Assembly: GCA_903813345.2 (NCBI GenBank)
Contig: CAIIXF020000001.1
Location: forward strand, 20,605,915 to 20,669,914
DNA: 64,000 bases
Direction: 5' to 3'
Source: Owenia fusiformis
Taxonomy: Eukaryota; Annelida; Polychaeta; Sabellida; Oweniidae
Shown here: positions 1 to 64,000 of the stretch, piece by piece
Layout of the letters: every line of letters begins with the position of its first letter
Numbering within the stretch: the first letter of the stretch is position 1
Translations under genes and position numbers: made by a program
Notes under the pieces: model-generated
What the model saw: the letters and a program-made list of their open reading frames with translations, nothing else
Database searches by the model: none
Told to the model about the DNA's origin: nothing

Positions 1-201
1 CTGTTGTAGAATCTAAGGATATGAATTTTTCCTTTAATTAATACATCATCAACTGAATCATTTGTTTTCATATCAATGCAGTTTGTGCAAAATGCAAATA
101 CAGTATTGCATAATGAAGGAAATGTGTTGAAAATACACATATGGCACATCATTCACTACATGTACGTTAGAAAAGGAGGCTGACTTCCATATATTTTTCA
201 G

Positions 202-263
202 AGGAGGTTGAACTTGATAAGCTAGCTGCTAATTATGTGTCTATTGGGGAGACTAAGCCATAG
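202..263 (+). CDS. possible terminal exon of an unidentified plus-strand gene
   Basis: A good acceptor (ATATTTTTCAG ending at 201) is followed by 19 open codons ending in TAG at 261-263, reading EVELDKLAANYVSIGETKP when the upstream exon supplies one base. No upstream exon in positions 1-201 could be fixed, and I do not recognise the peptide. If real, it is the 3' end of a gene lying mostly left of the window and convergent with, or nested in, the minus-strand GGT gene. It could equally be chance intron sequence. The rest of 1-415 shows nothing I can support. Confidence 0.2.
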
Positions 264-415
264 TTATTAGTCAAAGTGATACAACCTACATGTATTTTGG
301 CCAGTCAGCAAGTATAATATGGTATGACATTCACGTCTCATCATTTTGAAATTTCTGGAGATATGTCAAAAATACTAGAAATCACAATACCCAATAAAAT
401 GTAAATGTATAATAC

Positions 416-3400
416 CAGTTTCATATCACCATCTCCCATCTTGATTCGATGCGCAGCCCCAAACTTCATCACTTCAGCCACTTTGTGCATAAACTTTACT
501 TCACTTAAGTTGTCCATAGAAGCTCCTTTAGAAACATTGTACTTGAATCCTTTAATAAAAGAATACAAGGTAAAGTTGTTTTGAATTTATGAAAAAATCA
601 ATAATGAAATGCTTTGTTTGGTTTATTCATACTGCTATCTGTTTTTTGATTCATTAGATTTATAGTATATTATCATTTGTTTGATGAATATAGTGTCCTA
701 GGTTTTTCCGATCTGTTTGCAATGTTTTGTGCTTTTCATGCCAATGTCTATAGGCCCATAGCTTGGGGTTCATAGTATAGATAAGATGGGGTTGGTTATT
801 TTATGGAAGTACTCACGCATAGCACTCACAGATGAGTCAAATCATGTTATAGAAAGTAGTATATTCAAACCAGTTTTACCTTGTAAAAGTTCCAACATGA
901 AACCTAAAATTGGTCCACCACCTGGGATTGATGGAGAATGCATTGTCAGATGATTCACTTTTGTTGTAAAAGGTTCTCCTACAACTACTTTGTAATTTGT
1001 GAAGTCCTCTCGCTTAAAAAATGGATCTGGAAAATATTTTGAGCTTCCCTCTGGAAATTCTTGAGAGTTGAGTTCGCTTAGAAGTTCATCTGTTAAGGAG
1101 CCATTATAAAATGCTTGTATCCCTTCCTTAGCTATAATTTCCAATGTCTTAGCTAGTTTTGGCATTTTTACTATTTCTCCTATCTTTTTTATTGATCCAT
1201 TATCACATAAGGACTCACTTAGTAAACCTTGGCTGAAATATACAAAACATTACTTGCATTTAAAGAGGGTACAGTTTGTCAGTCGCAGGTGACAATTTTG
1301 GTACTTCTACCCCTAGATACCAATCCTAAGTTTAAAGACTATCTTGATTAGTTGATTTTATGACAAATTAAATATTTAGCGAGGTGATAAAAAATTCATT
1401 TAGTACTGATCAAGAGGTTAAATCCTTAAGTTACTGATTGGTCAAGAAAAAATGCCTAAAGGTTAAACTTAACTGGAATAATTAACATTAATTTATAAAG
1501 CAGGTTCCGTTCAGAAAAATATTTGATTGTGACAATGTGGAATCTATTCAATTGGTTTCCTTAAATGTGAATTAATGAATCAATAGCAAAGAAGTTTGTG
1601 AAGGAAAAGATAGAAAATGTGAAATAAGATCATGTCAGCATATCCCTTTTAGTGTCAGCTACTAGTTGTAGACCTCATTGTTTTTTTTTAATTCTAGTCA
1701 TCTGTGATGTTATCAGAATGTACAGTCGCTACATTGTTTTAAGTTGATTAGATGGCAACATTTTTTGGTGGACATGTGTTTTTCATTTTATTGCTTAATT
1801 GGGTCCATTAATAACAGGTGTCTATTTTGTTGTGCATGTGTGATCTCATTCACACTGTGCTTTGTTTAAACAATTAACTTTATATGTAAGCATTATTTAT
1901 AGTATTATTATAAGTATTGGCTTAATTGTGAATATACTGGTAACTTACCACAGTGGTTGATCATGCATTATAGGGTACAAGAAATCTTCCAAATTGTCCC
2001 AATGATTCAACGCTGCATATGTGTACTTAGACATTGGAGCACCAAATCGGGCTAATTTTATTGTTGGTTGAAAAAGGTCAGCCCATGGCAGTTTCCCATG
2101 TCTTTGGTGGGCAGTCCAGTAGCCAGATAATTCACCGGGTACTGCTATAGAGAGTGGACCTGTAACAAAAATCCTTGTTTAATATTATATGGTTATATTC
2201 AGACTACAATTCAATTTAATGTGAGTTTTGATCAAATCTTTTATCAATCATCACAGGCAAAATAGCAAAGTACATGTATATTCCAAAAAATCATGGCAAC
2301 TCTATACTCCCATTCATACATTTATTAATATTAATTTATGCATAGAATGTCATATATGTGAGCATAATAAATCACAAATAATTCAAAATCTGAATTTCCT
2401 CCAAAATTGAGATTATGATAACAAAAATTGTATAATGAATGGTACTTGATTAACTTGTCAAAGTAAAAATGTGGAGATGTAGTCGTCTTAAGGATCAAAA
2501 ATGGTGTTAAATCTTACACTTACCCCATTTCTTATATCTTTGTTGATGAGGTTTATATGCTGATTTGAATTCCTTACTTTTGAAATAATCTATATTCGTT
2601 GACTTTGGGGATATTTCCCTTGCATTGATGTGTTCTGCCTTTTTGGTGCCATGGTCATATACAACCATTTGGAAACCTTAAAAAATAAATTTCTCAGTTG
2701 CATCATTTAACACAACCATTAGACAACATTGAAAGGTCTATTAAGATACTTAAAGGCCCACAATTCTTAATTTAGAAGAAAAAGAAAATCGTTGAAAAAA
2801 TAACTTGCATTTGAAGTTCAGAGATCATTAGACATGCATGCACATGTTAAACAAAGTGCATGTTTTAAATTACTGTTGATTACAAAGATGACAACACTTC
2901 TATAAAAATGAATGTATCTTGTAATACAAATAACTTTGCCATCTTTCAATGACATTGATAAAAACTTGATATATAAATCTTTGATGTCCGTTTGAGCTGT
3001 TGTTTGTGCCAAATGAAAGATAAGGTTCTTATCAATACATCTGACATACTATGACATTTAAATGTAAGTCTTCATTTTGCCCAAAAATGTTGAAAATTCG
3101 CAAAGTGGGCCTTTAACTGGCTTAGTCAGGATAGTAGCACCAGCATGTGACAATCAATGGACATTAACTCAGAAGGATAAAATGAGACCAAGTATTATTA
3201 TAAATTATAATGTTTACTCTTTAAATTTTACAAAAAGTAGTTTACCCCCTCCTATGCCCATGGCATGAGGCATTTTCACCCCAAGACATAGCATAGTTGC
3301 AATGGCAGCATCAACAGCAGAACCATCTTTCACATTAATGATGTCCCTGAAATACAGTTATTGATGTCTAGTACATGCTGCTTAATTCAATTTATATAAT

Positions 3401-3994
3401 TTAACATTGCGTAATACAATATTTTAAACATTATACATGAAAAGGACTCCCAAGGAGTGTATTGAATAAGATTGTTACATCAAAATTGGACAGGCTTGAA
3501 TAACAAATGCCTTTTTAACCCCCAAAAACTGAAATTATCTGCAATGTTCTGTTGAAATGAATTCAAGACTTGACGTATAAGGCAGAAAATAACAACTCAA
3601 TCAGAATACATTCAACCAAATTAGCAGCTATCAAAATGTATGTTTTTAGAAGCACTTATATGTAACATTTATGAAATATTGAACATTTAACTCCATGATG
3701 CCTGTTTTTGTGCTCATCAAAATTGTATATTTATTGTCTTGTTTAGAGCTTAATGTAAGGCTTAGTCACTTAGTGTGGGAAGCAGAGTTCTTTGAAATAC
3801 ACAAAGATATATGAATTGAGAAAGATATATCTCATCATCAAGATATATCTCATTGATTAGTGTAAATAAATATTTTACCTTCCGATTTCTGCACATTCAT
3901 GATCTGCCGCTGTAACTTCGCCATTTCGCATGGAAGCATGTGTGTCCAGTATTGGTATCATGAAAAAGTATAATATGACTGTCAACAGATTCAT
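416..3994 (-). CDS. gamma-glutamyltransferase paralogue A (5' part; runs off left edge)
   Basis: Gamma-glutamyltransferase removes the gamma-glutamyl group of extracellular glutathione and passes it to water or an acceptor amino acid. Six minus-strand exons join in frame: 3994-3879, 3346-3246, 2676-2524, 2159-1949, 1232-880 and 549-416, giving 356 codons of the large subunit. The start ATG at 3994 opens a hydrophobic stretch (MNLLTVILYFFMIPIL) that should act as signal or membrane anchor. Family motifs follow: [20 protein letters not shown] with HAMGIGGG, the NARE substrate-binding arginine, [20 protein letters not shown], and GGPILGFMLELLQG. The exons encoding the small subunit and its nucleophile threonine are not in the window, so activity cannot be judged. 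Exon phases match paralogue B exactly, which lies divergently beside it. A TTAAAGGCCCAC repeat sits in its second intron. Confidence 0.9.
2750..3116. mobile_element. TTAAAGGCCCAC-type MITE, copy 1
   Basis: This 367-bp element begins TTAAAGGCCCAC and ends CAAAGTGGGCCTTTAA, so the termini are inverted repeats. It shares its inside with the copies at 18741 and 28502, including a segment near GTGCATGTTTTAAATTACT and another near AAATGAAAGATAA. No coding capacity is visible. It lies in intron 2 of GGT paralogue A. The family is not one I can name. Confidence 0.7.
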
Positions 3995-4111
3995 GGTGCA
4001 TTGAAAACAACTAGTGTAATGAAAAAGTATAATGACTAGTCACTATGTATAAATATATAGTATACAGAACATTTATGTTAATAATGAGGCATACATGAAT
4101 ATTTCTGCAGG

Positions 4112-4668
4112 TTATTATCCCACCAAACCAAGAAAGGTAGAGATATAGCGAAGCTGTACAACCATCCGTCTGTCATCAAGTTTGTCTATGTGAGTGATAT
4201 CTCAAATTCTGGTGATGAGATTAAGTTTAAATATTACAGGATATGATTTCTGCTGAATAAGGATTTTTTAAGATGCCCCTGACTTTGATATGGCTGCCAT
4301 TTTCATGAAAACATTCTAATTCTGCAAAATTAAATATCAGTAATTTGGTCTAAATCTTATAGGTCAATGTCTTATTACAAAATAGTATTTCTTGTTCTCA
4401 TTGGCATTGGTTTGGTTTGGATACTACTTCAGAAGCAATTTTCAAAATGGCTGCTGAATGAAAATGGCTGTAATTTTTCTTTTTTTAAATTATGCAAATT
4501 CCACTTATATCAGATTTGTTCCAAATATTAGATGTGATGCCTTATGGTCATAAAACCTGTCCTCGAAGCAGAGCTTATAATATGGTGTCAAAATGACAAG
4601 TGATTTGATGAAATGTGTTTTAGTCGGTGGGATTTGCTACTCCATGGAGTTGCTGTTTTTCTCGTTAG
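4112..4668. repeat. CCGTCC/ATGGCNGCC repeat family, copy 1
   Basis: The left end (TTATTATCCCACCAAAC) and right end (GTCGGTGGGATTTGCTACTC, then CATGGAGTTGCTGTTTT) are imperfect inverted repeats and match the copies at 16512-17400, 19370-20198 and 52938-53635. Inside are ATGGCTGCC motifs typical of the family. It lies between the two divergent GGT genes and may overlap their promoter or 5' introns. Confidence 0.6.
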
Positions 4669-5296
4669 ACCAGATGCCAGTATAATAATATTGAATTTCT
4701 TGATTAGGTGCTTTTAATTAAAATTTTATCAGGAAATATACATTAATAATTATAACAAAAATTTGGTTTAACCATTTTGAATCTGAATTTTAGGAAAATT
4801 TGGTTTCTAGATGGAGTAGGTTCACTGTAAAGCTCATCTTAAAGAATAGTAATAAAAATATGATATACATATATTCATTAGGTTAAATGACAATTAGGGG
4901 GGGAGGCATTTTATATGTTTGGCATTTTGGTGACAACAAGAGTTAGCAACCTGGCAGTGTACATGGTAATTAATCACTGGTACTAATTACTTTAAAGGCC
5001 CTATGCAAAGTTTAATTTCAAAAAGGTGGATCCCGAAGGACTTTTATTCAAAGAAATTGTGAATTTGATGGACAGCCATATCTATTAATAAGTAATACCC
5101 ATGCATACCATACACTTTTGTTGTATTGATACCAATGATACAATAATATTTAAATTATGATAATGATAAATGCTAGCCCTACTTTTTTTAGCCATAAGTA
5201 TCGCTTTGAATTGAACATTTAGCACATTAGCAGGAAATAATTTTCACTACAGTTGAGTAAATAGATTAAATTAAGTGCCCTCCATAATTAATACAG

Positions 5297-8200
5297 GACA
5301 TCCTTTCCCTGCATATGGTTTCTTACTAACCCAATCACCTGCTTCTGAAGATCCAACTTCAACTTATACATTTATTATAGTGGTACCCTGGTGAGTGCAC
5401 TAATTATATTACTTTTATTTATGATATAAGGTTTTTTAAATCAGATCATTTTAACAATTGTCCTTATGACAGCAGCAATGTTCCTACATCTATATACTTT
5501 ACTAGGGAAAAATAGAACTATTTTGATATTAATATATTTTAGTTTTAGAGTCATAAAATGTGATCAGTTTGAGGACAATGAAAGAAAAGGAATTGTTATG
5601 GGAGCTGATGCAGAGTGCAGATCTATTGGAAAGTAAGTTATTTTTAAGTTATAATTATTGCAATATAAACATCAATATCCTAGGTCTCATTTATGAAATA
5701 TTCCTAGTATGTACTTAAATCTTAAAATTCATTTGTGTAACAATGGAAATCTTATGCTGGGTCATATCTCCAGTTCATATAAGTTTATAGTATAGTATGG
5801 TATAGTTTAATTTGCTAGTATTAAAAAGATACTGAACAATTATTTTTATTTCCTTATGTTTTATATTTTTAACACAATCATTGTGAAGACTTTTAAAACA
5901 GTTGGAAAATTCCATTTTTATGATGGAGCTCAATGGAAAAATGGCTTAATCTGAATTATCTTCAAATGAAGTGGCTCAATTTTCTTTCATGTAATTGACA
6001 GTAACAATGCACATCACATTGGCGGGAGTTTTCAAATCCATGGAAAAAAGTGATATCTGTGGAATATTCTCCGTATTCCACATCGCTTTTTTCCAAGCAT
6101 TTGCAAAATATCATAAATATATATACGTGTTATTCTACAGATTTGACCTCTACTATGGGATAAAGAATTATGTTTAGCACATATAGACCATACATAATAC
6201 ATAAAGCAAGGGATATATTCAGTTAATATTGGTAATTGTACTGTATTTTGGTTACTGCCATACGTTGGTGATTCATATTTTACACTCAAAGACAGAGCCA
6301 GAAACTCCTCTTTGGGACTTGGATGAAGCCTGCACTGTTTTTATGAGTTGTGGACCACTCAGTGAACACTCAGAATTACATAAAGCATGAACAAACTCTG
6401 AACTAGGAATGGTTTATTATGATACTGTAATTGTTTTCATCTTTTTTTAACAATTATGACAAAATACATATTATGCAATTAAATTTGGTAAAATATCACA
6501 AAGCGATGAGTTATGAAGATTGTGTATTTTCCTCTTCAGTGACATCCTAAATGTTAAAGGGGGTTCTGCAGTTGATGCTGCTATTGCAACTATGCTGTGT
6601 CATGGTGTGAAAATGCCTCATGCCATGGGCATAGGAGGAGGTAAACGCATTTCTCTTAATACTGTCTAAGTTTGAAATCAATGGCATGGAATGTATATTA
6701 ATTTAGTTTAAACAAAGGGCTGATGTGAAAAAAGTCATTCAACCCTGATAATTCAACCCTAATAATTATGGTTATTTTAAAACTAAAATAGGCTTCCACA
6801 TGGTGGTATACGACCGCAAAAGCAGAAAGGCGGAACACATAGATGCCAGAGACATGTCACCAGCGGCTGCAGATATCAACATTTTTAACAATGAAAAATT
6901 TGTTAATCACACATTGCATGATTATCAAACTAAATGGGGTAAGAGTCCATAAGAAATATTTGTTAGTAGGCCTATAAGTACTAGATTTTGTCACTGCTTC
7001 AACAATGGGTTTTTATTTGAAATAGGGGCATATTTCAAGAGATGTTCTCTCAAAAGCCCATTAGCATTCTTATGCGTGCTTTTAAATCCATGCTCAGTGA
7101 GAAAAACGATATAATCAAATTCCATATTTCCACAGCCACCTGTCTTGAAAATATCAATATTATCTTTTTATTATATTATTATTCAGTTACCATGGATGAT
7201 GGAAATGTGTGTTTCAAATATCATTGTCCCTTACTTTAATTTCATAAAAATATTATTTGCAATAATAGCATATGCAATTCTTTATGAAGAGATTAAAATT
7301 AGAATATAATTCCTTAACATTGCATAGTCGGGAATTTCATTCCCTACTTAGTCATTACCCTCATAATTGCCTTTATAATTGATAAAATTAAAAATTGTGG
7401 GTCCACTCCCTACCTGATACAAAAGACCATTATTTTGGTGATTATTTTTAGGTTTGCTGTCCATAGCAGTACCCGGTGAATTATCTGGCTACTGGACTGC
7501 CCACCAAAGACATGGGAAACTGCCATGGGCTGACCTCTTTCAACCAACAATAAAACTTGCACGTTATGGTTTTCCTATGACAATGTACACTGCATCTGCA
7601 CTGAACTCTTGGAGTGCCACTAGAAGGGACCCTGTTGATGATGAATCTCTTTGGTAAGAATTTTGATTCATATATTCAAGTTCCTTGTTCTTCCCGTATG
7701 TTCATCTCCATTTTATATGGGGGTCCATGCTGGTAATATACACCATATTAGTCCTGGCTCATACTTCCTTAACTGTTTCCAAATAAGATAATGTGTGTTG
7801 CAATTGATGGTGAAAAGTAGTGTGAGTTTGAGCTTCCCAGGTTTTACTGTGTTTCCAGAGGGCTTTAACTTTATATTTCATTGGTCATACCTCCTTGTAT
7901 TCATGTAATATTTGTAATTTGACCTACTTTTAAGAAACTTACCTTTTACCAAAACATTTGCCAGGATTTGGAAAAAGTCGAGAAAGTATAATTTCATAAA
8001 GTATAGCTACGTTTATGCATTCTGGCATTGTTTCTGTTTACATGGAAATTGACAAATTTAAATTGAAAGGCATCATATGCATGACAGGCATCATATGAGA
8101 ACAATATAGCTAAAACTATTCATTTAGTTGCTTTTTGATTTTAGTGAAATATTCTGCAACCCAGATGGAACACGAAAGCAAGAGGGAGACTTATTCAAAA

Positions 8201-10840
8201 TGCCAAAGCTAGCAGATACATTGGAAATAATTTCTAAACAGGGTCCTAAAGCATTTTACGATGGCTGTCTCACTGACAAAATCATCGAAGAACTAAATTC
8301 GTTATCGAAAGATGTAACTGCTACAAATGTTTCTGATAAGTATTTCACTAGAGAGGACTTTAGGAATCACCAGGTGAAGGTCAGGGAACCCTTTACCACT
8401 AGATTGAAAAATCTGACAATGTTTGCCCCGACAAGCCCTGCATCTGGTCCTGTGGTGGGATTCATGTTAAAACTTATGGAAGGTAACACTCTTTCATTTA
8501 TTTCATTAAATAGTTGCTTTGTTGAGATTTACTTGGATTTCTATAGTTTTTAATATACACATGGGTTAAGAAATTCACAAAGGAATAAAAAGAGCTTATA
8601 TGAAGACCTATAGAGATGTGTTGACATTTAGTAATATATCTGAACACATTAATGGCCTTAAAACTCAGTATTTAAGAAACACAGAAAGAAAAACATAACA
8701 CAGAAAAAGATAACTTAAGTGACAAGAAAGTAAACCCCATCATCCAATATAATTTTAAGCTAATCATGCATTGCTTGTTGTATAGGTTTTGATATTCAAG
8801 TGCCACCAGGAGGTAAAATGGACAATATCAGTGAAGCAAAAGTATACCACAAGATGGCTGAGGCTATGAAATTTGGGGTTGCTCATAGATTACAACTTGG
8901 TGATATACCTGATCTAAGTGTGAGTTAAATTATAATTATATTCTACTGTATTTGGTCTTTATTCATGTGCTAAGTACAGCATACTGTTTGCTAAAGTTGA
9001 ATATTCACAGATTATGCTAGTCTGTCTTGCAACAAGTCTCTCTGTCTTCCAACTCTTAGAGAAAATGGAAAGGTTAAATGTACAGTTGTAGGTCATTAAC
9101 AAACATTCTTTTTATTATTTTAGATCCTAGACAAAATGAAAGATGAGAAATATATTGATGAGATAAGGAAGAAGATAGTAGAGACATCCCATGATAATAA
9201 ATACTCCTATGCTGAGAAATTTGCCAAAGAGGATGGTGGAACTCTTCACTTCTCAATATTTGCTGGAAATGGAGATGCTGTGTCTGTCACCTCTTCTATC
9301 AATGCACCGTATGTTAATATATTATCTTAAATAATATATATACTATATATAATATTATACTGTTATTTTTAATGAATGATATTATTGTCTAAATTGTCAG
9401 TTGGCTTGCTATGTTAATATATTATCTTTAATAATATATATTGTATATCATATTATTATTTTTAATTAATTGTATTATTATCTACATCGTCAGTTGGCTT
9501 TGTTTTCAGTTAGTTTGTTCAATTCTATTTGTATGTACTTTATCATTAAAGAACTGTTAATTTGGATTACCAACTATGACTCACAGGTCAGCTTTAAATT
9601 ATGTAATGCTATTTTGAAATCAATTTTGCAGGTTAGGATCTTATCACAGATCTAGATCCACTGGTGTTATATTTAATAATATGATAACAGATTTCACATA
9701 TGATATACCACTTACCAGACAACTACTAAAACACAAGGTATGTAACAAGATATATTATTGCAAACAAATAAACAAGCAAACAAACAAGTGTATTTTAGTG
9801 GAAAGTGTCTGTTGTATTGTGCTATTCAGTAGAATTATATTTTGAGGTGTTGGCAAATAAAAAGGTCTAAATCATTTGAAAGACATTTTGTTATTTCTAG
9901 GATTTGCATGCATCTGTTGAATCGGAGATTTTAATTTTAAAATAATTTTGATTACAATTTTTAGTTCCATGAAGCAAATTTGATAGGACCTAGGAAGAAG
10001 CCCATCTCGTCCCAATCACCAACCATACTTGTAGATGACAAAGGAGAGGTCCGCTATGTAGTCGGAGGTGCTGGGGGTTTCCACATTATCAGTGCATTGT
10101 TACAGGTAATATTTACATTACTGATGATAAAAACTAATGATACATATTTTGAACAATGTGGATGTGGTAAATTAGTGCATTTAGTTTTATTGCATTTTAA
10201 GTGCTATATTATGATCTCATCTTGCACTGAGGTGTATGGGCATGCATAGCAAGAAATCTTGTCAATAATATAGAAAGAAAACCAAGAACAGATTAGTGCC
10301 ACATTTTGATTAGATTAAACAGATTTAGATCAACCATGTTAATAGTAAGTTGATTTTTTAATTAGGAAACTAAATAGCTCATGGACCAAATGTGTTATAT
10401 TTCAGGTTATAACTCGTATTTTATGGCTTGGGCAAGACATTAAGACTGCTATTGATATGCCTAGAATGACAAACACCCTAGTCTTCTATAGACTGAGATA
10501 TGAGAAGGAGTTTGATGTGGTAAGATAGTCAACAATAATTTCATATAATAAAGTGGAATGTTTTAAGGTAGAATCAGATGTGGAACTACTTTTTACTCAA
10601 ACTAACAAAGTTCTAGGGGATATACATGAATCGTGTTTAATGAATACAAAAAAATTAGCTAAAAACATACTTCTAATTCATTTCATATCTTTCCAGAAAA
10701 CCCTACGTTTGCTTAATTTGATGCGCCACAAGACTAGGCTTTTTGACTCGCTACCTTGTATTGCTCGTGTGGAGTGCATAATGCAGCATAATAATGGAAC
10801 AATTGAAGGCTATTCTGATCAAAGGAAATTTGTGACATAA
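5297..10840 (+). CDS. gamma-glutamyltransferase paralogue B
   Basis: Eleven plus-strand exons join in frame: 5543-5632, 6540-6640, 6792-6938, 7452-7653, 8145-8482, 8786-8919, 9124-9308, 9632-9737, 9965-10105, 10406-10519 and 10697-10840. They give about 567 codons, close to the human enzyme. A twelfth, 5297-5390, also splices in frame upstream; the true start is unresolved. Motifs are [18 protein letters not shown], the DARDMSP arginine, [28 protein letters not shown] containing the autoprocessing and nucleophile threonine, [13 protein letters not shown] (the SS pair) and GGAGG (oxyanion glycines). The usual NNExDDF motif reads NNMITDF, so its glutamate is missing while the final aspartate stays. 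The C-terminus ends SDQRKFVT rather than the common glycine-rich tail. I expect a cell-surface or secreted GGT; the altered motif may shift specificity. Confidence 0.92.
9310..9505. repeat. two-copy tandem duplication, about 101-bp unit, at a GGT splice donor
   Basis: TATGTTAATATATTATCTT begins at 9310 and again at 9411. Both copies continue through similar AT-rich sequence to a shared GTCAGTTGGCTT. The first copy overlaps the donor of the GGT-B exon ending at 9308. This is a local intronic duplication with no coding content. Confidence 0.7.
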
Positions 10841-12401
10841 ACTGATTTGTACTGGAGAAAGTTGCTGTATACAGGGATAACCTCTGAATCAAGCCTACAT
10901 ATGTATTTTTATATGTTATTTATTTATTTATTGGATTCACTTTTAAAACAGAGGCACACACTAAACTGCATGTATGCATGTATATATTACATGTATGTAT
11001 ATGTTAGTTACAGTATAACTTGAAATATATAGGCTAGTATTTGTTCCCTAAAATGTTAATTCTTTGATATAAATATATATTGCTCTCTAAAAGCATTGAA
11101 GATTGAATTTTATGACCATTTTTTCATGACTTTTAGCCTTTTGTTTTTCAAAAATAATCGAAATTCATACCATTATTACCAATACCCATGGTGCCATCTA
11201 TTTTCCATTTATATGGAAAAAGGTCAATTACAAGTATCAAAAAACATATTTGTCTTAACATTGTTGGAAAGATGGAGAAAAAGTTATTATTTCAAATGTC
11301 ATTTTTATGTACAGCTTAAATGTTCATAGCTTATTTAAAATTAAGTTTGGGATGTCAGGAGGTAACTTTTGTTTTATTTTAAAAAGAAATGTTTTGGCCA
11401 AAGGTGGTTTAAACTTAATATTGGGCCTTTAACACAGAGATCTGAAATATGACTTTGGTCATTTCCCCAACCATTAAAAGCTTTGTCACCCAAAATAGAT
11501 AACTACATGTACTAAGGTGATATAGAACTAGATGACAGTTGTTCATCACAGGACCTTATCGTATTCAGAATTAAGTTTGTTCTTTTACTGTGACAAACAA
11601 AGCTGCAACATTGGACAGCTTTTTGACATTGATGCCACATAAATTCCAAATAATGATTCCTTGATCCCATTGCTCCTTGTCTGCATTCAGACCGAATCAC
11701 ACTGTTGATGCCTTCAGTTCTGACATAGATGTCGAAACCAACCTTACATATAAGGCAGTTACATGTATAATATATAAACAATAAATAAAAATATCGTAAA
11801 AAAGTTAATAAAGTAAACATAAAGCGACTCTGTGATGAATTAATAATAAACATTTGGAATCTATATTTCTGTAGTATTGTTTCGAATTAATTTGAATACA
11901 AAAACATCTCATACCTGGATTATTCCCAGGAACATCCCTTTCACCAATAGAATAGAGAAAATGTTTGGACATACTTCTCCTTTAAATCACCAAATGACCA
12001 TGAGATATTGACATGTAGTTAAGATAATTTAAAATCTTATAATTATAATGATATAAAAATGCCATTTATGTTACCATAACAATACCAATTACATTTGAAT
12101 TTACCTTTGTCATTAGGAACATACACAAAAATAACTCTTGAAAAGGTTTTTAAATTACAAGAATTATTTGAAATGCCCCCGCCCAGTTTTCACATTAGTC
12201 ATGCTGTTTCACTATGGCAACCACTTGACCAATCACATGCACCTTTAAACTTACCATATCAAATGGTGTCCTGTGTACCCATGACCCTTATCATTATGAT
12301 TGTGTTTGATACTGTCTAAATGAAATTATTAGGAATTGTAACCATTGCTTACTTTTGAGTAGAGAGAACGGTAGTGACAAAATATATTCAAGAGTCATAG
12401 A
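10841..12401. other. intergenic DNA between GGT-B and the NRF acyltransferase
   Basis: AT-rich sequence holding the presumed 3' UTR of GGT-B (a TTATTTATTTATT tract near 10920) and no gene I can support. The longest ORF (11512-11853, minus) has no recognisable motif. GGGCCTTTAA near 11423 resembles the end of the TTAAAGGCCCAC element but no partner end was found. Confidence 0.5.
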
Positions 12402-12501
12402 CATCATCTACCAAAATTGGTGACATATTTGTTATGGTCTCCATTCTTTGTGACTGCGGCGTCTGGCGTAAGGCATTTATAACAATTGGCAGGTGGTGAC
12501 A
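12402..12501. mobile_element. short deletion derivative of the GTCACCACC element
   Basis: This 100-bp stretch starts ATCATCTACCAAAATTGGTG, continues ACATATTTGTTATGGTCTCC with a GGCGTCTGGCG core, and ends AGGTGGTGACATTTTGCATG. Both ends and the core match the 1.45-kb element at 35875-37327, but the internal tandem array is absent. It therefore looks like a short non-autonomous form. Confidence 0.65.
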
Positions 12502-13218
12502 TTTTGCATGTTAAGGCTGCACTGTATGCCTTGTTAAAATAATCATTCTTTAAAAATCACTAAATATGTTTTCGATGTTTAATTTCATGTTGATTGGAAT
12601 TGAGACAAAGTATTTATTAACCCATAATTAGATAAAATATTGACATTAATAAACAGGTATCTATCTTAGTGTTAAACTTTGGACAATGAGTACATTGATA
12701 TAAGCGATTTTACATGTACATGTATATTCCAAAACAAAAAAAAATCAAAATCCAAAAAAGATTAAACCATTTACTGTTATCATTTGACCCACTTTGTAAT
12801 AATAGAGAGTTTATGAATACTTGATGAGTAAGTAGCGGTTTAAGTAGAACGTGTTGTCTTTACCCGTGTCTTTATAACTCATCAATGAGATTAGGGAGGT
12901 TAAGCTACACGTTTTAAAAAGAACTTGTGTGCTAATGGTCCTCTGGGGATTAGTTCTTCTCTTCTAATGGTATTTACTGACCGATTGAATATTAAGGCTA
13001 AAACTCAACGTTATCGCGTATTGGTATATTTAATTAAAATTTGGTCCCTGAAAAAATTAAATGAGGCAGTAATCCCTGGTGGTCGATATTAGACCTTCAA
13101 GTTCTCATAAAGATGTGTAGCTTAACCTTTATAAAACATTTTACGTGTCATAAGTTCATATCTGTCACGATAGAGGTTATAAAATACAATTTCTCAAGAT
13201 TTTAGTCATTTTGCGAAA

Positions 13219-16200
13219 ATGACTGTCTTGGTGAACATAGTGTTGTTCATCTGCGTTCCCTGTGCAGTGGCATACAGGGGACCTGTCACGCCTTTTATAA
13301 AGTCTGTGAAGAGAAACATGATGCATGGTGCAGCTATCGGGAACAACAATCCTGAAAGGCTTATAAACAATATCAAAGTATGGACGGACCTAAGGGATGC
13401 ATCTCGATCGCTGCTTTCCAATGCTATCCAAGAAGATCGGAAATCTAACCATGAGATTGGGAATGGCGGCATACGCATATTGGATCAACATCAGCATATT
13501 TTGCGCAATGTCAGCGGCAGCAATAGTCGACCTCGACGAAATCGAAAACTACACTACCAGGATATCACGGAACTCCGGCTCCTCTCTAGAGCTGTGGTTG
13601 CTATGGATGCAACGAGAGAAAAACCGATTCAAAGAAGGTTCAAAATGGTCAACAGAAATCAACACCGAAGAAGAGTCCAATCAGTCTCACGACCAGATAA
13701 AAATTCAGCCCCACGCAAAGATGGAAATTCAGCCCCAGGCCCCGATGAAAATTCAGCCCCATCCCCAGATGGAAATTCAGCCCCACGCCCAGATGAAAAT
13801 TCAGTTATACGGCCCGATGACGTGTCTGAGTTGTGCTGGGATCATTGGACACACCAACAAAGAGGGCTTGAACTGTTTAGATTGCACGAGTGGGCATTCG
13901 TTAGTAAGTTATCTATTTTTGATCTTTACGACCTATGGGCTATCCTGTATTTGTACTTATCCCATGGTTGCAAGGATATAGATCGAATATCACATGAAGA
14001 TATGAATGTGGATCAAGATATCATATTTTAGCAAAAAAAATTCTCAAACCATCGAATATCACTTTTAAACTATCGAATATCACGTCTTAAAAAGTGATAT
14101 TCGATGGTTTGAAAAGTGATATTCGATGGTTTCGAATTTTTTCAAAAAAATTTCTTTTTACGTTTTTTATTAATTATTTTCAAAAATATTTTTAAAAAAT
14201 TTCAAAATTTCAAAAAAAAAATTTTAACATTTTTTCACATTTTTTTCAATTTTTTCTCAAATTGTATTTTTCAACTTTTTTCGCTGATGATAATTTCCCA
14301 TGGGATAAACGGACAATCCTATGGTTTTTCAAAAATATCAATTATATCCACTCGTGGATACAAATATCTTCACTCATTCGCTGCGCTCACTCATGAAGAT
14401 ATCAATATCCACTCATGGATATAAATGATATTTTTTTAAAACCATAGGATATTCCTATAATATCGAACACTTACATGTATGCAAAAGTACGTACAATCCA
14501 AGAAAGTCACATTATTTTGTAATCTGCTCCTTTCTTTTATGCACAGTGGTAAAAGAGATGATGAACGGTAATATTTTACTCCTTTTTGCTTTTAAATTAT
14601 AAAACCCTGTATCTCTTTCTTTTTATCGCTACCACAAGGGTTTTGCCTCGTGGATGCTGAGTGCACGGAATTGTTATGATTGTGGCTTATTAAAAGATAT
14701 GCGTGACCTCTAAAAGTCCAAAAAGTCCTTCAAAAACCACTTTTTGAAATTAAAAAAGAAATTCACATATCACACTTTGATAACATTGGGTAAATTAAGA
14801 CTACAATATAAGCCAAAGTGGTTTAAACTTTATATGGGGACTTTATTACTTTATCACTAAATGTGAAAAGATTGCAAATATAGTTGATCCTTGTGTGAGC
14901 CCTATAATTATATACTTTGCCAAAATGAATATAATGGTAATTAAAATATTTTGAAAACATTGAATAGGTAAAATAGGAATATTATCATTAACAATAATGA
15001 CTTTTGAATTAAGATGGCATTTTCAGGTCAGAAATATATAATTCTTCACCATTATTGTTTTTTGTAAAAATGGCCACACGCAAATGGACCATCATACTTA
15101 TCAATATCAAATTTTCCTCCTATACTGTATACTCATTGCGATTATTTGAAAAAAATTTTTTTTATCAAACTCATCTTTTTGATGGTTGCATCTTGTGGCA
15201 AGCCGTTTAGCCCATTCATGTCACCTTTTTGAGTGCAGACAAGTAAAAATGACTATGTTGATGGACCATTCTAGTCTATAATGATGATGGGTCACTTCAT
15301 CGTACATTTAGTAACACCCCAGTCACATTTCCTACGACTGCCGTGCGGTCTATCATTTCTGCGGTCAGTAACATTTCTACGCTCGTCGTGGAATTTCTGC
15401 GGTCGGATACTTTTGCAGTCACATTTCCTACGGCAGCCGCGCGTCGAGTTTTTGAATTTCTGTTGATTTAACTTTAATTCATCTTTTTATTTTATCTACA
15501 TCGGTATAATTTATAAATGTGGTTTGTAGTGTTAGGACTGATATACTATCGAATAAAAAGTGCAAGTGAAACATAAGTTGCTGTGGTATCAGTTACCTTA
15601 CATCAAACTGTATACGTATTGTGTTGTGTTTACATCAAATATATGACCGAAAACTGACATAAAAACTGTTTCCAAAGGTACACTACCCATCAAACCCTAC
15701 AGCAGACGCAAGTCAACGGCAAACCCGACGTACGGCCACCGTTGGACCTTTCTGCGGTCTGGCTATGTTGATTTCTACGGGGACCGCAGAAATGAACAAA
15801 TATTATAACTCCGAGTTATAATTTCTACGGCTACCCTGTGGCCTGTAAAAATTGAATACGCCATATGGAGAGTCCGCACTTGGCGAGCGTAGTTTTTCTA
15901 CGCTCGCCGCAGAAATTCACTGATTTAATTGATCTGCGGTCGACGCACGGCCTTCGTACGACAAATGTGACTGGGGTGTAAGCTACCCCAACATAGGTTT
16001 TTGTGATTTTCTGGAGTTTTGGCACACACTTTTCGGCTTGTGAATGTTTGACCGTCGAGTCTACATGCACGTGCAGTCTTGTACCTGTGTAATAACACCC
16101 CAGTCACATTTCCCACGGCCGCCGTGCGGTCTATCATTTCTGCAGCCAGTACATTTTCTACACTGATTTAATTGATCTGCGGTCGACGCTGCCCTCCGTA

Positions 16201-19200
16201 CGACAAATGTGACTGGGGTGTTAGTCATCATGACCGGAATTTTCTTACTAGTCGGCCAATGCGTAGAGATGTTTGAATTAAGTCAATCAAAAGGCAGTAG
16301 ATAGATAAATCGCACTTGTGATCACTCATGAAATAAACGTGATAATATGGCCTCATTAATATTGAATATCCAAACCAACAGGACTTTTATCAATTATTTT
16401 GTACACCATTGCCATTTTATGGGCTTTCTTCAAAACCCGATTTGGTCATGAACAAGTTTTCTAAGAATTATAAAAGTACCAAGAATTCGGAAATTCGTGT
16501 CATAGCCTAATTATTCCAACGAACGAAGTTCTGTAGGGATATAGTGAAGCCCTCCGTCCTTCCGTCCGTCCGTCCGGAAGATAACTCGATTACAAGTCGA
16601 CAGATTTTCTTCATATTTAGTGGAAAGATGTATATTGGTGAAAAGTTTTACGCCAAAAATCTTATGTTTTTCATTTTTTCATTTATTAACTCTTTGAATG
16701 CCGGTGTTTTTCGGAATTGTTATGACGTCAAAATGCCACGGAAACGAAATTTTTATGTTTTTTCCACTCCATGATATTTCTTCCACTGGTATCTATCTTG
16801 ATGATATTTCAAGTGTTAAAATGCTTTATTTTCAAATATTATTATTTGAGATTTTGGTAGTATATTAACAACATCTATCCATTTCACATATATCCCGGGT
16901 TTTTCACCCTGACCCACAGGGGCCGTAAATAGGGGATTAGGAAAACAGTAATTTGCATTAATTTTGTGATGTTTTTGAAGTATAACTTTATTATACTGAA
17001 AAGAAAGGCAATTTAGAGTAGATTGTAAATATTGTAGCGTTTTTCTGATTTGGGCCTCAAAAAATTCAAAATGGCGGCCTAATGCGGGATTTCGCAATTA
17101 TTTTCTGATCTCTTGAAAGTATGGCTATATTATACTCAAATTGAAGGTATTTCAGAGTAGATCACAATTATGGCATTATTTTTCTGATTTGCGCCTCTGA
17201 AAATTCAAAATGGCTGACTAGAGCAGAAATTCGCCATTACTTAGAGTTATCTTGATAGTATGGTTACATGATACTACAATGATTTAAAATATTTATTGAA
17301 GGTAAGAGTAAATGGTAAATATTACATTGTGACTGTACAAATTGATGATTTATATAATGTTCGTTGGTATTTGCTACTCCGTGGAGTTGCCATTTTCTAG
17401 TTAGTATAGTTTACGATCAATGAAAACATGCTTTGCAGTGGACGATGCTCGTGGAAAAGTTCCCCCGGGAATGTTCGAGGGCAATCTTCATATGATTGGC
17501 AATTATGACGAGTGCTTAAGTGTCAAAGTCAACATGACCGAATATATTGAGACGATCCCCGACTCCAAAGCGCACTTTCGTGGACGATATTGTACGTGTG
17601 AGGCCACAATTGATATATCGTTAGAAGACTTAGGAATCCCCATTGATATACAGGTACTATGGCGAGAGTTGTCTGTCGTCAGATTTGCAGTTTGCCTATT
17701 AGTCATGTTATTTGTATTTGTATGCCAAATGCGCAGACTTAACCTAGATTGGAAGTGATATTGTTTTTTAAATACGGAAAAGTATTTTGCTTGGAAATGA
17801 ATTAATAAGTGACTTTTACATTGATATTGGTAATTTTGACATACTGTCTTAAAATTAAATTTAAAAATACACACATAATATGTGACCAATCTTCTACATA
17901 TTCGTAGCACTGGTAGAAAATACCCTAAAGTGCCCCAAGTAAAGTTTTCAAAGAATTTGGCTTATCTATTACTGAGAAATAACTCGTCAAATTGCTTCCC
18001 ATTTTTTGGTACAAACACTATGTAGTTCTCATTGCGTTGCTCCGGTATGGGATCTTTTGACATGCTATCTTGACTTCCTTAGTAGTCATGGCATTAATTT
18101 GATCGTTTTCATATTTTTGAACCTTGCTAATAATACCCTTGGGCTACTTTTGATATTCAGAAAATAATTTACAATTCAAGTTAGAATCGTTTGAAATTGT
18201 TTGCGATAACCTGCTCCTTTCAATGGGTGTCCAAGGATCAAATCTTTGCTCTTTTCACGACACTAGGTCAATCTACAAAAATATTTATGTCTGTCGAATT
18301 TCTTATCAGTTTGTACTTTCATTCGGCCAAATGTTTGAAGTTCGAATATTCTTATATCATTCTATTCTCCATATTAGCATTGCTTTAATTGCTAATATAC
18401 AAATAACAAGGTATGCATGTACTCCACCAGAGAGGGGAAATGTTTTTTTAAAGTTGCACTCATAGAAACTATGTATGCATGTACTGCACCAGAGAGGGGA
18501 AATGTTTTTTAAAATTTGCACTCATAGAAACTATTAAAACAAATGTACGGATATTAATTACAAAATCATAACTAGTTATAATGCAAGTTGGTCAGAGTAG
18601 GGCATACGTTTGTGTAGTTATTTTTATGATTTAGGCCAACCATGGCTGTTGCGAACCAAAAATAATTTGAACCGGGATGGCCTACTCGGTTATCTTCTGG
18701 TAAACTAATATACATGGATCAAAAGGGTTCAAGTAGTAACTTAAAGCCTCGCTATCCTTAATTTAGAAGAAAAAAGGAAAAATTAATCATTGAAACATGT
18801 TACTCACACTCTTAATGAAATATGATACAAAGTTTGAGTAGTATTTGCAGTAATATTAAACCAAGTTAAAATTAAAATAACTCATGTAAAACGGCATTAA
18901 AAGTTCAGAGATCATTAGTTGTGCATGCACATTTTTGACAAAGTGCATGTTTTAAATTACTCTTGATTTAAAAGATGGCGATACTTCTATAAAAATGAAT
19001 GTATCATGTAATACTAACAACTTCGCCATCTTTCATTGACATTGATGAAAACTTAATATTTAAAGTTTAACGGATCAAAAATATTTTTGATAACATATTG
19101 CAACCTTCGATGTGGCCCGTTTGAGCTGATTTTGGTGTCAAATGAAAGATAAAGTAATTATCATCAATCCATTGGAAATACTATGAAATTCAAACGTAAG

Positions 19201-22200
19201 ACTTTATTTTGCCACAAAATGTTGAAAATACGCAAAGTGGGCCTTTAAGTAAAGTGATTGTTTAGCGACAGTACTTTGAACAGGTTCGATCCCTAATTTC
19301 TTTTCCATAAGAATACAAATAAGCGTTAAGATCCGATACTTTCCATACATTAGAACAAAACAATATCTCACATGGAAATCAACATTTCCGTTCGTTCGTG
19401 TTACTCAAATACCAGTGACCGGATTTGGTTCGAACTTTATATGCTGATCCCTGATATGAGAGACACAGGAGCTCTTCTCGAGAGGGAATTTTCAAGTTGG
19501 CAGCTGAATTTCAAAATGGCTGCCATCTGTTTAAAAAGGACAGACTTTGATCTTTGATAACTCAAATACCAGTTGACAGATTTGCTTCAAATTTTATGTG
19601 CTGAGGCCTAGAGCCAACGGAGGTCCGCTCAAGAAGACATTTTCGAGACAGACAGAGTTTCGTCATTTTCGTAAAAATCGTAATCTTTGATGATTCATTT
19701 ACCAGATGACAGATTTGGTTCACATTTTACATTCTGATGCCTGGGACGAAGGGGCTCGGCTCAAGAAGAAATTTTCAAGATAGGAGCTGAACTTCAAAAC
19801 GGCCGCCATTTTTCGTAAAAAAACATTATCTTACCTTGTATTCGCGAATGAAACTAACACCTGTCGGCTACCGGATAAACCTAGTATTTTATGACCAATT
19901 CATTTAAATATGAATGGAATAGTGGCAGGTACTATTAATATTTAAATGAGTTTCCAATAAACTGAAGGATTAATTTATGCAAATCAATAGGTTAATCCGG
20001 TAGTCGATAGCCGCTATTTGCATTCGCGAATACAAGCTCAGATAACCGAAATACCAGTGGACGGATTTAGTTCAAATTTTACATGCTGATACCTAGGGAC
20101 AGAGGAGTTCTTTTCAGGAAGAAATTTTCAAGACCGCTATCATCAAAACATATTTTGTTTAGTTGAATTTGCTACTCCATGGAGTTGCTGTTTTCCAGTT
20201 CGTAAATGGTTCAACTACCAATTTTGAAAACGTATTCAGATGATCTTTGACTATTCATTTCAGCCAATATTCTGGATTGGGGAATGTATGCCTTCTACCT
20301 GCAACGAATCTGAAATCAATGCTATACTTAGAGAGGAACTTTATGAATCTGATGATTTCTTCGACAATGGTAACGCTGACCACTTTCCCAAGATCAATGA
20401 CTATGATAAATTAACAGTTCTACTTCAGTGATTTAGAATGTTTATTTTATGTTTAATATTTTTGCCTTGCTTGCATTACTTAAACCTGGATCTCATTCAC
20501 TTTTCAGTACTTGGTGACATATTACAGTTCAACACAACATGTCCTCGTGATATGAATATATTTGAAAACCCCAGACCATCGGCTGTTGGAGTGTTGTAAG
20601 TGTTATAGAGTAACATTAAAAAGTGTGATAAACAATGATAAGATAGTCGTACGAGGCCCGATCAGAAAGTAAGTAACCAACTGTTCTAATTTTTCATATT
20701 TCAATTTCCACAGATGATGTAGAAAATATTAACCTATTAAACAAGACCAAGTACAATGGGTTAGCGTCAATGCCATTGTTATGGCTGTTGTTATGGTGAT
20801 AGCCAAAGTTCGCATCGATTGCAAGGAGGATTGGCTCCCAGGATCGAAACTCGATATTTTCCAACAATGAAAACGTCGAAATGTCGTTATTTTCTGAAAT
20901 TAAAACCGACTATAAATTCAAAATAAACAGTTCAAAAGATTCGAACCAATATCTCGATCATTTCTTGTGAGTTTTGGAATTTTTCGTTTGGAAATAAGAC
21001 CAAAATTCACGATTTAAATGTTGAAGTGAACAAAATGGCGGCTGTTTGAATTCGAATTTTGTATTACGACATACCCATATATGGGACAGAATATCGGTGG
21101 TGCACTCTGGGAGCCAATCCTCCTTGCATCGATTGCGAATATCGAATTTGTTTGCATCGTAGATATCCCAAATAAATGCAACCTGTTAACTCCTTGAAGA
21201 CTGGTCATTTACTAGATATAGTATTTGAAAAATATTCATCACGGGTTCGCTTTTTGAATGTTTGAGTTAACATATTTTGAAACTTTGTCCCAGTTTTGAT
21301 CTATTTAATGCGCCAGATTTCTATTTCAGAATTGCCATCCTATTTTTAACCGTATTTGTATTGATTGGTACAATATACGACCAGATCGTAAGCTTGCTGA
21401 GTGAACCTTCTCCGAACAACTCCTCATCTGCTATCGAAGAACCTAATAAAGGACACTACAACAAGGGTTACTATTCGGAAAATGAGACGAATGGATCTGC
21501 AACCATGTTAGGCTATGCGACTACAAATGGATCTGCCACCGCTAATGGCTCCGTGACCACGAATGGCTATGGGACCGACTATAATCCTACCTCAGGACCT
21601 GATATTTCTCGGAAAGGTATGGGCAAATAACAATTCTTTTTGGCAAGAGCAAATCTTAATCATTAGACTACGATGGCCCGTAAATCCGTCTGACAGAATT
21701 GTATCGGAATTCGGAACGACTACAAATGACGAAACCAAAAATGATAAAGTATAATTTTTGTCCTCGAGTACGATATGGATATTAAATGCTCCAGATTTGC
21801 TGCACAATATACTCATCTCATTCTCAATACGCCGCAACATAAATAAGGTGCTCAACATGGATGTGGTTGAGAACGGTGTCCCTGCTTGTATCAACGGTAT
21901 CCGTGTACTCAGCATGGCTTGGCTCATCCTTGGCCTTTCTTACATCCTTGGTGTTCTCTATGCCGAGACATATACAACACGTGAGTTCATTTGTTTGACA
22001 CTTTGGGCTCAGTGTCAGTGAAAGCCAATTAATTGACAGAGCGTTTTATGAACAATCTCTCATGAAATAACTGAGATTTCACGTTTACTACATCGCTCGA
22101 AATTTACTTTTTAGCGTAGGCTAGTAAAGACTATCAATATGACTTCCTAGAATAGGGAAGCTATGCTCGAGTCAAATATCGCGCCTTTTAATCGGAAATG

Positions 22201-25200
22201 AACGGAGGGGGGTTAGCCGATTTCTGCTAGAAAATTCAACAAATCTGCAAGATTTAAGAAAAAAGTCATAAAAAGTCATATCGTACACCTATTCCGTGAA
22301 CTTTCTCGTGAAAAAAATAAATCTTGCAGATTGTTGAATTCTCTTGCAGAAATCGGCTACTCCCGTCTGTTCATTTTTCCAATTTACCAGGCGTGAATAT
22401 TATTAGAGTAATTTAAGTTCCACTCATTTAATGACTAAAATGAAAAAATATCTCATTGATTTTTTGTTTTCTGTAATTGCATGGAACATAGTTTAACTTT
22501 AATATTAGAAAACCTTCTGGCTGCTCTGTTCAGAGTACAACGATTTTCCTTTCAACCAATACTCAATGCTGGATTCTGCGCAGACACTTTCTTCCTCTTG
22601 ACGTGAGTACTGCAATTGCTAACTGGTACAATCCCCTGATTACATATTAAAAGATTTAAGCCCTGAACTCAATACATTGTGTGCAGAATTATTCATCTTG
22701 AAGGTGTTGTTTTCAAATATTTGGATGACCGCGCAGCGGCCGTAGAAACAACGCCTGAGTGGAATGAATCAGCCACAATGCATCGAGTCATGGGCTTAAA
22801 TTCTCTTCACACATTACATCACTTCAAAATTATAAAAATAATATAGTATACTATATTCGATGAAACATTTCAAGTTCAAGTTGTAAGTTCTGTTTATGTC
22901 AGTCAGCATCATGGATTGTGACCTTGACAACCATACAACATTTGACCTACATAAGCACTTAGCTCACCTATGATACTATTTATAAATTAGTTTATAGATT
23001 AGTTTATCGGTTTCATTAGTTTTACTAGATTCTAAAACAAAAAAGAAAAGTGACCTTGGATGCGGTTGTTGGTTGTATCTAATGCAGTGTAGTTAATATA
23101 CGAAATACTGTGTTCTGGTTGGCTACATTTGGAAAACACTAGCTATGTGTGAATTTTAAATCATAGTTCAAAATATGACTGTTTTGTCAATGCGTCAAAC
23201 CATTGATGGGATAGAGGTCCAAAGTGGAACATAGGTTCAAGGTGTAAATGCGAACCAATTGTTTGATCTTTCGATTTCAGTGGAGTCATTGTGACCATAT
23301 ACTTCATGAAGTTCCTGGACAACAACAACGGCTCTTGGAACATCTCCAGAATTATCACTCAAGGAGTTTACTATGTTTTCCATAGGTGGTGGAGGTAAGC
23401 CACGAGTGGTATGGTATTTCCATTTTCCCGTTGCATTTGTCTCCAAGCTTCTTTGATTTTATTATAAAATAATGAGATAAATTGATTATCTTTTGATTCA
23501 GGCTGACTCCCCTCTACGTTCTGTTTATATTCTGTTTCTCGAACTTGTTTGATTACATTGGAAATGGGCCATTGTGGCCTAATCCTGATCCCACTAATGC
23601 AAATCTGTGTAGGGACAATGGTTGGGCAAATGTTCTTTACATCAACAACATCTACAAGCCGAGAGACGGAGTAAGTTACATAAAATGGCTGTCGTTTTGT
23701 GTTTTATACCATTAACCATTTATACTTTGTTATATGTAAATGGGTATCGTCCTACATAAATTAGGAATTGATGCTAATTGATTTTGATATAGTAGACTCA
23801 AACAGTGCCTTCAAGACACCGATGCCGCTTAGAACGCTCATATGTACACACACAACTTGTAGACTCAACCAAGTAGACTCGCAAGTGATGCCTGGTCCTT
23901 GTAGACTTGCATAACCACGGCGTCTAAGCTTATTGCATGATATCTATGAGTACTGGACTCATTGGACATTATTAATGTGTTTTCATATGCTTACGTTTTT
24001 CACATGCTATTTAAACTTCAGTGCATGATCTTCACTTTCTTCCTGACGTGTAGTATGCAGTTCTATGTCATCTCACCTTTGCTTCTTCTTCCGCTCTACT
24101 AGTGAGTCATCTTTTTCAGCGTTATTTGAACAGTTTCATATGTAGTGAGGGTAATCGTAAGGACTACAATGATTACGTTTTCCAACAAAACATTTACAAC
24201 AAAAACACAGTGTTTCCACTGACATGATAGTATCAACCACATTGCTCTTTAATAGCACATATCTAACACTCTTCTGTCGCATTCCTCCTATACATTGATG
24301 GTACAATAGATATTCGAAAAATACAACCGTTGGAAGTGCCTACCAATTTACAACTGAACATACTTACCGATATTTACTGACAGAAATTTATTTTAAATAT
24401 ATTGTTTGTGTGTTTGTTTACATACATGGCTTTGTAAAAAACAAGCCTACGTTCTTGTTGTACTTCAGTTTTCCAGCGATCGGTGCAGTATTGTTGTTCC
24501 TGTGTCTTGGCAGTAATCTCACGGCACTTGGTGTAATTAATGGACAACTGGAAACAAGGTCGGTCAGTCAAATCATTGCGGCTCAGACTTAATAACTTGT
24601 GTACTTTGGATGAACACCTCTGTAACTGGAACATCTCGCAAGTGAACGTTTTTAGAAGTTCGATAACATAATTACTTAATTTACATGGCGAGAACGATAC
24701 TGTTTTGATTTCACTTGTACTTTCATCATATATTTGATTTTAGTTGCTCATTGTTCAGAGTATTACTGCCAAAGGATTCATGCAAAAAGTGGCATTACAA
24801 CCGTTTGAAATTTTGCCAAATATAACACTAAACCCATGCAGAATGAGTTATGAACATTTGTTTGGGTTACCTTTTTTGGCCCACCTTGTAGATATGTATC
24901 CTTTCCACAATATTTTAAAAATTATAATTACATGATTTCAGAAATTACACTGATGATTTTGCTTACGCTGATGACTTCTTTCACGAGGTGATAATCACAC
25001 CTTGGTGTAGAGTGGGTCCCCACATCGTTGGTATTGCGTGCGGATACATCATCTATCGACTCCAAAGTCAGAATATTGTGATCAAATTTAGGGGTGACAA
25101 AGTAATGACAAATCTCCTTGTTGATTAAAATCGAACACGCTTTGAAATTATGAAGAATGCATGTATTCAGAGTTCAAAACTTGAATCATACATCCGGGCT

Positions 25201-26394
25201 TATTCATTCATGTACTACACGTGTTAAGTGCATTATCTTTTCTCCGTCTTTTCTGTAAACGCTGTCATTGTAGATTGCGGCAGTAGCAGGGTGGTGTGTT
25301 TCATTAGTGTTCATCACATCGGTCACGTTTGGTACATACAGTCAGTTCAACGAGCACACTGGGGAGGAATGGTCCTCCACCATCAGGGTGTTCTATGAGA
25401 CAGTGGCCATACTTGCGTGGTCGCTTGGAGTTGGCTGGATTATCGTTGCGTGTTCTATGGGATACGGAGGTAAAGGAATCATGGAAATTATATGAAATTA
25501 AAAATTTATAAATGAAAGATTGAAGCAGAATCCAATGTGACAGTAGCTATAATTTTATGATTTTATCATCACTCATACATTGCCTTGCAATTAACTATCT
25601 CTCGAAGAAACCATATTCATTTGTGTTTGAGGTTCTATTGTATTTCCACTTTTCAATATAATTCTTCTTACGTTGCCGTTTCGCTTACGTTCAATTTGAC
25701 TTTCTTCGTTCAGGTATAATTAATTCCATACTTTCGTGGAAAGCATGGGTGCCACTGAGTAGGCTATCATTCGCTGCACACCTCACATACCCATTGGTCA
25801 TGTTCTCATACAACTACCAGAGAAGGAGTCTAATATACGTCAGTGATGCTAACATGGTAAAAAATTATTCTTTTATCCTAAAGAACATTTCGGGTATGAG
25901 TACACTACTATTACAGTTACACTGTGTACGTGTTACATACACTGTCTATTATGAAAGATATAACAATAGGGAGCTTGAGCTTGCATATAAAAACGAAACG
26001 CCAACCTATACGTATGACCGATCGCCCATACAAATGGATAGCTTAAATATTTTCTGTTCACGTTTAGGTTGTGAAAAACATTGCAAGCTTAAACCATGAA
26101 TTAGCCATGAATATACAAGAATTAAAATGAAACTGGAAATATTTTCAGGTTTACTTTTTCCTGGGCCACTTCTGCCTCACGTACGCCGTGTCTCTAGGCT
26201 TCACACTTCTCATCGAGTTACCCACCCGTCAGCTTGAAAAGGCCTTCCGAGAATATTTCACCGCAAGACGAAATTTTGCCGACCTGAAACAAGTTAATTC
26301 TATTGGAAACCACCAGGGTGAATTTAGAGGCCAACAACGCGTGTATGATGGAAAGACACCAAGTGTTAAGAGTGACATGACTACACATCTGTGA
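13219..26394 (+). CDS. NRF-6-like membrane acyltransferase (NRF domain + acyltransferase-3)
   Basis: Fifteen exons join in frame to 953 codons including the stop: 13219-13903, 17439-17653, 20264-20369, 20508-20595, 21330-21616, 21795-21980, 22509-22602, 23281-23394, 23502-23670, 24022-24101, 24469-24558, 24942-25101, 25274-25469, 25714-25856 and 26149-26394. Residues 1-20 form a signal peptide (MTVLVNIVLFICVPCAVAYR). Residues 160-199 are five DxNSAPxP repeats. The NRF domain (about 205-360) shows VSELCWDH, WAFVMDDARGKVPPGMFEGN, YDECLSV and ECMPSTC; the hydrophobic segment IAILFLTVFVLIGTIYD follows. The acyltransferase-3 domain (about 480-905) shows NGIRVLSMAW, YYVFHRWWRLTPLY, MQFYVISPLLLLPLY and SRLSFAAHLTYPL. 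The histidine usual 11 residues after the NGIR arginine is leucine. In worms, family members act in lipid and yolk transport and drug response; substrate here is unknown. Confidence 0.93.
13696..13815 (+). repeat. 24-bp coding minisatellite, five units
   Basis: Five 24-bp units of the form GATGAAAATTCAGCCCCAxx lie inside exon 1 of the NRF acyltransferase and encode (D/E)xNSAPxP repeats, residues 160-199, between the signal peptide and the NRF domain. The fifth unit is diverged. The array is open in a second forward frame too, giving an MxIQPHxQ repeat. Confidence 0.85.
13981..14455. repeat. AT-rich foldback region with repeated TGATATTCGATGG arms
   Basis: ATCGAATATCAC occurs near 13983, 14051 and 14071, and its complement GTGATATTCGATGG near 14094 and 14117, so the stretch can fold into a cruciform. 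After an A/T-only tract (14130-14280), a second inverted repeat runs from CCTATGGTTTTTCAAAAATA (about 14318) to TTTTTTTAAAACCATAGGAT (about 14451), enclosing paired ATATCCACTC(A/G)TGGATA hairpins. It lies in intron 1 of the NRF gene; no coding content. Confidence 0.7.
15315..15978. mobile_element. PIF/Harbinger-like MITE, long copy
   Basis: The element starts CACCCCAGTCACATTT and ends AAATGTGACTGGGGTG, a 16-bp perfect inverted repeat flanked on both sides by TAA, the 3-bp TWA target duplication of PIF/Harbinger elements. The 664-bp inside is unusually GC-rich for this window and packed with TTTCTGCGG and TTTCTACGG motifs in both orientations. No transposase is present. A deletion derivative lies 118 bp away. 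Confidence 0.75.
16096..16220. mobile_element. PIF/Harbinger-like MITE, short derivative
   Basis: Same CACCCCAGTCACATTT ends as the neighbouring 15315-15978 element, here only 125 bp long and flanked by TAA on the left and TTA on the right. The first 45 and last 50 bases match the long copy (GCCGTGCGGTCTATCATTTC and TTAATTGATCTGCGGTCGAC), so it is an internal-deletion form. Confidence 0.75.
16512..17400. repeat. CCGTCC/ATGGCNGCC repeat family, copy 2
   Basis: The left end reads TATTCCAACGAACGAAGTTC, then GGGATATAGTGAAGCC and a CCGTCCGTCCGTCC run. The right end reads GTTCGTTGGTATTTGCTACT, then CCGTGGAGTTGCCATTTTC. ATTCCAACGAAC and GTTCGTTGGTAT are inverted repeats. The inside carries about 130-bp subrepeats, each with a TTCAAAATGGC motif. 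It sits in intron 1 of the NRF gene, just before exon 2. Confidence 0.65.
18412..18535. repeat. two-copy tandem repeat, 62-bp unit
   Basis: TATGCATGTACT(C/G)CACCAGAG begins at 18412 and 18474, and each copy runs through GAGGGGAAATGTTTTTT to CACTCATAGAAACTAT. Simple tandem duplication in intron 2 of the NRF gene. Confidence 0.8.
18741..19248. mobile_element. TTAAAGGCCCAC-type MITE, copy 2
   Basis: 508 bp. The left end is slightly decayed (TTAAAGCCTCGCTATCC); the right end is CGCAAAGTGGGCCTTTAA. It shares most of its inside with copies 1 and 3 and is the longest copy without an insertion. It lies in intron 2 of the NRF gene. Confidence 0.75.
19370..20198. repeat. CCGTCC/ATGGCNGCC repeat family, copy 3 (5'-damaged)
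   Basis: Three to four diverged subrepeats of about 130 bp, each with AACTCAAATACCAGTG, then a TTCAAATTTTA-like string, a GAAATTTTCAAGA string and an AAAATGGCTGCC-like motif. The right end TTTGCTACTCCATGGAGTTG plus CTGTTTTCCAG matches the other copies; the left end is degraded. A 202-bp MITE (19835-20036) is inserted in it. Confidence 0.6.
19835..20036. mobile_element. 202-bp MITE with TIR CTTGTATTCGCGAATG
   Basis: The left terminus CTTGTATTCGCGAATG, then CGGCTACCGGATAAACCT, pairs with the right terminus (complement CTTGTATTCGCGAATG, then CGACTACCGGATTAACCT) over about 47 bp. The centre is AT-rich with no ORF. It is nested in repeat copy 3, so it is the younger of the two. Superfamily not determined. 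Confidence 0.75.
20811..21140. mobile_element. foldback element with GGAGGATTGGCTCCCAG arms
   Basis: GCATCGATTGCAAGGAGGAT then TGGCTCCCAG near 20813 is repeated inverted as CTGGGAGCCA then ATCCTCCTTGCATCGATTGC near 21107. The arms are about 30 bp and nearly perfect. It lies in the intron before NRF exon 5. No coding content. Confidence 0.7.
22181..22393. mobile_element. foldback MITE, about 75-bp arms
   Basis: The left arm includes GTTAGCCGATTTCTGCTAGA and AACAAATCTGCAAGATTTA. The right arm, read on the other strand, gives AGTAGCCGATTTCTGCAAGA and AACAATCTGCAAGATTTA. The whole 213 bp can fold back. It lies in the intron between NRF exons 6 and 7. Confidence 0.75.
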
Positions 26395-28501
26395 TAATTC
26401 TGTGACATTGACCGTTTATGACATATTAGAGATAATTCGTAACTCATTTAAGTTATAAATCCCTTATGTTTATAACTTATAATTTGTTGGTGTACTACGT
26501 TGTAATTTGTCGCGTAGCTCTTTAGATACGTCTGTAAATAGCCGTTGATTATAAAATGTTGTGTATAAGTGCGTAAATCCTTATCTAGTTTAGATATTAT
26601 TATTGGTCTGGAAACACTGTGATAACTGACATAAAGTCATAATATCCCTATTTACACTACACGCGACATTCCAAGACGTCTTGGTTAAAACGTCTTGGTT
26701 TTAGAAAAATTATGTTGAGTTTACACCACCATTTTCAAGATGTCTTACGAAATATGATTCAGTTTACACCTGTTTTTCTAAAACGTCTTAGAGATATGTA
26801 GGTATACATGTAAAATGAAAAAAGCAGTTCAGTACTGGTTGAAGGACGGTTCCGTCAATATAGCTATTCATATCCCGCTTAAGGACTATGCGACACATGT
26901 AAACCGAAAGTTTCAAATGTTTCGTTCAGCGCAACGCAAAAAAACATTTCAATGATATCTCAATAAAAGTAAAGAGTGATCAGAAGTCACAAAAGAGTTC
27001 ATTCCCTCCAAGACATCTACAAGGTGAGCCAATAAACGCCATTTAAAAAAAATGCTATAACTTAATTTTTGATCCAAAATCATAAAGTTATACGTGTTTT
27101 AAACACCGAGAATGAATTATTCTCGCCTCCAAATTCCTTGTTATATAAGGTTGATTGGATAGTTATATGACTTCATACAAATTACCTTTATGATTCTCAT
27201 CCAATAACTACTATAACGAGATAATTATTCACTCACTTATAAAGAACGTTTTATAAGCAATGTCATAAACATACGGGATTTATAAGCACGCTTATAACAT
27301 GAATAAATGCGTTGCGAAATATCTCTAATCACTAAAGCTTATAACGTATAGCAATATACACACGCATGAACAAAAGTTAGAAGTATACTTTCACTTATGA
27401 GCGAAATCTCTCTATAATGCTTGTAATATTTTTTTTTATAACTTATAACGATGCTGACTTCATGCTTTACTAGCCAGTATATTGTTCATGACATATCCGC
27501 GTCTATATAACTGCGGGTATAGTGTTTAGCTGGCCAAAGCACCCAATGATCCGTGTGAGAAATTACGGGCGTAATATCCATACGAGTGTAATTACACGCG
27601 TAATTACGTGAGAGGAATTATGAGTGTTATATCCACAATTACGCGTATGCATAATTATATTTAAAAGAAGCACGTCAAAGATACGCGTAAAAGGTAAGTT
27701 CAGGCGTTTGCAAAAATAGCCAGTGAAATTCATGCTTCGATATGATATATAAACGTTTTGAAAACGGTGCGTGTTCGAATCTCTCGGTGCTTTTGCCAGC
27801 CATATACCGTAATGTAATGAGCTTTCGATACGCCTGTAGTTTTAGTTTGCTTGTGACGTTTGACACATTATTTTCTTTTAGCTTCGTTTTAGCTTATAAT
27901 AAGTCTGAAATTATGAATAGATCGTATATTCGCCTATAAATGAGTAGAATATATATATGAGTTGGTATAGGGTTGGACTACGATTTTGATTTACATATAT
28001 GTTTTACATATATTATCATATTATGTATTTTTACAAATGTTGCTATTTTAATACAAATTTTAGTACGATTTTCAAAAAGAAATTGTTGATTTATTTTCTA
28101 AAAGCTTGGCAATTTTCAACGCCCGTCGCCTGAAAAATGGATGGTGGACATCATTACAAAACATTCTATTTGAAAAAAGACCACTGTAATAAAATGCTCA
28201 ATGCGATCTCTGTCTCTTATCAAATCGTAATGACATTTGTATTCTACGTCAGTTCAGAACAAGCTCAATCACAGAGGATCAACTAGCCCGGTCAACTAGA
28301 AAAGACAGGCTGTCCACGTATCGAAATGGATGTTCTCCCAGTCGTAAGAGTTTTCATTTTCGCCAATTACCCACTTCATCCTTTGAAGATTGAATTTCGG
28401 TTTCAAAAGCAGATGTATGCATCATTTTTACAATCGATAATATCCCTCGAAATAAACGCCAAATGACTTGGGAAACCTATTTTCCCTCTTAAACACGCGT
28501 G
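26395..28501. other. intergenic, AT-rich, no gene recognised
   Basis: Follows the NRF gene stop, so the first few hundred bases should be its 3' UTR. Contains a 14-bp palindrome CCAAGACGTCTTGG near 26672, about a dozen TTATAA-containing motifs between 26450 and 27450, and palindromic TAATTACGCGT strings at 27560-27650. No ORF with recognisable content on either strand. Confidence 0.5.
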
Positions 28502-29786
28502 TTAAAGGCCCACTTTGCGTAATTTCAACATTCTTCATAGTATTTCCAATGTATTAATAAGTATTTTATCTTTCATTTGACATCAGAAAAAGCTCAAACG
28601 GCCCAAATCAAAGCTTCCAATAAATTATCAAGATTTTACCGATGTCATTGGAAGATAGCAAAGTTTTTATCACACAATCCATTAGTATTCATTAAACTGA
28701 AATGTCGCCATCTTTTCAATCAGAAGTTATTTAAATCGTGCACTGTTTCAAATATGTGCATGCACTACTTAGGATCTCTGAACTTCAAATGGTGTTTTCT
28801 ACGTGAGTTATTTTTTTCTTGGTTTAATATTAATGCAAATCAAACTTTGTATCATATCCAATTCTCCCTTTCGCGGTTCGCTCTTTGAATCAGAACGTTC
28901 GCAAATATGTTCTGAAAAAGCACTCAAAAAGGACAAAATTTGATTGGTCAATATTTTCCCACTATGCATTTCGCGTAGCTATTTGCGTGACCCGAAAGTT
29001 CTAAATCAAAGTAATTACGCAATTTTGTTTTTACACCCGCACGCTAAATAAAACAATGACACCATCGGAAGTATTCTTCTTTGTCATTGCTTTAATAGTC
29101 AGTATACCGAGTTTAATCAAAAAAAGATTGTACAATGAACAACAAAATTCGTAAACGAGTACTATAGATTTGCTTTCGGACCACTGAACAGATTGACCTA
29201 GATAATAGCGACGCGTCTTCTTTGGTCTACTGCTCAGTTGTTTGTGGGTTTTCAACGTAACTCTTTAATGTAATTTGAAGATGAATACTTTTATTCAGTC
29301 GTTGCATCGATGTTGCAGTTTGTAGTGCGGTAAGATTGGCATGAAAGTATTGAAAGTCGAATTGAATTGTTTTTTCCAATATGGCGACTAGTCAACTGAT
29401 CACGTGACCTTCTCTTCCGGAATATTTTCTCACTTTTCAATCGTCGTTTTCACCACGGTATGAATCAATACAATGAAAAAATAGCTATTATATTAAGATT
29501 AATAAGAGATCAATCGTTTCTAAAAAAAATTTCTGTACTCTCGTACGGGAACTATGAACGAATATATCGTTTGAAAAAATGGTGTGAAAATCCCCATGTT
29601 AAACCTATGAGGGAAAACAAGGAAGTATAAATTTGTTCCTCCGCGAACTGCATCATGGGAAATATTTTGACCTTATAAGGAAAGATTTTCGCGTCTCCTC
29701 TTTTGAAGAGGGAACAACGATTTCGAGAATTGAGTGTGTGAGTAACAGTTCTTTTTTATTTTAAATTAGGCAAAGTGGGCCTTTAA
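28502..29786. mobile_element. TTAAAGGCCCAC-type MITE, copy 3, split by an insertion
   Basis: Left end TTAAAGGCCCACTTTGCG, right end GGCAAAGTGGGCCTTTAA. Positions 28502-28870 match the reverse complement of copy 2, and about 29735-29786 match its other end (GTGTGAGTAACA). The roughly 865 bp between are foreign and appear bounded by inverted CAATTCTC strings. The element is therefore a host for a second insertion. Confidence 0.65.
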
Positions 29787-30860
29787 TAAACGCCCATCCA
29801 TCTTTGAAAAAAAGTTTTTCCCTCTCAATAAAGGCCCATGGGCGTATATTAAAAATTCAAATAAACACTCTATGCAAAATCCGTGGGCCTATTTGTTAGA
29901 AACTCCGGTCTGACGCGTTTTTAACTCTTGAATGCATGTCCAGTGTTATTCTAATGAAGATTTCAAAATGTTTTTCAACTTTGACACCATTTCTTTTTAT
30001 ATCCACATAAAAATCCTTGAAGCAGATTCAGTATTTGCACATCGCTTTCGTAACACGAACTCAATGATGCCAAAATATATTAGCTCTTGAAAATCACCCT
30101 CGAGGAGTTTCCATTCGTGCAACGACAGCGAGGTTCAAAGTCTGATGTTGTAAGGTATATGAGTCTGTCACCAATGGAAAGATTACTCCAAACATTTTAT
30201 ACTCTCTAGTCTTTGCTGCCATTTTAACCACAATCTCCACATATATGAAGGACATATTTTAGTTTACCATGCTGAACATCTTTTTGTACGAGAGAGTGCC
30301 CTCTATGGACTTTGAATGCCTGTCTCTATCCCAATAGACCATCGGTATTTGATGATTTAAACTGAGAAAGAATATGACAATGTGCAGCGGCTTTTACATT
30401 TGTACAGTTGTTCATCATCAGATATCAAGTATGATCAGGGATTCGATATTGACAATGATAATTTTGTTACCTTTACCCCTAAAAGATCGCTTTCAGTTGT
30501 TCAAATACATAGGACAAGACCCGGGGGACTAGACTACTGTATACTTAAAAAATATGCATTGCATTAGTCTTTTTCCATCCATTTAGCTATTGTGTACCCT
30601 TTGCATTAGTGTGTGAAAATTCTCGTCTTTAGAACTAACGCAAGCGCTTGTCAGCAGGCAGTAGATGTTTTCATCTGTAATTGTATATCTTTGGGATGGT
30701 GTATTTCTTTGCCCAGGGACGCGTTTTCCTTATTAATACAGCAATAGTATAGGTTATCACCTATCCTTCCTTATATCAGAGGTCATTGCGTATTGTTAAT
30801 ATTTTCAAATGGCTACATGTGCCTTTCTTTAACGAGGGTATGGTCGATGGGTTTAAATGT
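29787..30860. other. no gene recognised
   Basis: About 1 kb between the split MITE and the candidate peptide-precursor ORF. I see no motif, TIR pair or RNA gene. It would hold the 3' UTR of the minus-strand ORF at 30861-31211 if that ORF is a gene. Confidence 0.4.
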
Positions 30861-31211
30861 TTAAATATTGAAAGAGATCATGCGTCTTCTAAGGTGCTTT
30901 GCATGCGTCTTTTCCAACGGGCCTTGCGTTTTCTTAATCCAAGGGGGCCTTGCGTTTTTTTTAATCCAAGGGGGGCGTGCGTTTTTTTTAGTCCAAGGTC
31001 GTCTTGCATATGCCATTATCCAAGGAGGTCTTGCATCTTTCTTCTCGGCCGAAGAGTGTTCGAGAGATATGTTCCAAGTATCATTTAGCATTGAGATAGC
31101 GTCAGCCTGTGTAGATTTCAACTTCACTGAATTTACTATGAGAGAGTTACTCAACTGCAAAAAAGGTGCAGTTATTACCATGATGACAAATGCCATGAAC
31201 CATTCCATCAT
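30861..31211 (-). CDS. candidate secreted peptide (neuropeptide-like) precursor with NARPPWI repeats
   Basis: A 116-codon ORF not recognised as any family. Residues 1-23 start MMEWFMAFVIMVITAPFLQL, a plausible signal peptide. After a spacer with an NIS glycosylation motif (residue 47), repeats separated by lysine pairs follow: KK at 57-58, DARPPWIMAYARRPWT at 59-74, KK at 75-76, NARPPWI at 77-83, KK at 84-85, NARPPWI at 86-92, KK at 93-94; RRR lies at 108-110. This is the plan of a prohormone cut by dibasic convertases; no glycine precedes the KK pairs, so the peptides would not be amidated. Units 3 and 4 differ at three bases, all silent (CGC/AGG arginine, AAA/AAG lysine), suggesting selection on this frame. 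A one-base slip ends the pattern after residue 94. The alternative is a chance-open 27-bp minisatellite; other frames are also open. Confidence 0.45.
   Translation of the reverse strand: MMEWFMAFVIMVITAPFLQLSNSLIVNSVKLKSTQADAISMLNDTWNISLEHSSAEKKDARPPWIMAYARRPWTKKNARPPWIKKNARPPWIKKTQGPLEKTHAKHLRRRMISFNI
30930..31037. repeat. 27-bp minisatellite, four units
   Basis: Read on the minus strand the units start at 31037, 31010, 30983 and 30956, each of the form AAYGCAMGVCCCCCTTGG plus nine bases. Degenerate further units (ACGCAAGGCC, ACGCATGCAAAGCACC) continue to about 30890 in a shifted phase. It encodes the PPWI repeats of the 30861-31211 ORF. Confidence 0.85.
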
Positions 31212-31845
31212 TATTTTTGTTGGCGTCCTCTGATGACTCGGACTTACCAGTGCAGAATTACCAAATGCATGCAGAGCTCATAGATATACCCTTTGACTAA
31301 AAACAATCATCGTTTTATTACCCTTTGATGATTCAATTTCGAATTTTATATCTGCATTACGTTGCAATAATTATTACGCGTACCAAAATAACGTTTTATA
31401 GTCTAATCACAAACATATGATAAAATATCCATCAATATAAAAAGCAAGTCCATTATTTCGTATGGTTTTACAAAATTATCTTGTCATAACATGACATAAT
31501 TATATGCACAAAAGCATAGCTAGAAATGACTTTATTACTCCGGAATTTCAGGATGAAAATTCAAGACATCGTATTTTATTTAGATAGAATAGAGGTAATT
31601 ATAAAACAATCATAATTACTTTTAACAGATATGAACCTTAACGTAGGCTGGAAATCTTTTAAATTAGTACCGTGTGTTTGCCAAACAGTCGATACTAATT
31701 AAATAAAAATTAGAATAAAAAGTATTTTTGGTGTCTACAGAAATAATTGCCTGGTAGTCTAATGTTGTCTCCAGTAAGAAATTCCAGCCCCCCCCCCCCA
31801 CTCTCTTTGCACCAGAGAAAAAAGTGTAATCAATGCAGAAATATG
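31212..31845. other. no gene recognised
   Basis: Presumed 5' flank of the minus-strand peptide ORF. CTGGTAAGT near 31245 on the minus strand is a good donor and could end a 5' non-coding exon. Otherwise AT-rich sequence and a C-run near 31790. Confidence 0.35.
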
Positions 31846-31962
31846 CAGGCCCGTAGCCAGGGGGCGGGGGGTCGATAGATTTTGGACCAAAATTGTCAAA
31901 AGTGAACCCCCTGGAATCAAAGAGTGACCCCCCCCCCTTGGCAAATCATGGCTACGGGCCTG
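31846..31962. mobile_element. 117-bp hAT-like MITE
   Basis: Starts CAGGCCCGTAGCCAGGGGGC and ends TGGCTACGGGCCTG: 14-bp inverted termini of CAGG...CCTG type. It is flanked by a direct repeat ATATG (31841-31845 and 31963-31967). Inside are G and C runs only. CAGGCCCGTAGC ends resemble non-autonomous hAT elements; the flanking repeat is 5 bp rather than the usual 8. Confidence 0.75.
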
Positions 31963-31967
31963 ATATG

Positions 31968-33559
31968 ATTTTGAGTTCTGCCGTCATTAGCATGATAATG
32001 TATTCACTTTTTGGTAGTAACACATGATTTAATAAAGCAATCAAATTTTCAAAAATATTTCTGTGCTGTTAATTTTGGAAAATACACTCTTTAAGGCCTT
32101 TAAGGGGTTTGATTTTCATGTCGGACATTCTATGTTCCTGTGTCTGTGATATATCAAGTAGAATAAACGTATAGTAAGAACTATCCCGGCAGACGTTTTA
32201 TTTATACAAAATGATGTCCTTAGTCCAAGTATACTCCAAGGCTCAAAGAAAACCTGGACCCCAGTAATTAAATTCCCCGGGTCCTACATCACTAATATTT
32301 GCTTTTTCGTCAGTGACAATTACTCCTGCATCTTTACAAATTATTCCCAATTTTATATCTTCATATAGAAATTTAATATGTTCATTTCATTTATGTACTT
32401 TTGATTCTTATACTCCTTAATATTTGCATGATATATCGTGCTAATCTCATCAGCAACTCCAGGTAATTTGCAAAGATAATGAACAGTATTTTAAAAGTCG
32501 AAGGGAGTAAGATGTATAAATTGAAAAGCAAATTTATCGTGTGATCAGCCAATCACGAAATAGCTTGGAGAGGGGGTATAAAGAATTGAGTGAATTGGCC
32601 AATATCCCGACATACTTGCTTTGTGGATGAACGTAATAAAGGATTGGCTACGAGAAGTTAGAAGTAAAATTTGATGCAAGATTGACTAGAAAATGCAAAT
32701 CATATTGAATGAATGATATAACCAATCGAAACAGCATATAATGGACTATACTCTCCCGAGATCCTGACGCTGTACGTTATCAGGAAAGGGACGAAATCTG
32801 GGATTAAATATCTTATATTTTGGCGTTGGAATCGGACCAGACAGGTTGTTTTAACAAGGGACGTGGCCGAGTCACGTGGTATGATTCAATTTAGGACTAT
32901 TTCAATTGTTTTTATTGTTTAACTTGTGCATATTATTGCTATGATCTATGCAGTTTGTTTCAATGTTTGTCATATATTCAGAGAAATCATGATACTCGAC
33001 AGCATCAACCCGAAAACCGAGCAATGAAGTCATCATTTCGCAAGAAAGTCACGTGCTTTGAAAACCCCACATTTCCCCCTTCACAATATGTAACTATGAT
33101 TATTGTGATTTTGCCCTTTATTTTTTGCTTGCTTTTTGATCTTGCTTTGTCGTGGCAATGTCCATCACATCACTTTCTACTGTTGTCAAACTGTCTGAGC
33201 AGAAGAACTTAACGATTTACTGGATCATCACGAGATATGATGTAAACAAATATTCAGCAAATGACACATCCCTTGCAAAACAATACAGATGACAAAACAG
33301 TTGTTTGACAGTGAATTCTGACTGTCAAAATTCTTTTAGTTTAGTGTAAAGTGAAACATTTGTGTTTATTTTGATGAATTATCTCTATGTGCTTTCAAAA
33401 TTGTATATATAGATCTAATTTTAATGTTTAGTGACACAATTTATGTATTTTCAGATTCTGATTGTGTAGATTGCGATCTCAGCAAGGACACAATCAGAGG
33501 CAGTTGGATAGAAATGCATGTTTAGTCCTCTATCTCTGAGGCTATGTTGCATAGCCGTG
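31968..33559. other. upstream region of KANSL1
   Basis: No coding gene recognised. A TTTTCAG acceptor at 33448-33454 precedes the first coding exon, so 33455-33559 is probably 5' UTR joined to a non-coding exon further upstream. Which sequence is the promoter cannot be fixed by eye. Confidence 0.4.
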
Positions 33560-36500
33560 ATGGCTCCCGCACTGACGGAAACAGCTACTTCGCACTTGAA
33601 ACTGCAGCCATCATCTTCTATAGTGGAAAGTCCTACTGAAGGGGATTGCCACTCTCCATCCACCATTGCATCACATCGTCTGAACAATAAAATTGCGCTG
33701 ATTGGTGTCAAATCTCGCATTCTCCAAAACAGACTTACACACATTAATTCAGAGTCATTATCAGCCATTAAGTTCCCACCCAAATTACTAACTCCAGGCC
33801 TCCAGACAAGACTCGCATCACTGTCTGAACTGTTTCCTCCTAACACAGAATCGAAGTTCATCATCCAGGATTTCGAATCTGCGGAGGAGAGGCCAAAATC
33901 ACAGTTAATTGCTATCCAAAGCAAAATGAACAACCTAACAACTAATGGTCGTAATGGAGATTCAACTACATTGGTACCTGAAACTGTTAAATTGGTGAAC
34001 AAACTCAAAGGTCAGCAAATGGGTTTGATACCAACAGACACAAGTCAGTTGAATAAAACAAATTGCACAAACAATGGTGTACCAGGTCAAGCCAGTGAAC
34101 AACAAACTGCAACCTCATCTGCTCAACCTTGTTCAAGTAGACCGTTAGCTAGTAGCTCAATATCCCAGTCTGAAAGCTCAGATTCCTTGCTACCAACTGA
34201 TACCTCCTCTTCAAGTAGAACATTACCAGACACTAAAGTAAAAGATCCAGAGCCAGTGGACACAAATGTACAGATGAAAAAACAACAACAACACTTAGAT
34301 AAAAGAGCAGAACGCCTAGCCAAGCGTATTCGAAGATTGCAGTCCCATCAAACTATTACCCATGTTCGTACACAACTATCTGGATTTGTAGATAATCAAC
34401 ATAAAAATTTAGAATGTATGGCCAAAGCTATCAAAGTTCCCCCAAGTAACAATGCAGATCTGCACTCAGAACTCCTTATAAATGAAGACATTAAAAATTT
34501 ATCAACGGCAGCACTTGTTAATTTAGTTAGAAGGTTGCAATCTCAACAAGTAACATTGCGGCAAAGGCTGACAAACACTCATACCGGGAATGAAAATAAA
34601 GAAGTGGTGAAACTTGATGAAGAGACATGCGCTGAAGCAAGTCGAGTCTCCTCAAATCTTACAGAAAGGCTACGGCATCTTGAATCAGAGTTAGACTCTG
34701 ATGCAACAGATGAGAGCTCTGGGGGAGAAAGCTGTGATGAAGATGAATTCTTCGATTTCGAGAAACGCCCTACTATACCATTGTAAGTAATCTTGCTTGC
34801 ATTGAAGACAGTTTACTTGCCAGAAACTTTTTGGATTAAATACACTGCCATATTGCCATAGAAACAAATGGTTTTAAAATAAGGATTATCTGTGATTTTG
34901 GAGTGTTTCTGGCAAGGGTCTGTTGAATTTAAACCTTGAATATTCATATAAATCAAATGTGTTACACTACTTGTTAGATTAAAGATAATGGAATTGAAAA
35001 CTAACTCCTTCCCCTCCTCACTGGATAATTCACCTATTTCAGCATCCTAGTTTTTCCTCTGCAGGGGTGATCAATATCTTATCCTTATCTGAGATTATAA
35101 TGCTTATCTCAGTGATATCATGATTTGTTCTTAATGTCTCTGATGGGATAATTAACATATCATTTAGTTGGACAAACACCAGTGCTAAAACTGTTGCTGT
35201 TGAGAAGTATGACTTTGAATGATAATTTGGTGGAAGGAATGAACACTGTGAAATGAATATATTTACTCTATCTTTGTTCTTTTATTCTTTTTCGATGGGT
35301 CAGTCTTATTTAACCATTGGCTTTCTATCAATCAATCATTGATATCTGTAATGAATTTGAATGAAGCATATTACAACAAATTTGTAGCTTTATTTTGGGA
35401 ATGATAATTATTAAAAGGAATCATCGTTAAAGTTTCTGATTCATTGTCATATTTATTTATTTATGACTACTGAGCTCATTATCTTGCATATGTTAATAAG
35501 ATAATGTTTACTAAGGTTGCATATAAATTCATTTTTCGAAATATCATGTCAGCTATTCAGTCGTGAACAACTTGTTTGTTGGAGCCATTGTTTATATAGA
35601 CATATACCAGGTACATGTTATGTGAAATAATTTACAATTTCTGTATTATTTGTTAAGGGGTTGATTGCAGCATGTATGACAAAGGTCATTGTGCCATGTA
35701 ACTCCTTTATGTGTAACTGTTCAAAACCTGTTAGCACCTGTCACATTGTTTCATAGGATAATATGTTCAAATTGCTATGAAAATATCTTTAAAAATATAC
35801 TTATCAATCAACATATTTTTATTAGTTTTATATTTATTTGAAATTATGGTACATTTGGAATTTATTGATTTTTATGTCACCACCAAAAGTGGTGACATAT
35901 TGTTATGGTCTCCGTTTTTTTGTGACGGCGTCCGGCGGTTGGAGGTTGGCGTCCGGCGTCTGTAACAATTTCTACAACTTCCTATAACTTAACAAATACT
36001 GTTTAGACTGACTTCAATTTTTTTCTAAATCATCTACATGTTCTCAGAAGTTCAAATCTGACTTTAGATTTGACATTTGACCTTCAATGACCTTCTCAAG
36101 GTCAAAAAGGTCTTTTTTCAACTTGCTTCACATTGACTAAATTTTTTTTCAAAATCATCTACATGTTCTCAGAAATTCAAATCTGACTTTAGATTTGACA
36201 TTTGACCTTCAAATCTGACTTTAGATTTGACATTTGACCTTCAATGACCTTCTCAAGGTCAAAAAAGGTCAAAAAGGTCTGTTTTCAACTTGCTTCAAAT
36301 TGACTAAATTTTTTTTTCAAAATCATCTACGTGTTCTCAGAAATTCAAATCTGACTTAAGATTTGACTTAAGATTTGACATTTGACCTTCAATGACCTTC
36401 TCAAGGTCAAAAAAGGTCAAAAAGGTCTGTTTTCAACTTGCTTCAAATTGACTAAATTATTTTTTCAAAATCATCTACATGTTCTCAGAAATTCAAATCT

Positions 36501-39500
36501 GACTTGAGATTTGACATTTGACCTTCAATGACCTTCTCAATGTCAAAAAAGGTCAAAAAGGTATTTTTTCATCTTGCTTCAAATTGACTAAATTTTTTTT
36601 TCAAAATCATCTATATGTTCTCAGAAATTCAAATATGACTTTAGATTTGACTTAAGATTTGACATTTGACCTTCAATGACCTTCTCAAGGTCAAAAAAGG
36701 TCAAAAAGGTCTTTTTTCAACTTGCTTCAAATTGACTAATTTTTTTTTCAAAATCATCTACATGTTCTCAGAAATTCAAATCTGACTTTAGATTTGACAT
36801 TTGACCTTTAATGACCTTTTCAAGGTCAAAAAGGTCTGTTTTCAACTTGCTTCAAATTGACCAAATTTTTTTTTTCAAAATCATCTTCATCTTTTCAGAA
36901 GTTCAAATTTGACCTTACAAGTTCTCAGAAGTTCAAATCTGACTTTAGATTTGACCTTTGACCTTCAATGACCTTCTCAAGGTCAAAAAGGTCTTTTTTC
37001 AACTTGCTTCAAATTTACTAATTTCTTTTTCAAAATCATCTTCATGTTCTCAGAAGTTCAAATCTGACTTTAGATTTGACATTTGACCTTCAATGACCTT
37101 TTCAAGGTCAAAAAGGTCTTTTTTCAACTTGCTTCAAATTGACTTAATTTTTTTTTCAAAATCATCTACATGTTCTCAGAAGTTCAAATCTGACTTTACA
37201 TTTGACCTTCAATGACCTTCTCAATGTCAAAAAAAAGTCAAAGAGGTATTTTTTCAACTTGCTTCAAATTGGCGAATTGGTATTTTCAACTTGCTTTAAA
37301 TTGACCAAATTGTTTTAGGTGGTGACATTTTGTCATGTTAATGCCTTGTATATTACTTTAAATTGGCCAGAATGTAGTATTTACAAATATATAAAATCAA
37401 AATATAAAATATAACTATACTTAATTATATTATTCCATGTTTGGTTAGATTTACTATATATGGTTAAAATTTGTTGGAAACAAATAGCCAGCCGGTCTGG
37501 AGTATTACCCAGATTTATTACTAAGAATTGGTTAAAGTGATGTCATTAGTGGTTTGAGTTTGGCTTGATTATATAGATTTTTCTGAATGAGTTTAACTGG
37601 AGCATTGCCAGTTTATTTGTGGAAGTACATTTACATTTATAAGATCAAATAATATTTGACTGTTTGTACCACTTCCACATTCTAATCCAATATATATGCA
37701 TTTCCATTTAATTGTATACTTTATTTTAGAAAACTTAAGATTTTTACAATACATCATTCATTCAAATATTGTTACCATTTTTATTAGGGAGAATTTAAAC
37801 ATCCCCCCATTTTTCTAATAACTTCACCAATTTATAACATATCATGGATCTTTTGGGAGATATTATATTGAGATTGTAAGGAATATATTAATAGGTCAAT
37901 TGTTACCCATACGCAGAGTCTAGTTATAAACTACCCTCAGCCTAGTATAGACTATATTACAGTTTAGCAGCCCCCCACGACGACTGGTGCCTGTGACAGC
38001 CCAGGTCATAAATCATTTCAAACTTACCACGCTGACCTTTTCTCAACCAATCGGTGAATTGGAAGGAACACACACTAAATGCGTTTTCGATGAAGACCTC
38101 TGACTGGCTCTGTGAGAGATTTATTGTAAACTGAAAGAGTAAAGGGGAAGCTCTCTTTTAAGAAGTGATGTCGAACGGATGCAAAGGGTAGTCAATTGTA
38201 CATATTGCTTGTAATTTTGTCAATCCCTATAGACCCGATTCTGCGTTTAATCTATCTTATCAATAATTTTGGTTTTATACCTGTATCATACTAACTTTGA
38301 ATATGTTTTCCATCTTGTATGAGGTAAAAATGTGATTTTAGTCATTGGCTGTTCTTTCAATATCTAAGCACATTATAATTGTTACTAGATTATGTGAGGT
38401 TTTCTCAACAAATAAATACCATATGGTTTTAGCATCTGGGTTCTAACATTCAACATATAAACATCTTTGAGATCGGTAAACATTCAAGAGAATCTCTATA
38501 TAACTTATAAATGTCTATTGTGAATGTAGGTCTGGAATGAAAGAAATTTCATTGATAACTACTCTAGTGAATTGAAGTCTTATGAAAGATCATGATGAAC
38601 TGTTATACTCTATACTCTATACAGAGACCAGATATACAAACAACTTCTAGTTTTCTGATCATTGAATCGAAAACTTCTATCACCATACTTATTTTCATGC
38701 AAAATTAAGGAGCGTTTAAATTAGTTTAAAAATACATAAATCTAATAAAGTATTTCTGTTAAGCAGTTTTTATCGTTAATTTTATACTCTTAGGTACAAT
38801 ATGTACAGTGTTTCATTTTAACAGGCAGCATACCCAAGTTACCCTTACATTTGTAGAAGTCATTCATTTCAAAGAGTAATTGATAAACTGTTCTTTACAG
38901 TCATATTAAAGCTTCTTACGTCAATGTTGTTATCCACTCCCTCTCTCCATATGATTCTGTCTTGTTATCAATAAACTCCAAGGTTACTTTTATGTTGTTA
39001 CTAATGAGTGCTTCAAATGTTACATATTTTGTTTATCTATAATTTGCTCAATAGTTATCATGAAAACCTATTTATTCATGACTCTAATTTAAAATTTATT
39101 TATTATATATTTAATCTCAAATTAAAACATAGATTGTAAATTTATGGGAGGTTTAGTATTTGTTTTCACAGCTTGCCATGTTTAGTGTTAAATCTGACCT
39201 ATACTTGTGTATGTTGATTACCAATATGTTCATCGTGGACTTTGGCCATATTATCACCTCAGTTGAGAAAACCTATATCTGAAATGTGCAGTATCAATAG
39301 GTTTATTGATTAGACTCGATATTTGATATACAGAGTATGGTGATACATGAAGTCCTTAGCTGACTGATTCTAATATTTAAACATGTGGAGGGTACATTCT
39401 TGAATTGCCCCCCTCCAGTCAATGTAGAATTAGCCACTGCATATTCATAATGAATTTTAAGCCCTGTATACAGTATAAATAAATTTTCTATCGTTTCAGT

Positions 39501-42500
39501 TGTTTCAATTGTTTCAATCAGTTCAAGTTTCAATGCTTACTTGCATCATTTCGAGCATTTCAATCAATTTGCCTTTGAAATTAATTTAACATTTCACTGT
39601 TTCGCCGTTTTTAGCATTTCAATCAATTCGCCTAAGCTGTTCTCACATTATCTTTCATTTCAACTATTTCGGCCTTTTCACCCCCCCCCCCCCCCGCCAG
39701 TGTATACACCCCTTTAGGCTGGCAGTCATATTTTAATCATACTGCATTATAATTTGTCATGCAATTGTAGAGTTGCCAGTAATGTTAATTTGCAATAAGT
39801 AACCTAATTCAATTGCCCAGAATCAATGGCATGCATTAATAGTTTTCAAGGGAATCATTCTAGTCGAAGTAGATCATGAGATGTTTTTTGTTTAATGTCA
39901 TACTATGCCATAATACTTGAGGCCACGAAAACATAGCTAATTAAGTATATTTGCCCATGTAAATTAATGAAAAGTTGCCTCAATTCTGATTTATTAGTCT
40001 CTCATTATCTGACCTTTTTGATAGAAACTACATACCTTCAAGAGATATCGAAGTTTGGAGACACCAAAATGAGTCCCCCAACATGAAGAATTTTCAAAAT
40101 TAGCGTACATGTACTCTTAATATATAAAAAGATGTAAATTATTTTCTTTGTCCTCAATGTGTTTAAGTACTTTGAATATTCCAAAATCCAAAAAGTGTAA
40201 AAGTAGTTATCATGCATATGTGCATGATGTTCTCATTTCATCTAATGTCTGTTCAAAACATGTATTTATTGATCTTGATATTGTGTTTTGATATGGATTT
40301 TTAGATCGTTGATCTCTTTCTATACTTGCTATCAATATGTTTTTGTTTCTTCCATGTATGCACCATATTATATCTGCTCCAACCTCATATATTTTTGTTT
40401 ATTTCATGTACAGACAAAGGCGGGCAGAGTGGAAGTGGGCAGTTGATCGGGCAGCCATTGCCTCACGGTGGACCTGGCTCCAGGCTCAAGTATCTGACCT
40501 AGAATATAGAATACGGCAGCAAAGTGACATTTATAGGCAAATACGAGCAACTAAGGGCTCAGTTGTTCTTGGAGAATATACACCACCTGATGATTTACTT
40601 CAAGGCAAAGCCAAATCAAACAAAAAATTATCTCCTTTAGAAGCTAAAATTGCCAATCTTGAAAGACAGAATGAATTGTCTCCGTGTAATATATCAACGC
40701 TGCTCAGCAATGTTGATAAGCAGTCTACGAAGCTGACTCAGTCATTAGGTAATGTCTATTCCCCTGTACAATGTTCTAATAGGGGTCGTAATCAGACTCC
40801 ACCTGCCAAACCTATCAATGGAGTAATAGACCCTGGATCCTCACAGTCTAATCCAACACCTAGCATAGACACTACAGATAGCAAGACCCCAGCAGTAAAC
40901 CCCCCATTAATAACAGTAGGAGATGCATCCCCTTGTATTGATAACACTTGCCAATCAGCACGGTGTCGACCAGTGCGCAGCTATAGAAAACGGAAATTGC
41001 TACGAACTGCGGGGTTGCATCAGTTAAATCGTAAAGCAGCGCGGGCATCTACTATAAAGTGTCAGTGCTACCCACCATCTACCCCTTGTGCAATGTGTGG
41101 GGGAAGGTACAACAATAAACAAGCTATGGACTCTGACAACATGCCATTAAATGAGAGAGTGGGCCTCCTTGATCCAGCGTTCCATCCAGTACTCTCATTC
41201 TCACAAGGTAAATTAATATCATTATTGAATTATCAATATTATGAATTACAATTTGCTGATTTAATCTCATGATATTGCCATGGTTTCCTGGTGGATGTTA
41301 ATTTTATATAAAAGGCAGTGATCTCCCACTATTAAGCAAGTGGGGACCCACCTGAGATATTGACAATAAGCTTATGCCCACCTGAAAATCCATTTGCACC
41401 TACTTGAAAATTGGCATATTTTGTTTGGTCTGAAGTGTGAATATGAGAATCTTGCAAATCTGTTGAGAATACTGCAAGAATTTTAATTTGGGTTATCTAG
41501 AATCAGAATAGACACACAAAATTCATTGTTTTGAAATGCTACTGTGTCCTTATTCCTTACCTTCCCCTTTCCAATCATAAATTCAAAGCCTAGGACAAAA
41601 CAGCATTTGATGATTCTTTTTTGGCCCCTCTCAACTATTAAATGGTTGATTACTTTGTGTAGTTCATGGTGAATACTAAGTTTCTGTGGTTTGATAATTT
41701 AATACATGTATTTGATGGTTGCTATTCATTAGTTAACAGCATTGCTGAAAGGACAGCCTGTGATTGTGATAAACATATCTAGTTGCAGACTGATACACTT
41801 GATAAAAGTAATTATGCTGCATACATCATACATACTTATTATATCTGAACAGCAGCCACACCCTTTTTACAGAAGTCTAGCTAGGTAGTTTTGCTCTGTA
41901 GAATATTAATGTATGGATGCCTTAAAGGAATATGAAACTAAACATCTCTAAATCTTTATGTCCAAGAAAACATGGCAAGTTATATAATTAACCCATACAA
42001 ATGAAATTAGTACAGCCATCTTTATTGGGGTGTTTCGTAAGAGTGATTACTAAATGCAGTTTTCAGCAGTTTTATTGTCATTAGCTTCCCCTCGTATCAA
42101 ACTTTGATACAATAGTTTTTGGCATAATGTGAAACTCAGTTACTGACAAAGATATCATAGATGCTTTGATTAATTTTTGACTGCAAAGCAGCCCAGGTCA
42201 TCTTGGTTTCTCAACAGACCAGGTAGACTTTTTATTTTAATACTAGAGGAAAGATTAGGGAGTCCATATTCTGCTGCTGCAAAGCTAGGTGTTAAATTGA
42301 ATTTTGCCTAATTTGCATTTTAGAATTTCAATGTGTATTACACCTTGTAGATCAAGATGGCTAAATGAAGGAATGAAAATGGTTGAAATAACATGCAAGA
42401 TTTGCTCTAATACATTTAAGTAAATGTTCTTGCACTGCAGTCAGAATTGAAATTAGCTAAACAATCTTTTTCTTGTTACATTCAGGAATTAATTGAGGTA

Positions 42501-45500
42501 TGATTATGATATCATCTACAGTTCTACACATTTGTTCCAAATATATGGTTAAAATAAAAATGGTATTGACAGCTCAGGTTCTGCGACCTGACTGGCGAAT
42601 AATATGATTTGATACTGACATCAATCTTTTGTTATCATCCATTCAAAATGTGACAAGATTTTATGAAATAATAATTTTTTTACTTGTTTTAATCCATTTA
42701 TTGTTCTCCAGGAATAAACCGACATTTATCCTGGATCGTAATTACACGAATGAGCCATTGATTTCCAATTCTGTTGTGTGCACAGAAATAGGTTATACTG
42801 AAACAGGCATTTACAATATGCCAGACATTTTATCAAATAGTTGAGTACATTGGTCTGTAACTAAGTGTTCTGGGTTGAAGAGTTATGGCTATTCTGCCAC
42901 TCACTTACAATTTCATGTTACCCTGATTACATGTATGATAATGGGACATGTTCCCCATGGTTGTTTCTGGCGCTTAAACCCGACTGTTAAACACTGGCTC
43001 ATTTCCTCTTAGTTAGAAATAATCGTTAAATTCTAGGAGTTGACTACCTGAAGCCATGGCCTAAAATTCGCATGGAGCCCTTTCAGTTCATGGGTTATTG
43101 TTAGGTTCCATGAATTACATTAGTCTTGGTTAGAAGAGGTTTTAAGGGAGAGCTGCTTTGCTTTTCAATCAATTGTGTTCAATACCCTAAGCCATATTAG
43201 AAGCAATGTGAACTTTTCATGTATGTATGGTTTTCAGAAATATAATCCTACACATGGTGTACTGACGCATAAATCCAGGCCCAAGTAATTAATAGAAATC
43301 TGAAAACTCAAGTCATCTCATATTCCACCTTTTCTGGTGTGCCCGATTGTTAAAAGACCTAATAAAAAGTTATTGTAAACATTTCTTATGACCACAAATC
43401 TATGGGTGACCTAAATTTGTTTTTTTCAACTTTTTGGTAAAATAACAGCTGCTATGCTGAACTTGTTAACTTCCAGATGTTGTATTTCAGGATGTTTCAT
43501 TTGCTTTGAGGTGGCAAACATTAATGAATTGTGACATGTTTCAGATGTTCCTTTACCAGTGCACTTTGAGTCCTTGTTGAAGACTGGGGAGTGGCAGAAC
43601 AAACCATCACCTCGTACTGAGAAAAGGTAAAAACATTTTTTCCATTCTGATATTACTTCCTGGTGGAGTACAAGTCATGTGGGTTTTATATAATGAAAGT
43701 ATGACGTGTCACATTCATCCAATGATGTATTTCATGATGTGTTCAAATGATTCGTGTCCCCATATTTCCTACCTGCATCTTTCACATCAAGTCTAGGCTG
43801 TCACAAAAATAAAACCATGCCCTGCCAAAAAAGAAATTGACCGACCATCAATTTGAAAAAGGCAGGGATTAGAACCAGACAATTGTTTTAGCCTGGCCTT
43901 GTAACAAACGATTCAAAATGTTGTAGTCAAAATTACTTCCATCAAAGAGTGATTAGTGCTGTTATCCTAATATATCAGCATTTTTATAAACAATTCTTCA
44001 CTCTCCAAACTTCTCTGCTTCAAGCATTTTGAGTCATTAGAGGATTATTTTTGTTCAGCTGGATAGTGCTTGTTTTATTTGGAAATTTCTAGAAGATGGG
44101 AAAGATGTAGCCTTGCCCAAATTGGTCTCTTTTACTTGGGCAAGGCTAGGGAACAAATTGAAAGGTTTGTTTTCAGTTACAAAACCACATGCACATTTTA
44201 GATTCTTGTTTGGATTCATGTTTACAATTTTTTATCATACTTTTACAAAGGTGCTTTATTGTTGTCATCTTGTTAATTTTATCATTATCACATCATTTTT
44301 AAAGGAATCCAGTACTACATTGTGCTATCATTATTATCATCAACAATCAGTCACTTGTTTTGACCAAACAAAATCTAGTATTATACTGTAATTAGGTCCA
44401 GGTACTATAGTATTACATCAATTGCACATGATGATCTTAATTTGAGATAAGTAATTGCTTTCAATCATATGCAATCTTATCCAGGCTGGGAGTCCTATTT
44501 TAAAGCTGTTTATATTCCTACATATGTAGTCATTAATCAAGGTAGCAATATAAGGTGTGGTGGAGCACAAGATAACCAAATCCTCCAATCAGAATATTGT
44601 TTAAAGCTGGACATCGCTCCAAAACGCAATATGTTGACATATATTGTTTTTACACTTTTAAGCTCTAATATAAAGTTTATGTAAATAAAAATTGTTTTTT
44701 TCTGCGTTATATCAAAGAACAATCATTTAGTTAAAAAAAAAAAAGGAGAATACGGGATTCGAACCCGGGCCTCCCGCGTGCTAAGCGAGAATTGTACCCC
44801 TAGACCACCGTCTTCTAATGAATGTTGGAAGTAATTAAACGCTACTTATTTTGAATGCTATGATTCGGAAGTGACGTCACGTTCTTCATTTAGAAACTTT
44901 TCCAAAATCATATCGTCGGCGCCGATCGAAGCAATTCAATGAATAATCTTTGAAATGACACATTTATCGTAAGTATTTCTACACAAGATTTGCCCCATTT
45001 GTTCATCATTCTATAATCTTTCATTAGGCTCAAAATGATAAAGTTCACCCCCGAAACAACCCAAGGATTGCGTTTCGGAGCGCAGTCCAGCTTTAAGTCA
45101 AACAACTGGACAAAATTCTTTATTTTCTGTTATCAGAGGAAAACTTTTTTCTTTCAAGTTTATTAAAAAAAACATGCACTTCCAAAAACAGTCCTTCCTC
45201 TCATCACAATATATTGAAGTATTCCCACTATACATTTTTTATTGTCTAGTTATCCTCAATGGGTGCTAGTGAGATTTTCATTTTCACAATTTCCATCATT
45301 CTACTGAGTTCAAATAGGATTTGTGGATACAAGCTTATTTCCAAAATCTGAACTGGGTGCATCAATGCCAGGAAGATCACTTTATAATAATAAGCCACAA
45401 TACTCTCAATTATAGTATGATCCGTAAAATGAAGCCTTCTGATTGGTCAGTTCTTGTGCTGTGCCAATCTGTATTGCTACTGAGATTGTCCCCAGTGATC

Positions 45501-48500
45501 ATCTCCATCGCGATACAGAAAATATTGGTACGGAGGGGGCAATCTCAGTAGCAATACAGAGGATCACACAATAAAAATGTTATTGAATGATTTGAAGTAC
45601 AATACAGGATATATTCTGTCTCGATATTCTGTATTGGCACTCGACTTTTTCTCATTCCAATACAGAATTTCTCGAGTAGAATATATCCTGTATTGCACTT
45701 CAAATCATTCAATAACTTATAATATTTTATATGAATGATGAAGTGATAATTATTAATTTTAGTCCTTACGTAAAAAGAATATTGCTATATGTGCATTATA
45801 TCATTTATTTATTTGTTATTGTACATGTTAGTCGAGAGGTGGTAATTATACTAGCATAATATGTACAGATGGAAATTACCATCCTGTTATATAAAATGAA
45901 TTACATATAATTCTCTGTTGGATACATATGAGACTCAGTATGTTGTAATAAAATAATCATTGATGCAGTATGTTAATGCAACAGTATCTGCTGATGCTAC
46001 TAGACTCACTGGGAAATAATCAATACATTGCAGCCATGTGCTTGTGAATCATAGCGCCAACTAACAATCTCTTCTCTTGCTATGCTATGACTTTTATAAC
46101 ACACAACTAGAACCTTTTGGCATGACACGTTCTTGCAAGTTCAATTCTTATAAATAAAAAATGTATCCACTGAATAAAACAGCTAGGGTATCGGTGTAAT
46201 GCTTGTTAAAACATCGAACAGTTATCTTTTCAAGTTGAATGTCACAGTGACCTTGGCAATGTCATGCCTTGTTACATGGTGAGAAAAGAGTTCACATTGT
46301 AAATAGAGTTAGCTTTTATCTCATTAAATAAGCAATGTAGTACACAGTAAATATTCTACTTTAACAGCTCGAAATTGCTAGTTACATTGATATCTCAGTA
46401 TCATCGTTTTATCTGCCCTTGCTAGATACATAATGCTAGCTGAGTTGAATGTCTTAACAGTTACACTATACTGTACTCCATAAAATTACATTAACTAAAC
46501 TCTATTAAAGTACCAAGTAGAAAATCTGACCTCCTTTAATATAAAATCCACATCTTCATAGATTGATAAATATTTTATCTAGTATTTTTTCATTATAAAT
46601 TGCATTCCTTTTATTATGCCACTTCCCCATGTCAAACTTTAGTAAAAGGTTAATATTTTCCTGGTAAATGTCAATGGCCAATAATGCACTGTAAATTAGG
46701 TTTTATTTTTATTTTTATATTCAGTGACTGTTTCAGTGGGATCAGAGTAAATCCCTTGCTCAATGATAATAACTCTATTTATAAGTAAATACCAGAATAA
46801 CAACATATAGTCTTGGATATTCAAGGTTACATAGAAATTGCCTGCACTAAAGATAGAGATGCCCTGATGATATAATTACTTTCCCTACATACTGCATATA
46901 GGTTCAAGTAATCTGGAATATTCTATTAGTTGTTCTGTTTCTCTAATCTGAATGAACACAGCAATGTTGCATTCAGCAGAATTCTTATCCTCTGGGCTTG
47001 TGTGTTAGATGTAGCATTAAGACATGTAAGAAATACTCTGTGGACTTATGGTAATCTTGTATTATCCCTATCCCCTCAGAGGATTGTCCAGTTGTCCCCC
47101 ATGTCACTTTTTGCAGCAAAATTATAATCGAAAAACATAAAATGCAAACTAATATTGAAGCTGGCTTATGATGATTCCATGTGTGATTCTAGGAAGTATT
47201 CTGGTGCGGATGATCACAAGAAGTATATGCGCAAGTACAACAACAAAAGTCCAACCACTGCTGCCATTCTCAATGCCTCTACAAGTGAGAACTAGTTTAC
47301 ATTCTGTCATATAGTAAACAATTTTGTGAGAACTAGTTTACATTCTGTCATATAGTGAACAATTTTGTGAGAACTAGTTTATATTCTGTCATATAGTGAA
47401 CAATTTTGTGAGAACTAGTTTACATTCTGTCATATAGTGAACAATTTTGTACAATGAATCCATTTTTCATTTATTTTAGAACTTACCCGAATCCTGAACT
47501 CTTATTCAATTTCCGATAGTATTCTTGAAACTAAACAATATTTTGCTGTCATCTTAACTATATGATATTTAATAAATAATTATTTTGATGTTAGCAGTCC
47601 TATTATAATGTTTATATAGGATGCACAAGCTAGATGATGATAAACCTACTGTTTCAACTGAAAAATGAGGACAAATCACTCGCCGAACTGATAGCTTGGA
47701 GCCACAATCCATTTTGTACTATGGTTGGTGCACCCTTTGGACCCTGGGGTCATATGAATACATTGATCCATATAAATATATGGCTACTTGTAAAAACAAC
47801 ATACTCTTGTTTTAGAATTGCGGATCAAATATAGTGAAAGAGCACTGTCAAAGAGTGGTGGTTCCCTTCCTGGAACTCCAAGACTGTCTGCTTCAGATAG
47901 TAGAATATGTCGATCTGAGTCGAAGAATAGGCGCAAGGCTGCCAGGCTGGCTATGGGTAAGTCTGGAAAAGTGCTTATGATTGCTTGTAGAGTTATTGGG
48001 AAATATAGAAGTTAGCATTTCCTAATTTAGGAATTAAAATTTCCTTCAGAAAAGATTATAATGATAATGGTTGTGATATATAAGCTAGATGATGATCCAC
48101 TTACTGTTTCAACTGAAAAATGAGGACAACTCACTCGCCGAACTGATAGCTTACAAATGCATAAAGAAAATTTCTGGTAGCCTCATTTATAAAGTTTCTT
48201 ATTTAAGGTTTCATATATGTTGCGTTTCAGCTGCTCTTACTAAAAAAGAGCGTCGAATGTCTTTGAATGATCGCTTGAGACGCACAGTGGGAACCCCATC
48301 TCCTGGGCCAAGAGAAACCCCACCACCTGGCATGGCTCAGAGCTGCCCCAGTGGGACTCTCAAGGAAATGAAGGAAGCGTTAATTAAAAAGAGGCGAATG
48401 GAAAATGCTTTTGACATCAATAATATTGTAATTCCATATGGCATGGCAGCATCATCAAGAGTTGAAAAGCTACAGTATAAGGAAATCATAACACCAAAGT

Positions 48501-50039
48501 AAGTTGAAATTCAACTTCCAGTTTTTTGATCTTTTCTTTTCATAAGTGGAAGTACATAGCCTAGAGCAAAGTTAATCTTAGAGGAGAGTTCATCATAGGT
48601 GCTGAGAGAAATATCATCCCGACTCTTGTGAAAACATGAGATCAAATGTCTTGTATTGTATTTATCAAACATGTGTCTTAGTAAGAAAATATTAAAGCAC
48701 ATATGTTCCTATTACCCATGAAAACAGGAAATGGAAAGTGTGTGAATAATTATATAATGAAATCATTATTTATAGATGGCGTGAAGTAGATCCTTTCCAT
48801 GATGCTCTCGTGACAAAGACCACTGAGAATGGACCAATAAAACCTGAAGAGGTTGCACAAGTGAATGGTACAATAACTTCTGAGGAACAGAGTGTAAAAG
48901 AAGCAGAGACTGGAGTTGAGACAGTTGCTGCAGCTGTCCAACCAGGCCCTGTTGTCACAACACCAACTCCCCCATCTTCACCCCAGGAAGCAACAGAAGA
49001 GGTATGTATGCTTTTACAACGCTAATAGATTTTGGAGGGTTTTGAGTTGTTTTTTTTCAGTTGGAACTCATTTGGTTTGTATGATGAAATATTTTTATCC
49101 AGATAGCTCTTATCGACAGTTTATCGATATTGAACAATATTTTCCACCATTTTGGACGAGGTTTACTCTAGTTACCTTCATCATGTTGTGGACCATTGAA
49201 CTTAAATATGTAAAACCATGCAAGTTCCCAAATATGATAACATTGTCCTGTTTATCTTGCAGATTGAGGACACGAGTGATGAGTTCTACAGTATGAAACA
49301 TCTGCCTTGTGAGGTCCAGGAGAAAAAACGTTTTATCTCGTATCTGGTTACACCCACAAGTCGAGGCCGTTCAGCCAATAGCAGGTCTGAACACAGAACT
49401 GATAGTCGTACGAGAACAGACAGTGGGGCAACAACCCCTGATCCATTATCTCCAGAGGCTAGTCTTAATGACAGTAGTATATTTGCCTCAATGAACAGTA
49501 CCTCAAGTTTGCAATCAGTCAGTTCCCCTTTGGCATCTCCAGTGACTCCAAACTCATCCTCCTCTAAGTTAGCTTCTCTAGAAGAGCACAGCATTTTGGG
49601 GCGAAAACGTAGTGGATCTCTGTCACAGAAACGTGAGCGCACTATATCCTGTATGAGTGATGATAATATGGTACGCTCTACATCAGCGACGCCAGATGTT
49701 GATGTACAAGTGACCCCATGGGAGACAGCTAAATTCCCATTGAGCGAGAATGACCTAGTGACCTATCTAGAAACTCCACCACCTCCCCGTGCTCAGCCAG
49801 TTATCACAACCTCTGTACTGCCAATCAGACACCATACACATTACCACCATCAGACCTATGACACCACCCCTGTCAGTAGTAGGGCTTGCTCCCCTAATTT
49901 CATAACATCCCCTGAGTCTGATGAATTCTTTGATGATGACCCAAATGATCCAGAATATGATCCTGAGTGGACTGTAGTGAGTGGGGTACGTCAACCTGCA
50001 AAATCTACAGGCCTTGTGCTTAAACTAGCAAAGCGTTGA
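33560..50039 (+). CDS. KANSL1: KAT8 regulatory NSL complex subunit 1
   Basis: Nuclear scaffold of the NSL complex, which carries KAT8/MOF acetylating histone H4. Eight coding exons join in frame to 1200 residues (human about 1105): 33560-34782, 40414-41207, 43545-43626, 47193-47284, 47816-47956, 48231-48498, 48776-49001 and 49263-50039. The ATG at 33560 is chosen over one at 33518 because it gives [19 protein letters not shown], matching the vertebrate start. Residues about 395-440 hold [12 protein letters not shown], then [14 protein letters not shown] and [15 protein letters not shown], the family's most conserved block. [16 protein letters not shown] (exon 3) and [15 protein letters not shown] (exon 2) follow the family. 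The C-terminal PEHE region, which docks KAT8, runs from about residue 835 ([20 protein letters not shown], then [15 protein letters not shown]) through [13 protein letters not shown]. Serine-rich, disordered stretches fill the rest. Confidence 0.96.
35875..37327. mobile_element. GTCACCACC element with internal tandem array
   Basis: Left end TGTCACCACCAAAAGTGGTG, then ACATATTGTTATGGTCTCCG and a GGCGTCCGGCG core; right end TTTTAGGTGGTGACA. TGTCACCACC and GGTGGTGACA are the inverted termini. The inside is almost wholly a tandem array. No ORF. A 100-bp derivative lies at 12402. It fills part of KANSL1 intron 1. Confidence 0.75.
36040..37260. repeat. tandem array, 115-180-bp units rich in AGGTCA half-sites
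   Basis: About nine units, each made of a TTCTCAGAAATTCAAATCTG block, TTTGACATTTGACC, TTCAATGACCTTCTCAAGGT, and TTTTTTCAACTTGCTTCAAA. Unit length varies through small duplications of AAGGTCAAAA and GACTTTAGATTT. Two units (near 36530 and 37212) read AATGTCA instead of AAGGTCA. Confidence 0.85.
37328..40413. other. rest of KANSL1 intron 1
   Basis: No gene recognised. A TTTCAAT-rich low-complexity tract lies at 39490-39670, followed by a C-run at about 39682. The intron ends at a TGTACAG acceptor (40411-40413). Confidence 0.5.
41208..43544. other. KANSL1 intron 2
   Basis: 2.3 kb with no gene, TIR pair or RNA gene that I can support. Small ORFs in it have no recognisable content. Confidence 0.5.
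44601..45096. mobile_element. 496-bp TIR element carrying a pseudo-tRNA
   Basis: TTAAAGCTGGACATCGCTCC then AAAACGCAAT at the left is matched inverted at the right (read on the other strand TTAAAGCTGGACTGCGCTCC, then GAAACGCAAT): 30-bp arms with three mismatches. The inside holds the tRNA-like unit at 44746-44816. It lies in KANSL1 intron 3. It may be a MITE that captured a tRNA pseudogene or a tRNA-derived element. Confidence 0.6.
44746..44816 (-). pseudogene. tRNA-like sequence, anticodon loop AGC
   Basis: On the minus strand the RNA polymerase III boxes are clear: box A TGGTCTAGGGG and box B GGTTCGAATCC. The anticodon arm is well paired (CTCGC/GCGGG) with loop TTAGCAC, so anticodon AGC (alanine). 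A run of T follows directly and could end transcription. However, only four of seven acceptor pairs form and the D and T stems each have a mismatch, while the body resembles a proline tRNA. It is probably a degenerate or tRNA-derived copy, not a working tRNA. Confidence 0.55.
45468..45715. mobile_element. double-hairpin MITE-like repeat
   Basis: Two adjacent palindromes. TCTGTATTGCTACTGAGATT (45468) pairs with AATCTCAGTAGCAATACAGA (45541). TTATTGAATGATTTGAAGTA (45580), continuing into CAATACAGGATATATTCT, pairs with its complement ending 45715, with a further inner pair TTCTGTATTGG/CCAATACAGAA. The arms of the second are about 40 bp. In KANSL1 intron 3. Confidence 0.7.
45716..47192. other. end of KANSL1 intron 3
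   Basis: No gene or repeat that I can support; ordinary AT-rich intron sequence up to the TGATTCTAG acceptor at 47192. Confidence 0.5.
47285..47448. repeat. four-unit tandem repeat (41 bp) starting at a splice donor
   Basis: GTGAGAACTAGTTTACATTC begins at 47285, 47326, 47367 and 47408; each 41-bp unit ends GAACAATTTT. The first GTGAGA is the donor of the KANSL1 exon 47193-47284, so the same donor-like GTGAGA appears three more times downstream. Confidence 0.9.
47628..47697. repeat. 70-bp direct repeat, upstream of KANSL1 exon 5
   Basis: AGCTAGATGATGATAAACCT to CGCCGAACTGATAGCTT; nearly identical to 48083-48152 (only three or so mismatches). The pair brackets exon 5. Confidence 0.85.
48083..48152. 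repeat. 70-bp direct repeat, downstream of KANSL1 exon 5
   Basis: AGCTAGATGATGATCCACTT to CGCCGAACTGATAGCTT, the partner of 47628-47697, 455 bp away in the same orientation. Confidence 0.85.
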
Positions 50040-52937
50040 GGCCTGAATATTCAGAGAGATACAGAGAATAGCTACATAGGTATATGTTGAAATAGATATC
50101 TGCTATGAGAGATGTGGAATGATGTTGTGCATATCCACTAAGAATGATATCAGATATGTAGCAAGATATACTCGAAAATTCAAAAGGCTAGTAGCAAGCC
50201 AATGTTTGCTGTTAAGCTTCTACAAAGTTCCATATGTACAAATATGTCACTAGTACTGGAATGGTGGCTGGACACCAAATATGGAATACAACCAAATATG
50301 GACGTTTAGGATGAAAAGTTGAATGGATTATCATTGAGGAGAGCTAAATGAGTGCATTACTCATCGGTTTTTTTCAAATAGATAAATGGTTTAAATAGGG
50401 CTAGAAATTAGCAAGGGGCAAGTTTGCTATCAGGCAATGTAAAATCTTGCTCCTGTCTTTAAATTGTAGGTCAAGCCCTGTTATTCCATGAAGTGTCACA
50501 TTTATTCAGGCAATGGATACTATGAAATTTCTCCCAATGCATGTATCTTAATGTCTTGTGAATCAGTTGCTTATAGTTTGTCTATGATCTTCATATATCA
50601 CAATGCCCATATATGTCATAAATGGTGATACTACCACAGATCATTGAAGTCATTTTTTCTCAAGCACGCTCAAACATTGATCTGGAAAAATTCAAATACC
50701 AACATTTTTAGATAGCACACTGAATAAGATACAAGTCCAGGCTGAGTTAAAGTTAACATTAAAATTATATAATTTTTGGAGTTGATTGCAGATCAAAAAT
50801 GTAGTTCCCTTTTGTTTCGTATTAAAGCCAAACAACACTGGGTACAATGTTCCTCTTTTGACGGAAACTGTACATTGGTGTGAAAACATTGTTGTATGAA
50901 GATTTATTTTGTTACATGTTTTATTTTAATGATCAGTGGTTGTATTCGTTTACATGAAAAATACATAAAAAGTAAAAAATGAGAAAATATACAAAACATT
51001 GTATATAATGTATAGTGAGTAGATGTTAAAGCACATGGTAAAATATAAGCAACATTTTTGTTGGTGTTATATATTTTCAATTTGTCATTAGGTATCCAGA
51101 ACTATTTTGTGTAAAATTGTGTAATATAGAAAACTGTACAAAGCGTCATCTGTATATATAATGTATCCATTATTCCATCACGATGATACTCTGTATCAAA
51201 TCCAAATCTAGCTGTAGACTCTGGCTTTTTATTGAGGGAAAGTACAGTTAAGGCGTATTAATACTTCATTGTAAAGAACCAGGTTATCAAATAGCTAAAT
51301 CTCATCTCACATACATGCATTTCATACTAAGTTAGTAATCTAGAGAAAATAACACAATCTTGACAAGCTGCATCTCCAAAATGTTTTTCTCATATATAAT
51401 AGAAGTGTTATAAACTCAAGTTTGGCCAGTCTGACCTCATTTTGAATTATTGATTGTCAAGTGTCTCATTTTCTCTATGTTTCTAACTATAAATTCTTCA
51501 ACACAGATCAAGACTTGTATATAATGTAAATAGTTTCTGCTATGATCTTTAGGGGTTTGTATAGAAGGCTTAGTGCCTTGAGAACTAGCTACTAGGAAGC
51601 ACATTTCAGTATAAATAAGATGCATATAAATTAGAGTTGGGTCGGGTAAGGGTCTGATCAGGTTTGACCTCTTGGGTTGAGATGGGTCACGTGTCATATA
51701 CTAAAAAGAGATCTTGTTGGTCTCATAGATTGTCCTCAATATAGCAAGTTCTTTTACCTTTAACTTAGCAATGAAAGGGGAAAATATATCAGTTGTAAAA
51801 TAAGAAATGTACATTGGGAAAAATATTAACAAACTGTATTTGTAGATTGCGTAGATCAACTACTCAAATTGGTCTTGGACTGAAATTGAATTTCAAAATT
51901 GCCAAATGAACCTGATGAATATTTGAATTTTTCCTACAAATATGACATATCAATGAGCTATTATTATCTGAGAGTCCAAATGTTTTCTAAATTTCAGATT
52001 GCAATGTGAGAGGGGCCGGCATCTTTTATAAATGTACTGAATTATTGGTTAGAGTTGCGTTTCTTTGGGGCTAATCCGACCTGTTCATGGCTCGGGTCAT
52101 GGTGATACGTTGGGAAATAACCATAGTGAACTGACCTGGCCCAAACCCTACCCATCTCTAATAAAAATGCTGTGAAAAATTTCAAGTATGAATAATATAC
52201 TACAGTGACATGTACCACTTCATATGATATAAAATATATCACTTCAATATAAATGCTTAAAATATATCAGTAGGTGTCAATTTAACTCTGAAATTTCTGT
52301 TAGCAAATATTTATGGGAATAATTGATATACACTGTACTTGGTTTAGTTTATCTCATATACTCCCACATATAAAATCAAAGATAAAAGGTTATATGAGCA
52401 GGCTATAAACAAGAATGTATTCATATTGTGTTAAATGGTTTAAATGGTGACCTTTTCCTGTTGAGTTTTAAAGCATGATGAAAATACGAAACTTGATCGT
52501 TCATGTCTATCTGTAGTGAATGTGTTCATGGGTTGAATCTTCTTACAACACTACTGTACTTGGCACATAGTGCAATTGACAAATAAATGTTTGAGGTACA
52601 AATATCAAAACTAAATACATTTCTTCTGTTTCCATGTTAATGGTTGCCCTAGTATTTCCCACTTCAATTCATTTCCCTAGCATATGGTATATTTTATTCA
52701 TTGACCATACTCCAGTCCTACATAGTATTAATACAATATTGGACTCTACTTCAATCTCACACCGGAACACCCCGACAACCGAAGTCAAATGTCAAAAAAG
52801 GGGTGGACTTAACTGTTGCTTCAACTCTAATCATTTGGGACCTTATCATCACTAATTCTGTGCATTTATTAAGCTCTTGTGACCAAGTATTATATGAAAT
52901 CCTTATTTCGATCAAATGTGGTTGTAAATCACAATAG
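50040..52937. other. KANSL1 3' flank, probably long 3' UTR
   Basis: No ORF of interest. The first clear AATAAA (near 52582, ACAAATAAATGTTT) lies 2.5 kb after the KANSL1 stop; a different poly(A) signal may be used earlier. No repeat recognised. Confidence 0.4.
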
Positions 52938-53635
52938 TTATCCCATTGAACGAAGTTCGGAGGGATATAGGGAACGCCTCCGTCCGTCCATCCGGGCAAT
53001 AACTCAAATACTGTTGGCTCGATTTCGTTCATATTTTGTACAAATATACCCAATGGGGGTAGAAGTTCTGCTCAAAAATCAATTTTCAAAATGGCCGCTT
53101 GTTTAAAAATGGCGGCCATTTTAGTGCCGATTTTACTGTAATTTAGGTTCTGCATATAAAACTGTAATAGCTATATGTTTTAAATGTAAAACAGTTATAT
53201 AGGACATTGATTAAGCTAGAAATGTAAATATAGAAAAATACATGGCAGCCATCTTGAAAAATGGCTGCCTTTGCACGTCATTTTACGATTTTTGCTGTAA
53301 CTTCAAAAGTAGTGGAGCGATTTTGTTCATATTCGGTATGTGAATACTTTAAGCATTGCACAATGTCTAATAATATTTTGGGTAGCAGGCGGCCATTTAA
53401 AAAAATGGCCATCATTTACATGTACGTATGTGCGATTTATAAAATTTTAGATGTGGCTACTTTAAAGCATATTCCTTCTTCTGCTGACAACTTGGCTAGT
53501 GAGCAACCATTTTGAAAATGGTGGCCTTTCTTATGTGTGTTATTTTATGAAATTTGCTATATATTTCGTTTGTAAAAATGCCAGCCATTTCTGTTCGATG
53601 GGAATCGCTACGCTTTGGCGTTGCCATTGTTCTGG
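52938..53635. repeat. CCGTCC/ATGGCNGCC repeat family, copy 4
   Basis: Left end TTATCCCATTGAACGAAGTT, then GGGATATAGGGAACGCC and CCGTCCGTCC. Right end TTCGATGGGAATCGCTACGC, then TTTGGCGTTGCCATTGTTC. TCCCATTGAAC and TTCGATGGGA are the inverted termini. The inside carries at least six ATGGCxGCC/ATGGCCxxx motifs in both orientations. Intergenic, between KANSL1 and HAT1. Confidence 0.65.
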
Positions 53636-54220
53636 TTCATATTGTCAATGACAACGGAATCTGAATTTCGAATAATTAAGAGACCAATACATCCGGTATG
53701 ACGTGACAACAGGCCAAAGTGGATGCATTGCATTAGGACATTAGATAAATAGATGGCAGCTGTTGGTAGTACCAGAATACCAGATATGTAATCAACTGGC
53801 AGTAGCTTAATTTCCATTTGGATTAATACATAACATCATTAGATTACAACTATGATCTAGTTGACATGTAGATTCTGATTTTACACTAAAATTGTGAAAA
53901 AATTATACACAGAATTCAAATATGCCATCAAAGAGAAAAATGTTTATCTTATCTCCTAAGACTTCCTAATCACCCCCTGAATGGGACTCGTTGGGAAAGG
54001 CCAGATCAAATTCAGAGTGATTAGTACTTATTTTAAATATAGCCCTCTCCATGTAAGTATTTTTATTTTATTTTTGTTTTTCCATGTAAGTATTTAACAA
54101 AATATGTTTATTTGCTTTTTTAAAAACAGCATTTTCATTTATTCAAAAAATGTTTCCTAAAATAATATAAATTTAGATCTGGTTTTGAGGCATTTTGTTG
54201 GGTTGTCTTGGCTTTATGTC
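53636..54220. other. intergenic, HAT1 3' flank
   Basis: Presumed 3' UTR of HAT1 (minus strand), with a TTTTATTTTATTTTT tract near 54060 that reads AATAAA on the minus strand. Nothing else recognised. Confidence 0.45.
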
Positions 54221-57200
54221 TCAAGATATTGCTAATTTCTCAATGATTTTTAAGTAACTGTCTGTGATTTCTTTGTAAGTGTTTTCTAGGTAAGCAAGTC
54301 TCTGTTCCTTGGGTATTTGTAAAGTTGCACTTAGTTCATCATCTGATAGCGTCTTAGAGATTTTATTGAAGTCTTTTCCATTTTTCTGCAAATAAAAGTA
54401 GTTAAATGTTCAGCTGAGGCAGTGAAAATACATCCTTGTAAAAATTGAGAAAACTTTTACAGCAAGTAACATGTCTGCACAAGTAAGAGCTGTTTTTTCA
54501 ACAAACAACATTTTTTTCATGTTAATACGAGAAGCATCAGCTATCAATGATACCGAGAATACAACAGATATTTATAAAAACAAAGAAAAAGGTGTTTTTA
54601 TTTTACCTGAAATGGAATATTGAGCCTTTTCTTTATATCTATTCTATAGGCTTTAGCCTGTTCTGGGTTGTTCATGTCTGTGGCCTTAAGTCGGAGTATT
54701 TCATACACCTGCCTTGCCTGTCTCTGTAACCATAGCAACACAACATTGTTTAAACAAAAAGTATTATTGTGGTACCAACTCACTTAGCACATTCCAAACT
54801 GAACTAGATGGCCTGTGGCAGCTCAGCTCATGTGCATTTTAATGACACCACTAAGATGTGTTCACATATTTGATGTTTTATATATTCTAAGGCATTAAGT
54901 GTTTAATGATTAGCAATATGCATCTTTGTTATAACTTTATAATCATTTGCAATAACTTGCCATTTTGTCTTGTTAATGAATTGTTTATATTCTCAAATGA
55001 ATCATATGAATTGTCTAAATGAACAAACATGCCTTATTTATTTTGAGTTTATGTCTAGCGGCCCACTCCATGTCATCTGAGAAGCCCTCTAGTAACCTTT
55101 CAGGCTGGAACTCTTTCAGCTTCATACAATTCCCAGCATCAACAAAGTCACGCATCTTCTGGAAATTTTCTGATGGGTCTTCAACTGCAAATGCATATTT
55201 GAAGTAAAACATCGGAGGAAGGGGACCTATTTTACATTTCCTATTGAAATCATGAAACATTGGCAAGAATTGGAAACCAGTGATGAAAAGCTTGCAATCG
55301 CAGTATTAAAGACTATACAGATTTAACTTGTCTAACTTTTTTCCATTTCACCAACCATAAAGGCCGGCAATATTTCACTTCTTTTCCTCAATTTTTTGGT
55401 CACATTCTAAAAATTCTTGCAGAAATAACTGTCAAACCTCTTTTCATTTGACCAAACATATTTCACTTCTTTGCCTAAAATTATTTTGGTCACATTCTAA
55501 AAGTTCCTGGACCACTTCAGCAATTTTTGGAGCTAATTTGAAATTTCCTGACATTTCCAGATCAGGGAAAATATTTTCTCCAGATTTTTCATAATTACAT
55601 GATCCTGAATTCAGATATAAGCCCTTCCTTCAAAAATTACAGGTATCATCTGATGTCATACACACCTGTGATATCCCTGATGTCATTTCTGTTATAGCAA
55701 CCATTATAGAATGTTTGTAGCATTTGTGAGCCATGGCCTTGCCTCTGGAAAGGTGGCAGCACCAACATCTGACTACAAAATTTTAGCATCAATTAGCACA
55801 TATTCAAGGGTTGTTCAATAAGTACTGTCACTTTTGAGAAAAATGTTTAAAATCTAGAGATTTATATGTTTCCTACAATGCAAAACAGAATATCTCAAAA
55901 ACCTATGATTTCTTCAAAATATGGAGTTTAAGACATGGGAATGTCTAAATTCTTTGAAACAAATAAGTGGTTTTCAACAGTATGAACTCATTTAAATCAA
56001 TGTAAATCTAATTAATGATCAAGATCATGAATTCAGCATCCTACGAATTGTACAAGATTACATGGTACATACCTAACTCTGGGACGTATGCTGTCAGGGT
56101 AGGCATAGTAGTTATACACAGTCATATATCCAGCTACAGCATACATAGGGTTACCATTGCTCTTGTACTTTTCAAAGCTAGAACATAAAAACATACTTAT
56201 GTCTCATATCACATGATTACCATCTTCATAAAAGTGCTTTATGTGCATATTTTCATATCATCTTCTCTCAGACACAGGGGTTTCATTAGAATTTCTCTCT
56301 TTTATGTTATCCATAATTTATCTTTATTATTATGTAAACAATGATACAATATATGATGTAAAAACAAAATTATTGCAAATAAATATGTTACAAAAAAGAA
56401 TTTCTCAGGCTAACAGGCTAAATAAATGGAAACATGGAAAAGCTGAAATAACCTAAAACAATAGACGATTTTGTGAAATCAACTGCTGAAAATCGCATGT
56501 TGCTAACTGCTAATGAAATCTCTGCATACAGTAAAGTCTAGCAAGTTAACACTCTTAAACACTGCTAGGACGTGCAAAAATGTGCATCTCTTCACATTAA
56601 TAATTTAACAGGTCAAATGGATTTCAAAAAGTTAGGTCGTTTACCCTTTCGAGACATTAACGTATAGGTGTTTTATTTCATGTTCCATTATTGTTTTCAA
56701 TAAAATGTAAAATTACTCCAATAAATTTGTAGCAGTTGGTAATATCATATCATGCAATAAATGTGCGGTTATTATAGTTTGTGCTTATTGGAATAAAGAG
56801 AAAATATTAATGGATTTTCTTTATGATACAACCGTATATTGGCAATATGTCAGTCATTTGGTTTTATGGAAAAGTCAATCACCAAGTTTGTTTTTTATGT
56901 TATTAGCAGCTACATTAAGCAAAATTGAAACACAGTTGATGGACACTAAATGGAAATGCTCTACTGGTTATCAATTATACTTAATCATATATCATACTAA
57001 ATTGATGACAGGGCTGCAATATTTATTTTTATTAATTAAAATCCAAAGAATACCTCATCTTTTTGAACAGCATGATAGGAATAAGAGCAGTATTGTCTCC
57101 TTGAAATTTTGAAATTCAACGGCTTTCTTGCAACCAACCAACCAACCAAATCTGGCAACTCGTATTCGAGGTTATATTTTCGAAGGTTATATTTTTTACG

Positions 57201-60200
57201 AAAAATGTCAGCCACTTTGAACTGAGCAGCCATACTCAAAATAACGTCTTGACAAGAGGTCCTACACTTATAAGGCATAAGCCTATAAAAGGAGTGGTAT
57301 CGATATGGTGAACTTTTTGAACATGCGTTTCTCTTAAACCAGTCATCAGAACATTTTGAAAATTTTACACATCGTCAATTTAATGGTCATCTTTTGGGTG
57401 GTAACATTATAATTTGAAATATATTCATATAGTTTTCTCTATAGTGTTTTAGAAAACACGTGAGACACTTCTTTTGTTCTTGGTATCATATGTTCGGAAT
57501 GAAATGAAACATCTATCCAAACCTCATTGGACCAAAATGACATAAACACAACATTTCTCTGGAGATTATTAAAGCTACCATTTACAAATATCTATAAAGT
57601 GATATGTGTTTATCATATCTTCTACCTGTGGAAAACAATGCTTCAATCTGCAGATTTATATTGCTTGTGCATTGTGCATGATATTTTATATGGCAACTAT
57701 AATATAAGTAAATGCACATGGAAAAGGATGATTCTGTCAAAAGTCTCAAATGTTCAACTCAAGAGAACATATACAAAAAGCCTAATGTACAGTGGTCTGA
57801 ATCAGTTTTTGAAAATTGAATTTTAATACACTGAAGCCTAATATATGGTGGTGTATGGCACAGCAATTTCAACAACCAAATCCAGTATTTGAGTTATCGC
57901 CCAGTACAGACACACAACTGGATGGACAGACCTACAAACAGATGGCTTCTCTAATTCCCTCTCGAACTTAGTTTGGTGGAATAATGAAAGACGTTTACTT
58001 ACCATAGAAAGAACTGCCACCTATCATCATCAACATCAATGAAAGATGCAGCATCGACATAATACAACAAGAATGTCTGTAGCCTCTCGTGGTACTCCCT
58101 GAATCCTGGGGTATCTATCCCAGTCTGGTAGATCTCAAACTGTCGAACATTACCATCTGGAGTGAATTTTGAAAAGATTAACAATAGTTAGAATGGAACT
58201 ACTGGGTTAATTAGGATGAAACTCCAAACTTAACACCCACACTGAAGAATGTCCCAAATCCAAATCCTTAACTATAGACAATGGGTCTATTATGAAACTA
58301 GACTCAAACTTCATACATTGAGTAAACATAGGATGAGTAATTTGACAAATCGAAGTTGACCTTTAATAGGCATGCAGACTAAAACAGAAGGCATGAACAA
58401 CCTGCAAAATGTCACCACCTTCCATTTGTTAGAGATGCCAACTACCGAACCACTGAACAGTAAACACCGCCCACAAAAAAGTTGGATTTTGATGGTGACA
58501 TACCAATGCAACAATGCACAAGCAGGTCCAAAAGTTGTTACACCAGGCCTACCTTAAAGTGACTGACTACTTACCTTTAGTTACAGTGTATGAGTGTTTT
58601 AATTCTCCAAAAGGTTTGAAGCTGGCATCTTTATGCAGTAGGGCTATAAACTCATCCAAATTGGAGTGAAACCCAGGAGGCATGTGATCTGCTACCTGCT
58701 TGATGACATCATCTGCCTGAAGATTATACAAGAAGGAGCCTAATTATAAACATTGCCTTTAAATGTTCTTTGATGTTATATAATTAATTTTTTGCAATAG
58801 AGGAGGAATTATAAACATGGCCTTTGAATGTTCTTTAATTTAATTTTTTGCAATAGAGGACTTTTTTAAAAACTACTGTACATTATGACATGCCCTACTA
58901 TTAAAGTTATCCATTGTTTTTCTCTACTGATAGACATCTTTCCAGCAATAATTCAGCTACATTTAGATAAGTCAGGTGGCAAGGGATAAAATGAAGGCTT
59001 GGTGCTACTTACCAGAACACCGTCAAACTTCTGTGGGGAGACTTTATCTGAGAAGTGCATGTTAACATATGTGTTGAGCCTCGCTGCACTGTAGTATACC
59101 TCAACCTTCAAGTCTTTGTAGCCAAATATAGCCTCACTGGAACAAAGTTGTTTCTTCAATTATTATCTCCATATTATCTTTTATCAACAAATATATGTTG
59201 CACTTGCGGATCCAGAAGCTAACAAGGGAGGGGGGGGATCCTCGGCGCACATGGGGTACCATTTTTGACATTTGGTATGGCAATGGACCCTTTTAGGATC
59301 TGGTATGAGAATGCCCCCCAAATTATGACTTTTGGGGTATGACAATGGTCTTATTTTTCTACTTTCTGGTATGAGAATGGTCATGGAAAATATGTTACCT
59401 CACACTTGTGGTATGGTATTGGTCTAGTAGTTTCACATATCCTTAATTTGAGGTTGTTTTGGATCGTTTTCTTCATAGATTTGCATTCTTCTCAAGACCT
59501 TCTTCAGTTTGGTATAGACATTTGGTATGGCTATTGGGCTTTATTTTGGTTGGTATGGGAACACATTGAAATTTGACAGATTGGTATGGGAACATATGAG
59601 GGTTCAGCCTAGGACCCCCACCAAAATTTGTATACAATGAACCCCCAGGCCACTAATTGAGGACCTACAAAATTTTTGGGCCCAAATGCCCCCCCCCCCC
59701 CTACATCTGCCAGTGTGTTGTATCATATAACAAAGTATTTTCCAAGACTGCTTTTTCAGGACCTTCTGAATGTTGAATTTTTTTAGGTAACTTATATTTC
59801 ACTAAACTGTGAACTTTTTTGCTGTTTCTTTACATTTAATTGGTGTGTCACCTCACCTGTCGCCAAATATTTGGTGTGTCATCTCAGGATGGAAGGTTGT
59901 GTTGTCATTGGTAACGTCAGAAGCTGTTCTCACTGCAGATAATAATACAATATGCTAGAATTAGTGTGAAATCATTCAATGTTTTATACAATACAATGTT
60001 TTGTTTTGGGTGAAAACTGCAAATTCTTCCTTTACTTTTTTTAAATTTAGTCTGTCATTGTAAAAATATTCATTTAATATATAATTAACTTTTGTTTTGT
60101 TTGTTGCAGAATTGATAATGATTAAAAATTCATCGTTGTTTTTAAGAGTATTTTTGGTTCTCCTGATTTGGTTAATAAGATGAAGTGAAACAAATGATAA

Positions 60201-60540
60201 TTTTATTGCAAAATGGGGAAATTTGATACGCAATAGTCGAAACCCCTCACTTTCCCCTAAACAGTTTGGTTTGGATTGGATTGACATTTCTGCAGTCAAC
60301 AGGGCCAATAGTGCATTGCCTCACGAAAGTAACCTTGCTACACGTTAAAATGAGAATTATAAAAATGGGGATTGGTCTATGTAAAATGACACATAGAAAT
60401 ATGAAAATGATCATAGGTATTGCAAATATACATCTAACCAGCCCTGTATATATTACGTAATATTGAATCCTACATGTACCTAACTTGAAGTGGATGGCTT
60501 CATTTCCATCACACTTGTAAGGAGAAAGTTTCTCTTCCAT
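54221..60540 (-). CDS. HAT1: histone acetyltransferase type B catalytic subunit
   Basis: HAT1 acetylates lysines 5 and 12 of newly made histone H4 before chromatin assembly, usually with an RbAp46-type partner. Ten exons join in frame to 400 residues (human 419): 60540-60480, 59932-59857, 59136-59013, 58716-58575, 58156-58003, 56177-56073, 55772-55666, 55184-55033, 54723-54607 and 54385-54221. Matches to the family: MEEKLSPYKCDGNEAIHFKL, MTHQIFGD, GFREYHERLQTFLLYYVDAA, SFIDVDDDRW, GYMTVYNYYAYPDSIRPRV, SQMLVLPPFQRQGHGSQML with the acetyl-CoA loop QRQGHG, and VEDPSENFQKMRDFVD. ATG 60540 may not be the start: the exon reaches its acceptor at 60552 and human has about 20 more N-terminal residues, so a further 5' exon is likely. 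The intron after 55033 uses a GC donor. Two mobile elements lie in or beside the gene. Confidence 0.95.
59201..59715. mobile_element. hAT-like non-autonomous element in HAT1 intron
   Basis: Left end CACTTGCGGATCCAGAAG followed by a G-run; right end a C-run, then CTACATCTGCCAGTG, its imperfect inverse. TGTTG flanks both sides. Many non-autonomous hAT elements have CAGTGGCGGATCCAG-like ends. The inside is made of repeated GGTATG(A/G)(C/G)AATG-type strings. Confidence 0.55.
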
Positions 60541-60666
60541 GAAAGATGGATCTGGAATGAAAAAAACATGAATGACAATTTTTCATATGGTGCTATCACT
60601 ATTCAGTGTTTAAAAATTTGGTTTTTTTTAATCTTGATTCTTAACAATGATTCACATTCTAACCTA

Positions 60667-62628
60667 CAGGGTGATCCAGAAGTAACGTCAAAGATGTTGT
60701 AATTTCAAAAGTATTCATCAGATCTTCATGAAATTTGGTATACATGTACCCACAACATTTCTGAGTTACCATCTCAAAGATTGGAATTCAATCATTTCAT
60801 TGGTTGAAATTATGGTTGCTATAGTAACCCGATATCGCGTAACCCGGGGCAAATTACTTAACGTGTAATGCGTAATCTCAAAATATCAACAAGATCTGAA
60901 ATTGTTATATCCTCAACATTTTATTTCACAACAATATAAATCATACTATTGCACAGTTACTAATAATAGTTCATTCTACATAATTGCCACCATTTGCAAC
61001 ACATTTCTCATGTCTGGATACCCATTCCTTGAACACAGAATTAAATCCATTAGAACTCATTCCTTGTAGGGCTAGTACTACGGCATTTTTCAATTCCTCA
61101 CAGGATTGAAAATTATTTCCACTAAGGTTTCTTTTTAGTTCCCCATACAAATAAAAGTCACTGGGGGCAAGATCAGGTGAATAAGGGGCATGTTCAAGTT
61201 GTTGAAATCCAAGTGTTTGGACTGTGTTGCTGGTCAGGATTGCAGTGTGCGTAGGGGCATTGTCCCAATGCAAGATAAACTGCTGCAGATGTCCGGGACG
61301 CTTTTTCCTCAGGGAACGTTGAAGATCACGCTTCAGAACCTGAAAAACAAATGTTTAATGGTTGTTAAACCAGTTGTTTCATTGATTGGATTTGGATTTG
61401 AATCATGGCCATGGAGTTATAATTATATTGACAGTGAACAACATTTAAATACTTTAATTTAAAAATAAAATTCACAGTATGATGTATTATTAGAACAAAT
61501 GATATCTTACCTTTGCAATGTAAACGGCATTAATTCTCTGGCCAATGGGAACAAAATGGGTTAACACCATTCCTCTAATGTCAAAGAATGTCACAACCAT
61601 TTGTTTCTTTTGTGGAATTCCTGGTACTATTTTAGGCTTGGTTGGTGTTGGGGAGTTGTCATGTTTCCACTATGAACTTTGTTGCGTGGTCTCTGGGATG
61701 TAGAATGATAGCAATGATTCGTCACTCGTAATGATCTTGTTAAGAAAGTCATCTCCATCTCTCCGATATTTTGCAAGAAAGTCCCTTGAAGCCTTAACAC
61801 GCCGGTCTTTCTGCTCCTGTGTCAAGTCATGCGGCACCCATTTAGCAGACACCTTCTTTAACAGACAGTTCTTTGTCAGTATCCGTTGCACAGTCCCATA
61901 GCTCAGATCGTGTTTTTCAGCCAATTCTCTGATAGAAATTTGCCTATTGTCCATAACATCAGCTTCAATTGCTTTGATGGTTTGATCATCGAATGACGAC
62001 ACTGGCCTGCCTCCTCGCTGCTTGTCTACCACTTCATCATATCCACTGGAATACTTGTTAAACCACCTGTAAATGTTTCTCTCAGCAATGGCAGCTTTAC
62101 CATATGCCTTCTTTATCTGTCTTATAGTCTCTTTTACACCTTTCCCCAACTTTACACAGAACTTAATGTTTGTTCTTTGCTCTATTTTACTCTGACTTGG
62201 CGCCATCTTGAATTGGGTGGGTTAGTGTCCTTGGTCATGTTAGTATTTGTCATGGATGATGGAAGCAATTCAAAGAAATTGAAAGCTTTTTATGAATGCC
62301 TATTGTGACATCACAACTATTACATATTTGTTACCATGGCAACAAATATAAAAATCATAGAAAACAAACAATGAACATTTTCAAATGTTACTGACTTTTT
62401 AAATTAGAGAAATTCACAAAAACGTTATGGTTTCTCTTCAATTTGCCCCGGGTTACGCGATATCGGGTTACTATAGCAACCATAATTTCAACCAATGAAA
62501 TGATTGAATTCCAATCTTTGAGATGGTAACTCAGAAATGTTGTGGGTACATGTATACCAAATTTCATGAAGATCTGATGAATACTTTTGAAATTACAATG
62601 TCTTTGACGTTACTTCTGGATCACCCTG
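60667..62628 (-). mobile_element. mariner element with 189-bp inverted repeats
   Basis: The two ends, 60667-60855 and 62440-62628, are inverted repeats with only about two mismatches in 189 bp. They begin CAGGGTGATCCAGAAGTAAC and are flanked by TA, the target duplication of the Tc1/mariner group. Most mariner termini are about 30 bp, so these are unusually long. The near-identity of the ends points to a recent insertion. It lies upstream of the first recognised HAT1 coding exon. Confidence 0.92.
60971..62206 (-). pseudogene. mariner transposase, broken by a stop codon
   Basis: Cut-and-paste transposase, minus strand, ATG at 62206. The N-terminal helix-turn-helix region runs to residue about 110, with GRPVSSFDDQTIKAIE in the linker; then come WVPHDLT and ITSDE, the first catalytic aspartate. 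A TAG at 61672-61670 stops it after 178 residues, just past ETTQQSS. Beyond the stop the same frame goes on to 61511, then breaks at AAG/GTAAGATATC and resumes after TTTTTCAG at 61339, through HWDNAPTHTA and YSPDLAPSD (the D34D pair), to a stop at 60971. Leaving out the 171-bp stretch 61510-61340 and counting through the TAG gives 354 codons, the usual mariner length. As it stands it is not functional. Confidence 0.9.
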
Positions 62629-62757
62629 TACATGCCCTTTTCACTGAGGAAATTTGTCCTTTCCTTTCAAATCTGAATATTAGCTAACCCACGGTGTCCA
62701 ACCCAAACGCTCTTACATGCATGACGGAGCGTTTCATTACTGAAACTAAACAAAGAA

Positions 62758-63228
62758 ATGCTCCGGAGTAGGAAAATGGTGGGCAGGAATGATGAGTTGT
62801 CTGATGATTTCCCCAATAATGGGAATAAGAGGTATGTGTTACTTATTTCGAGTATACCATTCGATGGGTCGGATATCTAAGTTGTACTTGGCTAGGTGTT
62901 GATGTTTGAAGCAATTAGGAGAGTATATTTTGGTCGAATTCCAAAGCTTTAACACAACATACATTATCGTAATTGTGATCTGATGACCGAAAATCTTAAA
63001 AATGATTTCTCATATACAAGAAACGCTGCGATCTGTTTAACACAGTGAACTGGAATCGATGCGGTACTAGTCTAGATATGTTTAGGAATTAGCTTGACTT
63101 TCCTTTTCAGGAAGAGAAAGAAAAGATCTATGATACCCCTTGGCATCAAAAGAAGAAAGATTAAAGATCAATGGCAACGTGTTAGCATGGGCATTCAATA
63201 TCTATTGAAAGCCCATGGTATAAAGTAA
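62758..63228 (+). CDS. unrecognised small basic protein, or 5' end of a longer gene
   Basis: Exon 1 (62758-62831) opens MLRSRKMVGRNDELSDDFPN and ends at AAGAG/GTATGTG. Exon 2 starts after TTTTCAG at 63111 and reads RKRKKRSMIPLGIKRRKIKD, then QWQRVSMGIQYLLKAHG. If exon 2 is unspliced the protein stops at TAA 63226-63228 after 63 residues. If the donor at CATG/GTATAA (after 63217) is used, the frame stays open into a possible 25-bp exon 63834-63858 (TTTTTCCAG before, GTAAGA after) and leaves the window. An in-frame stop at 62722-62724 bounds the start; a 16-codon ORF from 62721 overlaps it out of frame. The lysine/arginine cluster suggests a nuclear protein. Divergent from HAT1, so a shared promoter is possible. 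Confidence 0.4.
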
Positions 63229-64000
63229 ATAACAATTCAATTCTAAGTTTCATGTCTCAAAACTCTCCCAAGCGGTAGAGAAATAATTCCCGTTCACTTT
63301 AAGTAGCACAATAAATGAACCCAAAGCTTCATACCTGCAAATATGGATAAATTCCTACCAAATTGAACGAATGTTTTCATGGATCGCCATGTTTGTGATC
63401 CAAAGTGGATCGACTCCCAGAATGCAACATCAGTTTACATGTGACAAGTTTCAAAATGGCGGAACGGGATTTTGAAAGCTGGCACGTGTCTTGTTGCATT
63501 CTGGGCGAAAAATCCTCCTTGCAGTGTAATCAGGCTACAAAATTACCTCAACATTTGAAGAGTCGGCATTAACATGTGAATATCGCTATATATCGGGGGG
63601 TAGATGTAAATTTTTTCGAAACAAATGCGTGATATATACACATATTTTGTACAAAATACGTGACATAAACGGCAATCGCGTGCAAAGACCGAACGGAATG
63701 CGTTCGCTTTTTTTCGCCGTTTGGTATTTTACCATATCGGCATTTCACAAAAAAACGATTTTTAAAAATATCAACAAAATGCGTGATATTTGATCATACA
63801 CGCTAAATTGATGTGTGATTTCTGTTTTTCCAGCAAATAGAGCACTCAATTCACTGAGGTAAGATTTTATGACATATGTGACAGAATGTCTTATATATAG
63901 AGTTAGAGTCCATTTCACTGCTTCATTTCGTCAGTAGAACGGCAAAAATAAGAAATTGGGAGACCATTGTGCAATAATATATGGAAAAGTATATTCATAA
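63229..64000. other. downstream region, possible third exon and a foldback
   Basis: GACTCCCAGAATGCAAC (about 63411) and GTTGCATTCTGGGCGA (about 63493) form a short inverted repeat. A candidate 25-bp exon lies at 63834-63858. CAAAATGGCGGAAC at 63451 opens a 36-codon ORF with no recognisable content. Nothing else supported. Confidence 0.35.

Follow-up and report, generated by a model that had tools for sequence, protein, structure and literature searches.

The locus raises the question of whether a short open reading frame (ORF) in the annelid Owenia fusiformis, laid out like a neuropeptide prohormone, is a gene or a chance frame through repetitive DNA. The ORF lies in a window of 64,000 nucleotides (the whole stretch of DNA that was analysed; positions are those of the window unless a contig is named), which is part of contig C1 in a genome of 498 Mb and 525 contigs. 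A sequence-only reading of the window, made before any database search, had proposed a peptide precursor here, with lysine-separated repeats behind a signal-like N-terminus and a frame kept by selection.

Layout of the ORF and of the 27-bp array

The minus-strand ORF at 31211-30861 is present as described, with 116 amino acids plus a stop, a hydrophobic N-terminus and four in-frame repeats. It reads MMEWFMAFVIMVITAPFLQLSNSLIVNSVKLKSTQADAISMLNDTWNISLEHSSAE, next the four 27-bp units, and finally KKTQGPLEKTHAKHLRRRMISFNI. The translation bears out the reported placement of the KK pairs, one ahead of unit 1 and the others behind units 2, 3 and 4; the unit peptides have no amidation glycine, and there is no KR between units. 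The features of the locus are the following.

30861 to 31211, minus strand: ORF with hydrophobic start and in-frame repeats (sequence reading; Pfam, PDB and own-genome searches)
31143 to 31211, minus strand: signal-like N-terminus, residues 1-23 (MMEWFMAFVIMVITAPFLQLSNS), hydrophobic core score 2.79
31017 to 31043, minus strand: unit 1, KKDARPPWI (ORF translation)
30990 to 31016, minus strand: unit 2, MAYARRPWT, degraded and without the leading KK (translation and unit comparison)
30963 to 30989, minus strand: unit 3, KKNARPPWI (ORF translation)
30936 to 30962, minus strand: unit 4, KKNARPPWI (ORF translation)
30888 to 30935, minus strand: degenerate gapped units 5 and 6, out of the repeat frame (KKTQGPLEK...; from alignment, limits approximate)
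31155 to 31247, minus strand: possible 93-nt in-frame intron, GTAAGT ... TTTTTTGCAG (perfect donor, with acceptor match)
31395 to 31400, minus strand: TATAAA, a possible TATA box by consensus match alone, 189 nt ahead of the start codon
30880 to 31233, plus strand: overlapping hydrophobic ATG ORF of 117 amino acids, core score 1.91 (ORF reading)

Units 1-4 follow each other at exact 27-bp spacing and free of gaps, unlike units 5 and 6: unit 5 lacks one base in a C run and has a shortened A run, and unit 6 has two gaps in the alignment, so that the frame slip noticed earlier after residue 94 is real. The array is called as a tandem repeat by TRF (row 30919-30998, period 27, score 125), among 18 rows for the window, some of them overlapping. 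Minisatellites are recognized by head-to-tail DNA units irrespective of frame, and both the TRF array and the gapped, out-of-frame units 5 and 6 fit this description. Units 3 and 4, with the trailing KK included, differ at three bases and at no residue, in agreement with the three silent differences (CGC versus AGG for arginine) already recorded. For unit 1, the silent AGA, CCT and ATA codons are found as reported, but the unit additionally has GAT versus AAC, with one replacement (D/N). Of the hallmarks of proneuropeptides (PMC3890597), repetitive structure is present in the ORF, and homology searches gave none.

Genomic surroundings and searches for relatives

Two plus-strand genes flank the ORF. 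One has an NRF domain, matched within 17405-17755 at E 4.6e-11. The other has a PEHE domain match within 49206-50036, with E 7e-7 and a bit score of 30.2 that falls short of the curated cut-off (34); we take this gene to be KANSL1-like, and its first large ORF begins near 33.5 kb. A plus-strand ORF of 282 amino acids, probably the beginning of the NRF-domain gene, has a hydrophobic start and contains a 24-bp coding-frame repeat (SAPxPDxN) at 13681-13804; a Pfam scan of this ORF yielded no match. Two ORFs of the presumed KANSL1-like gene are separated by a complex tandem array (36208-37271) whose periods are close to 148 and 284 bp. Near the start of the window, gamma-glutamyltranspeptidase exons are matched at 845-1249 on the minus strand (E 2.9e-19) and at 8128-8550 on the plus strand (E 1e-23), and because the strands are opposite, these are probably two genes. 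Near its end, a Mos1-type HTH match (61673-62221, minus strand) belongs to the remains of a mariner-like transposase (60974-62221), the later part of which is resembled, by eye, by an open minus-strand stretch at 60974-61354. One of the genome matches to a degenerate ARPPW-type DNA pattern (L010; see below) and a nearby stretch at ~31.75-32.0 kb presumably are mobile-element fragments as well. A transposon origin of the 27-bp unit was considered and rejected, as nothing connects the unit to these two.

In the genome at large, contigs C1 to C12 were matched at multi-megabase coordinates. The homeodomains of C1, as we assign them by diagnostic residues, are of the Lox5, Lox4, Lox2 and Post2 types in this order, with a Post1 type farther down. 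The Hox cluster has at its posterior end two homeodomains that we take to be Post2-like, which share a strand and are separated by about 350 bp (C1:17970454-17970975, locus L046). Outside C1-C12, a single open frame of 1717 amino acids contains four homeodomain matches (C262:14791-17163). The published genome of O. fusiformis is described as having 505.8 Mb in 12 chromosome-scale scaffolds and a cluster of 11 Hox genes on chromosome 1, Post1 lying downstream of the others (PMC9977687); the layout seen here agrees with this, although the two assembly sizes are slightly different.

The ORF appears to be solitary in the genome. A protein search of the genome with the ORF retrieved itself and one weak stretch only (E 2.86, 28% identity, with an internal stop), and in the corresponding DNA search the locus matched itself only. 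When as many as 3 mismatches were allowed, the pattern of the 27-bp unit had two matches in the genome, units 4 and 3, although matches missing from such a search are no proof of absence. A degenerate DNA pattern of the ARPPW type had eight matches: units 1, 3 and 4 account for three, and the remaining five are solitary, with stops close by and no repeat. A Pfam scan of the ORF found no family at E up to 1, in line with the lack of a non-neuropeptide Pfam domain that is used to recognize proneuropeptides (PMC3890597); the best PDB match had E 0.11, and none of the seven pattern matches in viral contigs was confirmed. In the collection of papers searched, ARPPWI, ARPPW and NARPPW were not found as strings, RPPWI occurs only in two papers with titles on phage-display peptides and gastroschisis, and no paper combines two of PPWIKK, RPPWL, PWIKK and neuropeptide, which agrees with the earlier remark that no family with an RPPWI core is known.

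Start, splice signals and codon use

The length of the ORF by itself is ordinary. A third-order Markov model trained on the noncoding DNA of the window yields 28 chance ATG ORFs of at least 116 amino acids in 2 Mb, or 0.9 per 64 kb, and 4 of these 28 have a core score of at least 2.0. The same score is reached by 4 of 36 ATG ORFs from noncoding DNA with a length of 60 amino acids or more, a set that excludes ORFs overlapping known exons or the region of the candidate itself. The candidate, at 2.79, is above all 36, but the margin is slight because the next two score 2.78 and 2.69. Its n-region is acidic, with one glutamate and no basic residue, which is unusual for signal peptides, and S-x-S precedes a possible cleavage after residue 23.

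The codon score of the candidate, 0.061 bits per codon, is close to the bottom of the range of 18 known coding pieces (0.053-0.335, 17 of them above the candidate) and is reached by 3 of the 36 noncoding ORFs; for the N-terminal 56 codons it falls to 0.015. Training used a small set of 2260 codons, which contains 16 of the 18 pieces scored, whereas two phosphagen-kinase pieces were scored but are absent from training. One of the phosphagen kinases of the genome best matches the arginine kinase 4rf6 in the PDB; a search for COX1 gave no match.

The putative intron at 31247-31155 would delete the start codon together with residues 1-19, that is, most of the signal-like segment. Of the 33 GTAAGT sites that the window has on its two strands, 3, the site of the candidate included, have an acceptor of this kind at 50-160 nt. 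Downstream of the stop, ATTAAA first occurs at 29787 and AATAAA at 29760, 1.1 kb away. The splice pair also allows a different gene structure, in which the repeats would be a later exon following the acceptor that ends at 31155, the MMEW segment would be intronic, and the true start and the signal peptide would come from an upstream exon. In favor of this, the repeat frame continues in phase 0 from the acceptor TTTTTTGCAG, and the open stretch of the FMRFamide repeat exon of the same genome likewise lacks, by eye, an evident signal peptide. However, a scan of the minus strand from 31157 to 45000 (13.8 kb) for ATG stretches that have a phase-0 GTRAG donor within 45-300 nt and score 1.6 or more for the hydrophobic core found no signal-exon candidate, where about 0.5 would be expected from other parts of the window, and the near exon ending CTG/GTAAGT has no in-frame ATG. 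We regard this structure as highly unlikely.

Changes among the units and the explanations compared

On a tree of the four units, 15 base changes produce 6 residue changes, and such a silent bias has P 0.003-0.007 under neutrality (simulation, kappa 1-4). Neutral arrays match the bias in the best of the six frames in 5.6% of the cases, and in 2.2-2.7% when only open frames are considered. These tests replaced a star-tree test of all four units (P 0.0001-0.0013), which was set aside because changes common to units 3 and 4 are counted twice in it. The earlier inference that selection has kept this frame is a suggestion and not a result, with P 0.003-0.007 for the frame itself and 2-6% over six frames.

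In pairwise comparison, units 1-4 have 17 residue per 44 base differences, a ratio of 0.39. Without unit 2, units 1, 3 and 4 have 2 per 15, but this omission was chosen post hoc, with the data already seen, and no weight is put on it. The FMRFamide precursor of the same genome, used as a control (23 scored copies), has 94 residue per 759 base differences, a ratio of 0.12 in the true frame compared with 0.54-0.85 in the other five frames. Two other repeats of the window in plus-strand ORFs gave ORF-frame ratios of 0.60 (13681-13804) and 0.35 (21511-21576), so that a low ratio is no sure sign either way.

The silent bias is stronger in the named minus frame than in the other five frames. It fails, however, to pick out one strand cleanly because an open frame of the opposite strand is also somewhat biased (star-tree P 0.013). 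That other frames are open had been pointed out previously, and the plus-strand ATG ORF of 117 amino acids (30880-31233) confirms it. Its openness and hydrophobicity, and the P value of the plus repeat frame, could be taken to mean that this ORF is the coding one, or the locus might encode a micro-protein, secreted or in the membrane, other than a peptide precursor. For the 15 base changes, however, the two open plus frames have 8 and 10 residue changes and the minus frame has 6, and the minus ORF has no family match in Pfam; we regard these possibilities as very unlikely.

Comparison with annelid repetitive proneuropeptides, namely the FMRFamide precursor of this genome and those in passages of the Platynereis report (PMC3890597), reveals both likeness and difference. 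The candidate resembles them in its short repeats, KK sites and hydrophobic start and, if unit 2 is omitted, in its low residue change per base change, but it has only four in-frame units, one of them degraded, in an array that leaves the frame, and it lacks the amidation glycine and inter-unit KR. The WI precursor of Platynereis is described in the same passages as MIP-related and non-amidated, with the motif W-x6-7-W-[G/I/L] and an orthologue found only in Capitella (PMC3890597). The peptides of the candidate would also be non-amidated, and three of its four units end in WI, but its spacing across units is W-x8-W and NARPPWI contains a single Trp, so that it does not conform to the motif; membership in the WI/MIP family was rejected. 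The FMRFamide exon (L054, C6:23.756-23.757 Mb) contains 23 scored RFMRFGK copies, and in 18 of the 23, K comes next (GKK), so that KK sites do occur in known precursors of this genome, although those copies mostly have KR at their other end as well. A separate MIP-like W...WGKR array (C6:18745860-18746530) and runs of GWGKR (C5:24995208-24995248 and 24998873-24998913), both recognized by eye in searches in which a backward control also had 16 matches, are likely MIP and RGWamide-type precursors. Immunostaining of FVamide, RYamide, RGWamide and MIP in Owenia is covered in passages of PMC10880339.

The best explanation, and in our judgement a fairly probable one, is a chance ORF through a noncoding 27-bp minisatellite. 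About six degenerate 27-bp units would lie, untranslated, between the NRF-domain gene and the KANSL1-like gene. Since the unit length of 27 is divisible by three, a unit free of stops remains so in all its copies and extends the frames that pass through the array; a chance joining of an AT-rich, hydrophobic-coding stretch to the array would then suffice for a precursor-like ORF, its KK pairs being the translated A-rich run of the unit. What can be seen directly is the array, its unit length, the frames open on either strand and the units out of frame, whereas the absence of translation is what we infer. The minisatellite accounts for these features and for the A-run lysines. Also in its favor are the gaps of units 5 and 6, the equally long opposite-strand ATG ORF, the near-bottom codon use, the start-removing GTAAGT/TTTTTTGCAG pair and the lack of a relative in the genome, Pfam, PDB and viral contigs. 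The candidate nevertheless differs from a plain minisatellite in having one frame with a mild silent excess, and the gap-free units 1-4, the FMRFamide-like ratio of units 1, 3 and 4, the top hydrophobic start (by 0.01) and a codon score matched by only 3 of 36 noncoding ORFs also speak against this explanation, under which the modest silent excess and the good hydrophobic start remain coincidences.

Both of these would be accounted for by a genuine lineage-restricted proneuropeptide, an alternative that we regard as rather unlikely. The protein would be secreted via its signal peptide, prohormone convertases would cut at KK and a carboxypeptidase would trim the lysines; the products, similarly tentative, would be two NARPPWI peptides and one longer DARPPWIMAYARRPWT peptide, all non-amidated and acting as receptor ligands. 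The in-frame silent bias (P 0.003-0.007), the highest, if narrowly so, hydrophobic start of 37 compared ORFs and the KK after 18 of 23 scored FMRFamide copies are compatible with this reading, as are the species-restricted, repetitive, non-amidated proneuropeptides of Platynereis in the passages on them (PMC3890597). It requires, however, that the degradation of unit 2 with loss of its leading KK, the exit of the array from the frame, the acidic n-region and the splice pair that would take out the start are all harmless, and neither a relative or paralogue, nor an amidation glycine, nor an AATAAA closer than 1.1 kb past the stop (29760) was found. Of the prohormone plan initially proposed, the anatomy and the silent excess hold, but with no relative and marginal codons the status of a gene is not established. 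The weights given here, the larger to the minisatellite, a smaller one to the proneuropeptide and the remainder to variants, are a judgement and not a computed posterior.

A still more specific proposal, which we consider improbable, is an oweniid-specific family of non-amidated NARPPWI peptides that arose de novo by in-frame expansion of a 27-bp unit behind a hydrophobic segment turned signal peptide. The lineage of Owenia is sister to the remaining annelids. If the ORF is a gene, it would add a lineage-specific peptide and possibly a case of a peptide precursor born from repeat DNA. If it is not, it shows how a minisatellite in AT-rich DNA can mimic a prohormone when its unit length is a multiple of three, which calls for caution in the mining of peptides from sequence alone.
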